NCBI GenBank assembly: GCA_030272155.1
Contig: CP126197.1
Location: 1,240,001-1,304,000 of the forward strand
Origin: Tetradesmus obliquus
Lineage: Eukaryota; Chlorophyta; Chlorophyceae; Sphaeropleales; Scenedesmaceae
DNA: 64,000 bases
Reading direction: 5' to 3'
Shown here: positions 1 to 64,000 of the stretch, one piece after another
How positions within the stretch are numbered: the first letter of the stretch is position 1
Layout of the letters: each line of letters opens with the position of its first letter
Notes under the pieces: generated by a model
What the model was told of the DNA's origin: nothing
The model's database searches: none
Seen by the model: only the letters and a program-made list of their open reading frames with translations
Program-made: the position numbers and the translations under genes

Positions 1-600
1 CCTCATCAAGCCACACGCCAGGCCGGCCATCAGATACTGCAGGAGGAGGCTTCTGCACCTTTTGCTTCTTGCTGTTGTCCGCCTCTGCTGCTGCTGCTGC
101 TGCTGCCATGATGGCAGTGCAATGCTTGCGCTTCTTGCCTGTGCTGGTAGGTGCTGCTGCTGCTGCTGGTGCTGCTGTAGGGATGGCAGCAGTGGTGCCA
201 CACGCTGGCACGGCAAGCCCTCTGAGGCTGCCTGTGATTGCCTGCAGGACAGCCTCAGGCACTGAAGCACCCTCGCGCACTGCTGCGTACAACTGCTTCA
301 GCCCGTGCTTAATGGCTGCTGCCACAGCTGGGTCTGCTGCAACCCTCAGCAAAGGCACCACGGCAGCTACTGCAGCAGCATGCGCAGCATCTGCCTCGCT
401 GCTCAAAGCCATTGAGAGGTCTGACACTGAGTCCAGGGCTGCAGTCATGCTGATGGGGGGCTGTGCTGTCCTTGCTGCCTCTAGCAGCACTGGCGCTGGC
501 GCTGCTGGCTGCTGCGGCTGCTGCACTGCAGTGATTGCTGCTGCAGCTGTGTTTGCGGCAGCACGCTGCTGCGGCCTCGCGCCATCCAGCTGCAGGGCGC
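1..600 (-). CDS. Ala/Ser-rich partner protein, copy 1 (3' part outside window)
   Basis: Reverse-strand frame opening after a CAG acceptor at about 601 and still open at the window edge. It is the same gene as the one at 14973-16060, where it is described. The exon starts in phase 1, so at least one upstream exon is missing from this model. It is head-to-head with the resolvase pseudogene that starts at 673. Visible here are the Gln/Ala-rich start, a conserved helical stretch shared with the gene at 36071, and the KKRK basic patch. No function is recognised. Confidence 0.45.
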
Positions 601-672
601 CTGCAGGCAATGCAAAGGTGCAGGTGCCAGAAGAGGCATTATTGATATCGGCTTCACACAACATACACACAC

Positions 673-1741
673 ATGCTACGCAGCAGCCCCAAACCTCCTG
701 GGAAGTATTGCCTAAGCAAGACCCGGGGACCCAGAATGCAGGCGTGTGCGCCTTTGACAGCACATCGCAAACCATTGTCTACTGGAATTGACACAAACTG
801 CTGGACGTGCACGAGCAGGTAATGCGCAGCACAGATCAGGTGAAGCTCTATCTGGACACAATCACAGACAACGTAGAGGCAGCACTGAAATGCAATGACT
901 ACTGGATCCTGGTTGAAGAGCAGCCCTGGGACACTGACGCCAAGAAGGGCATTGTTTCAATCTCCAGTTGCAGCAGGCAATAGTGACGTACTTTTTATGC
1001 AGAGGCAAGACTGTTCGGGTGTTGAATGCCAGCGAGCGTTACAAGTTCCTGGGAATCCCAAATTGGCAGCAGATGACCCGATTCTTCCGCAAAGTGAGCA
1101 CAGCAAATGCTGTGCGACAGCTGCTGGAGCCAAGAGAAGACAATGCCTTTGCAGCGCGCAAACATGATGTAAGGGTATGGCAGGCAGCGCGAGAGTCCCA
1201 GCATGACATGGCCGATGCCCTGGGGCAGGTGCTCTGCTACTTCTACAGGAACAGAGATGCAGTAACGGATGGCAGGGTGGTAGAAGCAGAGCTTACCAAC
1301 AGGCTGCTGGTGGCCCCTGAGCAGCAATTCGCAACCAGCAGTGCACAGCAACAACAGCAGCAGCAGCCTAGCCTGAGATATGACCGCAGCAGCAGCGGTA
1401 GCGGCGGCACAGGGCCTTCGTCTACTTCCCAGAAGAAGGCAAAGCATGACAGCGCAGCCTGGCACATCCAAGCCAAGGCACTGCTGCAGAAGACACACAC
1501 GCAGCTGCAGGCAGAACACTCAGAGCTGTTGCCACGCGCGCAAGGCTCAGCGCAGCAGCAGCAGAGCAGCAACGCACAGAAGCTGTATAAAGTGTATCAG
1601 ACCCACAGAAACAGCAGAACCCTGCACAAGTTCTTGAAATATCTCAGGGACTACAATCAGAAAAGAACCAATCTGTGCAACTTAGCCAACGACAATGCCA
1701 GGCTGTCTCACCTATTGCAGCCGCCACGCGCTCCTCTGTGA
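673..1741 (+). pseudogene. RuvC/A22-like Holliday junction resolvase, broken, copy 1
   Basis: Homologous along its length to the reading frame at 35990-35007. The parts run in order: a start resembling MLR..P.P...CLS, an RNase H-fold motif DPGTQNAGVC, the acidic motif ILVEEQPW, a basic central part (SERYKFLGIPNWQQMTRFF) and the closing acidic motif HDMADALGQVL. These match the D..E..DxxD plan of the poxvirus A22 / fungal Cce1-Ydc2 resolvases, which cut Holliday junctions. Three lesions are visible: a 1-nt shift near 718 before the DPG motif, an in-frame TGA at 789-791, and a 1-nt shift near 951. The C-terminal part from about 968 is open to 1741 and includes a Gln/Ser-rich linker. Its last 98 bp overlap gene F on the other strand. 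Family assignment is inferred from motifs only. Confidence 0.65.
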
Positions 1742-3696
1742 AGGTGCTGTACAGAGCAGGGTAGGCATAGCTGGCAGCATCGCCCCAAAACTTGGCCCCC
1801 AGCTTGTGGCTAGGCTGCTGCCAAAGCAGCAGTGTCTCGCCAGGCCAGACATACACATCGCACGACTGCTTGGCCCAGTTGCCGCTCAGCGGCCTGCCGC
1901 CAGCAACAAACTCAGCAGCCACGCGCACTTGCACGCGCTGCTGCTGCCCAACTTGCATGTGCAGCCCTTCCTTGGTCATCAGCTGAGCAACAGTGTAGCG
2001 GCTGTAGGTGGTGCTGCGGACGCTGCAGCTGCCACCTAGAGCACACAGCGGCTTGGACAGCTGGCGCCACAGCTTGCTGTTTGGTACCAGCAGCAGCAAG
2101 CCAGCACCATGCCGCAGCGTGCTGGCGCCAGCAGGGCCTGGCGATGCTGTTGCTGTCTGTGCCAGCGCGCCTGCTGTTGACTCGAGTGATGCTGCTGCTG
2201 CTGGCTCTGCTGCCGCGGCTGCAGTGCCTGCAGTGCGTGCTGGCTCTGCTGCAGTTCTTGCTGGCTGTGCAGGCCCCGTTGCTGGACCACCCACCATCTG
2301 TGTTGGTGGCACTGCTGCTGCCTCCTGCGCAAGCGCAAGCGCAAGGCGGGTGTTGTTGCGCGCAGCAGCTGCTGCACTGTCTGCCATAGCTGCACTGGCA
2401 TCTGCAGCAGCTGCGTTGCCGGCTGCCACGTGCCTCGCTGTGTCTGCAGCTGCCTGCACAGCAGATGCAGCAGCTGCTGCGGCTGTCGCTAGCACCGCAT
2501 CGCTGTGCGCTGCTGGGTTTGCAAAGCTGCTTGTGATGGCATCCCAATCGGCAACCAGCAAGCACACCACGCTCTGCAGCAGCACTGGGCAGGCAGGCTT
2601 GGAGGGCAGCCTGTCTGCGCCGTACAGCTCTGCATTGCTGGCATGAATGCTCGCACGCAGCTGCTGCAGGTGCGCGTCTGCTTCTGCTGCTGACATGTGC
2701 TGGTACTGCCAGTCGCAGGCATCCCTGCATGATGCCAGCTGATAGCCGCTGTGCATGAGCGGCACAGTCAGCTTGCGCAGCATCCCGCTCAGGCTGCCCT
2801 CTGCATCCACGCAGTCGATGATGGACTGCCAGAGGTCTGGCGTGCACTTGTTGAGGCCGTAAAGCTGCGCCAGCTCTGTGGCCTGCTGCAGCTGCGCCCT
2901 GCCTGCCTCATCCAAGCCGGCCACCACGCCGCTGTTGGCCAGGGTGGGGCACCTGTTGCAGCATGCGGAGCAGCAAAGCAGGTCAGGTCAGGGGCAGTGC
3001 TGGTCAACTATTGTCTCCATCTAAACAGACTGGCAGCATGCTGGAGCAGAAGTTGTTCCCAGCTGACCACTGCACAAGCCGCACAGGCAAGTCGCTCATG
3101 CCCAGTGCACAATCTCAGGCAGGCTGCTTACCAGCCCAGCAGTAACAGCTTGAAGGTAACAGTCTGCACATCTCTGCCAGCATGTTGCTTATAGGGCAGC
3201 CGGTGCCCAAAGCAAAACAAGTAGTTCTCTACGTAGGTGCGCCAGGATTGGGCTGCTGCAGAGCGCCCAGCGCGCGATGTACCTGCAGGAGCAACCCCAT
3301 GCACATGCATCAATACAAAAAGGATGGATGTGGCATCGTAGTGGCAGCAGCATCATAGCAGCTCCTTTGGGACAGGCAGGTCAGCATTAGCCTGTCACAG
3401 CCTGCAGTGCCCCATCATTTCCCTGGCAGAGCACCCAGCTGCAGGTCACTGCAGACTCACAATGACACAGGCAGGAGAACTCACCATTCCCAGAAGTCGC
3501 TGGGAAGGCTGGCCTTGAGCAGCTGCCTCATAATCAGGAACACCTCGCCAGCATGCATGGAGCGGAAGCCGTACAAACTCGGGCGGTTGTGCTGCTGCAT
3601 CAGGTCTGCTGGAGGAGCACTGGTGCCTGCGAGCAGAGTGCAAGCAAGCATTGCCTGATTTACCAAGCCACTCCTGGAACAGCTGCACACATGCAC
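1644..3696 (-). CDS. Gene F, copy 1: unknown family, two exons
   Basis: Exon 1 runs 3696-3485 (earlier starts are possible; in-frame Met codons at 3696, 3651 and 3600), donor GTGAGT; exon 2 runs 2952-1644. The phase-2 join reads through, giving about 506 residues. N-terminal features include SLYGFRSMHAGEVFLIMRQL. Exon 2 carries a region paralogous to gene A (LQQATELAQLYG, then DLWQSIIDCVDAEGSLSG), a long Ala-rich linker, and a C-terminal domain with VQVRVAAEFVAGGRPLSG, CDVYVWPGETLLLW and YPALYSTFTEERVAAAIG. The last resembles the ends of genes A and C. No named domain is recognised, so no function is proposed. The intron (3484-2953) also contains an exon-like stretch. The stop overlaps the end of the convergent resolvase pseudogene. 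Confidence 0.6.
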
Positions 3697-3724
3697 AAAC
3701 TGGGTGCAGCAACCGTCTGGTCTG

Positions 3725-3850
3725 CTTTGAACTTTTGAATATTTGGGGCCAGAGGCAAAAATTCAAGGATTCGTGCGGATTGATTGGAAAGTGCTTTGCA
3801 ATTTCATCTTGATTGTTTGAATTCTTGAATTTCCATATATAAGGGTGTGT
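3725..3850 (-). promoter_or_regulatory. Possible gene F promoter: TATA-like box and TTCAAG repeats
   Basis: The reverse strand has a TATA-like sequence (CTTATATATGG) near 3845-3833, about 140 bp upstream of the candidate gene F start. It is followed by spaced ATTCAAG/GAATTC motifs reminiscent of heat-shock elements. The stretch is AT-rich compared with its surroundings. An identical stretch lies at 19185-19310 in copy 2, and related TTCAAGATTC motifs occur at 34230-34530. This is inference from composition and position only. Confidence 0.3.
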
Positions 3851-4058
3851 GGAGAGAGGCTGATTAAGAGTTGTGTCAGCACACCACTGATGTGGGTTTG
3901 GCAGGGGCTGAAAAGGCGATTATTCAGAATTCAAAAATGCAAGGCGCGGCACAGCTACACAAGCTCTTGGCGTTGTTGTATGCAGTGAGTGGCTATTGTC
4001 ATCGATAGTCATGTTCAAACTGCTACTTCAGGACTTGGCTTTTTCAGTGAACAGACGT

Positions 4059-6186
4059 TCATAAGACCCAGAAGCACATCTCACCCTTGGACTTGTCAAA
4101 GCTGTTGCCCAGGAATTTGGCTCCTGCCAGAGCAGAGTTGACCATGCTTGGGGTGACCTCGTCAAAGCTGGCAACATGCTGGAGCCCCCCATACGGCAGG
4201 GTGAAGCCCATGGCATTGTTCAGAGTGTGCTGAGTGCCAGTGATGTTACCCTCACCACCGCTGCTGCTGCTGCTGATGTTGCCGCTGCTCCTCCTTCTGC
4301 TGCTGCTTTCACCGCCACTGCTGCTGGCTGCACCTGCACAGCTGCTGCTGGAGGGACTGCCGGCCCCCCGCTGCTGTTTGATAATGGGCTCTGCTGGTGA
4401 TACTGGCTGCAGGTACATGAGCACAGCAAAGGCCAGGGCAGTGATGCTGGCCAGGCACAGGCCGCTGCAGGCTGCCGGCAGGATGTCATGGTACTCTGGC
4501 GTGCCAAAGTCCATGTAGCCTTTGCAGTGGTAGTACACTGCAGCAAACCCTGTGCCTAGAGTGGCCTGGAACTGCTTCAGCAGCCCGCTGAGACCTAGAG
4601 CCCACACTGGTGGCTCAGCTGACAGCCCTGGAACAGAACTGTGATCCCAGGTGCCCCGCGCTGTCTCAGCCTGGCGCGAGCCCATGTACAGGTACTGAGC
4701 TGTGGCCAGCAGGGCCTGTGCAGCCTGCCGCGCCCGGAACGCTGCGCTGGTTGTGGCGAACTGCCCGCCGCTGGCCAACCTGCTGGGATGAAACCACATG
4801 GGGTTGCCGCGCTCCTTGAGGGCGAGCTGCTGAGCACTGCAGGCAGGGCATGAGTACACAGTAAGGCAACGCACGGTCAGCAGCAAGAGGGCAAGTAAAC
4901 TTGGCTGGACTGCCGCTGGTATAGGAGAGATACAATGCCAGCTGGCAGTCAAGCATCCTTCACCACACATGGGCACATGCAGCATCAGCGAAAAGCTGGC
5001 GTAGTTTGGGATGGTGCTCACTTGACCTCCTTGAGCGCTGACAGCAGCTCAGCTTCAAGGTACATGACCTTCTCCACTGCGTTGTTGAAGCTGACTGGCA
5101 TGGCCTTGAACCGCGGCTTTGAGGTGCCTGCAAGTGCTGCTGCTGCTCTCTTGCTGCTGCCAGGAGGGCGCCCACCCTGCGACGGGCAGGTGAAAATGCT
5201 TCAGGTTCTGGACTTGGAGGTGGTTACCATCTGAAAGCAAAAACCTGAAGCATTTTCACCAAGGTACAGCATATGCTTTCTGCAAGCATTTGCCAGCTCT
5301 TTTGCATCTTCAGTAGGTTTGTGCATTTTGAAGAGCTTCAGGCTGTCCTAGTACACAAAGTGAGCAGGCAAGTACTGAAGTTCACCTTGCAGCCCCACCA
5401 CGCCTCCATAAGGCGGGTGATGGTCCTAGAGTTTGCAGGGAAAGCCAGGTCAACCTGCACAGGAGCATCAACGGTCAGAGAGATGGCGCCACACCCAGCT
5501 GCTGAGAGAAGCTAAGTACCGCCTGTTAATTCACCTGCAGCTGCTGGATCCTGCCATCAGCATCCGTGTACTCAATGTGGCGCTTGCAAGTGGCCTGCTC
5601 CTCTGAAGACAGGGCGAGAGTGCGGCCAAGCCACAGTGGTAGCCGCAGTTCCTGCACAAGCTGTGGGGGAGTTAGTAGCCAGTACATTCAACAGGCTAGG
5701 AGCTGATGCCAGCAACACCTGACATACCTGGTCCTGCACGGTGCTGGGAAGCAGCTGCAGCGACGTGCCCGCAGCCAAGCTTGCGCAAATCATAGACTCC
5801 CATTGCTGCAGGTCACCGTTCACGATTATATCAAAGGCATGCACTCCAGCGTGTTGAGCCCTCTGCTGTAGGCGCTGCAAAGCAGCACGCTGGGATGCAC
5901 TGCTGATGTTGATGCTGTCAGGCAAATGCTGCAGAGGCTGCATTTGCCTGCCCAAGAGCCCTGCCACAGAAAACAATATTGCAGAAACTTTGCTTTGTGC
6001 AACAGCCATATCTTGAGAATCTGTTGCTGAGGTGAGGCTGCTGCTGAAGGCTGCAGACAGCACAAAAGACGAGGCGGGCGCATTCAGCACATCTGCAGCC
6101 ACACGAGGCATGCTAACAGGCGTACGTGTGTTGTATATTTGCAGATCACCTTGAACACCGGGTAGCTTCTGCACAGCGCGCAGCAT
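4059..6186 (-). CDS. Gene A, copy 1: unknown family with a likely membrane segment
   Basis: Five exons join in frame: 6186-5728, 5651-5535, 5454-5386, 5176-5022 and 4836-4059, with phases 0,0,0,2 and donors GTATGT, GTGAAT, GTGAAC, GTGAGC. This gives 525 residues. Exon 1 ends with the family signature (LQRLQQRAQHAG, then WESMICASLAAGTSLQL). Exon 2 has ELRLPLWLGRTLALS, exon 3 VDLAFP..RTITRLMEAWW, exon 4 ends ELLSALKEVK. The last exon has GNPMWFHPSRLASGG, a hydrophobic stretch (GLCLASITALAFAVLMYL) likely to span a membrane, then a Ser/Gly-rich linker and a tail resembling genes F and C. The same exons occur at 27.2-28.3 kb and 32.95-35.0 kb. The start may need revision, since paralogues have a short first exon. 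Function unknown. Confidence 0.68.
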
Positions 6187-6590
6187 TGGTGTGCTGCTAC
6201 TGCTTGGTTTCTGCTGCTGCTTGCTCCTTGTGGTTCCCTAGCTGCTGTCGGTTCATAACAGTCGTTGAACGTCCTTAGTTAGCATATTAAAGTGCTCCTC
6301 AAGCTGCATCGCTACTTTCACACGACAACACCGGATGCGTCTGATGCCCCTCGTCGCAGTTCGGTCGCCTGAACAATATTTCTGAACCAACTGTAATGCC
6401 CTTTCACGTGTTCCGATGCAACAGGTAAGTCCAGACTGCACCACCACCTTAAGCCCTAGCAGTGGTAGGGGGACCCAGTAATGGTTAAGTCATGTACTAC
6501 TCTCTCTCAAAATACTGTTTCAACATATGACAATCACGTACACATGCGCCGAAATGATGCAGCCAGCGCAAAGAACAGGCGTGTCTGCCT

Positions 6591-6977
6591 CTACTGGTGC
6601 TGCCGCAACTGCTCCCTCATGCTCTCATCTAGCAAAGAAGCAAGGCACAGCTGCTGCTTCTCAACACTCAAGAGCTCAGCCTCTGTAAGCTGCACGCTCT
6701 CTGACATGGCATCTACACCTTCAACATGCAAGCCTACAATGTCCCCATCAGCTGTCAGCAATGGGCTGCCACCGTCACCCTTGTACGTTGTCGCGCTGTA
6801 CAACAGCTTTTCTCCCTTGCCGCATATTTTGAATGGGTGAGCACGCATCAGGCCTAAGCATGTGTCAAATTCAGGCAAGCTTGGCTGCAGGGCAAGGTGG
6901 TATGTCGCTAGCCAGAGCGTGGTGCCCACAAGACCTTGTACATCTCCATCATAAATCGTAAACCAACCCCGAGGAGA

Positions 6978-7034
<57 letters not shown>

Positions 7035-10000
7035 TTGCTGCTCAATGTGGCAGACTGACAGAACAGCCAAGTCCTTTGTTGGGTAAGTATTCACCACAGT
7101 GAACCCCAGCTTGCTGCTTCCAGCGGCGGCACTGCGGGGTTGCACAAGCTGCCCTGTGTAGCCAACGGCACTGCCCAAGGGCAGGTTGTGCAATGCTGTC
7201 AGTGCAACACGGGGGCCCACAAGAGCCGCTACGCCTACAGAGGACTTGGCTGTGAGGCCATGGCTCCTGGAAGTTTGATCCAGGGATCCCCCATCACTGC
7301 CACTGCCGCCACCACTGTCAGTCTGACTACCGCTAGCACCGCCCTGAGGCTGGGGATGCTGCTGATCCAGCTTCTGCTCAGCTTCTGGGTCGCCAAGGAT
7401 CAGCCAGACCGCTGGCTCGGCAACTTTCAGAGGATTTGTGTGCCTCGGCCTTTTCGCTACATGCTCTGTGCAAGCAAGGGGGGGGGGGGGGGGTTGCAAA
7501 ATATGAGGCAAGAAACTGGGTGAGCGACGTGGAAGCATGAACAAGTATAAAGTACAACATGTGAGCAGGAAGTCAGCAGTTCATGGGCGACCAACTGACA
7601 CATGTTTCCAGTCGGCTGATATTGAAAGCAAGAGCAAGCTGCTACTGGATTAGGGGCCTGTAACAAGCATGGCCTGCAAACGTTCAATGTTGTGTTGTTG
7701 CACATAAACGCTTGCTCATACAACTCACCAAACACGCAGCTTGGATGCCAGCTGGTCACTAAGCTGCATCCTGTCATGGGGCTGATCAGTCCCTGGCTCA
7801 CCTGGTGGTTAACACACACGCATACAGGGTGATTTTTGTCGGAACATGCAAGGGCACGCAGGTTCCGTGTAGAAGCACAGCACACAGCAACAGCATGAGA
7901 GTGAATGCCTCAAGGCATTTTGACTCCTAAGGCCACAGTCTGATGCACATCCATCATTGCCGCCACAAGGCAGGGTTTTTTGTTATGTATGAACAACACG
8001 TGCTTGCCCTGCCGCACTGCCACCTAAGAACACTGCTGACCCAAAAGCAAATCAGTGCAAGCAAACTGTGCCACATGTGTAGGTCATGCATGCAACATCA
8101 TTCTGCTGCCATCTCTACAATTCTCACTACCACCAGCCCCAGAAACTCCAGCAATGTGCTGCGAGCTTGCACCCACCTAGCTGTGTCTCCAAGGCAGTAA
8201 CCCTGGCTTTCAGCTCCTCCACTTGGTCGCCTGAAAACGGACCCACCACAGCAAGCTTAACTGAAACAGGGAAGAATGTAGGGGGGAAAGGGCAGTTGAA
8301 TAGACTTCGAGCAACGAGCAGCTGTGCTGCATGCTTGTGTTACTGCTGCAGATTTTACATTGCTGCAACAAAGCCGGCTGTTGCAAAGTCTTCACTTGGT
8401 TTTGCAAAGCCTTACATGCCTTGCTAATGCTGCTTGCTAGCAGACATACATAATACTGGCTGCCAACATTTGGTGCGCCTGAGAATCAGGACTGCAGTTG
8501 CATGGGGTTGCACGGCTGCTTCACACACAGTGGCAAGCAATGCTGGTTTGGCAGCCTTGCCACAAGCACCATCGCAAGCACATGCATGACTCACCTGCTG
8601 CTGCTGCTGCTGCAGGGACAAGAGGAGAAGCCAGATGGGAAGCCGTGAAGAGCACATGCAAGAAGGACACGCGGGCAGGGCCATGTTCAGCAAAAGGTCA
8701 AACAAAGAAGCTTGCAGCATGAAAGCCCAGTGGCATGCAGCACACAGGAGCATGCAGGATGGTGCTGCAGGGGCTGCCTGGTATTGTGGAAGTGTTCAAA
8801 GTATGCCCCATGACACTGCTCTGGCAGGTGGCTGCCAGCACGCCCTAGCAGAGCACTGCTTGGTGGGCATGCGCAGCATGTGATAACCCAGCTTGTGCAG
8901 TCAATAGATTCATAGACTTCTCCATGCTGCTGTGACAGCTCAAGCTGCAAAAACCCTTTCCATGCGACCAGCATGTACTCGTGCAGAAGAGTTGGCAGCA
9001 ACTGCTGGCATGCGCCACAGGCGGCCGCTGCATGCTGACATACCACCAATGCTCAACTCCAACGCTCACCTGGTGCTGTTGTGGTGAAGCAGGGCCGCCA
9101 AGGAATGGCAGTTGATGGCGCATGCACAGGAGCAAGGCAGGGCAGAGCAGGGCAGCACAGGTCAACATCAGTGGCGTATGCAATCAGCATTATGCATGCA
9201 GCATTCAGGAGTGCAGGATGGTAATGTGGCACTCTTGTGTTGTCTTTTGACAGCGCAGAGTGCACACAAAGATTGACCTGTGCAGAGTGTGTGGCACTGG
9301 TGCATGCTATGATTGGGAGTGCAGAGTGTTGTGGTTTTATGTTGCTGCAACATAGCTGGCTGCAGCAAAAGCCTTCACATGGATCTGAAATGCAGTCGCC
9401 TCGCTGATTCTAATCGGTTACAGATAGCATGAGGGTAGCTACCATGCGCCAGGTGGTGCTGCATGTAGTGCTCTTAATAAACAGGACTGCTGGGGCATGG
9501 GCTTTAGCAGCTGCTTTACAAGCAGCTGCTAGCAACGCTGGTTTGGCAGCCTTGCAAGTACATGCATGACTCACCTCCTCCTCCTCCTGCTGCTGCTGCT
9601 GCGGGACGAGAGAAAAAGCCAGGTGGCAGCCATGAACAGCACATGCAAGGACACGTGGGCAGGAGATCAGCAAATGGTCAAACAAAGAAGCTTGCAGCAT
9701 GACAACACAGTGGCTAGCAGCGCACAGGAGCATGCAGGAGGGTGTTGCAGAGGTGGACAACAACACAAGATGTGCAATGTCGGTCAAGAAAGGGTGGGGT
9801 GGGAAAGCAAAGCGTGGAGGGGGCATACATTCCACACCGCAGCATGCATCATCAACATGGACACAAGCAGGCATCGTGTGCATTGAAGGGGTTGCATGCA
9901 TGCAGCAAAGCACTTGCTACAGCACCATAGGAAAAACATAGCAACACCGGGTTGTCCACCAGGGGCCATGCAGGGTGCTGCTGCACACCCTTGAGTGAGC

Positions 10001-10827
10001 ACCAAAGTTGAGCAACCGTGGCTGGCATGTTGCATGTGGTGATGCATGCAGCACTTGTCATGGCTAAGACTGCTTCTGCTTGGTTTCACAGCTGCTTCAA
10101 ATGCAGCAGCAATCCTCTTGCACTGGCAAGCATGCCTGTTGTGAGCAAGGTGTGAAACCCCAGGATTGCTTGCATCTCCAAGATCCAACCATCTGCTGAG
10201 CTGTTGCCAAATTCTATGGTTCTGGTGGCAAACAATAGACATTTCCACCCACGCTGCACGCAGCGCATAATGACAGCCTGATGGACACCCTGATCGAGTC
10301 AGCGCATCTGCAGCTAGTTTCAGTGGCGCCTTTGAAGGCTTGTCATTCTAATGCTACAGCTTCCCAGTCATCCGGCTGATTTTGAACAGTGGAAACGCCT
10401 TGTCGGTCAGTGTGCATTGGCTTCAAGAGCGCCCAGCATAATCAGCAAGGCTCCGTGTCACTGTGTACCGACATGCAGAGCTGCCAGCAACAACACTGCC
10501 TGCACCAACCAAACTGGGGTTCCTGCTGCTGTACAGAGGGTCTCCCTGAGATTCTCATGACTCACCAGACTGGCTGCTCAGCCTGTTCTCCTTGGCTTGC
10601 AACTCTCTGATGACCCCCAGCAACTCTAGCTCCAGCGCCTGCTGCTGCTGCCACTCCTCACGGTTGTTGGACGCTTTCGCATCGTGAATGCCAGCTCTGA
10701 CCTGCTCTAACCGAGCCTCATGGCGTTCCAGCTTAGCTTGAATGCTTTCCAGCTCCTGCTGCATGGCGGACACCCCTGCCAACTCGGCTCCTGCTGTATG
10801 GCCGAAGCACGGCGGTTCAACATCCAT
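6591..10827 (-). CDS. Coiled-coil plus trypsin-like serine protease, copy 1
   Basis: Four exons join in frame: 10827-10566, 8260-8177, 7770-7729 and 7465-6591, all introns phase 1. This gives 420 residues. Residues about 20-115 form a coiled coil (LESIQAKLERHEARLEQV, then VEELKARVTALETQL). The C-terminal half has the triad of a chymotrypsin-fold (S1/Trypsin_2-type) protease: His in ALTALHNLPLG, Asp in TKDLAVLSV, Ser in KGDGGSPLLTADG, followed by IVGLHVEGV. A run of about 22 Gln is inserted between the Asp and Ser motifs. Intron 1 (2.3 kb) contains repeats shared with the nuclease gene at 29504-32288. The poly-C (poly-G on +) tract near 7480 sits just upstream of the last acceptor. Substrate and location are unknown; there is no obvious signal peptide. 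Upstream Met codons exist, but 10827 gives a clean start. Confidence 0.78.
7478..7493 (+). repeat. Poly-G tract, 16 G
   Basis: A run of 16 G lies in the third intron of the protease gene, so the transcript carries poly-C about 12 bases before the acceptor at 7466. Copy 2 has 18 G at the matching place (about 22953-22970). Confidence 0.9.
8595..8609 (-). other. Candidate micro-exon, 15 nt (CAG x5)
   Basis: On the reverse strand, TGTCCCTGCAG is followed by five CAG triplets and then the donor GTGAGT. Inclusion would add five residues to the coiled-coil region without changing frame. The flanking unit is repeated at 9575-9598 and 31808-31813. Inferred from splice-site pattern only. Confidence 0.35.
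9070..9075 (-). other. Candidate micro-exon, 6 nt
   Basis: On the reverse strand, CCACAACAG is followed by CACCAG and the donor GTGAGC. It lies in a block of about 165 bp that is nearly identical at 31205-31375 in the nuclease gene. It could equally be the 3' end of a longer exon-like stretch. Confidence 0.25.
9575..9598 (-). other. Candidate micro-exon, 24 nt (CAG x4, GAG x4)
   Basis: On the reverse strand, TCCCGCAG is followed by four CAG and four GAG triplets and the donor GTGAGT. Length is a multiple of three, so inclusion would keep the frame and lengthen the charged coiled-coil region. Confidence 0.35.
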
Positions 10828-11162
10828 GAATGGATGTTGGAACGTGTTAATGTGTTGATACTCCGTGGAATCAAGGAGCAATGGTAGAAGCCTCGTCGCA
10901 CCTCCTGAACTCCTTGGACTGAAGCTGCGGATGCGCAAGCACAGCACTGAGTGTCTCCCAATCACTTTTATACAAGAACTTCGCGGAGGCGTGAATACAT
11001 GCAATCTAATGATGGACTGCTGCTGTCGATATGTGCTAGCAACGAGGCAACGCTTGATGGATAGCTGCTGTCGATGTGCTAGCAACGAGGCGACGCTTAG
11101 CAGAGAGTGATTCAACCACGCAGTACACACCAGCTGCCAAGTCTGTTGTTCGGTGTCGTCAT

Positions 11163-11685
11163 GCATTGTAACACTCGTAGGGTTCGGCTGCTGTTTCCTA
11201 TTAGGCCCTTCCCTCAGCGTGTAGGTACAATGGTGCCGCCACTAGTGATTTTCCTGCCAAGCACAATACAGGTGTGTGTCTTGGCTGTCCTGGCTGCCTG
11301 CACTATAGGAAGCCGTGGTCTGGGCACGATTGCTGCCCACAGCAGACTGCTGCACTTGCTAACGCTGCTGCTGCCGGTGCTTCTCAGTACATGACAGGCG
11401 CGTGTCACCTGCTCCAGCAGCCAGCAGGCGCGTGTGCTTGAGCATTTTTGTTGCTGCTTGTGCACAAACGCCTGTTGCTTGAACTTGCATGCTAGACATA
11501 CAGTGTGTTCTTATGCCAATTGCCGCCATTGGAAAAGGTGAATTTCACATTCAGCAGCACGATGATGATCATTCACCAGCATGCCTATGCTCAGGTCGCG
11601 CATGCCATTGGCATAGCGATGTCTGCACGCTATGCAGTTGACCTGCTGCTGTGAGTGGCGCAGTGACACGGCATATGTGCGGTGC

Positions 11686-11736
<51 letters not shown>

Positions 11737-11738
11737 AG
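11163..11738 (+). other. Region downstream of duplication edge; possible 5' SET exon remnants
   Basis: Unique sequence between the end of repeat copy 1 and the first SET exon I can support. A stretch near 11305-11345 reads IGSRGLGTIAA, which loosely resembles the start of Rubisco-methyltransferase SET domains, but I cannot place splice sites around it. Otherwise I see nothing coding. Confidence 0.3.
11688..11736 (+). repeat. CTG microsatellite at a splice acceptor
   Basis: About 16 CTG triplets end directly in CAG, forming the acceptor of the SET exon at 11739. It shows how CTG runs stand in for polypyrimidine tracts in this genome. Confidence 0.85.
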
Positions 11739-14396
11739 GCAGTGCACAGGCTGCAGTCTTCCGTAGAGCTCTGCTTTGCTGAGCAGCAGCAGCAACTTGC
11801 AGCAATTGGGTGCAACTGGCAGGACTTCCTGTGGGCGGTGCAGGTGGGGCCTGGCACGGCTCAAAGCACCTCATGTTTGCGCGTACATTGCATGCTTTTT
11901 TCAAAACCTGCGTGCTCAACCTCTGGTGATTGGCCCATATTAATGGTTGCAAGTGGGATTGTGGAGAGGCCGGGCCGGGGCGGCAAGCACACTCGGATTC
12001 ATGTGTGCTTGGCTGTGGGGTCTCTGTGTGGATGGGAAAAAACCCCAGAGCCGCTGACCTGCTGATGCATCAGCATCAGCCATTATGACATTGTCTTTGC
12101 ACTGGCTTCTTTGTGTCCCTTATGTAGGATACGGTGCGTATCCTGTTGCTGATCCAAACTGCCCATGGCTTTATTGGCATGAATTGTGTGCTACTGCAGG
12201 TGCTGCACAGCAGGTGCACAAGTGTGTTCATCAATTCGTACTGGCCACGGCCACAATGGCTTGGCATTCGACATCAATTCTTTTGCTTGCTGCTGCAGGT
12301 GCTGCACAGCAGGTGCTTCCTTGATGCTGCCTCATCAATACTGGCCATGGTTCCAATGGCTTGGCATCTGACTTTATCTCTGTGCTTGATGCTGCAGGTG
12401 CTGCACAGCCGGTGCTTGCTGGATGCTGCCTCAAGCTGCCGTGTGGCAGTGCGTAGACATGGCTTGCACTGGCTCGCCGGTGTCCCTTGTGTATGTGGTG
12501 CACATCCTGTTGCTGATCAGCACTGCCCATGGCCCCACACATTGCCTCATGCCGCATTGAGTGGTGTGCTGCTGCAGGTGCTGCACAGCAGGTGCACATG
12601 TGTTCATAATCATTACTGGCCATGGTTACATCAGCTTTGTGTTTGACTTCATCTCTGTGCTTGCTGCTGCAGGTGCTGCACAGCAGGTGCTTCCTGGATG
12701 CTTCCTCAGGCTGCCATGTGGCTTGCACTGGCTGGCTTCGATCCCTTGTGTAGTCGGTGCACATCCTGTTGCTGACCAGCAATGTCCATGTGCATAGTCT
12801 GTGTGCTGCCGCAGGTGCTGCACAGCAGGTGCTTCCTGGATGCTGCCTCAGGCTGCCATGTGGCAGTGCCTGGCATAGACATGGCCAACCACAGCAGCAG
12901 CGCAGCGAATGCAGCTGTGCAACTGCACCAGCAGCACTGCCCAGGCGCGGAGGAAGAGATTGGTGCGGCCACAGACAAAGCCGCAGCAACATCTGGACTA
13001 GGAAGCAGTAAGAGCAGCAGCGGCAACAGCAGCTGCTTTCAGCTTGTTGCAGGTGGGTTGGCTCTTGACTGGCTGATGCACTGCAGCGGCCAGCTTAGAG
13101 TGAGCTGATATGATATATACAAGCATTGATGTCAGGGTACGGCTGCTGAAACAGAGTGCCTGGCATAGACATGGCTAACCACAGCAGCACTGCAGGCAAC
13201 GCGGCCGTGTGGCTGCACCAGCAGAGCAAGGAGGCTAGCGCGGCGCTTGAGGTGGTAAGGGATGACGCAGCAGCAGCTGCAGGGCTAGGAGGCAGCAGCA
13301 GCAGCAGCAGCAGCAGCTGCTTTCAGCTAGTTGCAGGTGGGTTTGCTGCCTAATGGTTGGAGTTGCCCAAAGCAGAGTTGCAAACTCACGTAAAGTATGA
13401 TGCTGTACAAGTAAAGGCTACACACATCAGCCAACTTCAGGGCATGCAGCACCCACCTTTGTGCCCTGCGCTGTGCTGCTGTCCTTGCCTTATTGAACCT
13501 TGCAACACTCATCGCCGTTTCCGACGCTAGGGTTTTACTTGCCTGCTGCTTCTGCTGCTGCTGTTTAATGTGCTGCCTCAGGGCCTGAAGGAGTTTCTGC
13601 TGGGGAGCAGGTCTGCATCAGCTATGGCAGCTGGCCAGCAGAGCCCTTCCTGCTGCTGTGGGGTTTTACCCCTTCCCCAAACCCTGCTGATGCAGTGGTT
13701 GTCTTCAGCAGCTTGCAGGACATGGCGGCGTGTTACTTTGACTATTTAAAAAGCAAGCTGACAGCTGGGGGCAATGGGCAGCAGCTGCTGCAGTGCGAGC
13801 AGCTGGGTGAGGCAGTGCAGCAGCAGCTGATTGCAGCAGGTAGCAGTAGTAGTAGTAGCAATGGGTTTGCAAACATGTCCGTTGATGCTGCTGGTGTTGA
13901 TGGGCGGCTGAAAGTGGCCCTGAATGTGCTGCATGACGCTGCTGCACCTGCAGCAGCAGGCATGCTGCAGCGGCAAGCCAACAACAACAGCAGCAGCAGC
14001 AGCACACAGCAGCCGCAAGCAGATGCAGTAGGCCAATCGCAGCATGCCTGTCTGGCATCATTGGTTCGACAGGTGCAGCAGTTGAAGCTTGGTGAGCTTC
14101 TGGTGTACAGGCTGGGTGAGCTGGCTAACAACCTACAGCAATCTGCCTATGCATGTGCAGCAACAATAGAGCGTTCGCAAGCGCAGCAGCAGCAAGCCGG
14201 TGTCAGCAGCAGAAACGGCAACAGCAGCAGCAGCAGCAGCAACACCAGCAGCAGCAGCAGCAGCAACAGCAGCAGGTACCAGCCATCTGCAGAGCACCTG
14301 CAGCTCATCCAGGCCTACTGCGCCAGCAAAGCAGCGCTGGCGCGGCAGCTGGCTGCAGGGTACCCGATCAGGATGTCTGGTGTGTTCTTGGTCTGA
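11739..14396 (+). CDS. SET-domain methyltransferase, Rubisco-LSMT type (5' incomplete)
   Basis: Three exons join in frame: 11739-11843, 12815-13052 and 13582-14396 (phases 0 and 1; 385 residues). They spell the second half of a SET domain of the Rubisco large-subunit / SETD lysine methyltransferase kind: CNWQDFLWAV, then VLHSRCFLD, VPGIDMANHSS (the family's P..D..NHS motif) and GEQVCISYGSWPAEPFLLLW with GF and NP following (family GE.v.isYG...LL..YGF...NP). The remainder corresponds to the substrate-binding half, with poly-Ser and poly-Gln inserts. These enzymes transfer methyl from S-adenosylmethionine to lysine, often in chloroplast proteins. The N-terminal part of the SET domain is missing, probably cut by the duplication edge at 11162. 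Many exon-edge copies precede the second exon. Confidence 0.82.
12186..12814 (+). repeat. Five tandem decoy copies of a SET exon 5' edge
   Basis: The acceptor plus exon start (GCAG then GTGCTGCACAGCAGGTGC) occurs at exon positions 12200, 12299, 12398, 12578 and 12673 before the copy at 12815 that reads on into the NHS motif. Spacing is 95-180 bp. The copies carry different lengths of the following exon (up to about 45 bp) before diverging. Flanking intron sequence is repeated too. Confidence 0.85.
13157..13337 (+). repeat. Duplicate of the 3' portion of the SET exon
   Basis: Starts with VPGIDMANHSS like the exon at 12815-13052 and ends with the same CFQLVAG and a GTGGGT donor, with diverged middle. 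No CAG precedes it at the same place (AACAGAG instead), so it may be used as an alternative exon or be inert. Confidence 0.75.
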
Positions 14397-14444
14397 TGCA
14401 GGAGCGTGTGGTGCATCAGCATATGCCATTGCCATACAACTCAC

Positions 14445-14484
14445 TGAGTGACTGACTCAGTCAGTGAGTCAGTGAGTTCTAAGG
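14445..14484. repeat. Imperfect palindrome after the SET gene
   Basis: CTCACTGA and TCAGTGAG flank a GTGACTGACTCAG core about 50 bp past the SET stop codon. It could fold as a hairpin in the 3' UTR. Role unknown. Confidence 0.45.
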
Positions 14485-14972
14485 TCCAGGCCACACATCT
14501 GAGGGCACAAGCCAAGTGTCGCAGCGTTGTGCGTTTAACAAATACCACGGCTAGGTCTTTACTGATAGCGTGGGGTAGGAGGAGCACGCACGTGAGCCGC
14601 TGAGACGCAGTTTAGTCTTTGCAGGATCATGTGAAGACGCCGTTTGAAAGGCGTTGCTTGATGTTGCTCTGTCCCAGGCCGGGCTGAAGGCAGCCACAGT
14701 AGCACGCAACAAGCACTGTTCTTATCAACTGTGCACTGCTGTCCGCTCTCAATCACAAGCCAACAAAAGGCACTCAAAAAGGATGTGGCGTAGTGTTACA
14801 GTCACACAGGGCCTGCATTGAATGCCCCTAACTGGGTTGGGTGCTGCTGTGCCGCACAGCCAAGTACCCTCCAAAATGTCCTGCCACGGCTCACTGCACA
14901 GCCAGCTGCAGTGACAAGACACACATGCATAAAGCCCACACTCATCCCACACTACTGCTCAACACTCATGTC
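14485..14972. other. Intergenic, nothing recognised
   Basis: Between the SET gene (+) and the partner gene (-), which converge here. I see no conserved coding stretch, RNA gene or repeat of note. Confidence 0.5.
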
Positions 14973-16060
14973 TCAGCTAAGTCTCAGCTGCACTTCCTGC
15001 AGCCACTCCGCCTCCACTCTAGTCAGTGTCTCCAGCGCCTTACTGCTGCTAGTCTCAGAGGGCTGCAGAACATGCAGAATGCTGCTGATCTTGTCACTGC
15101 AGAGCTCCTGCAATTTGCGCTGCAACTGCAGGGGCTGGGCAAGGTCAAGCACAGCATTCTGGTAGAAACGGCCCTTGATGAAGTTGCCTTCAAAACGCTC
15201 CACGCGGAACAGCCAAATCAGGTGCGTGCTGCTGCTGCTGCTGCTGCTGCTGTGCTTGTTGCGGCGCTTGTTGCTGCTACTGCTCTTGTTGGTGTTGCGC
15301 TTGCAGCTGCTGCCAGCGGCACCACCTGCATCTTCAGCAGTAGCAGCAGCAGCTGCTGCTGCCACCTTGAAGCTGGCTGGGTCGCGCATGAAGGTGTCTG
15401 CATCAACCTCCATGAACACGTGATCGCCCAGCTGCACCCAGCACGCATCATCCCCGGCCTCATCCTCATCAAGCCACACGCCAGGCCGGCCATCAGATAC
15501 TGCAGGAGGCTTCTGCACCTTTTGCTTCTTGCTGTTGTCCACCTCTGCTGCTGCTGCTGCTGCTGCCATGATGGCAGTGCAATGCTTGCGCTTCTTGCCT
15601 GTGCTGGTAGGTGCTGCTGCTGCTGCTGGTGCTGCTGTAGGGATGGCAGCAGTGGTGCCACACGCTGGCACGGCAAGCCCTCTGAGGCTGCCTGTGATTG
15701 CCTGCAGGACAGCCTCAGGCACTGAAGCACCCTCGCGCACTGCTGCGTACAACTGCTTCAGCCCGTGCTTAATGGCTGCTGCCACAGCTGGGTCTGCTGC
15801 AACCCTCAGCAAAGGCACCACGGCAGCTACTGCAGCAGCATGCGCAGCATCTGCCTCGCTGCTCAAAGCCATTGAGAGGTCTGACACTGAGTCCAGGGCT
15901 GCAGTCATGCTGATGGGGGGCTGTGCTGTCCTTGCTGCCTCTAGCAGCACTGGCGCTGGCGCTGCTGGCTGCTGCGGCTGCTGCACTGCAGTGATTGCTG
16001 CTGCAGCTGTGTTTGCGGCAGCACGCTGCTGCGGCCTCGCGCCATCCAGCTGCAGGGCGC
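14973..16060 (-). CDS. Ala/Ser-rich partner of the resolvase, copy 2
   Basis: Reverse-strand exon starting after a CAG acceptor at 16061 (phase 1, so a 5' exon is not identified; the frame is open up to 16235) and ending at a stop at 14973. Features in order: Gln/Ala-rich start, a predicted helical stretch (KHGLKQLYAAVREG, then VLQAITGSLRGLAV) that has a counterpart in the gene at 36071, a basic patch (GKKRKH, KKQKVQK) that could be a nuclear signal, an acidic segment (WLDEDEAGDDACWVQLGDH), Ser/Lys/Arg-rich low complexity, and a C-terminal helix. It stands head-to-head with the resolvase. Function unknown; conservation of the pair at two loci suggests a linked role. Confidence 0.5.
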
Positions 16061-16132
16061 CTGCAGGCAATGCAAAGGTGCAGGTGCCAGAAGAGGCATT
16101 ATTGATATCGGCTTCACACAACATACACACAC

Positions 16133-17201
16133 ATGCTACGCAGCAGCCCCAAACCTCCTGGGAAGTATTGCCTAAGCAAGACCCGGGGACCCAGAATGCA
16201 GGCGTGTGCGCCTTTGACAGCACATCGCAAACCATTGTCTACTGGAATTGACACAAACTGCTGGACGTGCACGAGCAGGTAATGCGCAGCACAGATCAGG
16301 TGAAGCTCTATCTGGACACAATCACAGACAACGTAGAGGCAGCACTGAAATGCAATGACTACTGGATCCTGGTTGAAGAGCAGCCCTGGGACACTGACGC
16401 CAAGAAGGGCATTGTTTCAATCTCCAGTTGCAGCAGGCAATAGTGACGTACTTTTTATGCAGAGGCAAGACTGTTCGGGTGTTGAATGCCAGCGAGCGTT
16501 ACAAGTTCCTGGGAATCCCAAATTGGCAGCAGATGACCCGATTCTTCCGCAAAGTGAGCACAGCAAATGCTGTGCGACAGCTGCTGGAGCCAAGAGAAGA
16601 CAATGCCTTTGCAGCGCGCAAACATGATGTAAGGGTATGGCAGGCAGCGCGAGAGTCCCAGCATGACATGGCCGATGCCCTGGGGCAGGTGCTCTGCTAC
16701 TTCTACAGGAACAGAGATGCAGTAACGGATGGCAGGGTGGTAGAAGCAGAGCTTACCAACAGGCTGCTGGTGGCCCCTGAGCAGCAATTCGCAACCAGCA
16801 GTGCACAGCAACAACAGCAGCAGCAGCCTAGCCTGAGATATGACCGCAGCAGCAGCGGTAGCGGCGGCACAGGGCCTTCGTCTACTTCCCAGAAGAAGGC
16901 AAAGCATGACAGCGCAGCCCGGCACATCCAAGCCAAGGCACTGCTGCAGAAGACACACACGCAGCTGCAGGCAGAACACTCAGAGCTGTTGCCACGCGCG
17001 CAAGGCTCAGCGCAGCAGCAGCAGAGCAGCAACGCACAGAAGCTGTATAAAGTGTATCAGACCCACAGAAACAGCAGAACCCTGCACAAGTTCTTGAAAT
17101 ATCTCAGGGACTACAATCAGAAAAGAACCAATCTGTGCAACTTAGCCAACGACAATGCCAGGCTGTCTCACCTATTGCAGCCGCCACGCGCTCCTCTGTG
17201 A
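16133..17201 (+). pseudogene. RuvC/A22-like resolvase, broken, copy 2
   Basis: Copy of 673-1741 with the same three lesions (1-nt shift before the DPG motif, TGA at 16249-16251, 1-nt shift near 16411), so the breaks predate the duplication. One visible coding change: Trp in copy 1 versus Arg here near 16920. The end overlaps gene F by 98 bp. Confidence 0.65.
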
Positions 17202-19156
17202 AGGTGCTGTACAGAGCAGGGTAGGCATAGCTGGCAGCATCGCCCCAAAACTTGGCCCCCAGCTTGTGGCTAGGCTGCTGCCAAAGCAGCAGTGTCTCGC
17301 CAGGCCAGACATACACATCGCACGACTGCTTGGCCCAGTTGCCGCTCAGCGGCCTGCCGCCAGCAACAAACTCAGCAGCCACGCGCACTTGCACGCGCTG
17401 CTGCTGCCCAACTTGCATGTGCAGCCCTTCCTTGGTCATCAGCTGAGCAACAGTGTAGCGGCTGTAGGTGGTGCTGCGGACGCTGCAGCTGCCACCTAGA
17501 GCACACAGCGGCTTGGACAGCTGGCGCCACAGCTTGCTGTTTGGTACCAGCAGCAGCAAGCCAGCACCATGCCGCAGCGTGCTGGCGCCAGCAGGGCCTG
17601 GCGATGCTGTTGCTGTCTGTGCCAGCGCGCCTGCTGTTGACTCGAGTGATGCTGCTGCTGCTGGCTCTGCTGCCGCGGCTGCAGTGCCTGCAGTGCGTGC
17701 TGGCTCTGCTGCAGTTCTTGCTGGCTGTGCAGGCCCCGTTGCTGGACCACCCACCATCTGTGTTGGTGGCACTGCTGCTGCCTCCTGCGCAAGCGCAAGC
17801 GCAAGGCGGGTGTTGTTGCGCGCAGCAGCTGCTGCACTGTCTGCCATAGCTGCACTGGCATCTGCAGCAGCTGCGTTGCCGGCTGCCACGTGCCTCGCTG
17901 TGTCTGCAGCTGCCTGCACAGCAGATGCAGCAGCTGCTGCGGCTGTCGCTAGCACCGCATCGCTGTGCGCTGCTGGGTTTGCAAAGCTGCTTGTGATGGC
18001 ATCCCAATCGGCAACCAGCAAGCACACCACGCTCTGCAGCAGCACTGGGCAGGCAGGCTTGGAGGGCAGCCTGTCTGCGCCGTACAGCTCTGCATTGCTG
18101 GCATGAATGCTCGCACGCAGCTGCTGCAGGTGCGCGTCTGCTTCTGCTGCTGACATGTGCTGGTACTGCCAGTCGCAGGCATCCCTGCATGATGCCAGCT
18201 GATAGCCGCTGTGCATGAGCGGCACAGTCAGCTTGCGCAGCATCCCGCTCAGGCTGCCCTCTGCCTCCACGCAGTCGATGATGGACTGCCAGAGGTCTGG
18301 CGTGCACTTGTTGAGGCCGTAAAGCTGCGCCAGCTCTGTGGCCTGCTGCAGCTGCGCCCTGCCTGCCTCATCCAAGCCGGCCACCACGCCGCTGTTGGCC
18401 AGGGTGGGGCACCTGTTGCAGCATGCGGAGCAGCAAAGCAGGTCAGGTCAGGGGCAGTGCTGGTCAACTATTGTCTCCATCTAAACAGACTGGCAGCATG
18501 CTGGAGCAGAAGTTGTTCCCAGCTGACCACTGCACAAGCCGCACAGGCAAGTCGCTCATGCCCAGTGCACAATCTCAGGCAGGCTGCTTACCAGCCCAGC
18601 AGTAACAGCTTGAAGGTAACAGTCTGCACATCTCTGCCAGCATGTTGCTTATAGGGCAGCCGGTGCCCAAAGCAAAACAAGTAGTTCTCTACGTAGGTGC
18701 GCCAGGATTGGGCTGCTGCAGAGCGCCCAGCGCGCGATGTACCTGCAGGAGCAACCCCATGCACATGCATCAATACAAAAAGGATGGATGTGGCATCGTA
18801 GTGGCAGCAGCATCATAGCAGCTCCTTTGGGACAGGCAGGTCAGCATTAGCCTGTCACAGCCTGCAGTGCCCCATCATTTCCCTGGCAGAGCACCCAGCT
18901 GCAGGTCACTGCAGACTCACAATGACACAGGCAGGAGAACTCACCATTCCCAGAAGTCGCTGGGAAGGCTGGCCTTGAGCAGCTGCCTCATAATCAGGAA
19001 CACCTCGCCAGCATGCATGGAGCGGAAGCCGTACAAACTCGGGCGGTTGTGCTGCTGCATCAGGTCTGCTGGAGGAGCACTGGTGCCTGCGAGCAGAGTG
19101 CAAGCAAGCATTGCCTGATTTACCAAGCCACTCCTGGAACAGCTGCACACATGCAC
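17104..19156 (-). CDS. Gene F, copy 2
   Basis: Exons 19156-18945 and 18412-17104, as in copy 1. One replacement is visible (Asp to Glu near 18265). All splice sites and the frame are kept, so both copies look equally intact. Confidence 0.6.
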
Positions 19157-19518
19157 AAACTGGGTGCAGCAACCGTCTGGTCTGCTTTGAACTTTTGAAT
19201 ATTTGGGGCCAGAGGCAAAAATTCAAGGATTCGTGCGGATTGATTGGAAAGTGCTTTGCAATTTCATCTTGATTGTTTGAATTCTTGAATTTCCATATAT
19301 AAGGGTGTGTGGAGAGAGGCTGATTAAGAGTTGTGTCAGCACACCACTGATGTGGGTTTGGCAGGGGCTGAAAAGGCGGTTATTCAGAATTCAAAAATGC
19401 AAGGCGCGGCACAGCTACACAAGCTCTTGGCGTTGTTGTATGCAGTGAGTGGCTATTGTCATCGATAGTCATGTTCAAACTGCTACTTCAGGACTTGGCT
19501 TTTTCAGTGAACAGACGT

Positions 19519-21646
19519 TCATAAGACCCAGAAGCACATCTCACCCTTGGACTTGTCAAAGCTGTTGCCCAGGAATTTGGCTCCTGCCAGAGCGGAGTTG
19601 ACCATGCTTGGGGTGACCTCGTCAAAGCTGGCAACATGCTGGAGCCCCCCATACGGCAGGGTGAAGCCCATGGCATTGTTCAGAGTGTGCTGAGTGCCAG
19701 TGATGTTACCCTCACCACCGCTGCTGCTGCTGCTGATGTTGCCGCTGCTCCTCCTTCTGCTGCTGCTTTCACCGCCACTGCTGCTGGCTGCACCTGCACA
19801 GCTGCTGCTGGAGGGACTGCCGGCCCCCCGCTGCTGTTTGATAATGGGCTCTGCTGGTGATACTGGCTGCAGGTACATGAGCACAGCAAAGGCCAGGGCA
19901 GTGATGCTGGCCAGGCACAGGCCGCTGCAGGCTGCCGGCAGGATGTCATGGTACTCTGGCGTGCCAAAGTCCATGTAGCCTTTGCAGTGGTAGTACACTG
20001 CAGCAAACCCTGTGCCTAGAGTGGCCTGGAACTGCTTCAGCAGCCCGCTGAGACCTAGAGCCCACACTGGTGGCTCAGCTGACAGCCCTGGAACAGAACT
20101 GTGATCCCAGGTGCCCCGCGCTGTCTCAGCCTGGCGCGAGCCCATGTACAGGTACTGAGCTGTGGCCAGCAGGGCCTGTGCAGCCTGCCGCGCCCGGAAC
20201 GCTGCGCTGGTTGTGGCGAACTGCCCGCCGCTGGCCAACCTGCTGGGATGAAACCACATGGGGTTGCCGCGCTCCTTGAGGGCGAGCTGCTGAGCACTGC
20301 AGGCAGGGCATGAGTACACAGTAAGGCAACGCACGGTCAGCAGCAAGAGGGCAAGTAAACTTGGCTGGACTGCCGCTGGTATAGGAGAGATACAATGCCA
20401 GCTGGCAGTCAAGCATCCTTCACCACACATGGGCACATGCAGCATCAGCAAAAAGCTGGCGTAGTTTGGGATGGTGCTCACTTGACCTCCTTGAGCGCCG
20501 ACAGCAGCTCAGCTTCAAGGTACATGACCTTCTCCACTGCGTTGTTGAAGCTGACTGGCATGGCCTTGAACCGCGGCTTTGAGGTGCCTGCAAGTGCTGC
20601 TGCTGCTCTCTTGCTGCTGCCAGGAGGGCGCCCACCCTGCGACGGGCAGGTGAAAATGCTTCAGGTTCTGGACTTGGAGGTGGTTACCATCTGAAAGCAA
20701 AAACCTGAAGCATTTTCACCAAGGTACAGCATATGCTTTCTGCAAGCATTTGCCAGCTCTTTTGCATCTTCAGTAGGTTTGTGCATTTTGAAGAGCTTCA
20801 GGCTGTCCTAGTACACAAAGTGAGCAGGCAAGTACTGAAGTTCACCTTGCAGCCCCACCACGCCTCCAGAAGGCGGGTGATGGTCCTAGAGTTTGCAGGG
20901 AAAGCCAGGTCAACCTGCACAGGAGCATCAACGGTCAGAGAGATGGCGCCACACCCAGCTGCTGAGAGAAGCTAAGTACCGCCTGTTAATTCACCTGCAG
21001 CTGCTGGATCCTGCCATCAGCATCCTTGTACTCAATGTGGCGCTTGCAAGTGGCCTGCTCCTCTGAAGACAGGGCGAGAGTGCGGCCAAGCCACAGTGGT
21101 AGCCGCAGTTCCTGCACAAGCTGTGGGGGAGTTAGTAGCCAGTACATTCAACAGGCTAGGAGCTGATGCCAGCAACACCTGACATACCTGGTCCTGCACG
21201 GTGCTGGGAAGCAGCTGCAGCGACGTGCCCGCAGCCAAGCTTGCGCAAATCATAGACTCCCATTGCTGCAGGTCACCGTTCACGATTATATCAAAGGCAT
21301 GCACTCCAGCGTGTTGAGCCCTCTGCTGTAGGCGCTGCAAAGCAGCACGCTGGGATGCACTGCTGATGTTGATGCTGTCAGGCAAATGCTGCAGCGGCTG
21401 CATTTGCCTGCCCAAGAGCCCTGCCACAGAAAACAATATTGCAGAAACTTTGCTTTGTGCAACAGCCATATCTTGAGAATCTGTTGCTGAGGTGAGGCTG
21501 CTGCTGAAGGCTGCAGACAGCACAAGAGACGAGGCGGGCGCATTCAGCACATCTGCAGCCACACGAGGCATGCTAACAGGCGTACGTGTGTTGTATATTT
21601 GCAGATCACCTTGAACACCGGGTAGCTTCTGCACAGCGCGCAGCAT
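19519..21646 (-). CDS. Gene A, copy 2
   Basis: Exons 21646-21188, 21111-20995, 20914-20846, 20636-20482 and 20296-19519, all in frame as in copy 1. Coding differences from copy 1 include Phe to Leu near 21525, Thr to Lys near 21025 and Met to Leu near 20869; several others are silent. The 15-bp CTG expansion near 21672-21690 lies upstream of the start. Confidence 0.68.
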
Positions 21647-22065
21647 TGGTGTGCTGCTACTGCTTGGTTTCTGCTGCTGCTGCTGCTGCTGCTGCTTGCT
21701 CCTTGTGGTTCCCTAGCTGCTGTCGGTTCATAACAGTCGTTGAACGTCCTTAGTTAGCATATTAAAGTGCTCCTCAAGCTGCATCGCTACTTTCACACGA
21801 CAACACCGGATGCGTCTGATGCCCCTCGTCGCAGTTCGGTCGCCTGAACAATATTTCTGAACCAACTGTAATGCCCTTTCACGTGTTCCGATGCAACAGG
21901 TAAGTCCAGACTGCACCACCACCTTAAGCCCTAGCAGTGGTAGGGGGACCCAGTAATGGTTAAGTCATGTACTACTCTCTCTCAAAATACTGTTTCAACA
22001 TATGACAATCACGTACACATGCGCCGAAATGATGCAGCCAGCGCAAAGAACAGGCGTGTCTGCCT

Positions 22066-22452
22066 CTACTGGTGCTGCCGCAACTGCTCCCTCATGCTCT
22101 CATCTAGCAAAGAAGCAAGGCACAGCTGCTGCTTCTCAACACTCAAGAGCTCAGCCTCTGTAAGCTGCACGCTCTCTGACATGGCATCTACACCTTCAAC
22201 ATGCAAGCCTACAATGTCCCCATCAGCTGTCAGCAATGGGCTGCCACCGTCACCCTTGTACGTTGTCGCGCTGTACAACAGCTTTTCTCCCTTGCCGCAT
22301 ATTTTGAATGGGTGAGCACGCATCAGGCCTAAGCATGTGTCAAATTCAGGCAAGCTTGGCTGCAGGGCAAGGTGGTATGTCGCTAGCCAGAGCGTGGTGC
22401 CCACAAGACCTTGTACATCTCCATCATAAATCGTAAACCAACCCCGAGGAGA

Positions 22453-22509
<57 letters not shown>

Positions 22510-25500
22510 TTGCTGCTCAATGTGGCAGACTGACAGAACAGCCAAGTCCTTTGTTGGGTAAGTATTCACCACAGTGAACCCCAGCTTGCTGCTTCCAGCG
22601 GCGGCACTGCGGGGTTGCACAAGCTGCCCTGTGTAGCCAACGGCACTGCCCAAGGGCAGGTTGTGCAATGCTGTCAGTGCAACACGGGGGCCCACAAGAG
22701 CCGCTACGCCTACAGAGGACTTGGCTGTGAGGCCATGGCTCCTGGAAGTTTGATCCAGGGATCCCCCATCACTGCCACTGCCGCCACCACTGTCAGTCTG
22801 ACTACCGCTAGCACCGCCCTGAGGCTGGGGATGCTGCTGATCCAGCTTCTGCTCAGCTTCTGGGTCGCCAAGGATCAGCCAGACCGCTGGCTCGGCAACT
22901 TTCAGAGGATTTGTGTGCCTCGGCCTTTTCGCTACATGCTCTGTGCAAGCAAGGGGGGGGGGGGGGGGGGTTGCAAAATATGAGGCAAGAAACTGGGTGA
23001 GCGACGTGGAAGCATGAACAAGTATAAAGTACAACATGTGAGCAGGAAGTCAGCAGTTCATGGGCGACCAACTGACACATGTTTCCAGTCGGCTGATATT
23101 GAAAGCAAGAGCAAGCTGCTACTGGATTAGGGGCCTGTAACAAGCATGGCCTGCAAACGTTCAATGTTGTGTTGTTGCACATAAACGCTTGCTCATACAA
23201 CTCACCAAACACGCAGCTTGGATGCCAGCTGGTCACTAAGCTGCATCCTGTCATGGGGCTGATCAGTCCCTGGCTCACCTGGTGGTTAACACACACGCAT
23301 ACAGGGTGATTTTTGTCGGAACATGCAAGGGCACGCAGGTTCCGTGTAGAAGCACAGCACACAGCAACAGCATGAGAGTGAATGCCTCAAGGCATTTTGA
23401 CTCCTAAGGCCACAGTCTGATGCACATCCATCATTGCCGCCACAAGGCAGGGTTTTTGTTATGTATGAACAACACGTGCTTGCCCTGCCGCACTGCCACC
23501 TAAGAACACTGCTGACCCAAAAGCAAATCAGTGCAAGCAAACTGTGCCACATGTGTAGGTCATGCATGCAACATCATTCTGCTGCCATCTCTACAATTCT
23601 CACTACCACCAGCCCCAGAAACTCCAGCAATGTGCTGCGAGCTTGCACCCACCTAGCTGTGTCTCCAAGGCAGTAACCCTGGCTTTCAGCTCCTCCACTT
23701 GGTCGCCTGAAAACGGACCCACCACAGCAAGCTTAACTGAAACAGGGAAGAATGTAGGGGGGAAAGGGCAGTTGAATAGACTTCGAGCAACGAGCAGCTG
23801 TGCTGCATGCTTGTGTTACTGCTGCAGATTTTACATTGCTGCAACAAAGCCGGCTGTTGCAAAGTCTTCACTTGGTTGTGCAAAGCCTTACATGCCTTGC
23901 TAATGCTGCTTGCTAGCAGACATACATAATACTGGCTGCCAACATTTGGTGCGCCTGAGAATCAGGACTGCAGTTGCATGGGGTTGCACGGCTGCTTCAC
24001 ACACAGTGGCAAGCAATGCTGGTTTGGCAGCCTTGCCACAAGCACCATCGCAAGCACATGCATGACTCACCTGCTGCTGCTGCTGCTGCAGGGACAAGAG
24101 GAGAAGCCAGATGGGAAGCCGTGAAGAGCACATGCAAGAAGGACACGCGGGCAGGGCCATGTTCAGCAAAAGGTCAAACAAAGAAGCTTGCAGCATGAAA
24201 GCCCAGTGGCATGCAGCACACAGGAGCATGCAGGATGGTGCTGCAGGGGCTGCCTGGTATTGTGGAAGTGTTCAAAGTATGCCCCATGACACTGCTCTGG
24301 CAGGTGGCTGCCAGCACGCCCTAGCAGAGCACTGCTTGGTGGGCATGCGCAGCATGTGATAACCCAGCTTGTGCAGTCAATAGATTCATAGACTTCTCCA
24401 TGCTGCTGTGACAGCTCAAGCTGCAAAAACCCTTTCCATGCGACCAGCATGTACTCGTGCAGAAGAGTTGGCAGCAACTGCTGGCATGCGCCACAGGCGG
24501 CCGCTGCATGCTGACATACCACCAATGCTCAACTCCAACGCTCACCTGGTGCTGTTGTGGTGAAGCAGGGCCGCCAAGGAATGGCAGTTGATGGCGCATG
24601 CACAGGAGCAAGGCAGGGCAGAGCAGGGCAGCACAGGTCAACATCAGTGGCGTATGCAATCAGCATTATGCATGCAGCATTCAGGAGTGCAGGATGGTAA
24701 TGTGGCACTCTTGTGTTGTCTTTTGACAGCGCAGAGTGCACACAAAGATTGACCTGTGCAGAGTGTGTGGCACTGGTGCATGCTATGATTGGGAGTGCAG
24801 AGTGTTGTGGTTTTATGTTGCTGCAACATAGCTGGCTGCAGCAAAAGCCTTCACATGGATCTGAAATGCAGTCGCCTCGCTGATTCTAATCGGTTACAGA
24901 TAGCATGAGGGTAGCTACCATGCGCCAGGTGGTGCTGCATGTAGTGCTCTTAATAAACAGGACTGCTGGGGCATGGGCTTTAGCAGCTGCTTTACAAGCA
25001 GCTGCTAGCAACGCTGGTTTGGCAGCCTTGCAAGTACATGCATGACTCACCTCCTCCTCCTCCTGCTGCTGCTGCTGCGGGACGAGAGAAAAAGCCAGGT
25101 GGCAGCCATGAACAGCACATGCAAGGACACGTGGGCAGGAGATCAGCAAATGGTCAAACAAAGAAGCTTGCAGCATGACAACACAGTGGCTAGCAGCGCA
25201 CAGGAGCATGCAGGAGGGTGTTGCAGAGGTGGACAACAACACAAGATGTGCAATGTCGGTCAAGAAAGGGTGGGGTGGGAAAGCAAAGCGTGGAGGGGGC
25301 ATACATTCCACACCGCAGCATGCATCATCAACATGGACACAAGCAGGCATCGTGTGCATTGAAGGGGTTGCATGCATGCAGCAAAGCACTTGCTACAGCA
25401 CCATAGGAAAAACATAGCAACACCGGGTTGTCCACCAGGGGCCATGCAGGGTGCTGCTGCACACCCTTGAGTGAGCACCAAAGTTGAGCAACCGTGGCTG

Positions 25501-26303
25501 GCATGTTGCATGTGGTGATGCATGCAGCACTTGTCATGGCTAAGACTGCTTCTGCTTGGTTTCACAGCTGCTTCAAATGCAGCAGCAATCCTCTTGCACT
25601 GGCAAGCATGCCTGTTGTGAGCAAGGTGTGAAACCCCAGGATTGCTTGCATCTCCAAGATCCAACCATCTGCTGAGCTGTTGCCAAATTCTATGGTTCTG
25701 GTGGCAAACAATAGACATTTCCACCCACGCTGCACGCAGCGCATAATGACAGCCTGATGGACACCCTGATCGAGTCAGCGCATCTGCAGCTAGTTTCAGT
25801 GGCGCCTTTGAAGGCTTGTCATTCTAATGCTACAGCTTCCCAGTCATCCGGCTGATTTTGAACAGTGGAAACGCCTTGTCGGTCAGTGTGCATTGGCTTC
25901 AAGAGCGCCCAGCATAATCAGCAAGGCTCCGTGTCACTGTGTACCGACATGCAGAGCTGCCAGCAACAACACTGCCTGCACCAACCAAACTGGGGTTCCT
26001 GCTGCTGTACAGAGGGTCTCCCTGAGATTCTCATGACTCACCAGACTGGCTGCTCAGCCTGTTCTCCTTGGCTTGCAACTCTCTGATGACCCCCAGCAAC
26101 TCGACATTCTCCTGCTGCAGCTGCTGCCACTCCTCACGGTTGTTGGACGCTTTCGCATCGTGAATGCCAGCTCTGACCTGCTCTAACCGAGCCTCATGGC
26201 GTTCCAGCTTAGCTTGAATGCTTTCCAGCTCCTGCTGCATGGCGGACACCCCTGCCAACTCGGCTCCTGCTGTATGGCCGAAGCACGGCGTTTCAACATC
26301 CAT
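22066..26303 (-). CDS. Coiled-coil plus trypsin-like protease, copy 2
   Basis: Exons 26303-26042, 23736-23653, 23247-23206 and 22940-22066. The His-Asp-Ser triad and poly-Gln insert are unchanged. The coiled coil differs from copy 1 in one tight block: copy 2 reads QQLQQENVELLG where copy 1 reads QQQQALELELLG. A Pro to Thr change lies near the start. The intron carries the same repeats and candidate micro-exons as copy 1. Confidence 0.78.
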
Positions 26304-26639
26304 GAATGGATGTTGGAACGTGTTAATGTGTTGACACTCCGTGGAATCAAGGAGCAATGGTAGAAGCCTCGTCGCACCTCCTGAACTCCTTGGACTGAAG
26401 CTGCGGATGCGCAAGCACAGCACTGAGTGTCTCCCAATCACTTTTTATACAAGAACTCCGCGGAGGCGTGAATACATGCAATCTAATGATGGACTGCTGC
26501 TGTCGATATGTGCTAGCAACGAGGCAACGCTTGATGGATAGCTGCTGTCGATGTGCTAGCAACGAGGCGACGCTTAGCAGAGAGCGATTCAACCACGCAG
26601 TACACACCAGCTGCCAAGTCTGTTGTTCGGTGTCGTCAT

Positions 26640-28287
26640 TAGGGCTGTTGCCCGGCACTCATTCCCTGGCAATTTCAAGCTGCAAGAAGCCACTGTAACA
26701 ACAGCTTGCAGGACTCTCACCGTGTTCTGCAGTAGCACATGCCTTGGTGGTGGGTTAGGCAGCTGCCCAAACAGAGCTGTGTTGGCTGCGTTGATGTCTT
26801 GCAGCAGCTGTGATCTGTGTGCCTGCGCCTCACTACGGCGCCATGCACAGCCAGGCAAGGTCTGGGCCGTGCTGGAATGCTGGCAGGGCGTAATGGTGCA
26901 GCAGCGGGCCAGTGACGCGGCGCAGCATGTGGGCCAGTGAACCCTCCTGGTGCCGGCAACAAAGAAGAAAAGTATGAGTGCATGAAGCTGGCATATATGG
27001 ATGGCCCCAGCCCACAGAGTTCAACACCATCTCCCTGCTCTGTACCGTAAACCTGGCATGGCCAAAAATGCTGATATGCTATTACTAGCATAGTTGCTCA
27101 GGGCCTGCAGCACCAACGAGGCACCCGCACCTGCTGCACCAGGCCAATCAAGTGCTCCCATATTGCGGCTGTATTGCGGCTGTAGAAGGGTTGGCTGCAT
27201 ACTGCACCATCAATGCACCATCTTCATCACGGTACTGCATGCCATGCTTCATACTGATGGCCACACTTGAGCTCTCAGCTGTAAGACACAGCCGGCGCCC
27301 AATAAGCAATGCTACTCGGAACTCATGCACCAGCTGGAGCAGCAGCAGCAGCAGGAGGAGGGCAGCAGCAGCAGCAGCAACAACGCAGCACAGCAACCAT
27401 CAGGCGTGAACCAAACACAAACTTTGTTATTCACGGTGAATGGCGCCCTTAACAGACACGCACTGCCTGCATGTATTCCACACCCTCAAAGCAGGCATCC
27501 CACCCCTTGAATTCACAGGGAGGAGCGACAGCATCCCCATGACTGATCCTGCTGCCATATCCACGCCCTGCCAAGCCCTACAACGGCTGCATTTGTATCA
27601 GACACCATGCATACTGCACAGCTAATACACACGCTGGACTGCTTGCTGTCCCTTTGAAGTCAAAGCACCGCACCTGCTGTTGCATGGTACTTTCTTCCAG
27701 CTCCAGGCTCATGCCAGCTGCAAATGACTGAGTGATCATCTGCTCCCAGTTAGCTGTGTCTCCCAACCACAGCAGCTGCCACAGGTCCACGTCAGCCTTC
27801 GCAGCACGCTCTTGCAACCGCTTGAGGCCCTTGAGTGCGCCTTCATCCAGAATTGCTGGCTGAGTTGCTGACACTGCTGCACTTACTACCCCTTGTGTAG
27901 CTGGTGAAATGACAGCTGCAATGCACTTCCCAAGCAGTGACCCTATGGGCTGCAGTGCCAGAGCAACGCGCGATGCTGCTGCAGACACATCAAGGCGGCT
28001 AAGCGCGTCTGCTGTTAATCCTGACCAAACTGCAGCATATGCAAGGAAGTGAAGAGGTGGCATCAGTACACAGGGTTGTCAGCCAGCTGTGGATACAAGC
28101 ATGGGAGTGGTGTGCTGTGCTATGTTGTTGTCTGATGTGATCCTGCCACGCTGCAGGCGCAGCTTGTCTTTCTACTGAAACATACAACGTCATAACACAC
28201 TTCAGGCTATGCTCAACGCATCACAGACACTGTGCCCTCACCCTGCACGCCTGGTAGTGTTGCTGCTTTACGCAGCAGTGCCGCCAT
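26640..28287 (-). pseudogene. A/F-family paralogue B, decayed and truncated
   Basis: Begins with a short exon 28287-28242 (MAALLRKAATLPGVQ, phase 1), then 28020-27674 (phase 0 end), which has the family signature GLKRLQERAAKADVDLWQLL and WEQMITQSFAAGMSLEL. Next is an exon from 27333 with EFRVALLIGRRLCL. Further down (about 26960-26700) lies a gene F-like stretch, EGSLAHMLRRVTGPLL then RSQLLQDINAANTALFG, interrupted by a 1-nt frameshift near 26840 and a stop. The exon matching VDLAFP is missing. It is cut off at 26640 by the end of repeat copy 2. It shows A-type and F-type exons joined in one unit. Function unknown. Confidence 0.6.
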
Positions 28288-29503
28288 GTGCAAGCAGCAG
28301 CTAGGAACGCTGGCTGCGGCTGCACGGCTGAGCAACGAGCTGAGATTTAGAGCTTGGTATATTTGCAGAGGAGTGCATCAGCCCAGCAGCTAGGCCTAAT
28401 GTGAACTTGAGAGAGTACTGGCAATGCTGGGTAGCAGTGATTGAAGGTCTGCTAAAAAGCTCTCAAGTGTATTCATTGCACATTCAGAACCTTGCTTGCA
28501 CATCTGACTCGTTGGCAAACGTGATCGAACAGAACACCAACAGTCTGCCGAGCCTGGGCTTCCTGCTGCTGCTGCCGGTCGATGTCAGTCGATCGATACT
28601 CCCATAACGTTAATGTAGCATCAAAACTGACATTGAACGCTATGATGTTACCAAGGGCCGCGTCACGTACCCTTGGAACGCATTGTACCCTCAAGCCCGA
28701 AGCATGTAAAGGCCATTACATGTGACAGGTCGCATGGCGGCACCAGGCGAGGCTCTTTCATTGATAACGTTATTGCTTCTGCTGACATTGCTGTGCCCTA
28801 TGACATGCAGAAGCCTGGAGTCACCAGCCCGCCCTGACCAGCTTGGCCAAGAAGCTGCACTTCACTGCTGTGAACCATGTTACACAAACATGGAAGCAAA
28901 GATCAGCAATAACCATAACGCCGAACAAATGTCAAAGGTCCAACTGTTTGAACTGGAGCAAAGCCAACGATACAGAGCAAAGAAAGAACCTGACCATAAG
29001 CATGGGCTGATATGCTCTCCCACATGGCCATAGGGCAATCGTGGGCAAGGTGGAATCCAGGCCTGTCACGGCAGACCTGGCTACACAAACTCCCTCCCTT
29101 AAATTACGCAGGTTACCTTGAGCACCAGGAGCACTGCATAGTGCTACTGGTTTGGAATCCGCGTAGCCACACTCACTCAGCAGCCAGCACTGCATTCATG
29201 CAATGAGGAATGCACAGTAATAACACGCAACCAAACCTATTGTTTAGATTTTTAATGCATCATGCGGCACAAAAAGTGATTGCCAGTGGCCACTTTGGGC
29301 ACTAGCCCAGCGAGCTGACTCTACCGTTCATGAGGGTACAAACAACACTTCTTGCTGATAAAATACCTTTACAAGGACCAGCTGCTATTATCCAGCTATC
29401 ACATTGCTGTAGGTAAGGTAAAGACCACTCTTAATATAACAATGAATTATCCTATGCATATCTATGTTCCCATCACACAGCTTACGCATGACAAACTACG
29501 ACA
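28288..29503. other. Intergenic, no supported gene
   Basis: A short forward frame at 28734-29033 starts with a hydrophobic, signal-peptide-like leader but has no recognisable domain or splice context. A TTACA (TGTAA on the reverse strand) at about 29368 may be the poly(A) signal of the nuclease gene. Nothing else is recognised. Confidence 0.4.
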
Positions 29504-32288
29504 TCAAGAGTACATGCTGGCAGCAGCCACCTTGAACTCTGTCGTGCTGAACACTGGCAGCCTTGATACTTGCTGCAACAGTACACGGGCGTACACATCC
29601 TGCATCTCCTCTGCCGGCAGCATGTCAGCCAGGTCCAGCAGGTCAGGGTTCACAGCAGCCCCTGCAGCAGCTTGCACACTGCGGGCCAAGTCAGGCACCT
29701 TGCGGTCTGCCAGCTCAACAGGCAGTGCGAGCTGGGGGGCTAGTTGCTGCTGCACTGGCAGCTCTTTGCCGGCTGCCGCAGTCGCAGCTTGGTCCACACA
29801 ACCCTTAATGACCACCACTGCTGCAGCTCGGCTGGGACACCGCATGTGCTTCACAGTGGCACCATTCATCCAAAACAGCTGCCAATCCTCCATCAGGTCT
29901 GTGAGCACCACCACCGGCTTCCACTGCGTGCTCAGAATGCTCGCCACCACTAGCTCACATACTGCCTGGTACACTGAGGCCTCGTTCACCACCTTCTTAA
30001 ACTCAAACAGCACACAGAGCCCACCACGCACAATGTGTGTCAGGTAATTGACCCGGGTGATAATTGCTGCATCTGTGTTGCCAGTGATGTTGCTGTAGTA
30101 AAGGAGGTCCTCATAGCCTGCGAGATCCAACAGGTGCTTGTCTCTGTCACCCGCCTGGTGCCACAGCAGCGGGTAGTCCGTCCGGCCAGGCAGCCTGATG
30201 AGCTGTTGTAGGTACGGGATGTACCTGTGAAGCACACCAAAGCATATGGCAGCAACAGTGTGGCAGAACAACAATCCCACAATGCAACAACACTACTGCG
30301 GCTGTGCAATGATAACAAGAATACCATTCATGCCATAGCATTATTGCCATTGCGCTGTGTGTCGAGCAATGCACCTGTGCTTATCAACACCCCATCTTAT
30401 AGGTGTTGACCATACCTGTCGGCCTGGGCAGGCTCTTGTTGGTCTGGGTGCCAGTGGAAGCCGCCCAGCTTTGCTGCCGCTGTGTCATCCTCAACGTTCT
30501 CCAGCAGGCTGGGCAAGCACACCTCCATTTTCAGGCCAGATCGTGATGACATGTGGCCCCAAGCCCGTGCAGTAAAATTTGAGATTGACACCTTGTCACT
30601 CCTAGCCTTCTTCAATGCACGTAGCAGGGCTTCCTCCAGCCTGGCATCTGTCATCTCGACTGCCAGGTGTGCAACAGGAAAAGGAGGGCAGAGGCCCGCA
30701 TTAGGCATGGCAGAAAATCATCAGCAGGGTAGCAGTGAGGATCATAATGCACTTCAGATGGTGTGCTCAGATGGTGTGCTCAGACCAGGGTGAAGCTCTG
30801 CAGCTGCCTCCACCGCAAAGCAGTGCCACCGCTTCCTATGCCATGCGCTACAGCAGCTCTGGGCCAACCGCCTGGCTTCTGGAAACCGATGCATTGGGCG
30901 GACTCCTTTGCTGATGCTGATCATTAGCATACATGATACTGGTAGCTAGCATGCTGCAGATGGGGGTGCAGGCGGTGCTGGTGACAATCAGGCATGCTAC
31001 TGCGTGAGGTTTCACGGCTGCCTTACACGCCATATGACACTGCTCAAAAAGCATGCTGTAACTAACCCCTAGCAAAGGGCTGCTTGGTGGCCACGCGCAG
31101 CATGTAATCACCCAGCTTGCATAATCAATGTGTTCCTAGACTACTTCGTGTGTGTTGCTGTGGCATTTCATACTACAGCAACCCTTCCCATGGGACCAGC
31201 ACATAGTCTTGCAGAAGAGTTGGCAGCAACTGCTGGCATGCGCCACAGGCGGCCGCTGCATGCTGACATACCACCAATGCTCAACTCCAACGCTCACCTG
31301 GTGCTGTTGTGGTGAAGCAGGGCCGCCAAGGAATGGCAGTTGATGGCGCATGCACAGGAGCAAGGCAGGCCAGAGCAGGGCAGCACAGGTCAACATCAGT
31401 GTTGCATGCAATGAGCATTATTGTATGCACACAAAAATCAGGAGGAGCAGGATGGTAATGTGGCACTCTTGTGTTGTCTTTTGGCAGCGCAGAGTGCACA
31501 CACATATCAGCATGTGTGCTGTGTGTGTGGCACTCTTGCATGCAACAAGTGGAGTGCAGAGTGTTGCAGCAACTTGCTGCAACAAAGCTGGCTGCAGCAA
31601 AATCCTTCACATGGATCTGAACCTCAGATGCCTCGCTGATTCTAATCAGTTGCAAACAAGCATGATGGTGGCTACCATGCGCCAGGTGGTGCTGCATGCG
31701 GGACCCTTGATAAGCAGGACTGCTGGGGCATGGGCTTTAGCGGCTGCTCCACACACAGTGGCAGGCCATGCATGTATGGCCGCCCTGCAAGCACACGCAT
31801 GACTAACCTGCTGCTGTTGTGGGGACGAGAGAAGAAGGAGGGTGGGAGCCATGGAGAGTACATGCAAGAAGGACACACGGGCAAGGCACTCAGCAAAAGG
31901 TCAAACAAAGAAGCTTGCAACATGAAAGCACAGTGGCATGTTGTGGGTGCATGCAGTAGCACTGCTGGTAGCTGGGAAATGCTGCTCTCCATGGTTGCTG
32001 CAAGCTTGCTTGAATAGCAGCTGATGTGGGTTACCAGGAATGTTGCGACCCAGCCGCACCTGCCTGCTGCTGCTGCTGCTGCTGCATGAGCAGCACCTTC
32101 TCCTGCCGCAGCGATGCCATCTCCTGCCGCAGCGATGCCAGCTCCTGCCGCAGTGCTGTCAGCTGCTGCTGCAGCAGCAGCAGCAACACCCGGTCTCCAG
32201 AAGCAGCCTGCAGCTGCTGCTTCACAAGCTCGACCTCGGTCTCCTTGGCGACAATCTTCAGCTCTACTGTCTCTGGTGTTGTAGACAT
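29504..32288 (-). CDS. Coiled-coil plus PD-(D/E)XK-like nuclease, Crinkler-type
   Basis: Three exons join in frame: 32288-32060, 30659-30416 and 30224-29504 (phases 1 and 2), giving 397 residues. Residues about 5-75 are a coiled coil with repeated LRQELASLRQEMASLRQE, ending in poly-Gln. The C-terminal domain has Asp in ITGNTDAAIITR, then LCVLFEFKK (the E-x-K of a PD-(D/E)XK fold), YQAVCELVVASIL and KPVVVLTDLMEDWQLFWM. This order resembles the restriction-endonuclease-like domain of Crinkler-type effectors in fungi, oomycetes and algae. It probably cuts nucleic acid if active. The first intron is related to intron 1 of the protease gene. A likely TGTAA signal lies about 135 nt past the stop. 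Family assignment is by memory of motifs and needs a profile search. Confidence 0.68.
30880..31960 (+). repeat. Intron repeat shared with the protease gene
   Basis: Inside intron 1 of the nuclease gene. About 31205-31375 is nearly identical to 8990-9150, and 31440-31930 resembles 9220-9720, in the same orientation relative to the host gene. Candidate micro-exons lie at 31298-31303 (CACCAG) and 31808-31813 (CAGCAG, donor GTTAGT). Confidence 0.8.
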
Positions 32289-32342
32289 GTTCTCCCTGCA
32301 GCATGTAGGGTGCATCTTGTTCAAAGCCAACAAGTGATTCAC

Positions 32343-32949
32343 GGCTCCTGCAATATGATAAGCTCAGCTTTCTCAGATGTAGTCAGACCTTGCGAGCGTC
32401 GCCTCGCAGGACAGTGCGCAGCTCTTCGGCCTCAATGCTTCTTCTTGGGCGCTTTCAACTATGCTTCCAAGCGCCTGCGAGCGTTTCGGACCGTTCCACG
32501 CAAGAATGCTCAATGTGCTTCTGTGCTGTGACAGTGCGTTTGCAGGTAGTGTCAATGTTTGTTTGTGTAATTGGTACAGACAGTGGCAAGAAAATGACAG
32601 GCTGTTAGCCGCTAGTGGATGGAGTTCGGGGTTTTTCGGACTCCAAGGCACTTGGCAAGAGTGTCTCGCCTGCCTGCAGTCGAAAACAAAATTATCTATC
32701 TATGCCCTTGCACATTGTTCGAAGTAACGCTGTAAACATCATTGGTTGCTGATCTCGGCAAGTGCAGTGTCATATTCCAAGCAGTCGTGTTCTGCCCATT
32801 TACATGATATACAGCGTTAGATAAGCATCCAAGGACTTCAAGCCATTCCTTCAATGGCGTTGAGCGCCCTCATTAGCCTTCAAGGCAACCAATTGAGAGC
32901 TGCCACAGCTGTGCAGCAGCGCTGCTTCAGCAGCATGTGCAGCAGCAGC
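32343..32949. other. Intergenic between divergent nuclease gene and gene C
   Basis: About 600 bp between the start of the nuclease gene (-) and gene C (+). It probably holds both promoters. I see no clear TATA box or coding stretch. Confidence 0.4.
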
Positions 32950-35010
32950 ATGGCGTTGCTCAAAAGCAGCAATCTACCTGGGCAGCAAGGTGCGCCTCGT
33001 TTTACATTTAGGTGCCACAGCACAATGCAGCCAGCAGCCAGCATGTTCCTGCCAATAGCAGCACGTCAGCGGCCTTCATCACTACTTTCAAATTTGCTGC
33101 TTCGTCCAACGCATTTGCCTCATTTGCTCCTGCCTGCAGTGTGGACAGCATACATAAGAGATGCAACAGACCGCCTCGACGTTTTTGTCTGCAGGCAAGG
33201 TCAGCACAACCTTCTTCGCTTTAGCACCCTTCTGCAGCAGGCAGGTGCAGCCTGTCACTGGCGCAGCAAAGGCCATCAGTGAGATCCTGGATGCCAAGGG
33301 ATTGGAGGCGTTCCACAGGCTGCACCAGCGCGCACAGCATGCCTCCTGTGACTTCTGGCACTTACTGTGGGGGGAGGGTGCTGCAGCTTGGGAGGTCTGC
33401 ATCAAACAGTCGATTGCAGCTGGCATGAGTCTGGGATTGGAGGAAGCCACAGTCAAATACCAGGTACTATACAATAAAAGCAGCAACCAGCACCAGCTAA
33501 TTGCTTGAACGCCAATGTGCCTGAGGCAAACTTCTGCCGTGTCAGGGATACAGGGATTGCCACGACCGCCGAAGCATTGTGTCTACTCACCTCTAACCCC
33601 CCTGGCTTGCAGCTTGCAGCTCTGGTGTATGTCAACTATAGCTCACTCAGACACCATGAACTGCCTGGACTTGCTTGCTTCCTGCTTGCGCTGTTACTGT
33701 GCGAATACAGGGTACCACTGCAAGCCAGCCGTTACCTGTGCTTCCCAGCTGACAGCATGGAGCTTGCTGTCAGCATGAAGCACACCATACAGTAGAAGCA
33801 GTCGGATAACAGTCTTGGGGATATGGAAGTTGACCTTCTGTTCCCTGGCACACCACGCACTGTGATGCGGCTCATGGAGTTTTGGTGGGACGCAAAGGGG
33901 GGCAGGCCATCTTCCAAGGAGGCCAAGGTGGCTCATTCAGCTGCAAAGCCAGATTTCTGTGCCATGCCCACACGGTTCAAGACCAATCTGCTGGTGCTGC
34001 AGTACTGGCAAAGTGTGCTGCTGACTTCACTGGTCGAGGTCAAGTGAGTGTGGGTTACTGTTGATGCCACAAAGAACGCTGTTGGAAGGGCGACTGGTCA
34101 CTTAAGTGGCAACTCATGTACAGCTACATGTTCAATTGGCCATCTAGCATGCCTGAATTTCTCAAACAGCATGTTCCAGCACAGCAGTCCTATCAATCAC
34201 CAGCTTAGGCTGGGCTTTGCTTTTGATGCTTGAACTTTTGTCAAAGATTCAAAGATTCAAGAGGGCTTCCCAACATGCTCTGAGTTTGCTTTTAGACCTG
34301 GCTTGAATCGTTGAATCTTACAATCATGGCCAGGAAAGAGCTGACATGTGAGGTCACAGGAAAAAAAACAAAAAAAGTGTTTTCAATCTGTACCAAAAAA
34401 CCTGAAATCCTAAGATTCAAAAATTCAAGGATTCAAGAAGTCATTTAAGACCGGTTTCCCCTTGGTTTGCAGCTATCTGCAGGAAAATGGAAAAGATTCA
34501 AGAAGATTCAAAGATTCAAGAGGGCTGCCCAACATGCTCTGAGTTTGCTTTTAGACCCAGGAGAGGGCTATCAGCCTGTTGAACCAGAGCCTGGTGAAAC
34601 CAATTCACAAATATATATCAGCATGCTGACACAACATGCCCCTGTTGCATGTGCTGCTGTTACTGTCCACCTTGCAGCGACGTCATGCTGGCCAGTAAGG
34701 CAGTTGGAAAAGCCAACTGGTATCACCCCGCCAGCCGGACATCTGGGGCCCGCTACGCCAACGGCTCGACAGCCATGCGCTGCATACAGGCCGCCTCTGG
34801 CATGTTGGTAGGGCAGTGGTCCAAGGCAGCTGGTAGGGCAGTGGTCCAAGGCAGTAAGCAGCGTCACAGTCACGCCAGGCTGCAACCTGCTGCTGCATGC
34901 GCGCGCTCAGCACACCTGGGGCAAGAACTTCACAGCCAAGTGCAGCGCAGCTGCAGGCTACGAAGCGCTTTACCCTGGACTCTCCAAGGCCAGCATTGAC
35001 GCAGCTCTAG
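32950..35010 (+). pseudogene. A/F-family paralogue C, possibly degenerate
   Basis: Exon 32950-32989 (MALLKSSNLPGQQ, phase 1) joins 33195-33463, which has the family signature FHRLHQRAQHAS and WEVCIKQSIAAGMSLGL. An exon with EYRVPLQASRYLCF (near 33705) runs into a TAG at 33793 with no donor I can see. The stretch VDLLFPGTPRTVMRLMEFWW...GGRP (33826-34045) corresponds to two gene A exons fused without an intron. Exons at 34678-34830 (NWYHPASRTSG) and 34879-35010 (WGKNFTAKCSAAAGYEAL) follow and meet the convergent resolvase, overlapping it by 4 bp. The missing splice site suggests decay, but a missed exon is possible. Function unknown. Confidence 0.5.
34240..34557 (+). repeat. Direct repeat with TTCAAGATTC motifs
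   Basis: About 55 bp (AAGATTCAAGAGGGCT..CCC then AACATGCTCTGAGTTTGC) at 34245-34300 recurs at 34505-34560, with further AGATTCAA motifs between. It lies in an intron of gene C. Similar motifs occur near 3725-3835. Confidence 0.7.
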
Positions 35011-35990
35011 GTGAGCAAGGGGGTCACACGTGGCTCCAGCGATGCTTGATCTGTTATGTTGGACCCTCGACTGTTGTATGCATCTAACAACTGCAGAAAC
35101 TCCAGTAGGTGCTGGTTGTTGGGGCTGTGCCGCCAAACTTTGTACAGCTTGGCCGCTGGCTCCCTCTCTCCACGCACTAGATCATAATAATCAATTCCAA
35201 GTTGTGTAAGAGTTTGCTCAAACTTTTCCTGGAGCTCCGCTTCGCTTGGCTTGCCGCGTCTGCTGGCGCTTGGGGGTGCGGTAGATGGTGCTCTGTTGTT
35301 GCGGGAGGGCTGTTGCGATGATGTTGCTTGCTCATTGTCTGATGCCAATGGAGATGGGCGGCATTCACGCACATCCTGTGCATTCCTGTAGTACCAAAGT
35401 AAAGCTTGTGAGATCGCATCCGCTGTGTCATGCCGCTGGGATGGCCGCTGCGCTTCCCAACCAGTCAAGTCATGCTCCCTGTGGGCAAACCGGTTGCCTG
35501 GATTGCCTTTGTCAAGCAGTTTGCTGACAGCTGCTGTGACATGCTGCTTCCTGTCCCACCTTGTCATCTGCCTCCACCCATGGATCCCAAGAAAGGGAAA
35601 ACGCTCTGTGGCGTGAGTAGTGCGAACCTCAATTTGCTTTTGGGCAAAGTACATGCGTATACAACTTTCCAGCTGCAAGTTGAATACCACTCAGTGCTTT
35701 CGTGCGTTTTTGTCTGACTCGAATACGGCAAACTCCTCTTCTACAAGGACCCAATAGGGCCGTCCCTGCAGCAGTGTTGTAACAGTGCGTGTAATCTCAT
35801 CTAAAGCCTGCTTAACAGCTGTCACATCATGCACCACGTGTGCGTGTTCATTAAGCAAGGGGCGCTTGGTGCAGAACAGAATCTGCTGCGCCGAGGGTCT
35901 TCCATCAAAGAGACACACACCGCAGTTGATGCTACCCAAATCAAAACTCAGGCACGCATGTTCCACTGGTTCGGGGCGTGCGCGCAACAT
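35007..35990 (-). CDS. RuvC/A22-like Holliday junction resolvase with one in-frame TGA
   Basis: One frame from ATG at 35990 to TAG at 35007, broken only by a TGA at 35693-35691 (codon 100). Motifs fit an RNase H-fold resolvase of the poxvirus A22 / Cce1-Ydc2 type: Asp17 in LSFDLGSINCGV, Glu84-85 in YWVLVEEEF, then LESCIRMYFAQ, a basic WRQMTRWDRKQ, and Asp188/Asp191 in RHDTADAISQALLW. A Ser/Pro-rich linker and a C-terminal AAKLYKVWRHSPNN segment follow, both also seen in the broken copies. Such enzymes resolve four-way junctions in recombination or in concatemer processing. The TGA may make it a pseudogene, or be removed by an unseen intron or readthrough. It is head-to-head with the gene at 36071 and convergent with gene C. 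Confidence 0.65.
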
Positions 35991-36070
35991 GAACTCCTCT
36001 CTTGGTCTTGTATGCTGATATTATATTGTGCTGTGTGTTGCGCCTTGCTGCCGCTGTCTGCCCTGTGCAG

Positions 36071-36553
36071 GCGGGCTTCACTATGATGAGCCACATCGCC
36101 CAGTCAGGCAGTGTTATGCGCGCACAACAGCAGCCAATAGGGCAGTGCTGCTAGAGCAAGGCGGCACAGAGCAACAGCAGCAGCAGCAGGCCACGGCGCA
36201 GCCGTCACAAGCAGCGGCAGGGTCTGCAACTGTGCCCTCTTCTTCTGTGGAGCCGCCGCCGCCGCCGCAGCTGCTAGGGCCAGCAATCAGTGCTGTGAAT
36301 TTGTTGGCAATGAGCATGCCAGGGACAGACGCAGACACAGCATTTGCTGGGGCGTGCAATGCTGCCAAGGCGCTGCTGCTGCGAGCAGTTACTGAAAGCA
36401 GCGACAGCGCAGAGCATGCCGCAGTCATCAAGGCAGGACTTGTTGAGCTGCATCAGGCTGTTGCTGCTGGCAGTGAGCCACCAGGCAATTTGTTGCTGCA
36501 GCTGCTGAGATCCCTGAGAGCCGTGGCAGCATGCCTTGGCTGCAGCAACAACA
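36071..36553 (+). CDS. Divergent partner of the resolvase, locus II (one exon)
   Basis: Exon after a CAG acceptor at 36070, starting in phase 1 exactly like its counterpart at 16060, and ending before GTGAGC. It is Gln/Ala-rich, then Pro-rich (VEPPPPPQLLGP), then has the helical stretch shared with the copy 1/2 partner (AAVIKAGLVELHQAVAAG, LLLQLLRSLRAVAA). The 5' exon is not identified. The exit phase (1) does not match the phase-0 exon array downstream, so either an exon is missing or the array belongs to another transcript. Function unknown. Confidence 0.5.
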
Positions 36554-36900
36554 GTGAGCACCACATGCATCATGCTCCTGGTGTATGTGTGGGCATCTGC
36601 ATGTATGCATTTGGCATCCTCTGGACTCTGCGCAGGCTGCATTTGTGCCCATTAACGCTTGTAATGAGGTTAGCTGTCCACAACAAGTCTTGTCGACAGC
36701 GGGCTGATGCTGTCAGTGCTAGAAGCTTGCACATAGTTGGGCATCTGCGAAAAACGGATCGTACGTTGGCCATTTCTTGCGCGAAACGAGGTCTGACACC
36801 GAATAACATCAAATAACAAAGTTTAAAACGGAAGTTGCTTGGCGTGTGTATGAGCTTTCAAGACTGCTTTATGCCTAAATCATCTGATCAAAACATTTCC
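36554..36900. other. Between partner exon and exon array
   Basis: No exon with matching phases found. A short open frame to 36816 is present but unsupported. Confidence 0.3.
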
Positions 36901-39529
36901 GACGTTGGGGACGCAGCAGGTGGCAAGCAGGGCAGCAGCAGCACTGCCAAAGCACTGGAGGACTGCACACCACAGCAGGTGGGTGGCAGCAGCAAGGGAG
37001 GGGGAAGGGTATGGCTGTCACATGATGGCCCCAAACTGGTCCGGGCCGGTACAGTTTCTGCCCTGGGCTTTGTGTCAGCAGTGCAGCCCAAGCAATGCAT
37101 CTGCCCCATGTATCTTGCTGACTGATCATATGCATGCTGCCAAGGAGTTCAACCTGGGTGGAGTACAAGGGACGAGTACTGTCCCTGTCCCTTGTCCCCA
37201 GGCACCGCCAGGGGCTGGTTGTATGTCAGTGACATAGTGCTTAACCCACATCATCTGCCGTTACATGTCATATGTCACGTGTGCTTGTGATGTTCATGCA
37301 GGCTTCTGGGGATGCAGCAGGAGGCGAGCAGGGCAGCAGCAGCACTGCCAAGGCACTGGAGGACAGCACACCACAGCAGGTGGGTGGCAGCAGCAAGGGA
37401 GGGGGAAGGGTATGGCTGTCACATGATGGCCCCAAACTGGTCCGGGCCGGTACAGTTTTTGCCCTGGGCTTTGTGTCAGCAGTGCAGCCCAAGCAATGCA
37501 TCTGCCCCATGTATCTTGATGAGTGATCATATGCATGCTGCCAAGGAGTTCAACCTGGGTGGAGTACAAGGGACGAGTACTGTCCATGTCCCTTGTCCCC
37601 AGGCACCGCCAGGGGCTGGTTGTATGTCAGTGACATAGTGCTTTACCCACAGCATCTGCCGTTACATGTCATATGTCACGTGTGCTTGTGATGTTCATGC
37701 AGGCTTCTGGGGATGCAGCAGGAGGCGAGCAGGGCAGCAGCAGCACTGCCAAGGCACTGGAGGACTGCACACCTCAGCAGGTGGGTGGCGCAGCAAGGGG
37801 TATGGCTGTCACATGATGGCCCAAAACTGGTCCGGGCCGGTACAGTTTTTGCCCTGGGCTTTGTGTCAGCAGTGCCACCCAGGCAATGCATTTGCCCAAT
37901 GTCAAGTTGTATCATGTGAAGTAGTCACATGCATGCTGGCCTACGACCCACAGCACGTGCCCTTACTTGTGTGTGTCTGTGTTTGTCATGCAGGCTTCTG
38001 GGGACGCAGCAGGTGACGAGCAGGGCAGCAGCAGCACTGCCAAAGCACTGGAGGACTGCACACCACAGCAGGTGGGTGGTGGCGGCAGCAAGGGGCATGA
38101 CTGTCACTTGATGGCCCAAACCTGTTCCGGGCCGGTACAGTTTTTGCCCTGGGCTTTGTGTTAGCAGTGCAGCCCAAGCAATGCATCTGCCCCCATGTTT
38201 CTTGCTGAGTGATCATATGCATGCTGCCAAGGAGTTCAACCTGGGTGGAGTACAAGGGACAGGTACTGTCCCTGTCCCTTGTCCCCAGGCACCGTCATGT
38301 CAATGTTCAACCCACAGCATCTGCCCTTACATGTTACATTTCACATGTCACGTGTGCTTGTGATGTTCATGCAGGCTTCTGGGGATGCAGCAGGAGGCGA
38401 GCAGGGCAGCAGCAGCACTGCCAAAGCACTGGAGGACTGCACACCACAGCAGGTGGGTGGCAGCAGCAAGGGAGGGGGAAGGGTATGGCTGTCACATGAT
38501 GGCCCCAAACTGGTCCGGGCCGGTACAGTTTTTGCCCTGGGCTTTGTGTCAGCAGTGCAGCCCAAGCAATGCATCTGCCCCATGTATCTTGCTGACTGAT
38601 CATATGCATGCTGCCAAGGAGTTCAACCTGGGTGGAGTACAAGGGACGAGTACTGTCCCTGTCCCTTGTCCCCAGGCACCGCCAGGGGCTGGTTGTATGT
38701 CAGTGACATAGTGCTTAACCCACAGCATCTGCCGTTACATGTCATATGTCACGTGTGCTTGTGATGTTCACCGTCATGTCAATGTTCAACCCACAGCATC
38801 TGCCCTTACATGTTACAATTCACATGTTATGTGTGCTTGTGGTGTTCATGCAGGCTTTGGGGGATGCGGCAGGTGGCAAACAGGCCAGCAGCAGCACTGC
38901 CAAGGCACTGGAGGACAGCACACCACAGCAGGTGGGTGGCAGCAGCAAGGGAGGGGAAGGGCATGGTTGTCACATGATGGCCCAAACTGGTCCGGGCCGG
39001 TACAGTTTTTGGCCTGGGCTTTGTCAGCAGTGCAGCCCAAGAATGCATCTGCCCAATGTCAAGTTGTGTCATGTTGAGCAGTTACATGCATGCTGCCCCA
39101 TACAACCCACAGCATATGCCGTTACATGTTATGTGGTATGTGTGCTTGTGGTGTTCATGCAGGCTTCGGGGGACGCAGCAGGCGGCAAACAGGGCAGCAG
39201 CATTACCAATGCAGTGAAGGACTGCACACCACAGCAGGTGGGTGGCAGCAGCAAGGGGTATGGCTGTCACAGGATGGCTCAAACTGGTCCGGGCCGGTAC
39301 AGTTTTTGCCCTGGGCTTTGTGTCAGCAGTGCCACCCAAACAATGTATCTGCCCAATGTCAAGTTGTATCATGTTGAGCAGTCACATGCATGCTGCCCCA
39401 TACAACCCACAGCATGTGCCCTTACATGTCGTATGTCACGTGTGCTTGCAGGCTTCTGGGGACGCAGCAGGTGGCGAGCAGGGCAACAGCAGCACTGCCA
39501 AGGCACTGGAGGACTGCACACCTCAGCAG
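36901..39529 (+). CDS. Tandem array of eight near-identical short exons
   Basis: Exon copies lie at 36901-36978 (5' end altered), 37302-37379, 37703-37780, 37994-38071, 38375-38452, 38854-38931, 39163-39237 (75 bp) and 39452-39529. Each typical copy is 78 bp, 26 residues, bounded by CAG and GTGGGT and in phase 0 on both sides, so any number can be included or skipped without changing frame. The peptide starts ASGDAAGG and ends ALEDCTPQQ, with a GSSSTAK centre. Most differences between copies are at third codon positions in this frame (TCT/TCG, GAT/GAC, GGA/GGT/GGC, AAG/AAA, CCA/CCT), which supports it as coding. Introns of 210-400 bp are repeated as well. The peptide is not a domain I recognise; it may be a flexible spacer before the coiled coil at 39762. 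Confidence 0.65.
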
Positions 39530-39761
39530 GTGGGTGGCAGCAGCATGAGCGAGCATGGCTGTCACAGCTGAACCCTGTTTTTTCGCTGTTTGCTACGCGC
39601 AGCAGGCATGTAGTGCAGATGCTGCTCAGGTCACGTAATAGGTTATATCGGCAGTTATGCGCGCAACCTACTGCAATGAAACCCCGCTGCATGACATGTA
39701 GTGCTGAGCTTGTGTCTCATGTGTCTCATGTGTGTTCATAACTGCCTGTCTTTGCATGCAG

Positions 39762-40150
39762 GAGCTGACGCCTGCAGCATCTGCCGAGCAAGCCCGCGAG
39801 TTGCAGGAGCTCAAGCTGCAGATTGAGAAGCTCATCCAGCAGCTCATGCAGGTCCAGGACGGCGGCTCGCAAGGGCCAGCTGCCAACGCGGCGGCGGCGG
39901 CATCATCGTCGTCAGCACCCGAGACCCCGGAGGAGAGCATGGAGTTGGCGTGCAACTATTCTGACATGCTGAAGGCCTTCATGCACGCCAACAGGGGCTT
40001 GGTGTGGAGCGTGCAGCTTCGCAGCTACCCTTGTCCCGAGCCAGATTTTATCAACCAACTCAAGGCTTGGTGTCAAAGCAATTCAGCCTCTATCAGATTT
40101 GTCCATCGAGTACACCTAAGCCTCGGTACCGCCGCTCTGTCCTTCGTTGC
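39762..40150 (+). CDS. Coiled-coil exon following the array (3' end unclear)
   Basis: Opens after TTTGCATGCAG in phase 0, matching the array exons. It encodes a coiled coil (ARELQELKLQIEKLIQQLM), an Ala/Ser linker, and NYSDMLKAFMHANRGLVWS followed by PEPDFINQLKAWCQ. The frame stays open to 40334, but the end looks disturbed, probably by the retroelement that begins soon after. The exact exon end is not resolved. Function unknown. Confidence 0.5.
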
Positions 40151-40412
40151 GTTTGCAGGAGACCTGCCGGCTACGACTCTCCCTGTGCCGCAACAAGGCG
40201 CCCTCCGTGTCTCCCGCACCGGGAACCCAAGTACACGGTCAGGGTGGACTACCACAGAGCCTACCAGACCCGACCACCAGACCAAATACCCGTATCAGCC
40301 AGTTCGTAGTCAGCCCATAGCCAGCTGCAGCTAACGCTGCAGCGCTGCAGCCCATCGCTGCAGTCCCAGCTACCTGACTGCAGCACCCCAGCTGCAGCCC
40401 AGCTAGCTCAGC

Positions 40413-41905
40413 ATGAACGGCCAGCTCGGCCTCACCACCGGCCTGCGAGTCCGGTTTGGTGAAGTGCACCACTCAGAGTGGAAAAGGCACATGCACACGC
40501 ACACGCAGACGCCAAGGGATGGCTCGCAGCTCTCACCACAGCTGATGATCCCAACTCCGGCAAGGTGCTACACCTGATACAGTCCTCCCTGGACAGCGAG
40601 ACCACAGCGCTTACAATGAACTGCAGGACCGCCAAGGACCTGTATGACAGCCTGAACTCGCTGTACCAGTCCAGCAGCATCGCGCAGACCCAGAAGCTAA
40701 CCAAGGCGTTCGCCAACGCTGAGCAGCGGCCTGGCGAGAAGGTGCAGGGCTGGGGAGCGCGCCTGGGCATGCTGCAGGCAGACTTGCACGCAGCAGGAGC
40801 ACCAGTCATTGACGCAGCAGTAGCAAAGACCTTTGTGGTCGGCCTGCTGCCCATGTTCGACATACCCAAAAGCCACTTTGTCAACGCGGCGGAGCTGCCC
40901 AGCGTCATGAACATGCTGCCAAAGCTCATGGAGTGGCAGTTTCTCAAGGACGGCAGCACAGACGAGCCGCTGCAGGCCCAGGCCTACTTCACATCAAGCA
41001 GCAGCAGCAACTACGCCGCCCGCGGCAGCAGCAGCTCCTTCCGCCCCACAAACGGCAGCAGCAGCAGCTCCTTTGACTACCGCAACAACGGCTCCTCAAG
41101 CCGCCTCACGCACGGCGGCAACAACAACTCCTCAAGCAGCAGGCACCAAGCCAGCAGCAGCGGGCACGCACCACGCATGTAGCTGCCTATGCTGCCACAA
41201 GCCCGGCCACGACATCGCCGTGCGCCGCTCACGCATTGCAGCAGAGCAGCGCAAGGGCAGCTCCAACAGGCCCAAGCACGTGCACTTCAACAGGCACGCC
41301 GACAACACCGGCAGCCGGCCCTCAACACCCAATGGCAGCAGCCGTAAGAAGTCCCAGGAGCCTGTCCTGTGGATGGCAGCAGCACAACCAGTGGGCAGCA
41401 TTGATGAGTGGTTTGTGGACACAGCCTGCACCTGGAGCGTCACCGGCTACGAGTCCCTGATCGAGAACCCAACGCCCAGCAGCATGGAGATCACTCTGGG
41501 CGACGGCAGCAAGGTGAAGGCTCAGCGCAAGGGAGACGTGATCCTCATCGACGTGCCGGGCCACCGCAAGACAACGCTTCGCAATGTGCACTACATCCCC
41601 GGCTTCACCGCCAACCTGCTGTCCTTCAGCGCCATCGCCAAGGCAGGCGCTTACATCCAGTCAAGCCCCTACTCCGGCCGGCTGCACATCTTCCAGGGCG
41701 ATGACCTGATCATCACGGCAGAGGAGCACCCTGCCACATGCATCCCGTACTTCCAGAGCCGCTCTGCAGCCGCCAAGAGCATCAGCTTCGCAGCCGCAGC
41801 ATCCAAGGTGACGGCGGAGACCTGGCACAACCGCTTCGGCCACCTGGGCTACGGCAACAGGGCCAGGCTGGTGGCGGAGAACATGGTAAAGGGCATGGTA
41901 TTGCT
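40413..41905 (+). mobile_element. Truncated Ty1/copia-like retrotransposon (gag, knuckle, protease)
   Basis: Starts near ATG 40413. A gag region of the copia UBN2 kind follows (HADAKGWLAALT, AKDLYDSLNSLYQSSS, PGEKVQGWGARLGML, FVVGLLPMFD). Then come a Ser/Asn-rich linker, a zinc-knuckle-like CLCCHKPGHD lacking the last Cys, an aspartic protease (WFVDTACTWSVTG, with NVHYIPGFTANLLS) and the GAG-pre-integrase motif WHNRFGHLGYGNRARL. Similarity stops near 41905; integrase, reverse transcriptase and RNase H are absent. No LTRs were found. The start and the protease are in one frame and the gag body in another, so two opposite 1-nt shifts (about 40490-40510 and 41073-41180) separate them. Now inactive. 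Confidence 0.85.
40478..41182 (+). pseudogene. copia gag region, frameshifted
   Basis: Open frame holding most of gag. It has no ATG of its own (the frame opens after a TGA at 40460) and ends at a TAG at 41182, just before the zinc knuckle in the other frame. The upstream part of gag (SEWK..M.TH) is read in the frame of ATG 40413. Confidence 0.75.
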
Positions 41906-42014
41906 GCTGGGAGCTGCGGTGCCCACGTTTTGCATGCCAAAAGCAGTGATTGATGTAAGGATCAAACTCGCTTGGTGCTTGACTGCCAGCTGGCCGGCAT
42001 GTTGCCGACTTTGA
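41073..42014 (+). pseudogene. copia knuckle, protease and pre-integrase region, truncated
   Basis: Frame with the DTA-type aspartic protease active site and pre-integrase motif. The last 30 or so residues (after about 41905) do not look like copia and belong to flanking DNA. Overlaps the gag frame by 110 bp in the low-complexity linker. Confidence 0.75.
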
Positions 42015-42149
42015 TCACGCAAGCCAGCTTTGAACGTCACACTTCTGCCGGGAAACAAACCCGCCTGCCATTCAGTCATATGCTGATGCATTTGTGTAGA
42101 CGCGAACTTAAGTTCGACCTGTAGTTACTCTATACACACATTGTTCACC

Positions 42150-43637
42150 ATGACGCCTGGTGCTGCTCATCAAGAACAGCAGCACTGGGATGGGGTGCTG
42201 TGGCCAGGCAAACTCGCGAGCACTGCCGGTTACCGCCTGCAAGCATACGAGGAGGACGATGTTCGCTTCACACAACAGCCTTTGCACCCAGCAGCAACTG
42301 ATCTTGAGGCAGAGCAGAGCCCGTTTGAACAGCAGCAGCAGCAGCCTGGTCATGATGTCACCGCCCTGCAAGTTGAAGCAGACAGCAGCAGAGCCGAAAC
42401 TGTAACGTTCATAGTAGAAGACGAAGCAGATGAGGCTAAACATGGCTTTGCTGCACTCCCTAGGTGAGCTGTGCTGTAGCACAACCTGCACAACTTACCT
42501 GAAGCTGGGTGCAGTGGCTGTGCAGTGAAGGGTTGTGCTGCTTGCTTGTGCACATCATGCCTCACAATTGCTGTGGTTATTCCATACAGGCTGCTGTGGA
42601 GCTCAGGCCGCTGTTGCATGCTGTGTGCAGCGTTCATCTTCTCTTTGTCAGCATTGTTTGTCAAGCTGACAGCGGGGCGGGTGCCAGTGCTGCAAATCAC
42701 TCTCATCCGTAGCGGCCTCTCATTCCTAGTCAGCACAGGTGAGACATTCAGCCAAACAAACATGATGTAACTGCAACAGATGATATGCAAGCAAGACTCG
42801 TTAGTTGTGCTGCCAGGCTGACCTGTGAGCACGTGCGGCAGCTGCCGGTGGCAGGGCACATGAGGAGCTTGCTCATGTTGGCACTGCACTGCGCTGCATC
42901 TAGGCTGAAGTGCTGAAGTGACAGAATGCAGAAAGCAGGATGCTGTGTACTGTGCTGCACAGACTCTAAAGCAGTGCGCGCATCTGCAGCACTTCATGTG
43001 GCGTGAAATTGGGATGGCGATGCACACTCTTCTGCATCTAACACAGCCCATGTACTCAATGCACCTGCTGCTTCTGCTTGCTGCTACTGCTACTGCTGCT
43101 GCTGCTGCTGCTGCTGGCTGCTTCTGCCAGGCATCATCAAGAGCCGCGGCATTCACCCCATGTTTGGGCAGCGGGAGCACGTTGGTTGGTTGATAGCCAG
43201 AGGTGTTACAGGTGAGCACGTTGCGTTTGGCGACAATACAATGAGTGTGGCCCATATGCGTGCATCAGTTGCTTCCAATGCATTCGGCAGCAAGCTGCAT
43301 TTGCAGTGTGATGCATGCTGCGAAATGCCAGGCGCTTGTCGTCACATCTGACTGCAGCCATTTGCTCCTGCTGGCTGCTGCACACACCTTGTACAGGAAA
43401 CCTTTGTACAGAAGAACAACAGGCGCGCTGGCCACGATCTCCTCCTACGGACTGCGGCCATGCATGCCACTCTTCACTCCTTGCTGCTGCTGCTGCTGCT
43501 GCTGCTGATGCGGCTCCGGCTGCTGCTGCTGATGCGGCTCCGGCTGGTGCTGCACAACACGGCTGCAACCTCCATCTTACGCCGCAGGCGCGCTGGCCAT
43601 GATCGCCTTCTACCCCGCCATGCACGTCACTCCTCGC

Positions 43638-43710
<73 letters not shown>

Positions 43711-46700
43711 ACGAACACGGCTGCGATTGTTACCACATCTGCCGTCAGGCGCACTGGCCATGATCTCCTTCTACGCGGCCATCTTGATGCTGCCGCTGGC
43801 CGACGCCATGACGCTCTTCTTCCTCAACCCATGCATGACCGCATTGGCTGCCTGGGCCATCAGGTGCGGGCAGTGCATGCATGGCAGTTCCTCCTCAACC
43901 CCTGCATGGCTGCGGGGGCTGCCTTGGCCATCAGGTGGGGTCAGCGTGGATGTGTAACTATGAATCGTGTCTGCAGCTAGGCCAGTTGGTATTGACCAGC
44001 ATCCTGGGGCTGTTGCTGATCACGCACCTGCCTATGCTGGCTGCTCTACCAGCAGTAGTGTTGCAGCGCGGATCAATTTACACTAGTAGGACGGTGGCCA
44101 TGGCGTATCCAGCAGGATGCTCGCTCACTCCTCTTGCTCATGTTCTATACTGTGCTGCTGTGCTGCGCAGGGGTGAGCCCTTAGGCTTGCTGGGTGTTGC
44201 CGGCTGTGCCTGGAGCATCTTGGGGCTGGTGCTGATCGTCCCTCATTTCCGTGTGCTGCTGTATTTTGTGCTGTTGTACTGCACAGAGGGGAGCCCCTGG
44301 GCCTGTTGGGTGTTGCCGGCTGTGCCTGGAGCATCCTAGGGCTGGTGCTGATCGTCCCTCATTTCCGTGTGCTGCTGTATTTTGTGCTGTTGTACTGCAC
44401 AGAGGGGAGCCCCTGGGCCTGTTGGGTGTTGCCGGCTGTGCCTGGAGCATCCTAGGGCTGGTGCTGATCGTCCCTCATTTCCGTGTGCTGCTGTATTTTG
44501 TGCTGTTGTACTGCACAGAGGGGAGCCCCTGGGCCTGTTGGGTGTTGCCGGCTGTGCCTGGAGCATCTTGGGGCTGGTGCTGATCGTCCCTCATTTCCGT
44601 GTGCTGCTGTATTTTGTGCTGTTGTACTGCACAGAGGGGAGCCCCTGGGCCTGTTGGGTGTTGCCGGCTGTGCCTGGAGCATCCTAGGGCTGGTGCTCAT
44701 CACACACCCGCCCATGCTATTCGGGGGCCATGCTGACTGGGGCCCCAAGAGGGTGATGGGCACATTGCTGGGCGTCACCTCTGCTGTCTTTGCAACTGGC
44801 GCATTCATCTGCATCAGGTGGGTGGCGGGGATAGTTGACTGGACAGCAGCAGGCATCTGCTACGCTGACTGGGGCCCCAAGAGGGTGCTTGGCACACTGC
44901 TGGGCGTCACGTCTGCTGTCTTCGCAACCGGCGCATTCATCTGCATTAGGTGGGTAGTGGGGATAGTCGACTGGACAGCAGCAGGCATCTGCTACGCTGA
45001 CTGGGGCCCCAAGAGGGTGCTGGGAACAGTGCTGGGCGTCACGTCTGCTGTGTTTGCAACCGGCGCATTCATCTGCATCGTGGGGTTGGGATAGGCGGCT
45101 TCACAGAGATAGCAGCAGGTGGCTGCCTGTGGGTCCTGATCATTTGCAGCACTGGCGCAATGCACGTTTCAGTTAATCTTGCGGCAAACACTGCCATGCA
45201 ACGCTGCCAGTGCTCTCACAGTCAGCAGCGCTTGCGGCAAGGTGTGCAGTTCTGCAGTACTAGTACTAGCGGGAGTTTCAGCAGCGTACAGGCCACAGGC
45301 AGCACCTGCCTCTTTCTCTACACTGCTCCCACACTACCCCCACACCGCCCTACCCATTTCCCTGCCTCACCACTGCGCAGGTTTGTTGGCAAGGCAGAGC
45401 CGGCCATCGTTGTGGCACTGTACTTCCACACCAGCACGATGACAAATCTGCACACCAACGCTAACAGCGCCTGTATGCCTGCCTTTACCCTGCCATCACA
45501 CTTTGCCCACACCGCTGTTCACTGCCTTTGCACTGCTTTTTTGCCTCACCACTTCTGCACAGGTTTGTCGGCAAGGCAGAGCCAGCCATCGTGGTAGCTC
45601 TCTACTTCCACACCAGCACAATGCTGCTCTCAGCTGTCCCACTGCTGCTGCGCTGGCCCAGTCCTGCTGCCTGGCTGTCCTGGCTTGATGGTCTGCTGCT
45701 TGTGGGCGTGGCCGCTACCTCATTTGCTGGGCAGCTGTTTTTGACTCGGGGCTTTCAGCTGCTGCCAGCTGGCAAGGCGGCAGGCTTCAATTTTTCACAG
45801 GTGCGAGCCTGCTCTGCAGGTGCCCTGCATGGTAGTGTATGCGGCAGACGGTGTGGTAGTGTTAGTGCGGTTGCTGGGCAGCTGTTTTTGACTCGGGGCT
45901 CCCAGCTGCTGCCAGCTGGCAAGGCGGCCGGCTTCAACTTCTCACAGGTGCGGATGGATGCTGAAGCAAAGTGCAATGCATCTGTATAAAGCATGTGGAG
46001 CTTGTACAGCTTTGTTGCGTGATGGCAGCTGCTGCGCAGTGCGCCAACTGAGGTGGACTTTGCAGCCTGATGCACTGTTATCAGAATGCTGTCAGTGATC
46101 AGGGGCAAGACATTTTGGAGTAAAACTGGGAGGCGCTCACTCATGCAACTTGCGTTTGCATGCTGCATGTTTGCCTGTGCTGCTGCAGGTGGTGTACTCG
46201 TACGCCTTTGGCATCTTCTTCTTCCACGAGCACCTGTCGCTGTTTGGGGTGGCAGGCACAGCGCTTATTGCGCTGGGCATGGCCTGCGTGACAGCACGCA
46301 CAGCACCCCAGCAGCAGCAGCAGCAGCAGCGGCAGGGTGATCAGATTAAGCTGTCAGATGAGGCTCGTGATGCAGCTGGGGCAGGGCTGGGCTCCCGCAT
46401 GTTCAGCAGGATCCTGCAGCTGGACTCGCTGCAGCAGCAGCAGCAGGATGGCAGCCTCCGCAGCAGCAGCAGCAGCAGCTTCCTGACACGCATGCAGAGC
46501 TTCCAGAGGCTGCTAGCAGACCGCAGGAGAGGCGAGGGGTCGGCAGATTCAGGCGGCTATCAGTACCATGCTGCTGGCAGCAGTGAGGCAGAAGGAGTAG
46601 GGCTACTGCCGCAGGTGCAGGAGCGGAGCTCCGAGCATGCGAGTGGGCTGGCAGGGGCAGCGGCTGGGCATGCAGCAGCAGCAGCAGCAGCAGCAGGGTC

Positions 46701-47007
46701 TGGCAGTGGCAGCCAAAGTATGGCAAGCCGCCTGTTGGCAGTAGAAGAGCAGGCACGTGAGCAGCAACAGGTGTGGGGTCCCAGCAGCAGCCTGGGACCT
46801 ACACAACCCGAGGCAGTTGCAGCCGCGGCCAGAGATGTAGAGTCGGTTGCAACAGGTGCGCTTGAGCACCGGCATGTGCCGCAGCAGCACCTGTATCAGC
46901 AGCAGCAGCACCCCTGGACTGCTGTTCAAAGTGGTGCGCCAGGTGTAGCTGCTGACGGGTTGACTGGCGATGAGGTTGGCGTGATGCGTCAGCAAATGAC
47001 TGGATAG
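42150..47007 (+). CDS. EamA/DMT-family membrane transporter (SLC35G-like)
   Basis: Seven exons join in frame: 42150-42463, 42590-42738, 43131-43211, 43749-43863, 44635-44817, 45563-45800 and 46189-47007 (phases 2,1,1,2,2,0), giving 632 residues. A hydrophilic N-terminal tail is followed by two EamA repeats. Seen are CAAFIFSLSALFVKLTAGR with LIRSGLS, FGQREHVGWLIARGVTG, YAAILMLPLADAMTLFF, GEPLGLLGVAGCAWSILG, GVTSAVFATGAFICIR, GKAEPAIVVALYF, GQLFLTRGFQLLPAGKAAGF and FGIFFFHEHLSLFGVAG. These match the ten-helix drug/metabolite transporter plan. A long Gln/Ser-rich cytosolic tail follows. Substrate cannot be told. Several exons are accompanied by tandem edge copies, so other isoforms are possible. 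Confidence 0.88.
43423..43748 (+). repeat. Two decoy copies of DMT exon 4 start, with CTG expansions
   Basis: CAG followed by GCGCGCTGGCCA(C/T)GATC occurs with exon-like starts at 43423 and 43588, before the copy at 43749 that reads through. Each is followed by a CTG run, the last one about 22 triplets (43641-43709). The decoys share only the first 25-40 bp of the exon. Confidence 0.85.
44157..44690 (+). repeat. 116-bp tandem repeat spanning the DMT exon 5 acceptor
   Basis: Exon-like starts at 44171, 44287, 44403, 44519 and 44635, spaced 116 bp. Each unit has a CAG acceptor, about 63 bp of exon (GEPLGLLGVAGCAWSILGLV) and about 50 bp of intron. Only the last unit continues into the rest of the exon. 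116 is not a multiple of three, so the repeats cannot be one open exon in a constant frame. Confidence 0.92.
44732..45094 (+). repeat. 132-bp tandem repeat spanning the DMT exon 5 donor
   Basis: Units start at 44732, 44864 and 44996. Each holds the exon 3' part (ADWGPKRV, GVTSAVFATGAFICI) plus the donor GTGGGT. 132 bp is 44 codons and the whole array is open in frame, so the protein could gain one or two extra copies if the first donors are skipped. The third copy has lost the donor context. Confidence 0.9.
45381..45948 (+). repeat. Edge copies around DMT exon 6
   Basis: A decoy 5' edge at 45381-45440 (FVGKAEPAIVVALYFHTSTM) precedes the true start at 45563. A decoy 3' edge at about 45872-45948 (GQLFLTRGSQLLPAGKAAGF with donor GTGCGG) follows the true end at 45800. 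The same exon is thus copied at both edges. Confidence 0.85.
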
Positions 47008-47885
47008 CACAGCGCAGCCAACCAGCTGCAGGCGCAGCGCCAGCAGCAGAGGCTGGCAATGGCTCTGCAGATGGGGGGTGGGGTGGGGTGGCTGAAGCTG
47101 GCATGCCTTGTGCTGCACTTTTAGAGGCCTGCATGCAGCCATTGTGGTCAGTGCGCGGCAGCTGTGCCACTGGTAATGACACGCAGACAATCTAGGGAGT
47201 TGTGGCTTCAAGCTGTTTGCAAGCTGTTGCGCTGGTCGCACGCAGGAGGTTGACGTGGCTTGCGTGCAGGGCCTGCAGTGCAGGCTAGCAGTCCCTGTCA
47301 GGGCACACTGTTTGCGGGCACCGCCTTATGAAGGCATGCTTAATGCTCACAAGAGCGATACAGATGCAGCCTACAAGGCCAGAGATGCCGGCACGTGCGT
47401 CGGTGGTGGCCACGCTGACACGCCAGTGAACCCAGCCTCGTCATACTCACGCATGTGCGTGCAGCTGGATACGACTGCCCTGCCAAACGGTCGGAGATCA
47501 AATTTATTCATTCAGTCAGCGGGTAGGACAAGCAGCACCATTATCTCGGATCAGCACCAAATCCACCGTGTCTAGTTTGGGTCCACCTTGGCTAGCTTCT
47601 GTTGCGGTGACCAAGTCTCTAAAATCGTGTAGGTCTTTCACCGACTACCTGGGCCTGGAGCTCCCGGTAGGCCGACAGCAGCATATTACACGTCCACCGA
47701 CCTACCCCTGTCCTGCAAGCCTCAGAGTCTCGCTTGCGCCATCCCATACTGATGCAAAACGCCTGTTCAGACTTGATTCTTCTGCATGCAGCTGCGTGGG
47801 TGTGACTGGCTAAGCAGCTGCGCCTGCCCGTAAGCCAGGCCTTGCTGACCTCTCAGCGTTATGCTTGCACTCCCTCCTTGCAGGC
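47008..47885. other. Intergenic; probable 5' UTR intron of the bZIP gene
   Basis: No coding stretch recognised. A CCTTGCAG acceptor directly precedes the bZIP ATG at 47886, which suggests that the bZIP transcript has a spliced 5' UTR starting in this region. Confidence 0.4.
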
Positions 47886-50643
47886 ATGGGGCCCAGCACT
47901 GCCATGCAGATGGATGAGAATATTTATCACACCTCCGGGCAGCAGGCAGGCGAGCCAGACGACGTGATCAACAACTGTGGAGCCCCTGCAGGCACCGCAG
48001 CAGCTGACTCCTCAGCAGATGATTCAGACGATGATGCAGGCTCCTCTGGCTCTGACACTGCAGCACAGCTGCTGCTGCAGTTCGCAGCCGACCACAGCCA
48101 CAAGAGGCAGTATGAGCTAGGTGATACAGATGACACTGCCAAGAGGCACAGGAGCCACAGCAAGGGTGCGGCGCTGCTGTGGGCGTGTTGCTGCTGTTTA
48201 CCAGTGCTCTCCGGCAAGCACATGGGTCCTGCGATGGCTTGACAGCTGTCAGTTGAGGACAATGCTTGATTCAAAGCGGCACTGCGCCACTTGCAACCGA
48301 TGTCCCTGCCTCCTGTCTGGCGCATAGCTTGCGCCTGCGGCAGCCTTTCTGCAGCACTCGCCCGTGCTGTAGCATGCTCACTTGCACCCTTGCTGTTCAA
48401 ACTTGCACCAACTCTTTTCCTGTTTTATCTCGTGTCGCAGGCAGCAACGACGCAGGGCCGTCATCCCACCGGGACCCGACTGTGGAGAAGCGCATGAAGG
48501 CTCGAAGGTGAGGTGCAGCAGCAGCAGCAGCGTTGCAGCCTATTGGGTTAACAGCTGGCATACGAGGAGGGCTGAAGGCAAGCAACTGATTGTTTATGGT
48601 ACCTCTTGGTGCATGCTGGGAATGTCTACTTAGCAGTATGCACCTGCCTGCTACATGTGTCAGCTGCACGTCAGTGCGCGCGGCGAAGCATTTGTAGTAT
48701 CCTTGCAGCGGGACCTTCACCTTGCCCTAAACCTCCCACATTAAGCCACACCTAAACCCCAAACAAACCCTGCAAATAACAACTGGTTTGGCTGCTTGCG
48801 TTCCTGCAGGGAGAGTGCGCGCGTGCGGCGTGCGCGCCGCAAGGAGTCCACGAACCACCTCACACAAGAGAATGATGAGCTGCGCCAAGCCATTAAGAAG
48901 CTGCAGCACAGTCTGGCCTCGCTCAACCCAGCGCTGCCTGCCACAGCCTTCTATTACCGCAACGCCAATGCGATGTCTGGCGGCAACGCAGCAGCGGCGG
49001 CACACTCCGCCGCAGCGGCAGCGAGCGCGGCGTCTAGCCGCAAGAGGGCGCATGGGGAGAAGATGACGCAGGAGGAGCTGAAGCAGGCGCGCAGGTAAAG
49101 CTGAGGTTCAACTTGGTTTGTTTGTGGATTTGGTTGTGCCAGATGGCGCATACGTGTCTGTACCAGGAGGGACGCAGGAGGGGCTGCAGCAGGCGCACAG
49201 GCTAACCTGACAATGTGTTTGGTTGTTGGTTGATATGTGTGCCTGGTGGCACATGTATATCTGAGCACGACGCAGGAGAAGCTGAAGCAGGCGTGCAGGC
49301 ACAGTGCCTGCTGTGCCGATGAATGTGAGCTGCATGCTGCTCACCTGGCTGCCTGCTGCTGCATGTCTGGTGTATGTTTTATCTTTGATCGCAGGGAGCC
49401 TGCGCACCGGTCGTGTGAGAGAGAGAAGCTGTATATCTTGTTTTACATCTTTTACATCCGTACATCTGTTACATTTTGCTTTGATTGCAGGGAGGCTGCG
49501 CACCGCTCGCGTGAGCGGGAGAAGCTGTACAGGCAGGCGCTGGAAGATGACAACACCATGCTGCAGCAGGAGCACAGCTGGCTGCAGCAGCAGGTGCAGT
49601 GGCAGCTGCAGAAGCTCAACGGCAGCAGCGGCACCACCACAGTGCTCGTGTACAACCCCTCTGTTGCTGCTGGTGCTGCACCAGCCGCAGGCGCAGCAGT
49701 TATAGCTGCGCCTGCAGTTGCTGCTGCTGTCAACGGCCAGATAGCACTGCTGGCGATGCAGCAGCAGCTGGCTGCAGCAGTGCCTGCAGCAGCTGTCAGC
49801 AGCTCTCAGGCACTACTGGGGCACACAGTGGATTCGACAGATCCATACATGGTGACTCAAGGCATTCAGCAGCAGCAGCAACAGCTGCAGCCATCCTCTA
49901 CAGACCTCAAGCACAGCAGCAGTGACCAGCAGGCTCCGCTGCTAGACAAAGAGGTAGGGGAGGCAGCAGAGGCGCTGCTGCTGAAGCTTGCAGCCATCAG
50001 CGGAGCAGCACTGGCACCAGCAGCTCCCGCAGAACCAACAGGCTCAGCAGCAGCAGCAGCAGCAGCAAATGGTGTTGTTGGCGTTGCATGCACCCCAGCT
50101 GGCAGCAGCAAGCTGCCAGTGCATGAGCTGGCTGCACATGTGGAAGCTGAGGCGCTGCAGCAGCAGCAGCAGCAGCTCCTGGAGCAGCAGCTGCAGCAGC
50201 TGAGCAATGCAGCTGCAGCGCTGCTGTGCCAGCATGGGGTGCCAGCAGCAGCACCAGCAGATGCCTGCGCGCACAAGCAAGCTGCATCGGCAGCAGCCCA
50301 GCTTCTGAAGTTAGAGGAGCAGCAGCAGCAGCAGGCTGCTGTGCATGAGCTGCTGCCAGCCGCCCAGGTTGTGCAGCAGCAGCAGCAGCAGGCAGCAGTG
50401 GTGACTTTGCAGGAGCAGCAGCAGGATGAGCTGCACTATGCCGCGGATCTACAGAAGGAGCAGCTACTGCAGCTGCTGCTGCAGCAGATGATAGAGACTG
50501 CGGGGGCGATGCAGCGTGCTGCTGCTGCTGGTGCTCCAGTGCTGCTCAATGCTTCACAGGGCCAGCTGTATGGCAAGGCGCAGCTGGAGCAGCGGCTGAA
50601 GCGGCTAAGTGATGCCGCTGCTGCGCTGCTGCTGGGATCTTGA
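47886..50643 (+). CDS. Transcription factor with two bZIP-like regions, Gln-rich tail
   Basis: Four exons join in frame: 47886-48165, 48441-48507, 48810-49094 and 49491-50643 (phases 1,2,2), giving 594 residues. An acidic Asp/Ser stretch is followed by a basic region and zipper (MKARRESARVRRARRK, then LTQENDELRQAIKKLQ). About 100 residues on lies a second (LKQARREAAHRSREREK, then LEDDNTMLQQEHSWLQQQV). The canonical basic-region Asn is Arg in both. Introns cut both basic regions at the same codon (AR^RE(S/A)A, phase 2). The long C-terminal tail is Gln/Ala-rich, typical of activation regions. Acts in the nucleus, probably as a dimer on DNA. Decayed edge copies lie between the last two exons. 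Confidence 0.84.
49066..49490 (+). repeat. Decayed edge copies between bZIP exons 3 and 4
   Basis: The exon 3 end (GACGCAGGAGGAGCTGAAGC..) recurs at about 49172 and 49269 with the donor GT changed to GC. The exon 4 start (GCAGGGAGGCTGCGCACCG) has a diverged copy at about 49388. Confidence 0.8.
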
Positions 50644-50658
50644 AGGCCTACTGCTGGC

Positions 50659-50848
50659 TGAGTGGTGGGCTGGCTGCTGCCTGAAGAGTGGTGGGCTGGC
50701 TGCTGCCTGAGGATTGGTGTGCCGGCTGCTGCTCGAGGAGTAATGTGCCGGCTGCTGCTCTAGGAGTGGTGGGCCGGCTGCTGGCTGAGCAGTGGTGGGC
50801 CGGCTGCTGGCTGAGAAGTGGTGGGCAGGCTGCTGCTCGAGGGGTGGG
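50659..50848 (+). repeat. 26-bp minisatellite, about 7 copies
   Basis: Units of the type AGTGGTGGGC(T/C)GGCTGCTGC followed by CTGAGG begin 16 bp after the bZIP stop codon and continue to about 50848. Substitutions differ between units. Lies in the likely 3' UTR. Confidence 0.88.
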
Positions 50849-53326
50849 GGGGCTAGTGGGGCAGGCTCTTGTGTATGTTTAACAATTGCAGCCATTGCAT
50901 GCTGTTGGTGAGTTGCATCAACATGCAGTGCTGTGTCACGCACACTGCTGCTGCTGGGTCACTTGGCCAGCTTCAGCAGGCATGACTGTTCAAGCGTATG
51001 TATGTACTCATGTGTGTGTACTATGCAGCCACTTGGCTAAGTGGCCTGTCGGCCAACGCGCGGCTGTAGCCACTTGGCAGGCAGCTGCTTCATTTTGGGG
51101 CCACTTGGCCCAATAGTTGCTGCAGCTGGTTCGCCCGCATATGCTTAAAGTCTGTTCGTGTCATGTGGTTTACCAGAGGCTTCCACCACACGTCGCTCTA
51201 GGGTTGGCACCACGGCATTGTTCCGCCGGTTTGCATGCATTTGGGTGTGTTACTTGCTTGATCGAGGTGGCCAAAGAGGCTGCACATGCTGTTCTGTGCT
51301 GCTTTGCTGGCTGACCATCTCCAGCATCAACATTTACACATGTGCTGGTCAGCAGCGAGCAGCCAATACATTTCTGGGGTTTTTAAAGTTTCACAGTCTA
51401 TGCGTTGCTTCACGGGTTTGAAGTTTGTGCAGCTTGCGCTTTGAGTGGCAGGATCTTGCGTGTGCATGGTGATCTGTGCTGTGCCGATGCTGCCACAGCA
51501 CGCTGCAACCGCCTGGATGCAGCAGGTGTGTTATTTCATTGGCACTGCGGTGGCAGGCGCAGCCGCGGTGCATGCTTCTGCATGTGCCTGTTTCAGCAGT
51601 CTGTAAGGGGTGCACCTCTGTGCATGTGCTGTGGGCTTGGGTGTTGTTGGTTGACTATCTCAGCACTGCCGTTGGCAGTTGACTTTTGTAGCAATTGGAC
51701 TATGTTTGATGCTATCGCAGCATATACCACTTGGTTGTGTGCAGGGACGCCAGACGAGGGTGATTACAGAGTTTGATGTTGGAAAATGCCTGGTGTGTAT
51801 CTTCGGGGTTTTATGCACATTATACCCCTCTGATGCTGGCGCGCATGCTGTTTTTGGTATCAGTTGGCGGGGGTGTTGGAGTTGAGGCACCTGCGCAGCA
51901 GCCTGGCTGTTCTGAAGCGATGGTCAGTTAGCCGCTGCAGCACAAAGGTGTTTCGGCAAGGTGATTACGGCGTGGTGGGGAATTGCAGCCTCTTGCACTT
52001 GCAGATGCTTTTGTTCACTGGGCTGACCAGCTTCGTGTGTGTATGTCCATGTACGCTTTGCTGTGCTCTGTGCTTGTATGTGTGTTGTGGTATGGAGACC
52101 AAAGCAAGGGAGGTGGATTGCTATTTTCATGTGTGATATGTTGATAACAAGGCCCCATGTACACACGGCTGTGCGAGACGCCTGTCAAGCTTCTTTGTTG
52201 GCTGTACCTTTCATGTTGCTGGTTTTGAGGGAGAATCGTGTGCAGTGCTGTTGCCTTTTATGCATGCAACAGCGGCTTGATCTCGTTTTGTTGTCCACCC
52301 CTATCCACTGGTCAGTTCTGTTGTCTATGCAGGAGCTGCCTAACATCCACAGACACTACACGTGGTGGCTATGGGGGCGCATGTGGTGTGCACACAGAAG
52401 TGTACAAGCAGGGCGGCAGTCCACGTTTGCGCGATGTTCCGTGCGTTCAGCAGCATTGCCTCCATGCAAGCCACAAGCAGCATGGCGGTAGTTGCGCCTC
52501 ACAGCAGTTGTCTTGTTGTCACTTTGCATATGCATATGCTGTGCCACTGCAGCAACGCGCTGGTTGCTTCATCCACCTCATCCTTTGTCACAAAGCATGT
52601 ACGCGCGTGTTGATCAGCAATTGTTTACATGCAGGCGTGCTTTTGCATCCGACTGTGAAGCACTGCAGTGTGCAAGCACAGACAGTTGACGCTGTTCTGC
52701 TTGCAGCTCATGCACACTGCACGGGGTGATGCTGATGGGTCCTTGGAACCCATGGTCCTTGGAAACCTTGGAAATGTGTGGAGGCACAGCTCTAGGAGGG
52801 TGTAAGCATAATATGCTTGTTACATCAGGTGCAATGTGTGGAGGCACAGCTCTAGATGCGTTACTTGGTGCGTGATATGGCTATAATCGAGAAGTCCAAG
52901 CACTGCTAAAGGGACAATGCATTGTGTTCTGGCATGTGACAGTGTGCTGTGGCTGGATTGATGGTGTCTTACTCAGCATTCTGCTTTCAGCTGGGCTTGC
53001 CAGCAGCGATGCTGAAGCCGTCACCTACAGTGTAAATATATATTTTTGTGGGTTAACTGGTTATATTCTGTGCACTACCCGCCCGCAGAAGCACTGATGT
53101 TGGCAAGGTTACGAGATATCGCAACGTGCCTAACAATCTTCGCACCATTACGGTTTCGTGGCAAAGCGCGCAAGTAGTACAGAGCGGCGATCAGCGGTCT
53201 TATTCGCTGGATGTTTGTAAAAATTAATCCTAATATCATGCTCGGACGCCTTCAGCACAGCATTCATACGAGCCCGGCACGTCTTCACGCGACCTGGGTC
53301 GCTCATTCGCGCTGAAAGTAAGCATA
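50849..53326. other. Long stretch without a supported gene
   Basis: Rich in TGTG/GCATG words with no conserved frame. Possible exon-like pieces exist near 51885-51990 (LRHLRSSLAVLKRW) and 52331-52400, but neither can be extended or matched to a family. A 23-bp direct repeat (AATGTGTGGAGGCACAGCTC) occurs near 52772 and 52831. The region probably includes the bZIP 3' UTR and the citrate synthase promoter. Confidence 0.4.
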
Positions 53327-56300
53327 ATGGAGCTTCATATCGACTACAATGGTGTCTATGGATTGATGGGCGGTGCTGAGAAGGAGCGATGTAGCACCAA
53401 CTCCTTGACTGTACTGGACAGCAGGACTGGGGCAGAGTACACCGTGAGTTCCAGGTGCAAGCAGCAGCAGCGGCCGCAGCCCTACGAACCAGCGCATTGC
53501 CGCGTTTGTATTGTGTAGCTTGCTGCGAGTGACAGCCTGCTGTCACCAACACGTGCTGCGGAAGCGGTGCTATCATAGCACTGCTATGGCAGCAGTGCCA
53601 CTGGCAGACAGGTTTGGTTCTGACATTGTATCGTGACTTACTGCTCAAAACTGATGTCGGGTTTGGTTCTGACGGTGCACTCACAAAAGCAACATACCGC
53701 GCAATGCTCTGCCATGCCACCTGCTGCAGCTGGGCATCTCAGGCAGCGGCAGGTTTGGTCCTGACAGCGTACCAAACATATAACGCAGTGCATTTGCCAT
53801 GGCACCTGCCGCAGCTGGCGTCACCAAAGCGTCCACCAGCATCAAAGCAATGCACAGAGCAGTTCTCGCAATCACTGCCGCACACCAAATGCAAAGTATG
53901 GGATCAGATTTCTGTCCTGACAGTGATGCAATGTGCTGCAACGCGCCGCATTTATCATGCCACCTGCTGCAGCTGGGCATCTCAGGCAGCGGCATACTCA
54001 GCGCGCAGGCCCTGAAGCAGATCAAGGCTGGGGGAGACGGAGCGGGGCTGCGCGTGTATGACCCCGGGTGCGTGCCAGCTACATGTTTTTCTTTAAGTAA
54101 CATTCCGTAAGCGCCTGAGCTGCAGTTGGTGCACCTCAGTTCAGTGTAGCAGGGCGGCTGCGCGTGTACAACCCCGGGTGCGTGCCAGCCGACTCTGCTT
54201 TATTGTTTTTGCACAGCTCTTGGTGCGGTTTGGTACTCAAGAAAACAGCATGGTGGCGATAAAGCTGAGCGGCACGTACACCACCCCCGATGCGAGGCAG
54301 CAACACATGCTGTAACAAATGCCGTAGATTTGTCTTCAACATAACTTCAACTGATGTGAGCAGCAGTGCTGCACTATGTAGTACGTGTCCTGATCAAGTT
54401 CACTCTCCAAGTCACCAGTTGTGGTGTACTACACCTGAACCCTGATGCCAGCCTTGTGCTCTTCCACCTCATTCAAGGCTCCGAATCGAACTCTACCACC
54501 CGCCGCCATCTGCACCTGCTGCTGCAGCTACACCTGCACTGCTGCTGCTGCCAGCAGTATTAGTAATCTTGATGCTACCCAGGGGCTGCTCACCTACAGG
54601 GGCATCCCCATTCAAGAGCTGGTGGGGCAGTGCAGCTACCATGAGGCTGCCTACCTGCTCATATATGGAGACCTGCCAGACAGGTGCGCCTGTGAAACTG
54701 GTGTTGGTGCTTCAGGCGGTCTTTTGTCGCCGCTGGCTGTTAGGTGCAGTTACCTTGAGGCGGCCTACCCGCTCGTCTGTGAAACCTCCCGGACCAGTGC
54801 GGCTGTCATCTCGTGGTCGCCTAGTGTTGTAGGCTGGCTGCTACATGGCTGCTCACCTACAGGGGCACCCCCATTCAATAGCTGGTGGGGCAGTGCAGCT
54901 ACCATGAGGCGGCCTACCTGCTGATTTATGGAGACCTGCCGGACAGGTGCGGAGTTATATGGTGTCGTAGGTGCTGCAGGGAGCTGGCTGGGGGGTGCAG
55001 CTACCATGAGGCTGCTTACCTGCTTATCTATGGTGACCTGCCAGACAGGTGTGCCTTCTTGGCGCTTATGTGGTTGCCTGGTGTGCTAGGGTCTCTGCGA
55101 CCGAACTTCTGGGGCAGTGCAGCTACCATGAGGCCGCTTACCTGCTGGTTTATGGAGACCTGCCGGACACGTGTGCCTGTGAAGTACTTTCAGGCTGTCT
55201 GTTGTCGCTGCTGGCTGGTTAGTAGAGCTGCCAAGAGGTAGATCACCTGCTCTTTTATGAAGACCTGTCGGACAGGTGCGGCTCTGAGGGACTTGAATGC
55301 TTGGCATGTACGGCTCTGAGGGACTTGAATGCTTGGCATGTACGGCTCTGAGGGACTTGAATGCTTGGCATGTACGGCTTGCAGACGCAGCTATCAGCAG
55401 GACAGCGCAGCAACCATCAGGTGGCATGCTTGCTTACGTTGCCTGCCAGTTGGGGGGCACAGTCCTGCCATACTTTGCTGCTTTGGTTGCCAGGTTGTGG
55501 GTACTGGCTGGAAATACTGCGAGGCTATCTTTGTTCAGAAGGTCAAAGCATGCTGCTGCTGCTGCCGCCCCTGTTGCTGCTGTTCCTCTCACGGCGCCCA
55601 GCTGGCTACTTTTGAGGAGTCCCTCTCCCGCCACGCCTGTGTGCCCAGCACAGTTCAACCCACCACCTTACTGCTGGCGCTGCTGCTGCTCACACAGGGC
55701 CCAGCTAGCTGCTTATGCGGAGTCCCTCTCCCGCCACGCCTTTGTGCCCAGCATAGCGACGGCTGTCAATACCACTGCTGCCGCCGCTGCTGCTGCCATT
55801 GCTGTTGCTGCTGCTGCTCTCACAGCGCCCAGCTGGCCGCCGTCGCGGAGTCCCTCTCCCGCCACGCCTTTGTGCCCAGCACAGTGGCGGCTGTCGTTGC
55901 TGCCATGCCAGCTGGCAGTCACCCCATGGCCTGCATGATGGCTGGCTTGACAGCTCTGGGGGCATGCTACCCCAGCCAGAACCCCGCGGTTGCAGGTGCG
56001 CTTGGAAGCCAGCTGCTGTGTATGTATGTGTCCAGCAGGGCAGTCACTTGAGGTCTTTGTTTCACCTGTGTGCTTGGAAGATCGGCAACTGCAGCTCACA
56101 TGTGTGATTCGTATGCACAGCGTAGCTTGCCTGCTAGCACATCCCAACTTGTAGCAGTATGCGTACTAAGCATGAAGTTGTTGCCTACGTGTCTGCAGGC
56201 ATGTCTGTGTACGGCAGCCCGGAGGTGCAGGACCACCAGATTGCTCGCATACTCGGCAAGGTGGGTGCTGCTGTTGTGCCGGATTGACAATCGTGTGGTG

Positions 56301-59300
56301 TCTCTAGGCTGTGCACCAGCAGCCGCAACCAGCAGAGCTTGCAGGCCAAACTGAACATAACCGGATTTGAAGACACCCCATTTTAATGATGCCAGGCAGA
56401 CTCAGCGGCTCAGCTGTGCTTGCATGCACTGCTGCGCAAAACATGTACGCAAATGCGGATGGGCCTTGGTTCAGTCCCACTGTGGCCTCGTACCTCTGCG
56501 GCACAACATCGTGTTGCCAATGCTGCCTGTGCTCTGTGATCACAACACAGATGCCCACGCTGGCCGCGCTTACATTTCACAAGCTCTGCGGCAGCTTGCC
56601 TACGCTGCCCCACGCAGCCATGGGCTATGCAGAAAACTTTGTGTACATGCTGCAAGCCCAGGGCGATAGCTCCTACAGGCCAGCTCCGCGGATGGTTTCC
56701 GCGCTGGAGGCGCTCCTGCTGCTGCATGCGGAGCACGGCATGAGCTGCTGCAGTGCTGCACTGCGCCACCTGGCGTCCAGGTGAGGCCTGTGGTTGGCTG
56801 GTTGGGGTGAGGGTGTCTGAGATTCAAAACAGGGGTTGAAGGTGTTGCGCAAAGCATGAGTTGCGTGTCAGCCCTGCGGCGCCTGGCATAGGATGCCCGC
56901 TTGTTTTGCCGTGGCAGCAGCCTATGCCAACTGTGTGGCATGCTGCGTGCAGACTTGCTGCCCCGCAAACCCCTCTGCATTGCTGTCATAACAAACTGTG
57001 GCGTGCGACTTCCGTTGTGTGCAGCGGTGTGGGTGTGTACACAGCCACGGCAGCAGGCGTGGGGGCACTGCACGCCCACTGCATGTCGCTTGCACATAGT
57101 TGATAGCGTGTGTGTCATGCACTGCGGGACCTGGCTTAGGACGCCTTCTCTGGCACCGTGGCAGCAGCCGCCTAGCTATGCGGCATGCTGCGTGCATACA
57201 TGCTGCGTTGATGAGCTGCTCCATAATGCTGTCACAACACACTGCATTGTATCATGTGCAGCGGCGTGGATGTGTACACGGCCATGGCAGCAGGCGTGGG
57301 GGCACTGCATGGCCCACTGCATGGAGGGGGGGGTGAGGCTGTGCTGGACATGCTGCAGGCGATCGGCAGCACTGACAACGTGCCAGGGTTTCTGCAGCAG
57401 GTGTGTTTGATGAGGAAGTTTGAAACAGCTGCGCGCGTGCACGTGTTGCAGCAATGCACTGCGCGCCATGGCCTGCATGCACGACACAGCATGAACCAGC
57501 AATGCATTAGGTCAAGTCAGTAGTGATTCAGGCCCTGCGGCAGCCTCGATACTGGCTGACAGCACACACACACTCCTCATAACCCGCCTTATCTTACGGA
57601 TCATGATGGCTACTTGTCGCGTTTTGCCATTGCTGAAGGCCACATTGTATGCTGGAGCTGCAGGTGAAGGAGCGCCAGGTGAAGCTGGCAGGCTTTGGCA
57701 TCACACCTAATCTTCAGTAGTCTTGATAGCAAACATGTGTCAATGTTACTGAAGGCCAGGCTGTGTGTGGCGCTGCAGGTGAAGGCGTGCCACACAGAGC
57801 TGGCCGGCTTTGGCGCTACAGCCGACCCGCGCTGCATCATCATGCCCAAGGTGGGGCGCTGCACGATATGTTACAATTGTAACATGCCTTGCAAGGCATG
57901 CAGCTAGGCCTCAAGGCTGAGTAAGCAACACCAGGCTACTAAGATATGAAGCCACATGTTTGCTGCATACATACCCAGCATGACCGGGTGTTGATGCCTT
58001 GAGCATGCTGCCAGCCCTGCTGGGCTCGGGTTTGCGTTGACTATCAAGCGAGGTGCTGCGTGGTCACACTGCTGCTGCTTGTCAGCTCTGCTGCTGCGGG
58101 TATCATTGTGCTCAGCACAAGTTGCTGCAGCTTACCCGTGGCTGGTGTAGCTGCCTGAGCATGATGTGGCGGTAGCACCTCTCCCTGGCACTTCTTTGTC
58201 GCACTCCCACATCACTGCTGCTGCTGCTGCTGCTGCGCACCTGCTGTGTCTGTACGTGTTGTGGCTGCTGCAGCTGTCTGAGGACGTGGCTGCTGCTGCT
58301 GCTGGCAGCGACCCACTGGTCCAGGTGGCGCTGGCGCTGCAGGTGGGCAGGGTTTGCAGGGGTGCTGTTTTAATTACATTACATTACATTACATTACATT
58401 ACATTACATTACATTACATTACATGCTCCACTCAACGAGGAGTGGGAACCCCAGTCAGGAGCCAATGGGAGGCTCATAGGGGAGGTGTTCATTACCTGTG
58501 CAGGGTTTGCAGGGGTGCCATTTCGAGGTGTTTAAAACCTGAAGTTCCGCCCTAGGGCCACAGGCACGTGTCAGCAGCACTGCGTCGTGCGTTTACAAAA
58601 AAAAATCGGATCACATACAGCTGCATCCGCCACAGCTTGTGCAGGCTGCTTCGACATCGGATGGGGATTGTCACTGCTCTGACTTGCTATGCTGCTTGGT
58701 GCAGGACGCTGTGCTGCATGATGAGTACTTTGTGTCACAGAAGCTGCACCCCACCGTGGACTACTACAGGTGAGCAAGACAGGAGGACTGCCAGCAAGGC
58801 AGCAGTGCCCTCATAAGCATTTCTGCCGCAGGCAACAACAGCACAATGCTGGATCTATCTGCTTTTGTGCAGGCTGCGCTGCTGGCCAGCAGCGCATGTG
58901 CTATCTATGCAGCAAGCCTCCTGCAATTCTGCATCATGCCGTTGCACACCAGTGTGTAAGGGTCGTGAACTGCTACTGCTGGTGGGCTGTCAATGCGGCA
59001 GCTTCAATAGCATGTTTAATCCATCACATTTGTCCATGTTGCTGTGCAGCGCCCTGGTGTGCATGGCATTGGGCTTTCCCTCGGAGTTCAACACAGTGCT
59101 GCTTGCTGTGGCTCGGTGAGTGATCAATTTTACCCACCTGCTTAGTGCGCCAGATGTCACTTTTAGACAAAGTGACCAGCTAATGGAATAGGACTGCGCA
59201 TTGCAAGGTTGTCAAGGCCTTTTGTGGCTGAAGCAGCTTGCAAGGTCTCCATACTTTGTCGCAGATGCAACGCTGGCAGTGTCACTCTGCTATGCTTGGA

Positions 59301-60599
59301 TGCTGGGCAGTGGAACTGGCTAGGTTCTTTGCATGCAGGCACCAGGCTTTGCAGTTTATCTTGCAGCATGTGTTTCTCATGTGAACGTCTCTGCTGCGCT
59401 GTGCTGCGCTGTGTATGCTATATTGTGCAGTGTGGCCGGCTGGTGTGCTCACTGGAAGGAGAGCCTGGCTGACCCAGACACCAAAATTGCACGCCCACAG
59501 CAGGACTACAGGTGAGTGGCAATGATGCAGTGCCGACCTTTGTAATGTATTGATTTGAAATTGCTGCTGCACTTGTGTGACCGTAGCAATGTACAGCAGG
59601 ACTACAGGTGAGCACAAACTGCCAATGTGGAGCAGCATAGTGGTGCCATGTTGTTAGACACCAAGATTGCACGCCCACAGCAGGACTACAGGTGCGCTGG
59701 GCCTGCCAGTGTACACTGATGCAGTGCCGACCTTTGTGATGTATTAGAAGTTATTATTGCTGCTGCACTTGTTTGCACCGTAGCAATGTGCAGCAGGACT
59801 ACAGGTGCGCTGCGCCTGCCAATGTAATCTGTACCGGCAGTACTACCTATGGTGTTTGATGTACCACTGTGGTACTACCACAACTGCGGTTACGTTTGCC
59901 TTAATTGTACAGATGAACACAACTTGATCCACTGCTGCTTGCTCAAATGTGGCAACCTGCAAGGATCCTGGCTGCCTCACTCCAGGGCCGTGGCCACCAT
60001 GTGCTGTCTGCCACCATGCTACAGCTGCACATGGCTGTGTTACTGCTGGTGTTACTGCAGGGGACCTTGGCTGCGCCACCACCAGCTCATGACGACCATG
60101 TACTGCCTGGCACCATCGAATGACTGCCAGGACCCACATGTTATTCCTGTATTTCTGTGTGGCTGCTCTGCTGCCCGTGGCCCTTGGCTGCGCCACTACC
60201 AGCCCATGACCACCATGGACTGTGTCCCACCACCATCATCAAACAGATGTCTGCCACCCTCTTACAGCTGCACATGGCTGGATCTCTGCGCCGGTGTTGC
60301 TGCAGGGGCCCTTGGCTGCGCCACTATAAGCCCATGACCACACGGCATCGCCTGGCATCGTCATACACTTGCCAGGACCCACATGTATTTAACATGTACC
60401 TCTGTAATGCTGAATTTTTCTGCTTGTGGCACTGCAGGGGCCCCTGGCTGCGCCACTACCAGCCCATGACCACGCGGCAGCTGCAGCAGCAGCGGCAGCA
60501 GTCCTGGTGTGTGGCAGCATCACCAGCCAGCAGTTTCTATGCTGCTGCCTCTAGCGGTGCCTCAGCTGCTGCTGCAGCGCAGCGCGTGGCGCGGAGCAG

Positions 60600-60634
<35 letters not shown>

Positions 60635-60843
60635 GTGGTGGTGGTGGTGGTGGTGGTGCTGGCGGTTGCACGGCAGAGCAGCTTGAGAAGTGGGCGGGAG
60701 GTTCAACAGCGGCTGCAGTTGCCGAAGGGCTTGCCCTTGGTGGTGCTGGTGAGGAGTGCAACACAGAGCTGTCGGAGGGGCCTGTGATTGTGGAGAAGAG
60801 CAATGCATACAAGCGCCGCATTGCTGGAGAGAAATGGCTGTGA
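53327..60843 (+). CDS. Citrate synthase, 13 exons
   Basis: Exons: 53327-53443, 53973-54067, 54528-54683, 55826-55995, 56199-56260, 56551-56780, 57262-57400, 57779-57850, 58274-58342, 58705-58769, 59050-59115, 59431-59511 and 60438-60843. All phases agree, giving 575 residues. It condenses oxaloacetate and acetyl-CoA to citrate. Family landmarks in order: [89 protein letters not shown] (first catalytic His), [28 protein letters not shown] (catalytic Asp) and [12 protein letters not shown]. It resembles the hexameric/peroxisomal type more than the mitochondrial one, but no clear targeting signal is seen. The GFGH.V segment with the second His is absent: exon 8 reads [12 protein letters not shown]. 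The C-terminus has an Ala/Gly-rich extension. TGTAA lies about 55 nt past the stop. Confidence 0.94.
53730..54186 (+). repeat. Edge copies around citrate synthase exon 2
   Basis: CTGCAG then CTGGGCATCTCAGGCAGCGG occurs at 53730 and at the true exon start 53973, with a weaker copy at 53815. The exon 2 end with its donor (GGCTGCGCGTGTA..CCCCGGGTGCGTGCC) is copied at about 54151-54186. Confidence 0.85.
54627..55282 (+). repeat. Tandem copies of citrate synthase exon 3 end with donor
   Basis: The exon end (GTGCAGCTACCATGAGGC, then TACCTGCT..TATGGAGACCTGCC and GACAGGTG) is present at 54627-54690 (true), about 54886-54953, 54991-55055, 55107-55172 and 55235-55282, with a poorer copy near 54745-54800. 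Most keep a usable donor; the one ending near 55172 has CGTG instead. None of the decoys has an acceptor giving a full exon. Confidence 0.9.
55283..55378 (+). repeat. 32-bp tandem repeat, 3 copies
   Basis: GCTCTGAGGGACTTGAATGC and the next 12 bases repeat at 55283, 55315 and 55347, nearly identical, in intron 3 of citrate synthase. Confidence 0.92.
55586..55890 (+). repeat. Three copies of citrate synthase exon 4 start
   Basis: CTCACxGCGCCCAGCTGGC followed by GAGTCCCTCTCCCGCCACGC appears at about 55586, 55690 and 55821. Only the third has CACAG as acceptor and reads through; the first two have CACGG or CACACAGG. Confidence 0.88.
57017..57778 (+). repeat. Edge copies before citrate synthase exons 7 and 8
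   Basis: The start of exon 7 (GTGCAGCGG(T/C)GTGG then TGTGTACAC) is copied at 57018 before the true copy at 57262. The start of exon 8 (GCTGCAGGTGAAGG) is copied at about 57655 before 57779; the copy reads [12 protein letters not shown] then stops. Confidence 0.82.
58373..58424 (+). repeat. (ATTAC)n microsatellite
   Basis: About ten ATTAC pentamers in intron 9 of citrate synthase. The only AT-rich simple repeat of its kind in the window. Confidence 0.95.
59490..59810 (+). repeat. Copies of citrate synthase exon 12 end with donor
   Basis: CAGCAGGACTACAGGTG(A/C)G occurs at about 59497 (true), 59594, 59675 and 59793. The 59675 copy also keeps the preceding ACCAAGATTGCACGCCCACA. Intron sequence between (GCAGTGCCGACCTTTGT) is repeated too. 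Confidence 0.9.
60052..60470 (+). repeat. Four copies of citrate synthase exon 13 start
   Basis: TGCAGGGGxCC(T/C)TGGCTGCGCC followed by CCCATGACCAC occurs at about 60056, 60170 (acceptor lost), 60299 and 60432. Spacing is about 120-130 bp. The last continues into the terminal exon. Confidence 0.9.
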
Positions 60844-63004
60844 GCATGTCAAGCTTAGACGGGCAATGCTGGCGGCGTCGCGTGTGCAGTGTGCAGTGTA
60901 AACCAAGCGCAGCCTGCAGATTTTCTCTCACAATTTGTCCGATGCAGTCCGTGTACGGCTGGTTCAAATGTGTACAGATGTGTACAGTTGTTGCTGGCAG
61001 AGGTGTTGGCGTTGTTCGACGGGGCAATGTAGGGCTGGGAAGGTCTGCAGCGGCTGCTGCTGCTGCTGGTGGTGGTGGAAGTAATGACAACATGGCAGTA
61101 ATGACAATATGGCAGTTCCGAGGTTGGGAACGTCAATTTGCTGTGGCGGCTGGGGCGGGCGTATTTTTTTTTGAGAGAGGATAGTTACATGTGGGTCCTG
61201 GCACCATCTTGGATGAGCCACAACAGGTTGAACACAGGTCTGAGACCAGAAATGGAGAGTGAGCACCGTAAACACACTGCCACCCTTGAGCACCAAAGCT
61301 CTCATGCTATATCCAGAGACGTATTGCTGGCATGCCTCTTATGGGCCCACATGCTGCCAGCATGGATGACTCTGCATTATGTAGTCACAGCCTGTGCTAT
61401 TACAGTCGTGCAAGTGCTGGGGCGCATTGGCTGGGAGCATCAGCATCAGCAGCCAAGCAGCTTGATGAGCAGGCAGTGCAGGATGCTGGTGAACTTGCCC
61501 CACGTTGTGACAGCTGCAACGTGCTGCTGGGATACTTCACGCATGTCTTGTTAATGACGCATGTTCTTGGAGAGGTGCGTGTCGGGGTTTGTTATGTGCG
61601 GTGCCGTTCACCTGGTAGGAATGATGGTGGGTTTGGGTATGGTGCACATGGAGCATCCAGCATGCTGCGTGGTGTGTATGACGCATGCCATTTGATCTAC
61701 ATGCTGATCAGCAGTGGCAGGATGTGTACTTCAAATTTCGTTGAATTTCCTCTCTCATATTTCTGCCATCCTCCTTCAGGCTGAAGGGCCATCCTCCTTT
61801 CAGCCTGAAGGCTCGAGGAACTTATACAACCACAGCCCTGTACTTTTCTCTACCACACTGAGCCTACTGTCAGCAACATTACTAACACATCTTGTGACAA
61901 GCTGTTTGCTAGCCATATGTACAGTTTTGGGTTTTTGGGGTCAGGCTTGTCAACAGTTGTGAACAGGGGGCTTGTTTGTTGTCACAGCTGCAGCAGCAAT
62001 GGATGCATATGAACTGTTTTGTCCACACAACAAGGCAATTCTGGTTGTGCACTTTTGTCTTCAGTGGTGAGGGTTGGTTGCGAGTATCGCCACTGACAAT
62101 GCATCCTGCACAGACAGCCAACTGCACACTGGCAGATGCTTGAAAATTTGAACGCAGGTATTTTGAGCCTTTCCATGGGCTATTTCGCTGCCCCATCACG
62201 GACTGATGATACGGTGTGGGCGCCATAGTGTTTGTCAGCATGTGACAGAAGCTGTGTAGCTGTGCAATGCACAGTGTGCATGCACCAACATGTTGAACAA
62301 GGAATTGTAAAATGTATGGTTAGCCATGAACAGACATTGACCAGGTTTACCTGTGGGGGTGTTTCCTGAAAATTTTGTTGTTTATGATGTGCAGTTTAAT
62401 GCATACAGAGGAATGTGTGTGCGGTGGTTGCGTGACGCAGCTGCCTGATGATCACTCAACACCGTGGCTGGCAGTGCCACTGGCAAGTTAACAGTGTTAC
62501 TGCAAGTGTTACTGCAACCGTTGCCAGTGTTTCTTGGAATGTGGGGAAAACAGCCACCACGTAATATGCTTCAGTTCGCTTCAAGCCTTTGTATCAACGC
62601 CATTTCTGAACAATACCAATTGGCCTCACACCCCACTGGGGCACATGGCATGAATCTGGCAGCGCTGGCAACACTAGTACTGCTCTTTGGCATGCACAGC
62701 TGTCTGTGTCCAGGAGGCCAGCCATGACGTGCTGCTCTGCTTAATTGCTCTGAATGCACTTGTGCATGACAGATGGGGAAGCTGGAAGCAATAATTGGGC
62801 CACAAGCTCAGAATAAGACAACCCTACCTGTGACACGATTCAAATGCAGAAACACAACGCTCCGGCATCGGCACGCCTACAACCCACTCTCAAGATCGGT
62901 GACATATCAAAAGTGCCACCAGGACGACTCAAAGCGTACGCGAACAGCCGTAATTTTGCAGAATCAGCTGCGACAGTGCAGATACCCTCAACTCCCGGCA
63001 CTCC
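60844..63004. other. Intergenic, no supported gene
   Basis: Contains the citrate synthase 3' UTR (TGTAA near 60896). A possible exon at about 61420-61560 (ELAPRCDSCNVLLGYFTH) has a Cys pair but no partner exons. The rest shows no coding signal I trust. Confidence 0.4.
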
Positions 63005-64000
63005 ATGGCTGCCTCTGCTGAAGATGCTGCGGGCTGCCCCCTTACGGATCTACCTGCAGCATGTTTGAGGGGCATTTTGCAGTGCCTGTGGCCCGACGCA
63101 CGCGATGCTGCGGCCTTTGCCTGCTGCTGCAGCACCATTCGCACTTTGTGCGACGATCAGCTGCTTTGGAGGGAGCTACTGGTTAGGCGATACGGTGAAA
63201 CCGTGATACCTGGAATGAAACCGACTCCAGGTGCGTGTGCGGAATGTCTGTGCCCTGCTGTGCCCCGTCATTGCTTGCAGCAGCAGCACCACAGCACCTA
63301 CAGCTAACTTGCTGTGCACACGTGCATGCGCCTGCAGAGCAAACGCGGCCAGCAGAAATCGATGGATACGTGTTTTATCAAGGCCAGGACGGGTCAGCAG
63401 AGGCAGACAAGCAGCATGCAGATGCTGACCTGGCGCAGCTGGCCAAGCTGACACAAGGTGAGTGCCAGCTGGTGCCAGCTGCTGTTGCACCAGCAATGGG
63501 GTGTCGGTGCCACGCCAGCTGCGTGCAGCTGCACGTGCGCGTGTGCAGGAAACGCACATCATGCATTGAGTTAGCCGAGCGTGCGCGTTGCTGCCTGTGA
63601 CTGCAATGAGGCTGCTTTGGGCCGCAGCTGCATGCATTGCAATGCACGACTGCAGGACGCTGTGCCAGCAGTACATGTGCACAGTATGCACCCATCTGGG
63701 CAGCAGCGCCTCTTCTGTCAGTGCTGCTTTGTACGTTCTCCTGCTTGCAGCTTGCTAGCAGCATGCCCCTGTGCCATGTTTCCGTGCTGCTGCCTCAACT
63801 CATCAGCTGCTTGTGTCGCTCTGCCTGCACACTCCTGCATCAAGGAATGCACGCCCATTGCCACTGACGCTGGTCCCATGCTGCTACATCAAGTGTACAA
63901 TGTGTAACTCAGCTGCCTGTGTGTCCCTGAATCAAACAATGCGCGCCAATCAACACAGATGCTGGCGCTGAGGCCTTCACCACCTGCGGCAAAGTCATAG
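63005..64000 (+). CDS. F-box protein (3' part outside window)
   Basis: Exon 1 is 63005-63230 and exon 2 is 63338-63457 (phases 1 and 1). Exon 1 encodes an F-box: LTDLPAACLRGILQCL, DARDAAAFACCCSTIRTLC and DDQLLWRELLVRRYG, the part that would bind Skp1 in an SCF ubiquitin ligase. Exon 2 reads EIDGYVFYQGQDGS, of unknown role. Later exons are uncertain. Near the window end, TDAGAEAFTTCGKVI resembles a PAN/Apple-like or other Cys-containing repeat, with a diverged edge copy about 90 bp upstream (63843). The gene continues beyond the window. Confidence 0.72.

Follow-up and report, generated by a model that had tools for sequence, protein, structure and literature searches.

In several genes of the green alga Tetradesmus obliquus, introns consist in part, or for the most part, of tandem copies of the neighbouring exon end, splice site included. 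It is well supported that protein-changing differences are scarcer in these spare exon ends than would be expected of inert debris. The observation is confirmed and is not limited to the citrate synthase-like gene in which it was noticed, located at 53327..60843 of a 64,000-nt window (the whole stretch of DNA that was analysed; assembly GCA_030272155.1, contig CP126197.1, forward-strand positions 1,240,001-1,304,000). The arrays may offer an example from nature of purifying selection acting on spare sequence with no apparent use, and this is directly testable.

Rebuilt exon by exon, the citrate synthase-like gene consists of 13 exons and 12 GT-AG introns and encodes 575 aa with no internal stops. 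The Pfam citrate synthase profile matches residues 72-437 of the predicted protein (E = 4.7e-96), and the nearest public protein likewise belongs to T. obliquus (identity 95% by BLAST, 98% in a multiple alignment). The exons of the gene model are listed below, where the absence of copies comes from the edge search and the comparison with relatives from the alignment.

53327..53443, + strand, exon 1
53973..54067, + strand, exon 2
54528..54683, + strand, exon 3
55826..55995, + strand, exon 4
56199..56260, + strand, exon 5, no copy found at its edges
56551..56780, + strand, exon 6, no copy found at its edges
57262..57400, + strand, exon 7
57779..57850, + strand, exon 8, without the GFGHR segment present in relatives
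58274..58342, + strand, exon 9, no junction copy found
58705..58769, + strand, exon 10, no copy found at its edges
59050..59115, + strand, exon 11, no copy found at its edges
59431..59511, + strand, exon 12
60438..60843, + strand, exon 13 with the stop codon

A profile search found no repeated profile segment in two C2 citrate synthase paralogues; modelling one of these with an algal protein gave two stops.

Each exon edge was searched against its own intron side, and a match was kept if it outscored all 60 block-shuffled controls and reached a score of 44. Of the seventeen rows obtained, one was discarded as an ATTAC microsatellite within intron 9, and the 16 retained copies were distributed over eight edges (exon 2 5′, two; exon 2 3′, one; exon 3 3′, five; exon 4 5′, two; exon 7 5′, one; exon 8 5′, one; exon 12 3′, one; exon 13 5′, three). 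With two extra copies of the exon 12 3′ edge from a separate search the total is 18 copies, one to five per edge, at 8 of the 24 edges, which bears out the first-pass annotation of this DNA in its claim of at least seven edges with one to five tandem copies. Its further statement that only the copy contiguous with the exon body is used is true of the rebuilt 13-exon model. The copies, all from the edge search except where an additional search is indicated, are the following.

53713..53751, + strand, copy of the exon 2 5′ edge, acceptor before 53730, 39 bp identical
53758..53818, + strand, second, weak copy of the exon 2 acceptor region, 4 bp of exon only
54151..54189, + strand, copy of the exon 2 3′ edge, donor after 54177
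54744..54815, + strand, exon 3 3′-edge copy 1, decayed
54847..54980, + strand, exon 3 3′-edge copy 2
54981..55056, + strand, exon 3 3′-edge copy 3
55103..55222, + strand, exon 3 3′-edge copy 4
55226..55287, + strand, exon 3 3′-edge copy 5, decayed
55552..55654, + strand, outer exon 4 5′-edge copy, AG lost
55672..55765, + strand, inner exon 4 5′-edge copy
56862..57085, + strand, exon 7 5′-edge copy that includes some 160 bp of intron upstream, acceptor before 57025
57630..57699, + strand, copy of the exon 8 5′ edge, acceptor before 57664
59580..59628, + strand, exon 12 3′-edge copy 1, about 15 bp of exon (additional search)
59656..59767, + strand, exon 12 3′-edge copy 2, 36 bp of exon
59777..59825, + strand, exon 12 3′-edge copy 3, about 15 bp of exon (additional search)
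60015..60096, + strand, exon 13 5′-edge copy 3, outermost
60136..60213, + strand, exon 13 5′-edge copy 2, AG lost
60263..60363, + strand, exon 13 5′-edge copy 1, nearest

Three of the 18 copies contain little exon (4 bp in the second exon 2 copy and about 15 bp in each of the two extra exon 12 copies), and a stricter search with exon sequence only recovered 13 copies on six edges, with 22-100 bp of exon each. In the stricter search the second exon 3 copy shows four synonymous and two nonsynonymous differences, one of the latter a stop; by inspection, both nonsynonymous ones lie in its distal part. The outer exon 4 copy retains a Phe present in 11 of 11 relatives; the true exon encodes Val.

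The arrays were characterised in a curated set of three genes, i.e., citrate synthase, CCT1 and ALDH (the latter fetched in part), all of which had come to notice through edge copies, CCT1 and ALDH being picked on profile matches that hinted at them. When these genes were searched edge by edge, the adjacent intron contained a copy at 23 of 48 edges (31,018 bp searched), and a single match was seen in 272,334 bp of their non-adjacent introns. Inverted matches numbered one and zero, i.e., the copies are direct and head-to-tail. The citrate synthase search covered the intron side only and cannot test orientation; the all-intron search of the three genes does, and its 23 matches in the expected intron and one elsewhere uphold the claim that copies of 5′ edges lie upstream and those of 3′ edges downstream. 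Any viable duplication across a junction must necessarily show this orientation. The view that short junction-spanning segments are repeatedly duplicated on the intron side is supported.

Inter-copy steps (n = 59, strict search, three genes) range from 94 to 449 bp with a median of 139 bp; two steps of 83 bp occur among the loosely found citrate synthase copies, and the shortest in a wider sample of 67 edges is 80 bp. Protein repeats were rejected as the cause of this spacing, as the distance between copies is a multiple of three in 23 of 54 cases, and the remainder cannot be in-frame coding repeats. Copies are still alike in the 40 bp of intron past the splice site (0.55 against a null of 0.34, 90 pairs), and some arrays are nearly identical in exon and intron alike, e.g., the C1 array at 66424 (exon 0.99, intron 0.98 over 200 bp). 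The stretch from an edge out to the last copy that can be recognised accounts for 32% of intron DNA in citrate synthase, 63% in CCT1 and 76% in the fetched part of ALDH, making edge-copy arrays a concrete source of intron growth. Mean intron length, in one table of PMC5966456, is 462 bp in T. obliquus and 230-302 bp in four other green algae.

The first-pass annotation had also raised the prospect that the copies are assembly artefacts. We give an artefact of assembly or concatenation next to no credence, even though misassembly is a well-known risk with tandem repeats. The exon part of the copies differs from the true edge by 10-12% on average (three genes), which sets them apart from repeated reads of one sequence, and the 13-residue translation of 53730-53768, at the first exon 2 copy, recurs as an exact insertion in the annotated protein P0001 of another T. 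obliquus assembly (OEZ85).

Such an insertion also fits a quite different reading, in which alternative splicing brings spare edges into mRNAs as in-frame cassettes that are selected as protein. P0121, another annotated protein that bears the CCT1 locus name, contains the segment VLESGSVVP repeated, and a cryptic AG at L035:9289, inside the third copy of the E10 edge, would give exactly this repeat. Judging from these in-frame, copy-derived insertions in citrate synthase and CCT1, the copies may indeed supply alternative splice sites, as had been proposed. Selection on them as protein is nevertheless quite improbable, given that in citrate synthase and CCT1 each contains a single splice site and no more than 100 bp of exon, not a complete exon, that 11 of the 59 curated copies contain frameshifting indels, and that a repeat inserted into the core of a chaperonin or of citrate synthase would probably be harmful. 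The ab initio gene finder used here took spare edges as exons, and gene models in T. obliquus, perhaps also in its relatives, absorb them in the same manner, a warning for annotation.

In the three curated genes, the 59 copies differ from the true exon by 267 synonymous and 123 nonsynonymous changes (synonymous distance 0.24 per site), a dN/dS-like ratio of 0.20, against 0.55 ± 0.04 for simulated unconstrained copies (0.48-0.63 over 20 runs); simulation at omega 0.3 returned 0.20. Leaving out six copies of the two edges whose profile matches had flagged CCT1 and ALDH gives 0.21, and copies at ab initio edges, which were selected without regard to copies, give 0.26 (62 copies, a set that may include wrong frames and unrecognised real exons). 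The splice dinucleotide is intact in 54 of the 59 (P = 0.003 against an assumed 0.77). A biased mutation spectrum was rejected as the cause of the synonymous excess, as the spectrum is broad (it was modelled as a transition weight only). Pooled over genes, the synonymous excess and the intact splice sites indicate that the copies do not evolve like debris. It is shown statistically, and well supported in the pooled curated genes and the ab initio set, that codons and splice site are preserved in them as though purifying selection with an omega of about 0.3 were acting. Citrate synthase alone is compatible with no constraint (ratio 0.38; all 16 loosely found copies, 47 synonymous and 53 nonsynonymous, about 0.48 by the same neutral expectation). 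Replication slippage tolerated by the genome, suggested at first, is not supported as the whole story, since steps are rarely short (minimum 94 bp in the strict search) and the coding and splice-site constraint is unlike that of inert debris.

Repeated profile segments were present in 11 of 31 gene clusters of five Pfam families (8 of 28 without the three curated genes), and profile pairs sharing one edge only had the predicted orientation in 14 of 15 cases. Local repeat families in the curated genes cross a junction in 25 of 31 cases against 7.5 expected (P = 3e-11; P = 8e-6 or 0.004 when the null probability is raised to 0.41 or 0.56 for slower decay of the exon half), P values that are too small because all three genes were noticed via edge copies. 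Purely intronic repeats exist too, e.g., two in CCT1 intron 2. Repeat units are enriched in donor motifs (20 of 86 against 5.3% of control windows, score ≥7), and an acceptor-motif excess in the units was looked for and not found.

A sample of 324 kb was analysed with ab initio exons. The first self-training drifted, merging 142 exons into one gene, and was replaced by a smoother coding model (still merging genes) with exon-level filtering; the filter rates just 5 of the 13 exons of citrate synthase as confident, which makes these results, and the constraint figures for ab initio edges, secondary. In this sample the first 50 bp of intron are duplicated in 8.4% of 417 windows, against 8.3-15.6% in the intron interior, and the last 50 bp of exon in 19.2% of 422 windows. 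With 100-bp queries, copies were found for 91 of 440 edges, 38 and 61 of 440 intron-interior queries and 23 of 254 exon-interior queries, an edge excess of only 1.5-2.4 fold; edges paired with unrelated loci matched in 7 of 440. Two of the 440-edge ab initio sets contain the 24 citrate synthase edges, and a repeated-exon array at 36.5-39.8 kb of the window was included in the 100-bp-query test and omitted from the duplication-profile and constraint sets. The expectation that tandem repeats fall on splice junctions beyond chance thus has a mixed outcome: 25 of 31 families cross a junction in the picked genes, and in the 324 kb the exon side of junctions is more duplicated than intron interior but the adjoining intron is not. 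That the duplication step targets junctions is therefore not established.

These figures could be read as a plain by-product, in which uniform local tandem duplication, with removal of duplications inside exons, makes exon ends conspicuous merely through slower decay of the exon half. The flat profile of junction-side intron, the modest edge excess, the purely intronic repeats, the compatibility of citrate synthase alone and the picking of the junction-crossing genes all agree with it. We consider it improbable in this plain form, as the junction-crossing excess persists at a null of 0.56 (by our arithmetic a fourfold faster loss of intron-only repeats) and neutral copies give neither 0.20 nor 0.26, but a partly neutral by-product is plausible.

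The explanation that we tentatively favour, at somewhat less than an even chance, is junction-spanning duplication followed by exchange between spare and true edges that exposes the spares to selection. Break repair with fill-in or template switching is a known source of small tandem duplications and would be the most likely origin here. Short tandem duplications, mostly of about 90-250 bp per unit, would arise repeatedly across exon-intron junctions and survive, as the exon-joined copy keeps the gene intact and the spare falls within the intron, and serial rounds on one chromosome would build arrays that lengthen introns from both ends. Spare and true edge could then recombine, with deletion between direct repeats or gene conversion turning a spare into the working exon end, and spares with damaging changes would be purged upon recruitment, leaving a constraint on those that remain. 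Recruitment predicts weaker constraint far from the junction, and in its favour the ratio is about 0.19 within 60 bp and 0.43 beyond (Fisher P = 0.012, curated and ab initio copies; by set, P = 0.012 for the curated and 0.32 for the ab initio copies alone). Under recruitment, constraint should likewise relax as copies lie farther out from the true edge, and the flat ratios by rank (0.19, 0.23, 0.18 and 0.18) count against the model; a rank trend seen before trimming (Fisher P = 0.08) was gone afterwards. No recombination event between a spare and a true edge was directly observed in the DNA of this one genome.

Constraint could, however, have been acquired before the copies became spares. Spare edges might derive from diverged haplotypes through unequal exchange between homologous chromosomes, their synonymous differences having built up when the two versions each served as a working exon end on its own chromosome, with neutrality since the transfer; minisatellite turnover involves comparable unequal exchange between homologues. 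For copies confined to a single chromosome, at most one of the two lineages is the working edge at any time, so that a ratio below 0.5 is unexpected; 0.20 was seen. Differences that are shared or multi-state in citrate synthase and CCT1 arrays with at least two copies number 46 synonymous and 8 nonsynonymous, against 45 and 52 for single-copy differences, as if the history were constrained and life as a copy were not. Frameshifted copies have the same bias (52 synonymous, 28 nonsynonymous), suggesting that part of it may predate copy status, and two T. obliquus citrate synthase proteins are about 2% apart in residues besides the insertion. An allelic origin does not predict weaker constraint far from the junction, and the near-identical array at 66424 indicates that same-chromosome duplication occurs; we regard it as unlikely but a serious contender. 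Exon ends in this alga might be small populations in which sequence passes between a working edge and the spares in its intron, with introns as reservoirs from which exon ends are replaced time and again, a possibility that we consider less likely than not. If true, selection acts on noncoding intron DNA via its future as coding sequence.

Reports of such arrays were not found in the open-access literature searched, whose coverage leaves out most subscription papers, and the passages on introns, tandem repeats and splicing in three genome papers (PMC7590803, PMC5966456 and PMC7955037) mention nothing of the kind. As a mode of gene and intron evolution, an exon-end population with an intronic reservoir would be without named precedent in that literature. 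Mutually exclusive tandem exons are whole exons with two splice sites each; they too place related coding copies next to each other inside an intron, whereas the algal copies have one splice site and part of an exon. Minisatellites form tandem arrays subject to inter-allelic conversion, and the algal arrays resemble them in being head-to-tail direct repeats with units of comparable length, and perhaps in turning over by exchange, but here the unit at the end of the array serves as a working exon end and the remaining units keep codons and a splice site. Introners, transposon-derived introns (PMC9860276) that form dispersed families, likewise shape intron content in many genes, yet the copies of the alga adjoin their source edge in the genes examined. 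The small tandem duplications left by break repair with fill-in synthesis by CST-Pol alpha-primase (PMC8355091) are, like ours, direct, local, adjacent and short, although the introduction of that paper speaks of insertions below 100 bp and the algal steps are mostly above 90 bp; unlike them, the algal copies cross from exon into intron, occur several times at a single edge and bear signs of constraint. Most algal copies are too diverged for their breakpoints to be placed. The near intron pairs of Drosophila, attributed in PMC2891723 to the gain of introns when coding sequence that holds a proto-splice site is tandemly duplicated, share with the algal arrays a local tandem duplication that is absorbed since splicing removes the extra copy. 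There, a purely exonic segment is duplicated and a new intron position arises; in T. obliquus the copies include an existing splice site with its adjoining intron, and it is the intron that grows.

The genome containing the window comprises 17 contigs (104.7 Mb), and the gene in which edge copies came to attention is as follows.

53327-60843, forward strand: citrate synthase-like gene, 13 exons and 12 GT-AG introns, product of 575 amino acids

The nearest public protein to its product is also from T. obliquus (95% by BLAST, 98% in the alignment). In the alignment, exon 8 (57779-57850) encodes GFGAT..ADPR where relatives have GFGHR....DPR, i.e., a conserved histidine segment is absent, as it is from the other T. 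obliquus protein; a relative (P0002, 74% in the alignment) retains GFGHR. We take the histidine of this segment to be catalytic, and judging from the sequence the product may be an inactive enzyme. Intron 9 carries an ATTAC microsatellite (10.4 perfect copies, 58373-58424).

The first-pass annotation had claimed that exon edges of this gene are tandemly duplicated on the intron side, and we confirm it: 18 copies of eight edges, each in the adjoining intron, were recovered (16 from a search of edges against introns, one microsatellite row excluded, and two found separately), three of them with 15 bp of exon or less. Slippage or a source of alternative splice sites had been proposed as the interpretation, which is supported in part. 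A strict exon-only search retained 13 copies at six edges, with an exon part of 22-100 bp and the splice dinucleotide kept in 11. Copies of 5' edges lie upstream and copies of 3' edges downstream of the true edge (the end joined to the exon body), an orientation that any viable junction-spanning duplication must have. The copy at 53730-53768 encodes exactly the 13 residues inserted in another assembly's protein; the present assembly therefore did not create the copies artefactually.

The anatomy of the copies and their presence in several genes are, in our judgement, practically certain. CCT1 (locus L035) and part of the aldehyde dehydrogenase gene ALDH (L036) were chosen because profile matches already indicated repeated segments, and citrate synthase was preselected for copies, so the three curated genes are no random sample. 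CCT1 has 34 copies at 15 of 20 edges and ALDH 12 copies at four of five edges examined; the annotated protein OEZ86_010546 (contig C16) agrees with the rebuilt exon model of its locus over the 10 kb covered. Altogether, 23 of 48 edges are copied in adjoining introns (31,018 bp), as against one match in all remaining introns of these genes (272,334 bp); inverted matches number one and zero. Copies span 32% of intron DNA in citrate synthase, 63% in CCT1 and 76% in ALDH (two introns). Successive junctions are 94-449 bp apart (median 139, 59 strict steps), and the citrate synthase copies found by looser searching add two steps of 83 bp.

Junction-crossing copies were also found at 67 of 440 edges (24 from citrate synthase, the remainder ab initio) in 324 kb sampled from four contigs, the window included, the nearest copy being 96-144 bp away in 40 of these 67 and closer than 80 bp in none. 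Among 101 local repeat loci, the smallest offset was 100-120 bp in 36 and below 80 bp in seven. In a genome-wide search with five Pfam families, at E 0.001 for two and E 1 for the other three, 11 of the 31 gene clusters that had three or more matches (8 of 28 without the curated genes) contained a repeated profile segment. The repeated pair is internal, not at an edge, in two of the 11 (CCT genes on contigs C4 and C15) and the orientation is contrary in one (C15, PF00133); 14 of the 15 pairs sharing one edge only have the predicted orientation. Several long genes, e.g., HSP70 on C3, C7 and C10, had no repeated profile segment in this test of low sensitivity, within which edge copying is uneven among genes.

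Of 31 local repeat families in the curated genes, 25 span a junction, where 7.5 are expected for same-size units placed uniformly and viably (P = 3e-11); raising the null crossing probability to 0.41 or 0.56, as a correction for slower decay on the exon side, gives P = 8e-6 or 0.004. All of these values make the case look stronger than it is, since it was edge copies that led to the choice of genes. The 324-kb sample gives a more guarded picture. With 100-bp queries, 91/440 edges had an intron-side copy no farther than 1.2 kb away, compared with 38/440 and 61/440 for intron-shifted controls, 23/254 for exon interiors and 7/440 for mismatched pairs. For 50-bp windows, a copy within 1 kb was found for 19.2% of exons' last 50 bp and 19.9% of straddling windows (n = 422 each), 8.4% of introns' first 50 bp (n = 417), 8.3-15.6% in intron interiors, 12.0-15.0% in exon interiors and 0.8% of random pairs (n = 1045). 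In this ab initio sample, therefore, exon-end copies are common and the junction-adjoining intron side is no hot spot. Duplication may be targeted to junctions, or junction-spanning duplications may merely be more durable.

Other repeats occur in the window. An 11-kb tandem segmental duplication (1-11162 and 15464-26639) is 99.58% identical, with 25 mismatches and five gap openings, and a further, more diverged piece of 0.9 kb (8843-9714 against 31067-31937) is 82.8% identical. Young high-identity arrays at 36906-39567 and 44151-45119 (401 bp x 2.5, 300 bp x 2.5, 116 bp x 4.8, 132 bp x 2.6) include several units in which splice-like motifs can be seen by eye, the gene model being uncertain; the former was excluded from the 50-bp-window, 67/440 and ab initio ratio (0.255, 0.26) counts, and the latter contained no confident edge. 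Copies at L035 ~5594 and window 57664 have GTG directly after the acceptor, and the resulting CAG/GTG sites, which resemble recursive splice points, were taken as zero-length exons by the spliced aligner. The annotated CCT1 of Scenedesmus sp. NREL 46B-D3 (P0126) deviates from relatives from the 3' end of exon 4 to the exon 5 junction, a stretch where T. obliquus CCT1 has seven spare edges (three of exon 4, four of exon 5); the same arrays may confuse annotation there.

Unexpectedly, the copies appear to be protected. Compared with their true edges, the 59 copies show 267 synonymous (S) and 123 nonsynonymous (N) differences where 2.36 N per S is the neutral expectation on these codons, i.e., a ratio of ratios of 0.20 (citrate synthase 0.38, CCT1 0.18, ALDH 0.12). 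Dropping the two edges that had flagged CCT1 and ALDH through their profile matches (six copies) gives 0.21, and third codon positions hold 166 of 224 CCT1 differences. A free copy beside a constrained true edge should give about one half, and simulations gave 0.55 ± 0.04 (range 0.48-0.63, 20 runs); copies simulated at omega 0.3 gave 0.20. Ab initio edges, not selected for copies, gave 0.26 (62 copies), and a related set 0.255 (63 copies, nine from citrate synthase), figures that wrong frames would push up and unrecognised real exons down. Of the 59 copies, 54 have kept the splice dinucleotide, where a retention of 0.77 would be expected from the synonymous rate (P = 0.003). Judged by relatives, the copy is the changed side in 60 of 62 CCT1 amino-acid differences and in 12 of 20 in citrate synthase, where it keeps the relatives' residue in three; constraint is not evident across all loosely found citrate synthase copies alone (S 47, N 53). 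We consider it very probable that the constraint is real.

As its cause we tentatively prefer recruitment, at somewhat less than an even chance. Spare and true edge would form direct repeats ~100-200 bp apart, deletion or conversion between them would turn the spare into the working edge, and damaged spares would be selected against in a large population. Recruitment would account for protected codons and splice sites with less protected intron between, and for protection that falls off away from the junction (ratio ~0.19 within 60 bp, 0.43 beyond; combined P = 0.012, curated 0.012, ab initio 0.32). Its prediction that protection declines with the copy's distance from the true edge fails. An origin of copies from diverged haplotypes by unequal exchange, which we consider rather unlikely, accounts for the synonymous bias no less well and agrees better with two observations: copies with frameshifts are biased likewise (S 52, N 28), and the bias resides in differences that copies share (46 S, 8 N), not in single-copy ones (45 S, 52 N). 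That spare edges enter the protein as in-frame cassettes appears improbable: two annotated examples exist, one of them a CCT1 protein with nine repeated residues that a cryptic AG at L035:9289 would explain, but no copy has a second splice site, and frameshifting indels are present in 11 of 59. The duplication step may be break repair followed by fill-in, from which small tandem duplications are described to arise (PMC8355091); this does not explain why so few steps are shorter than 90 bp.

Searches of an open-access library turned up no description of such edge-copy arrays. The arrays could explain the long introns of T. obliquus, which exceed those of the four other green algae tabulated in PMC5966456 (462 bp versus 230-302). 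Tandem duplication of coding sequence is known to create new introns (PMC2891723); the T. obliquus arrays differ from intron gain as set out there in that the duplicated segment holds an existing junction.
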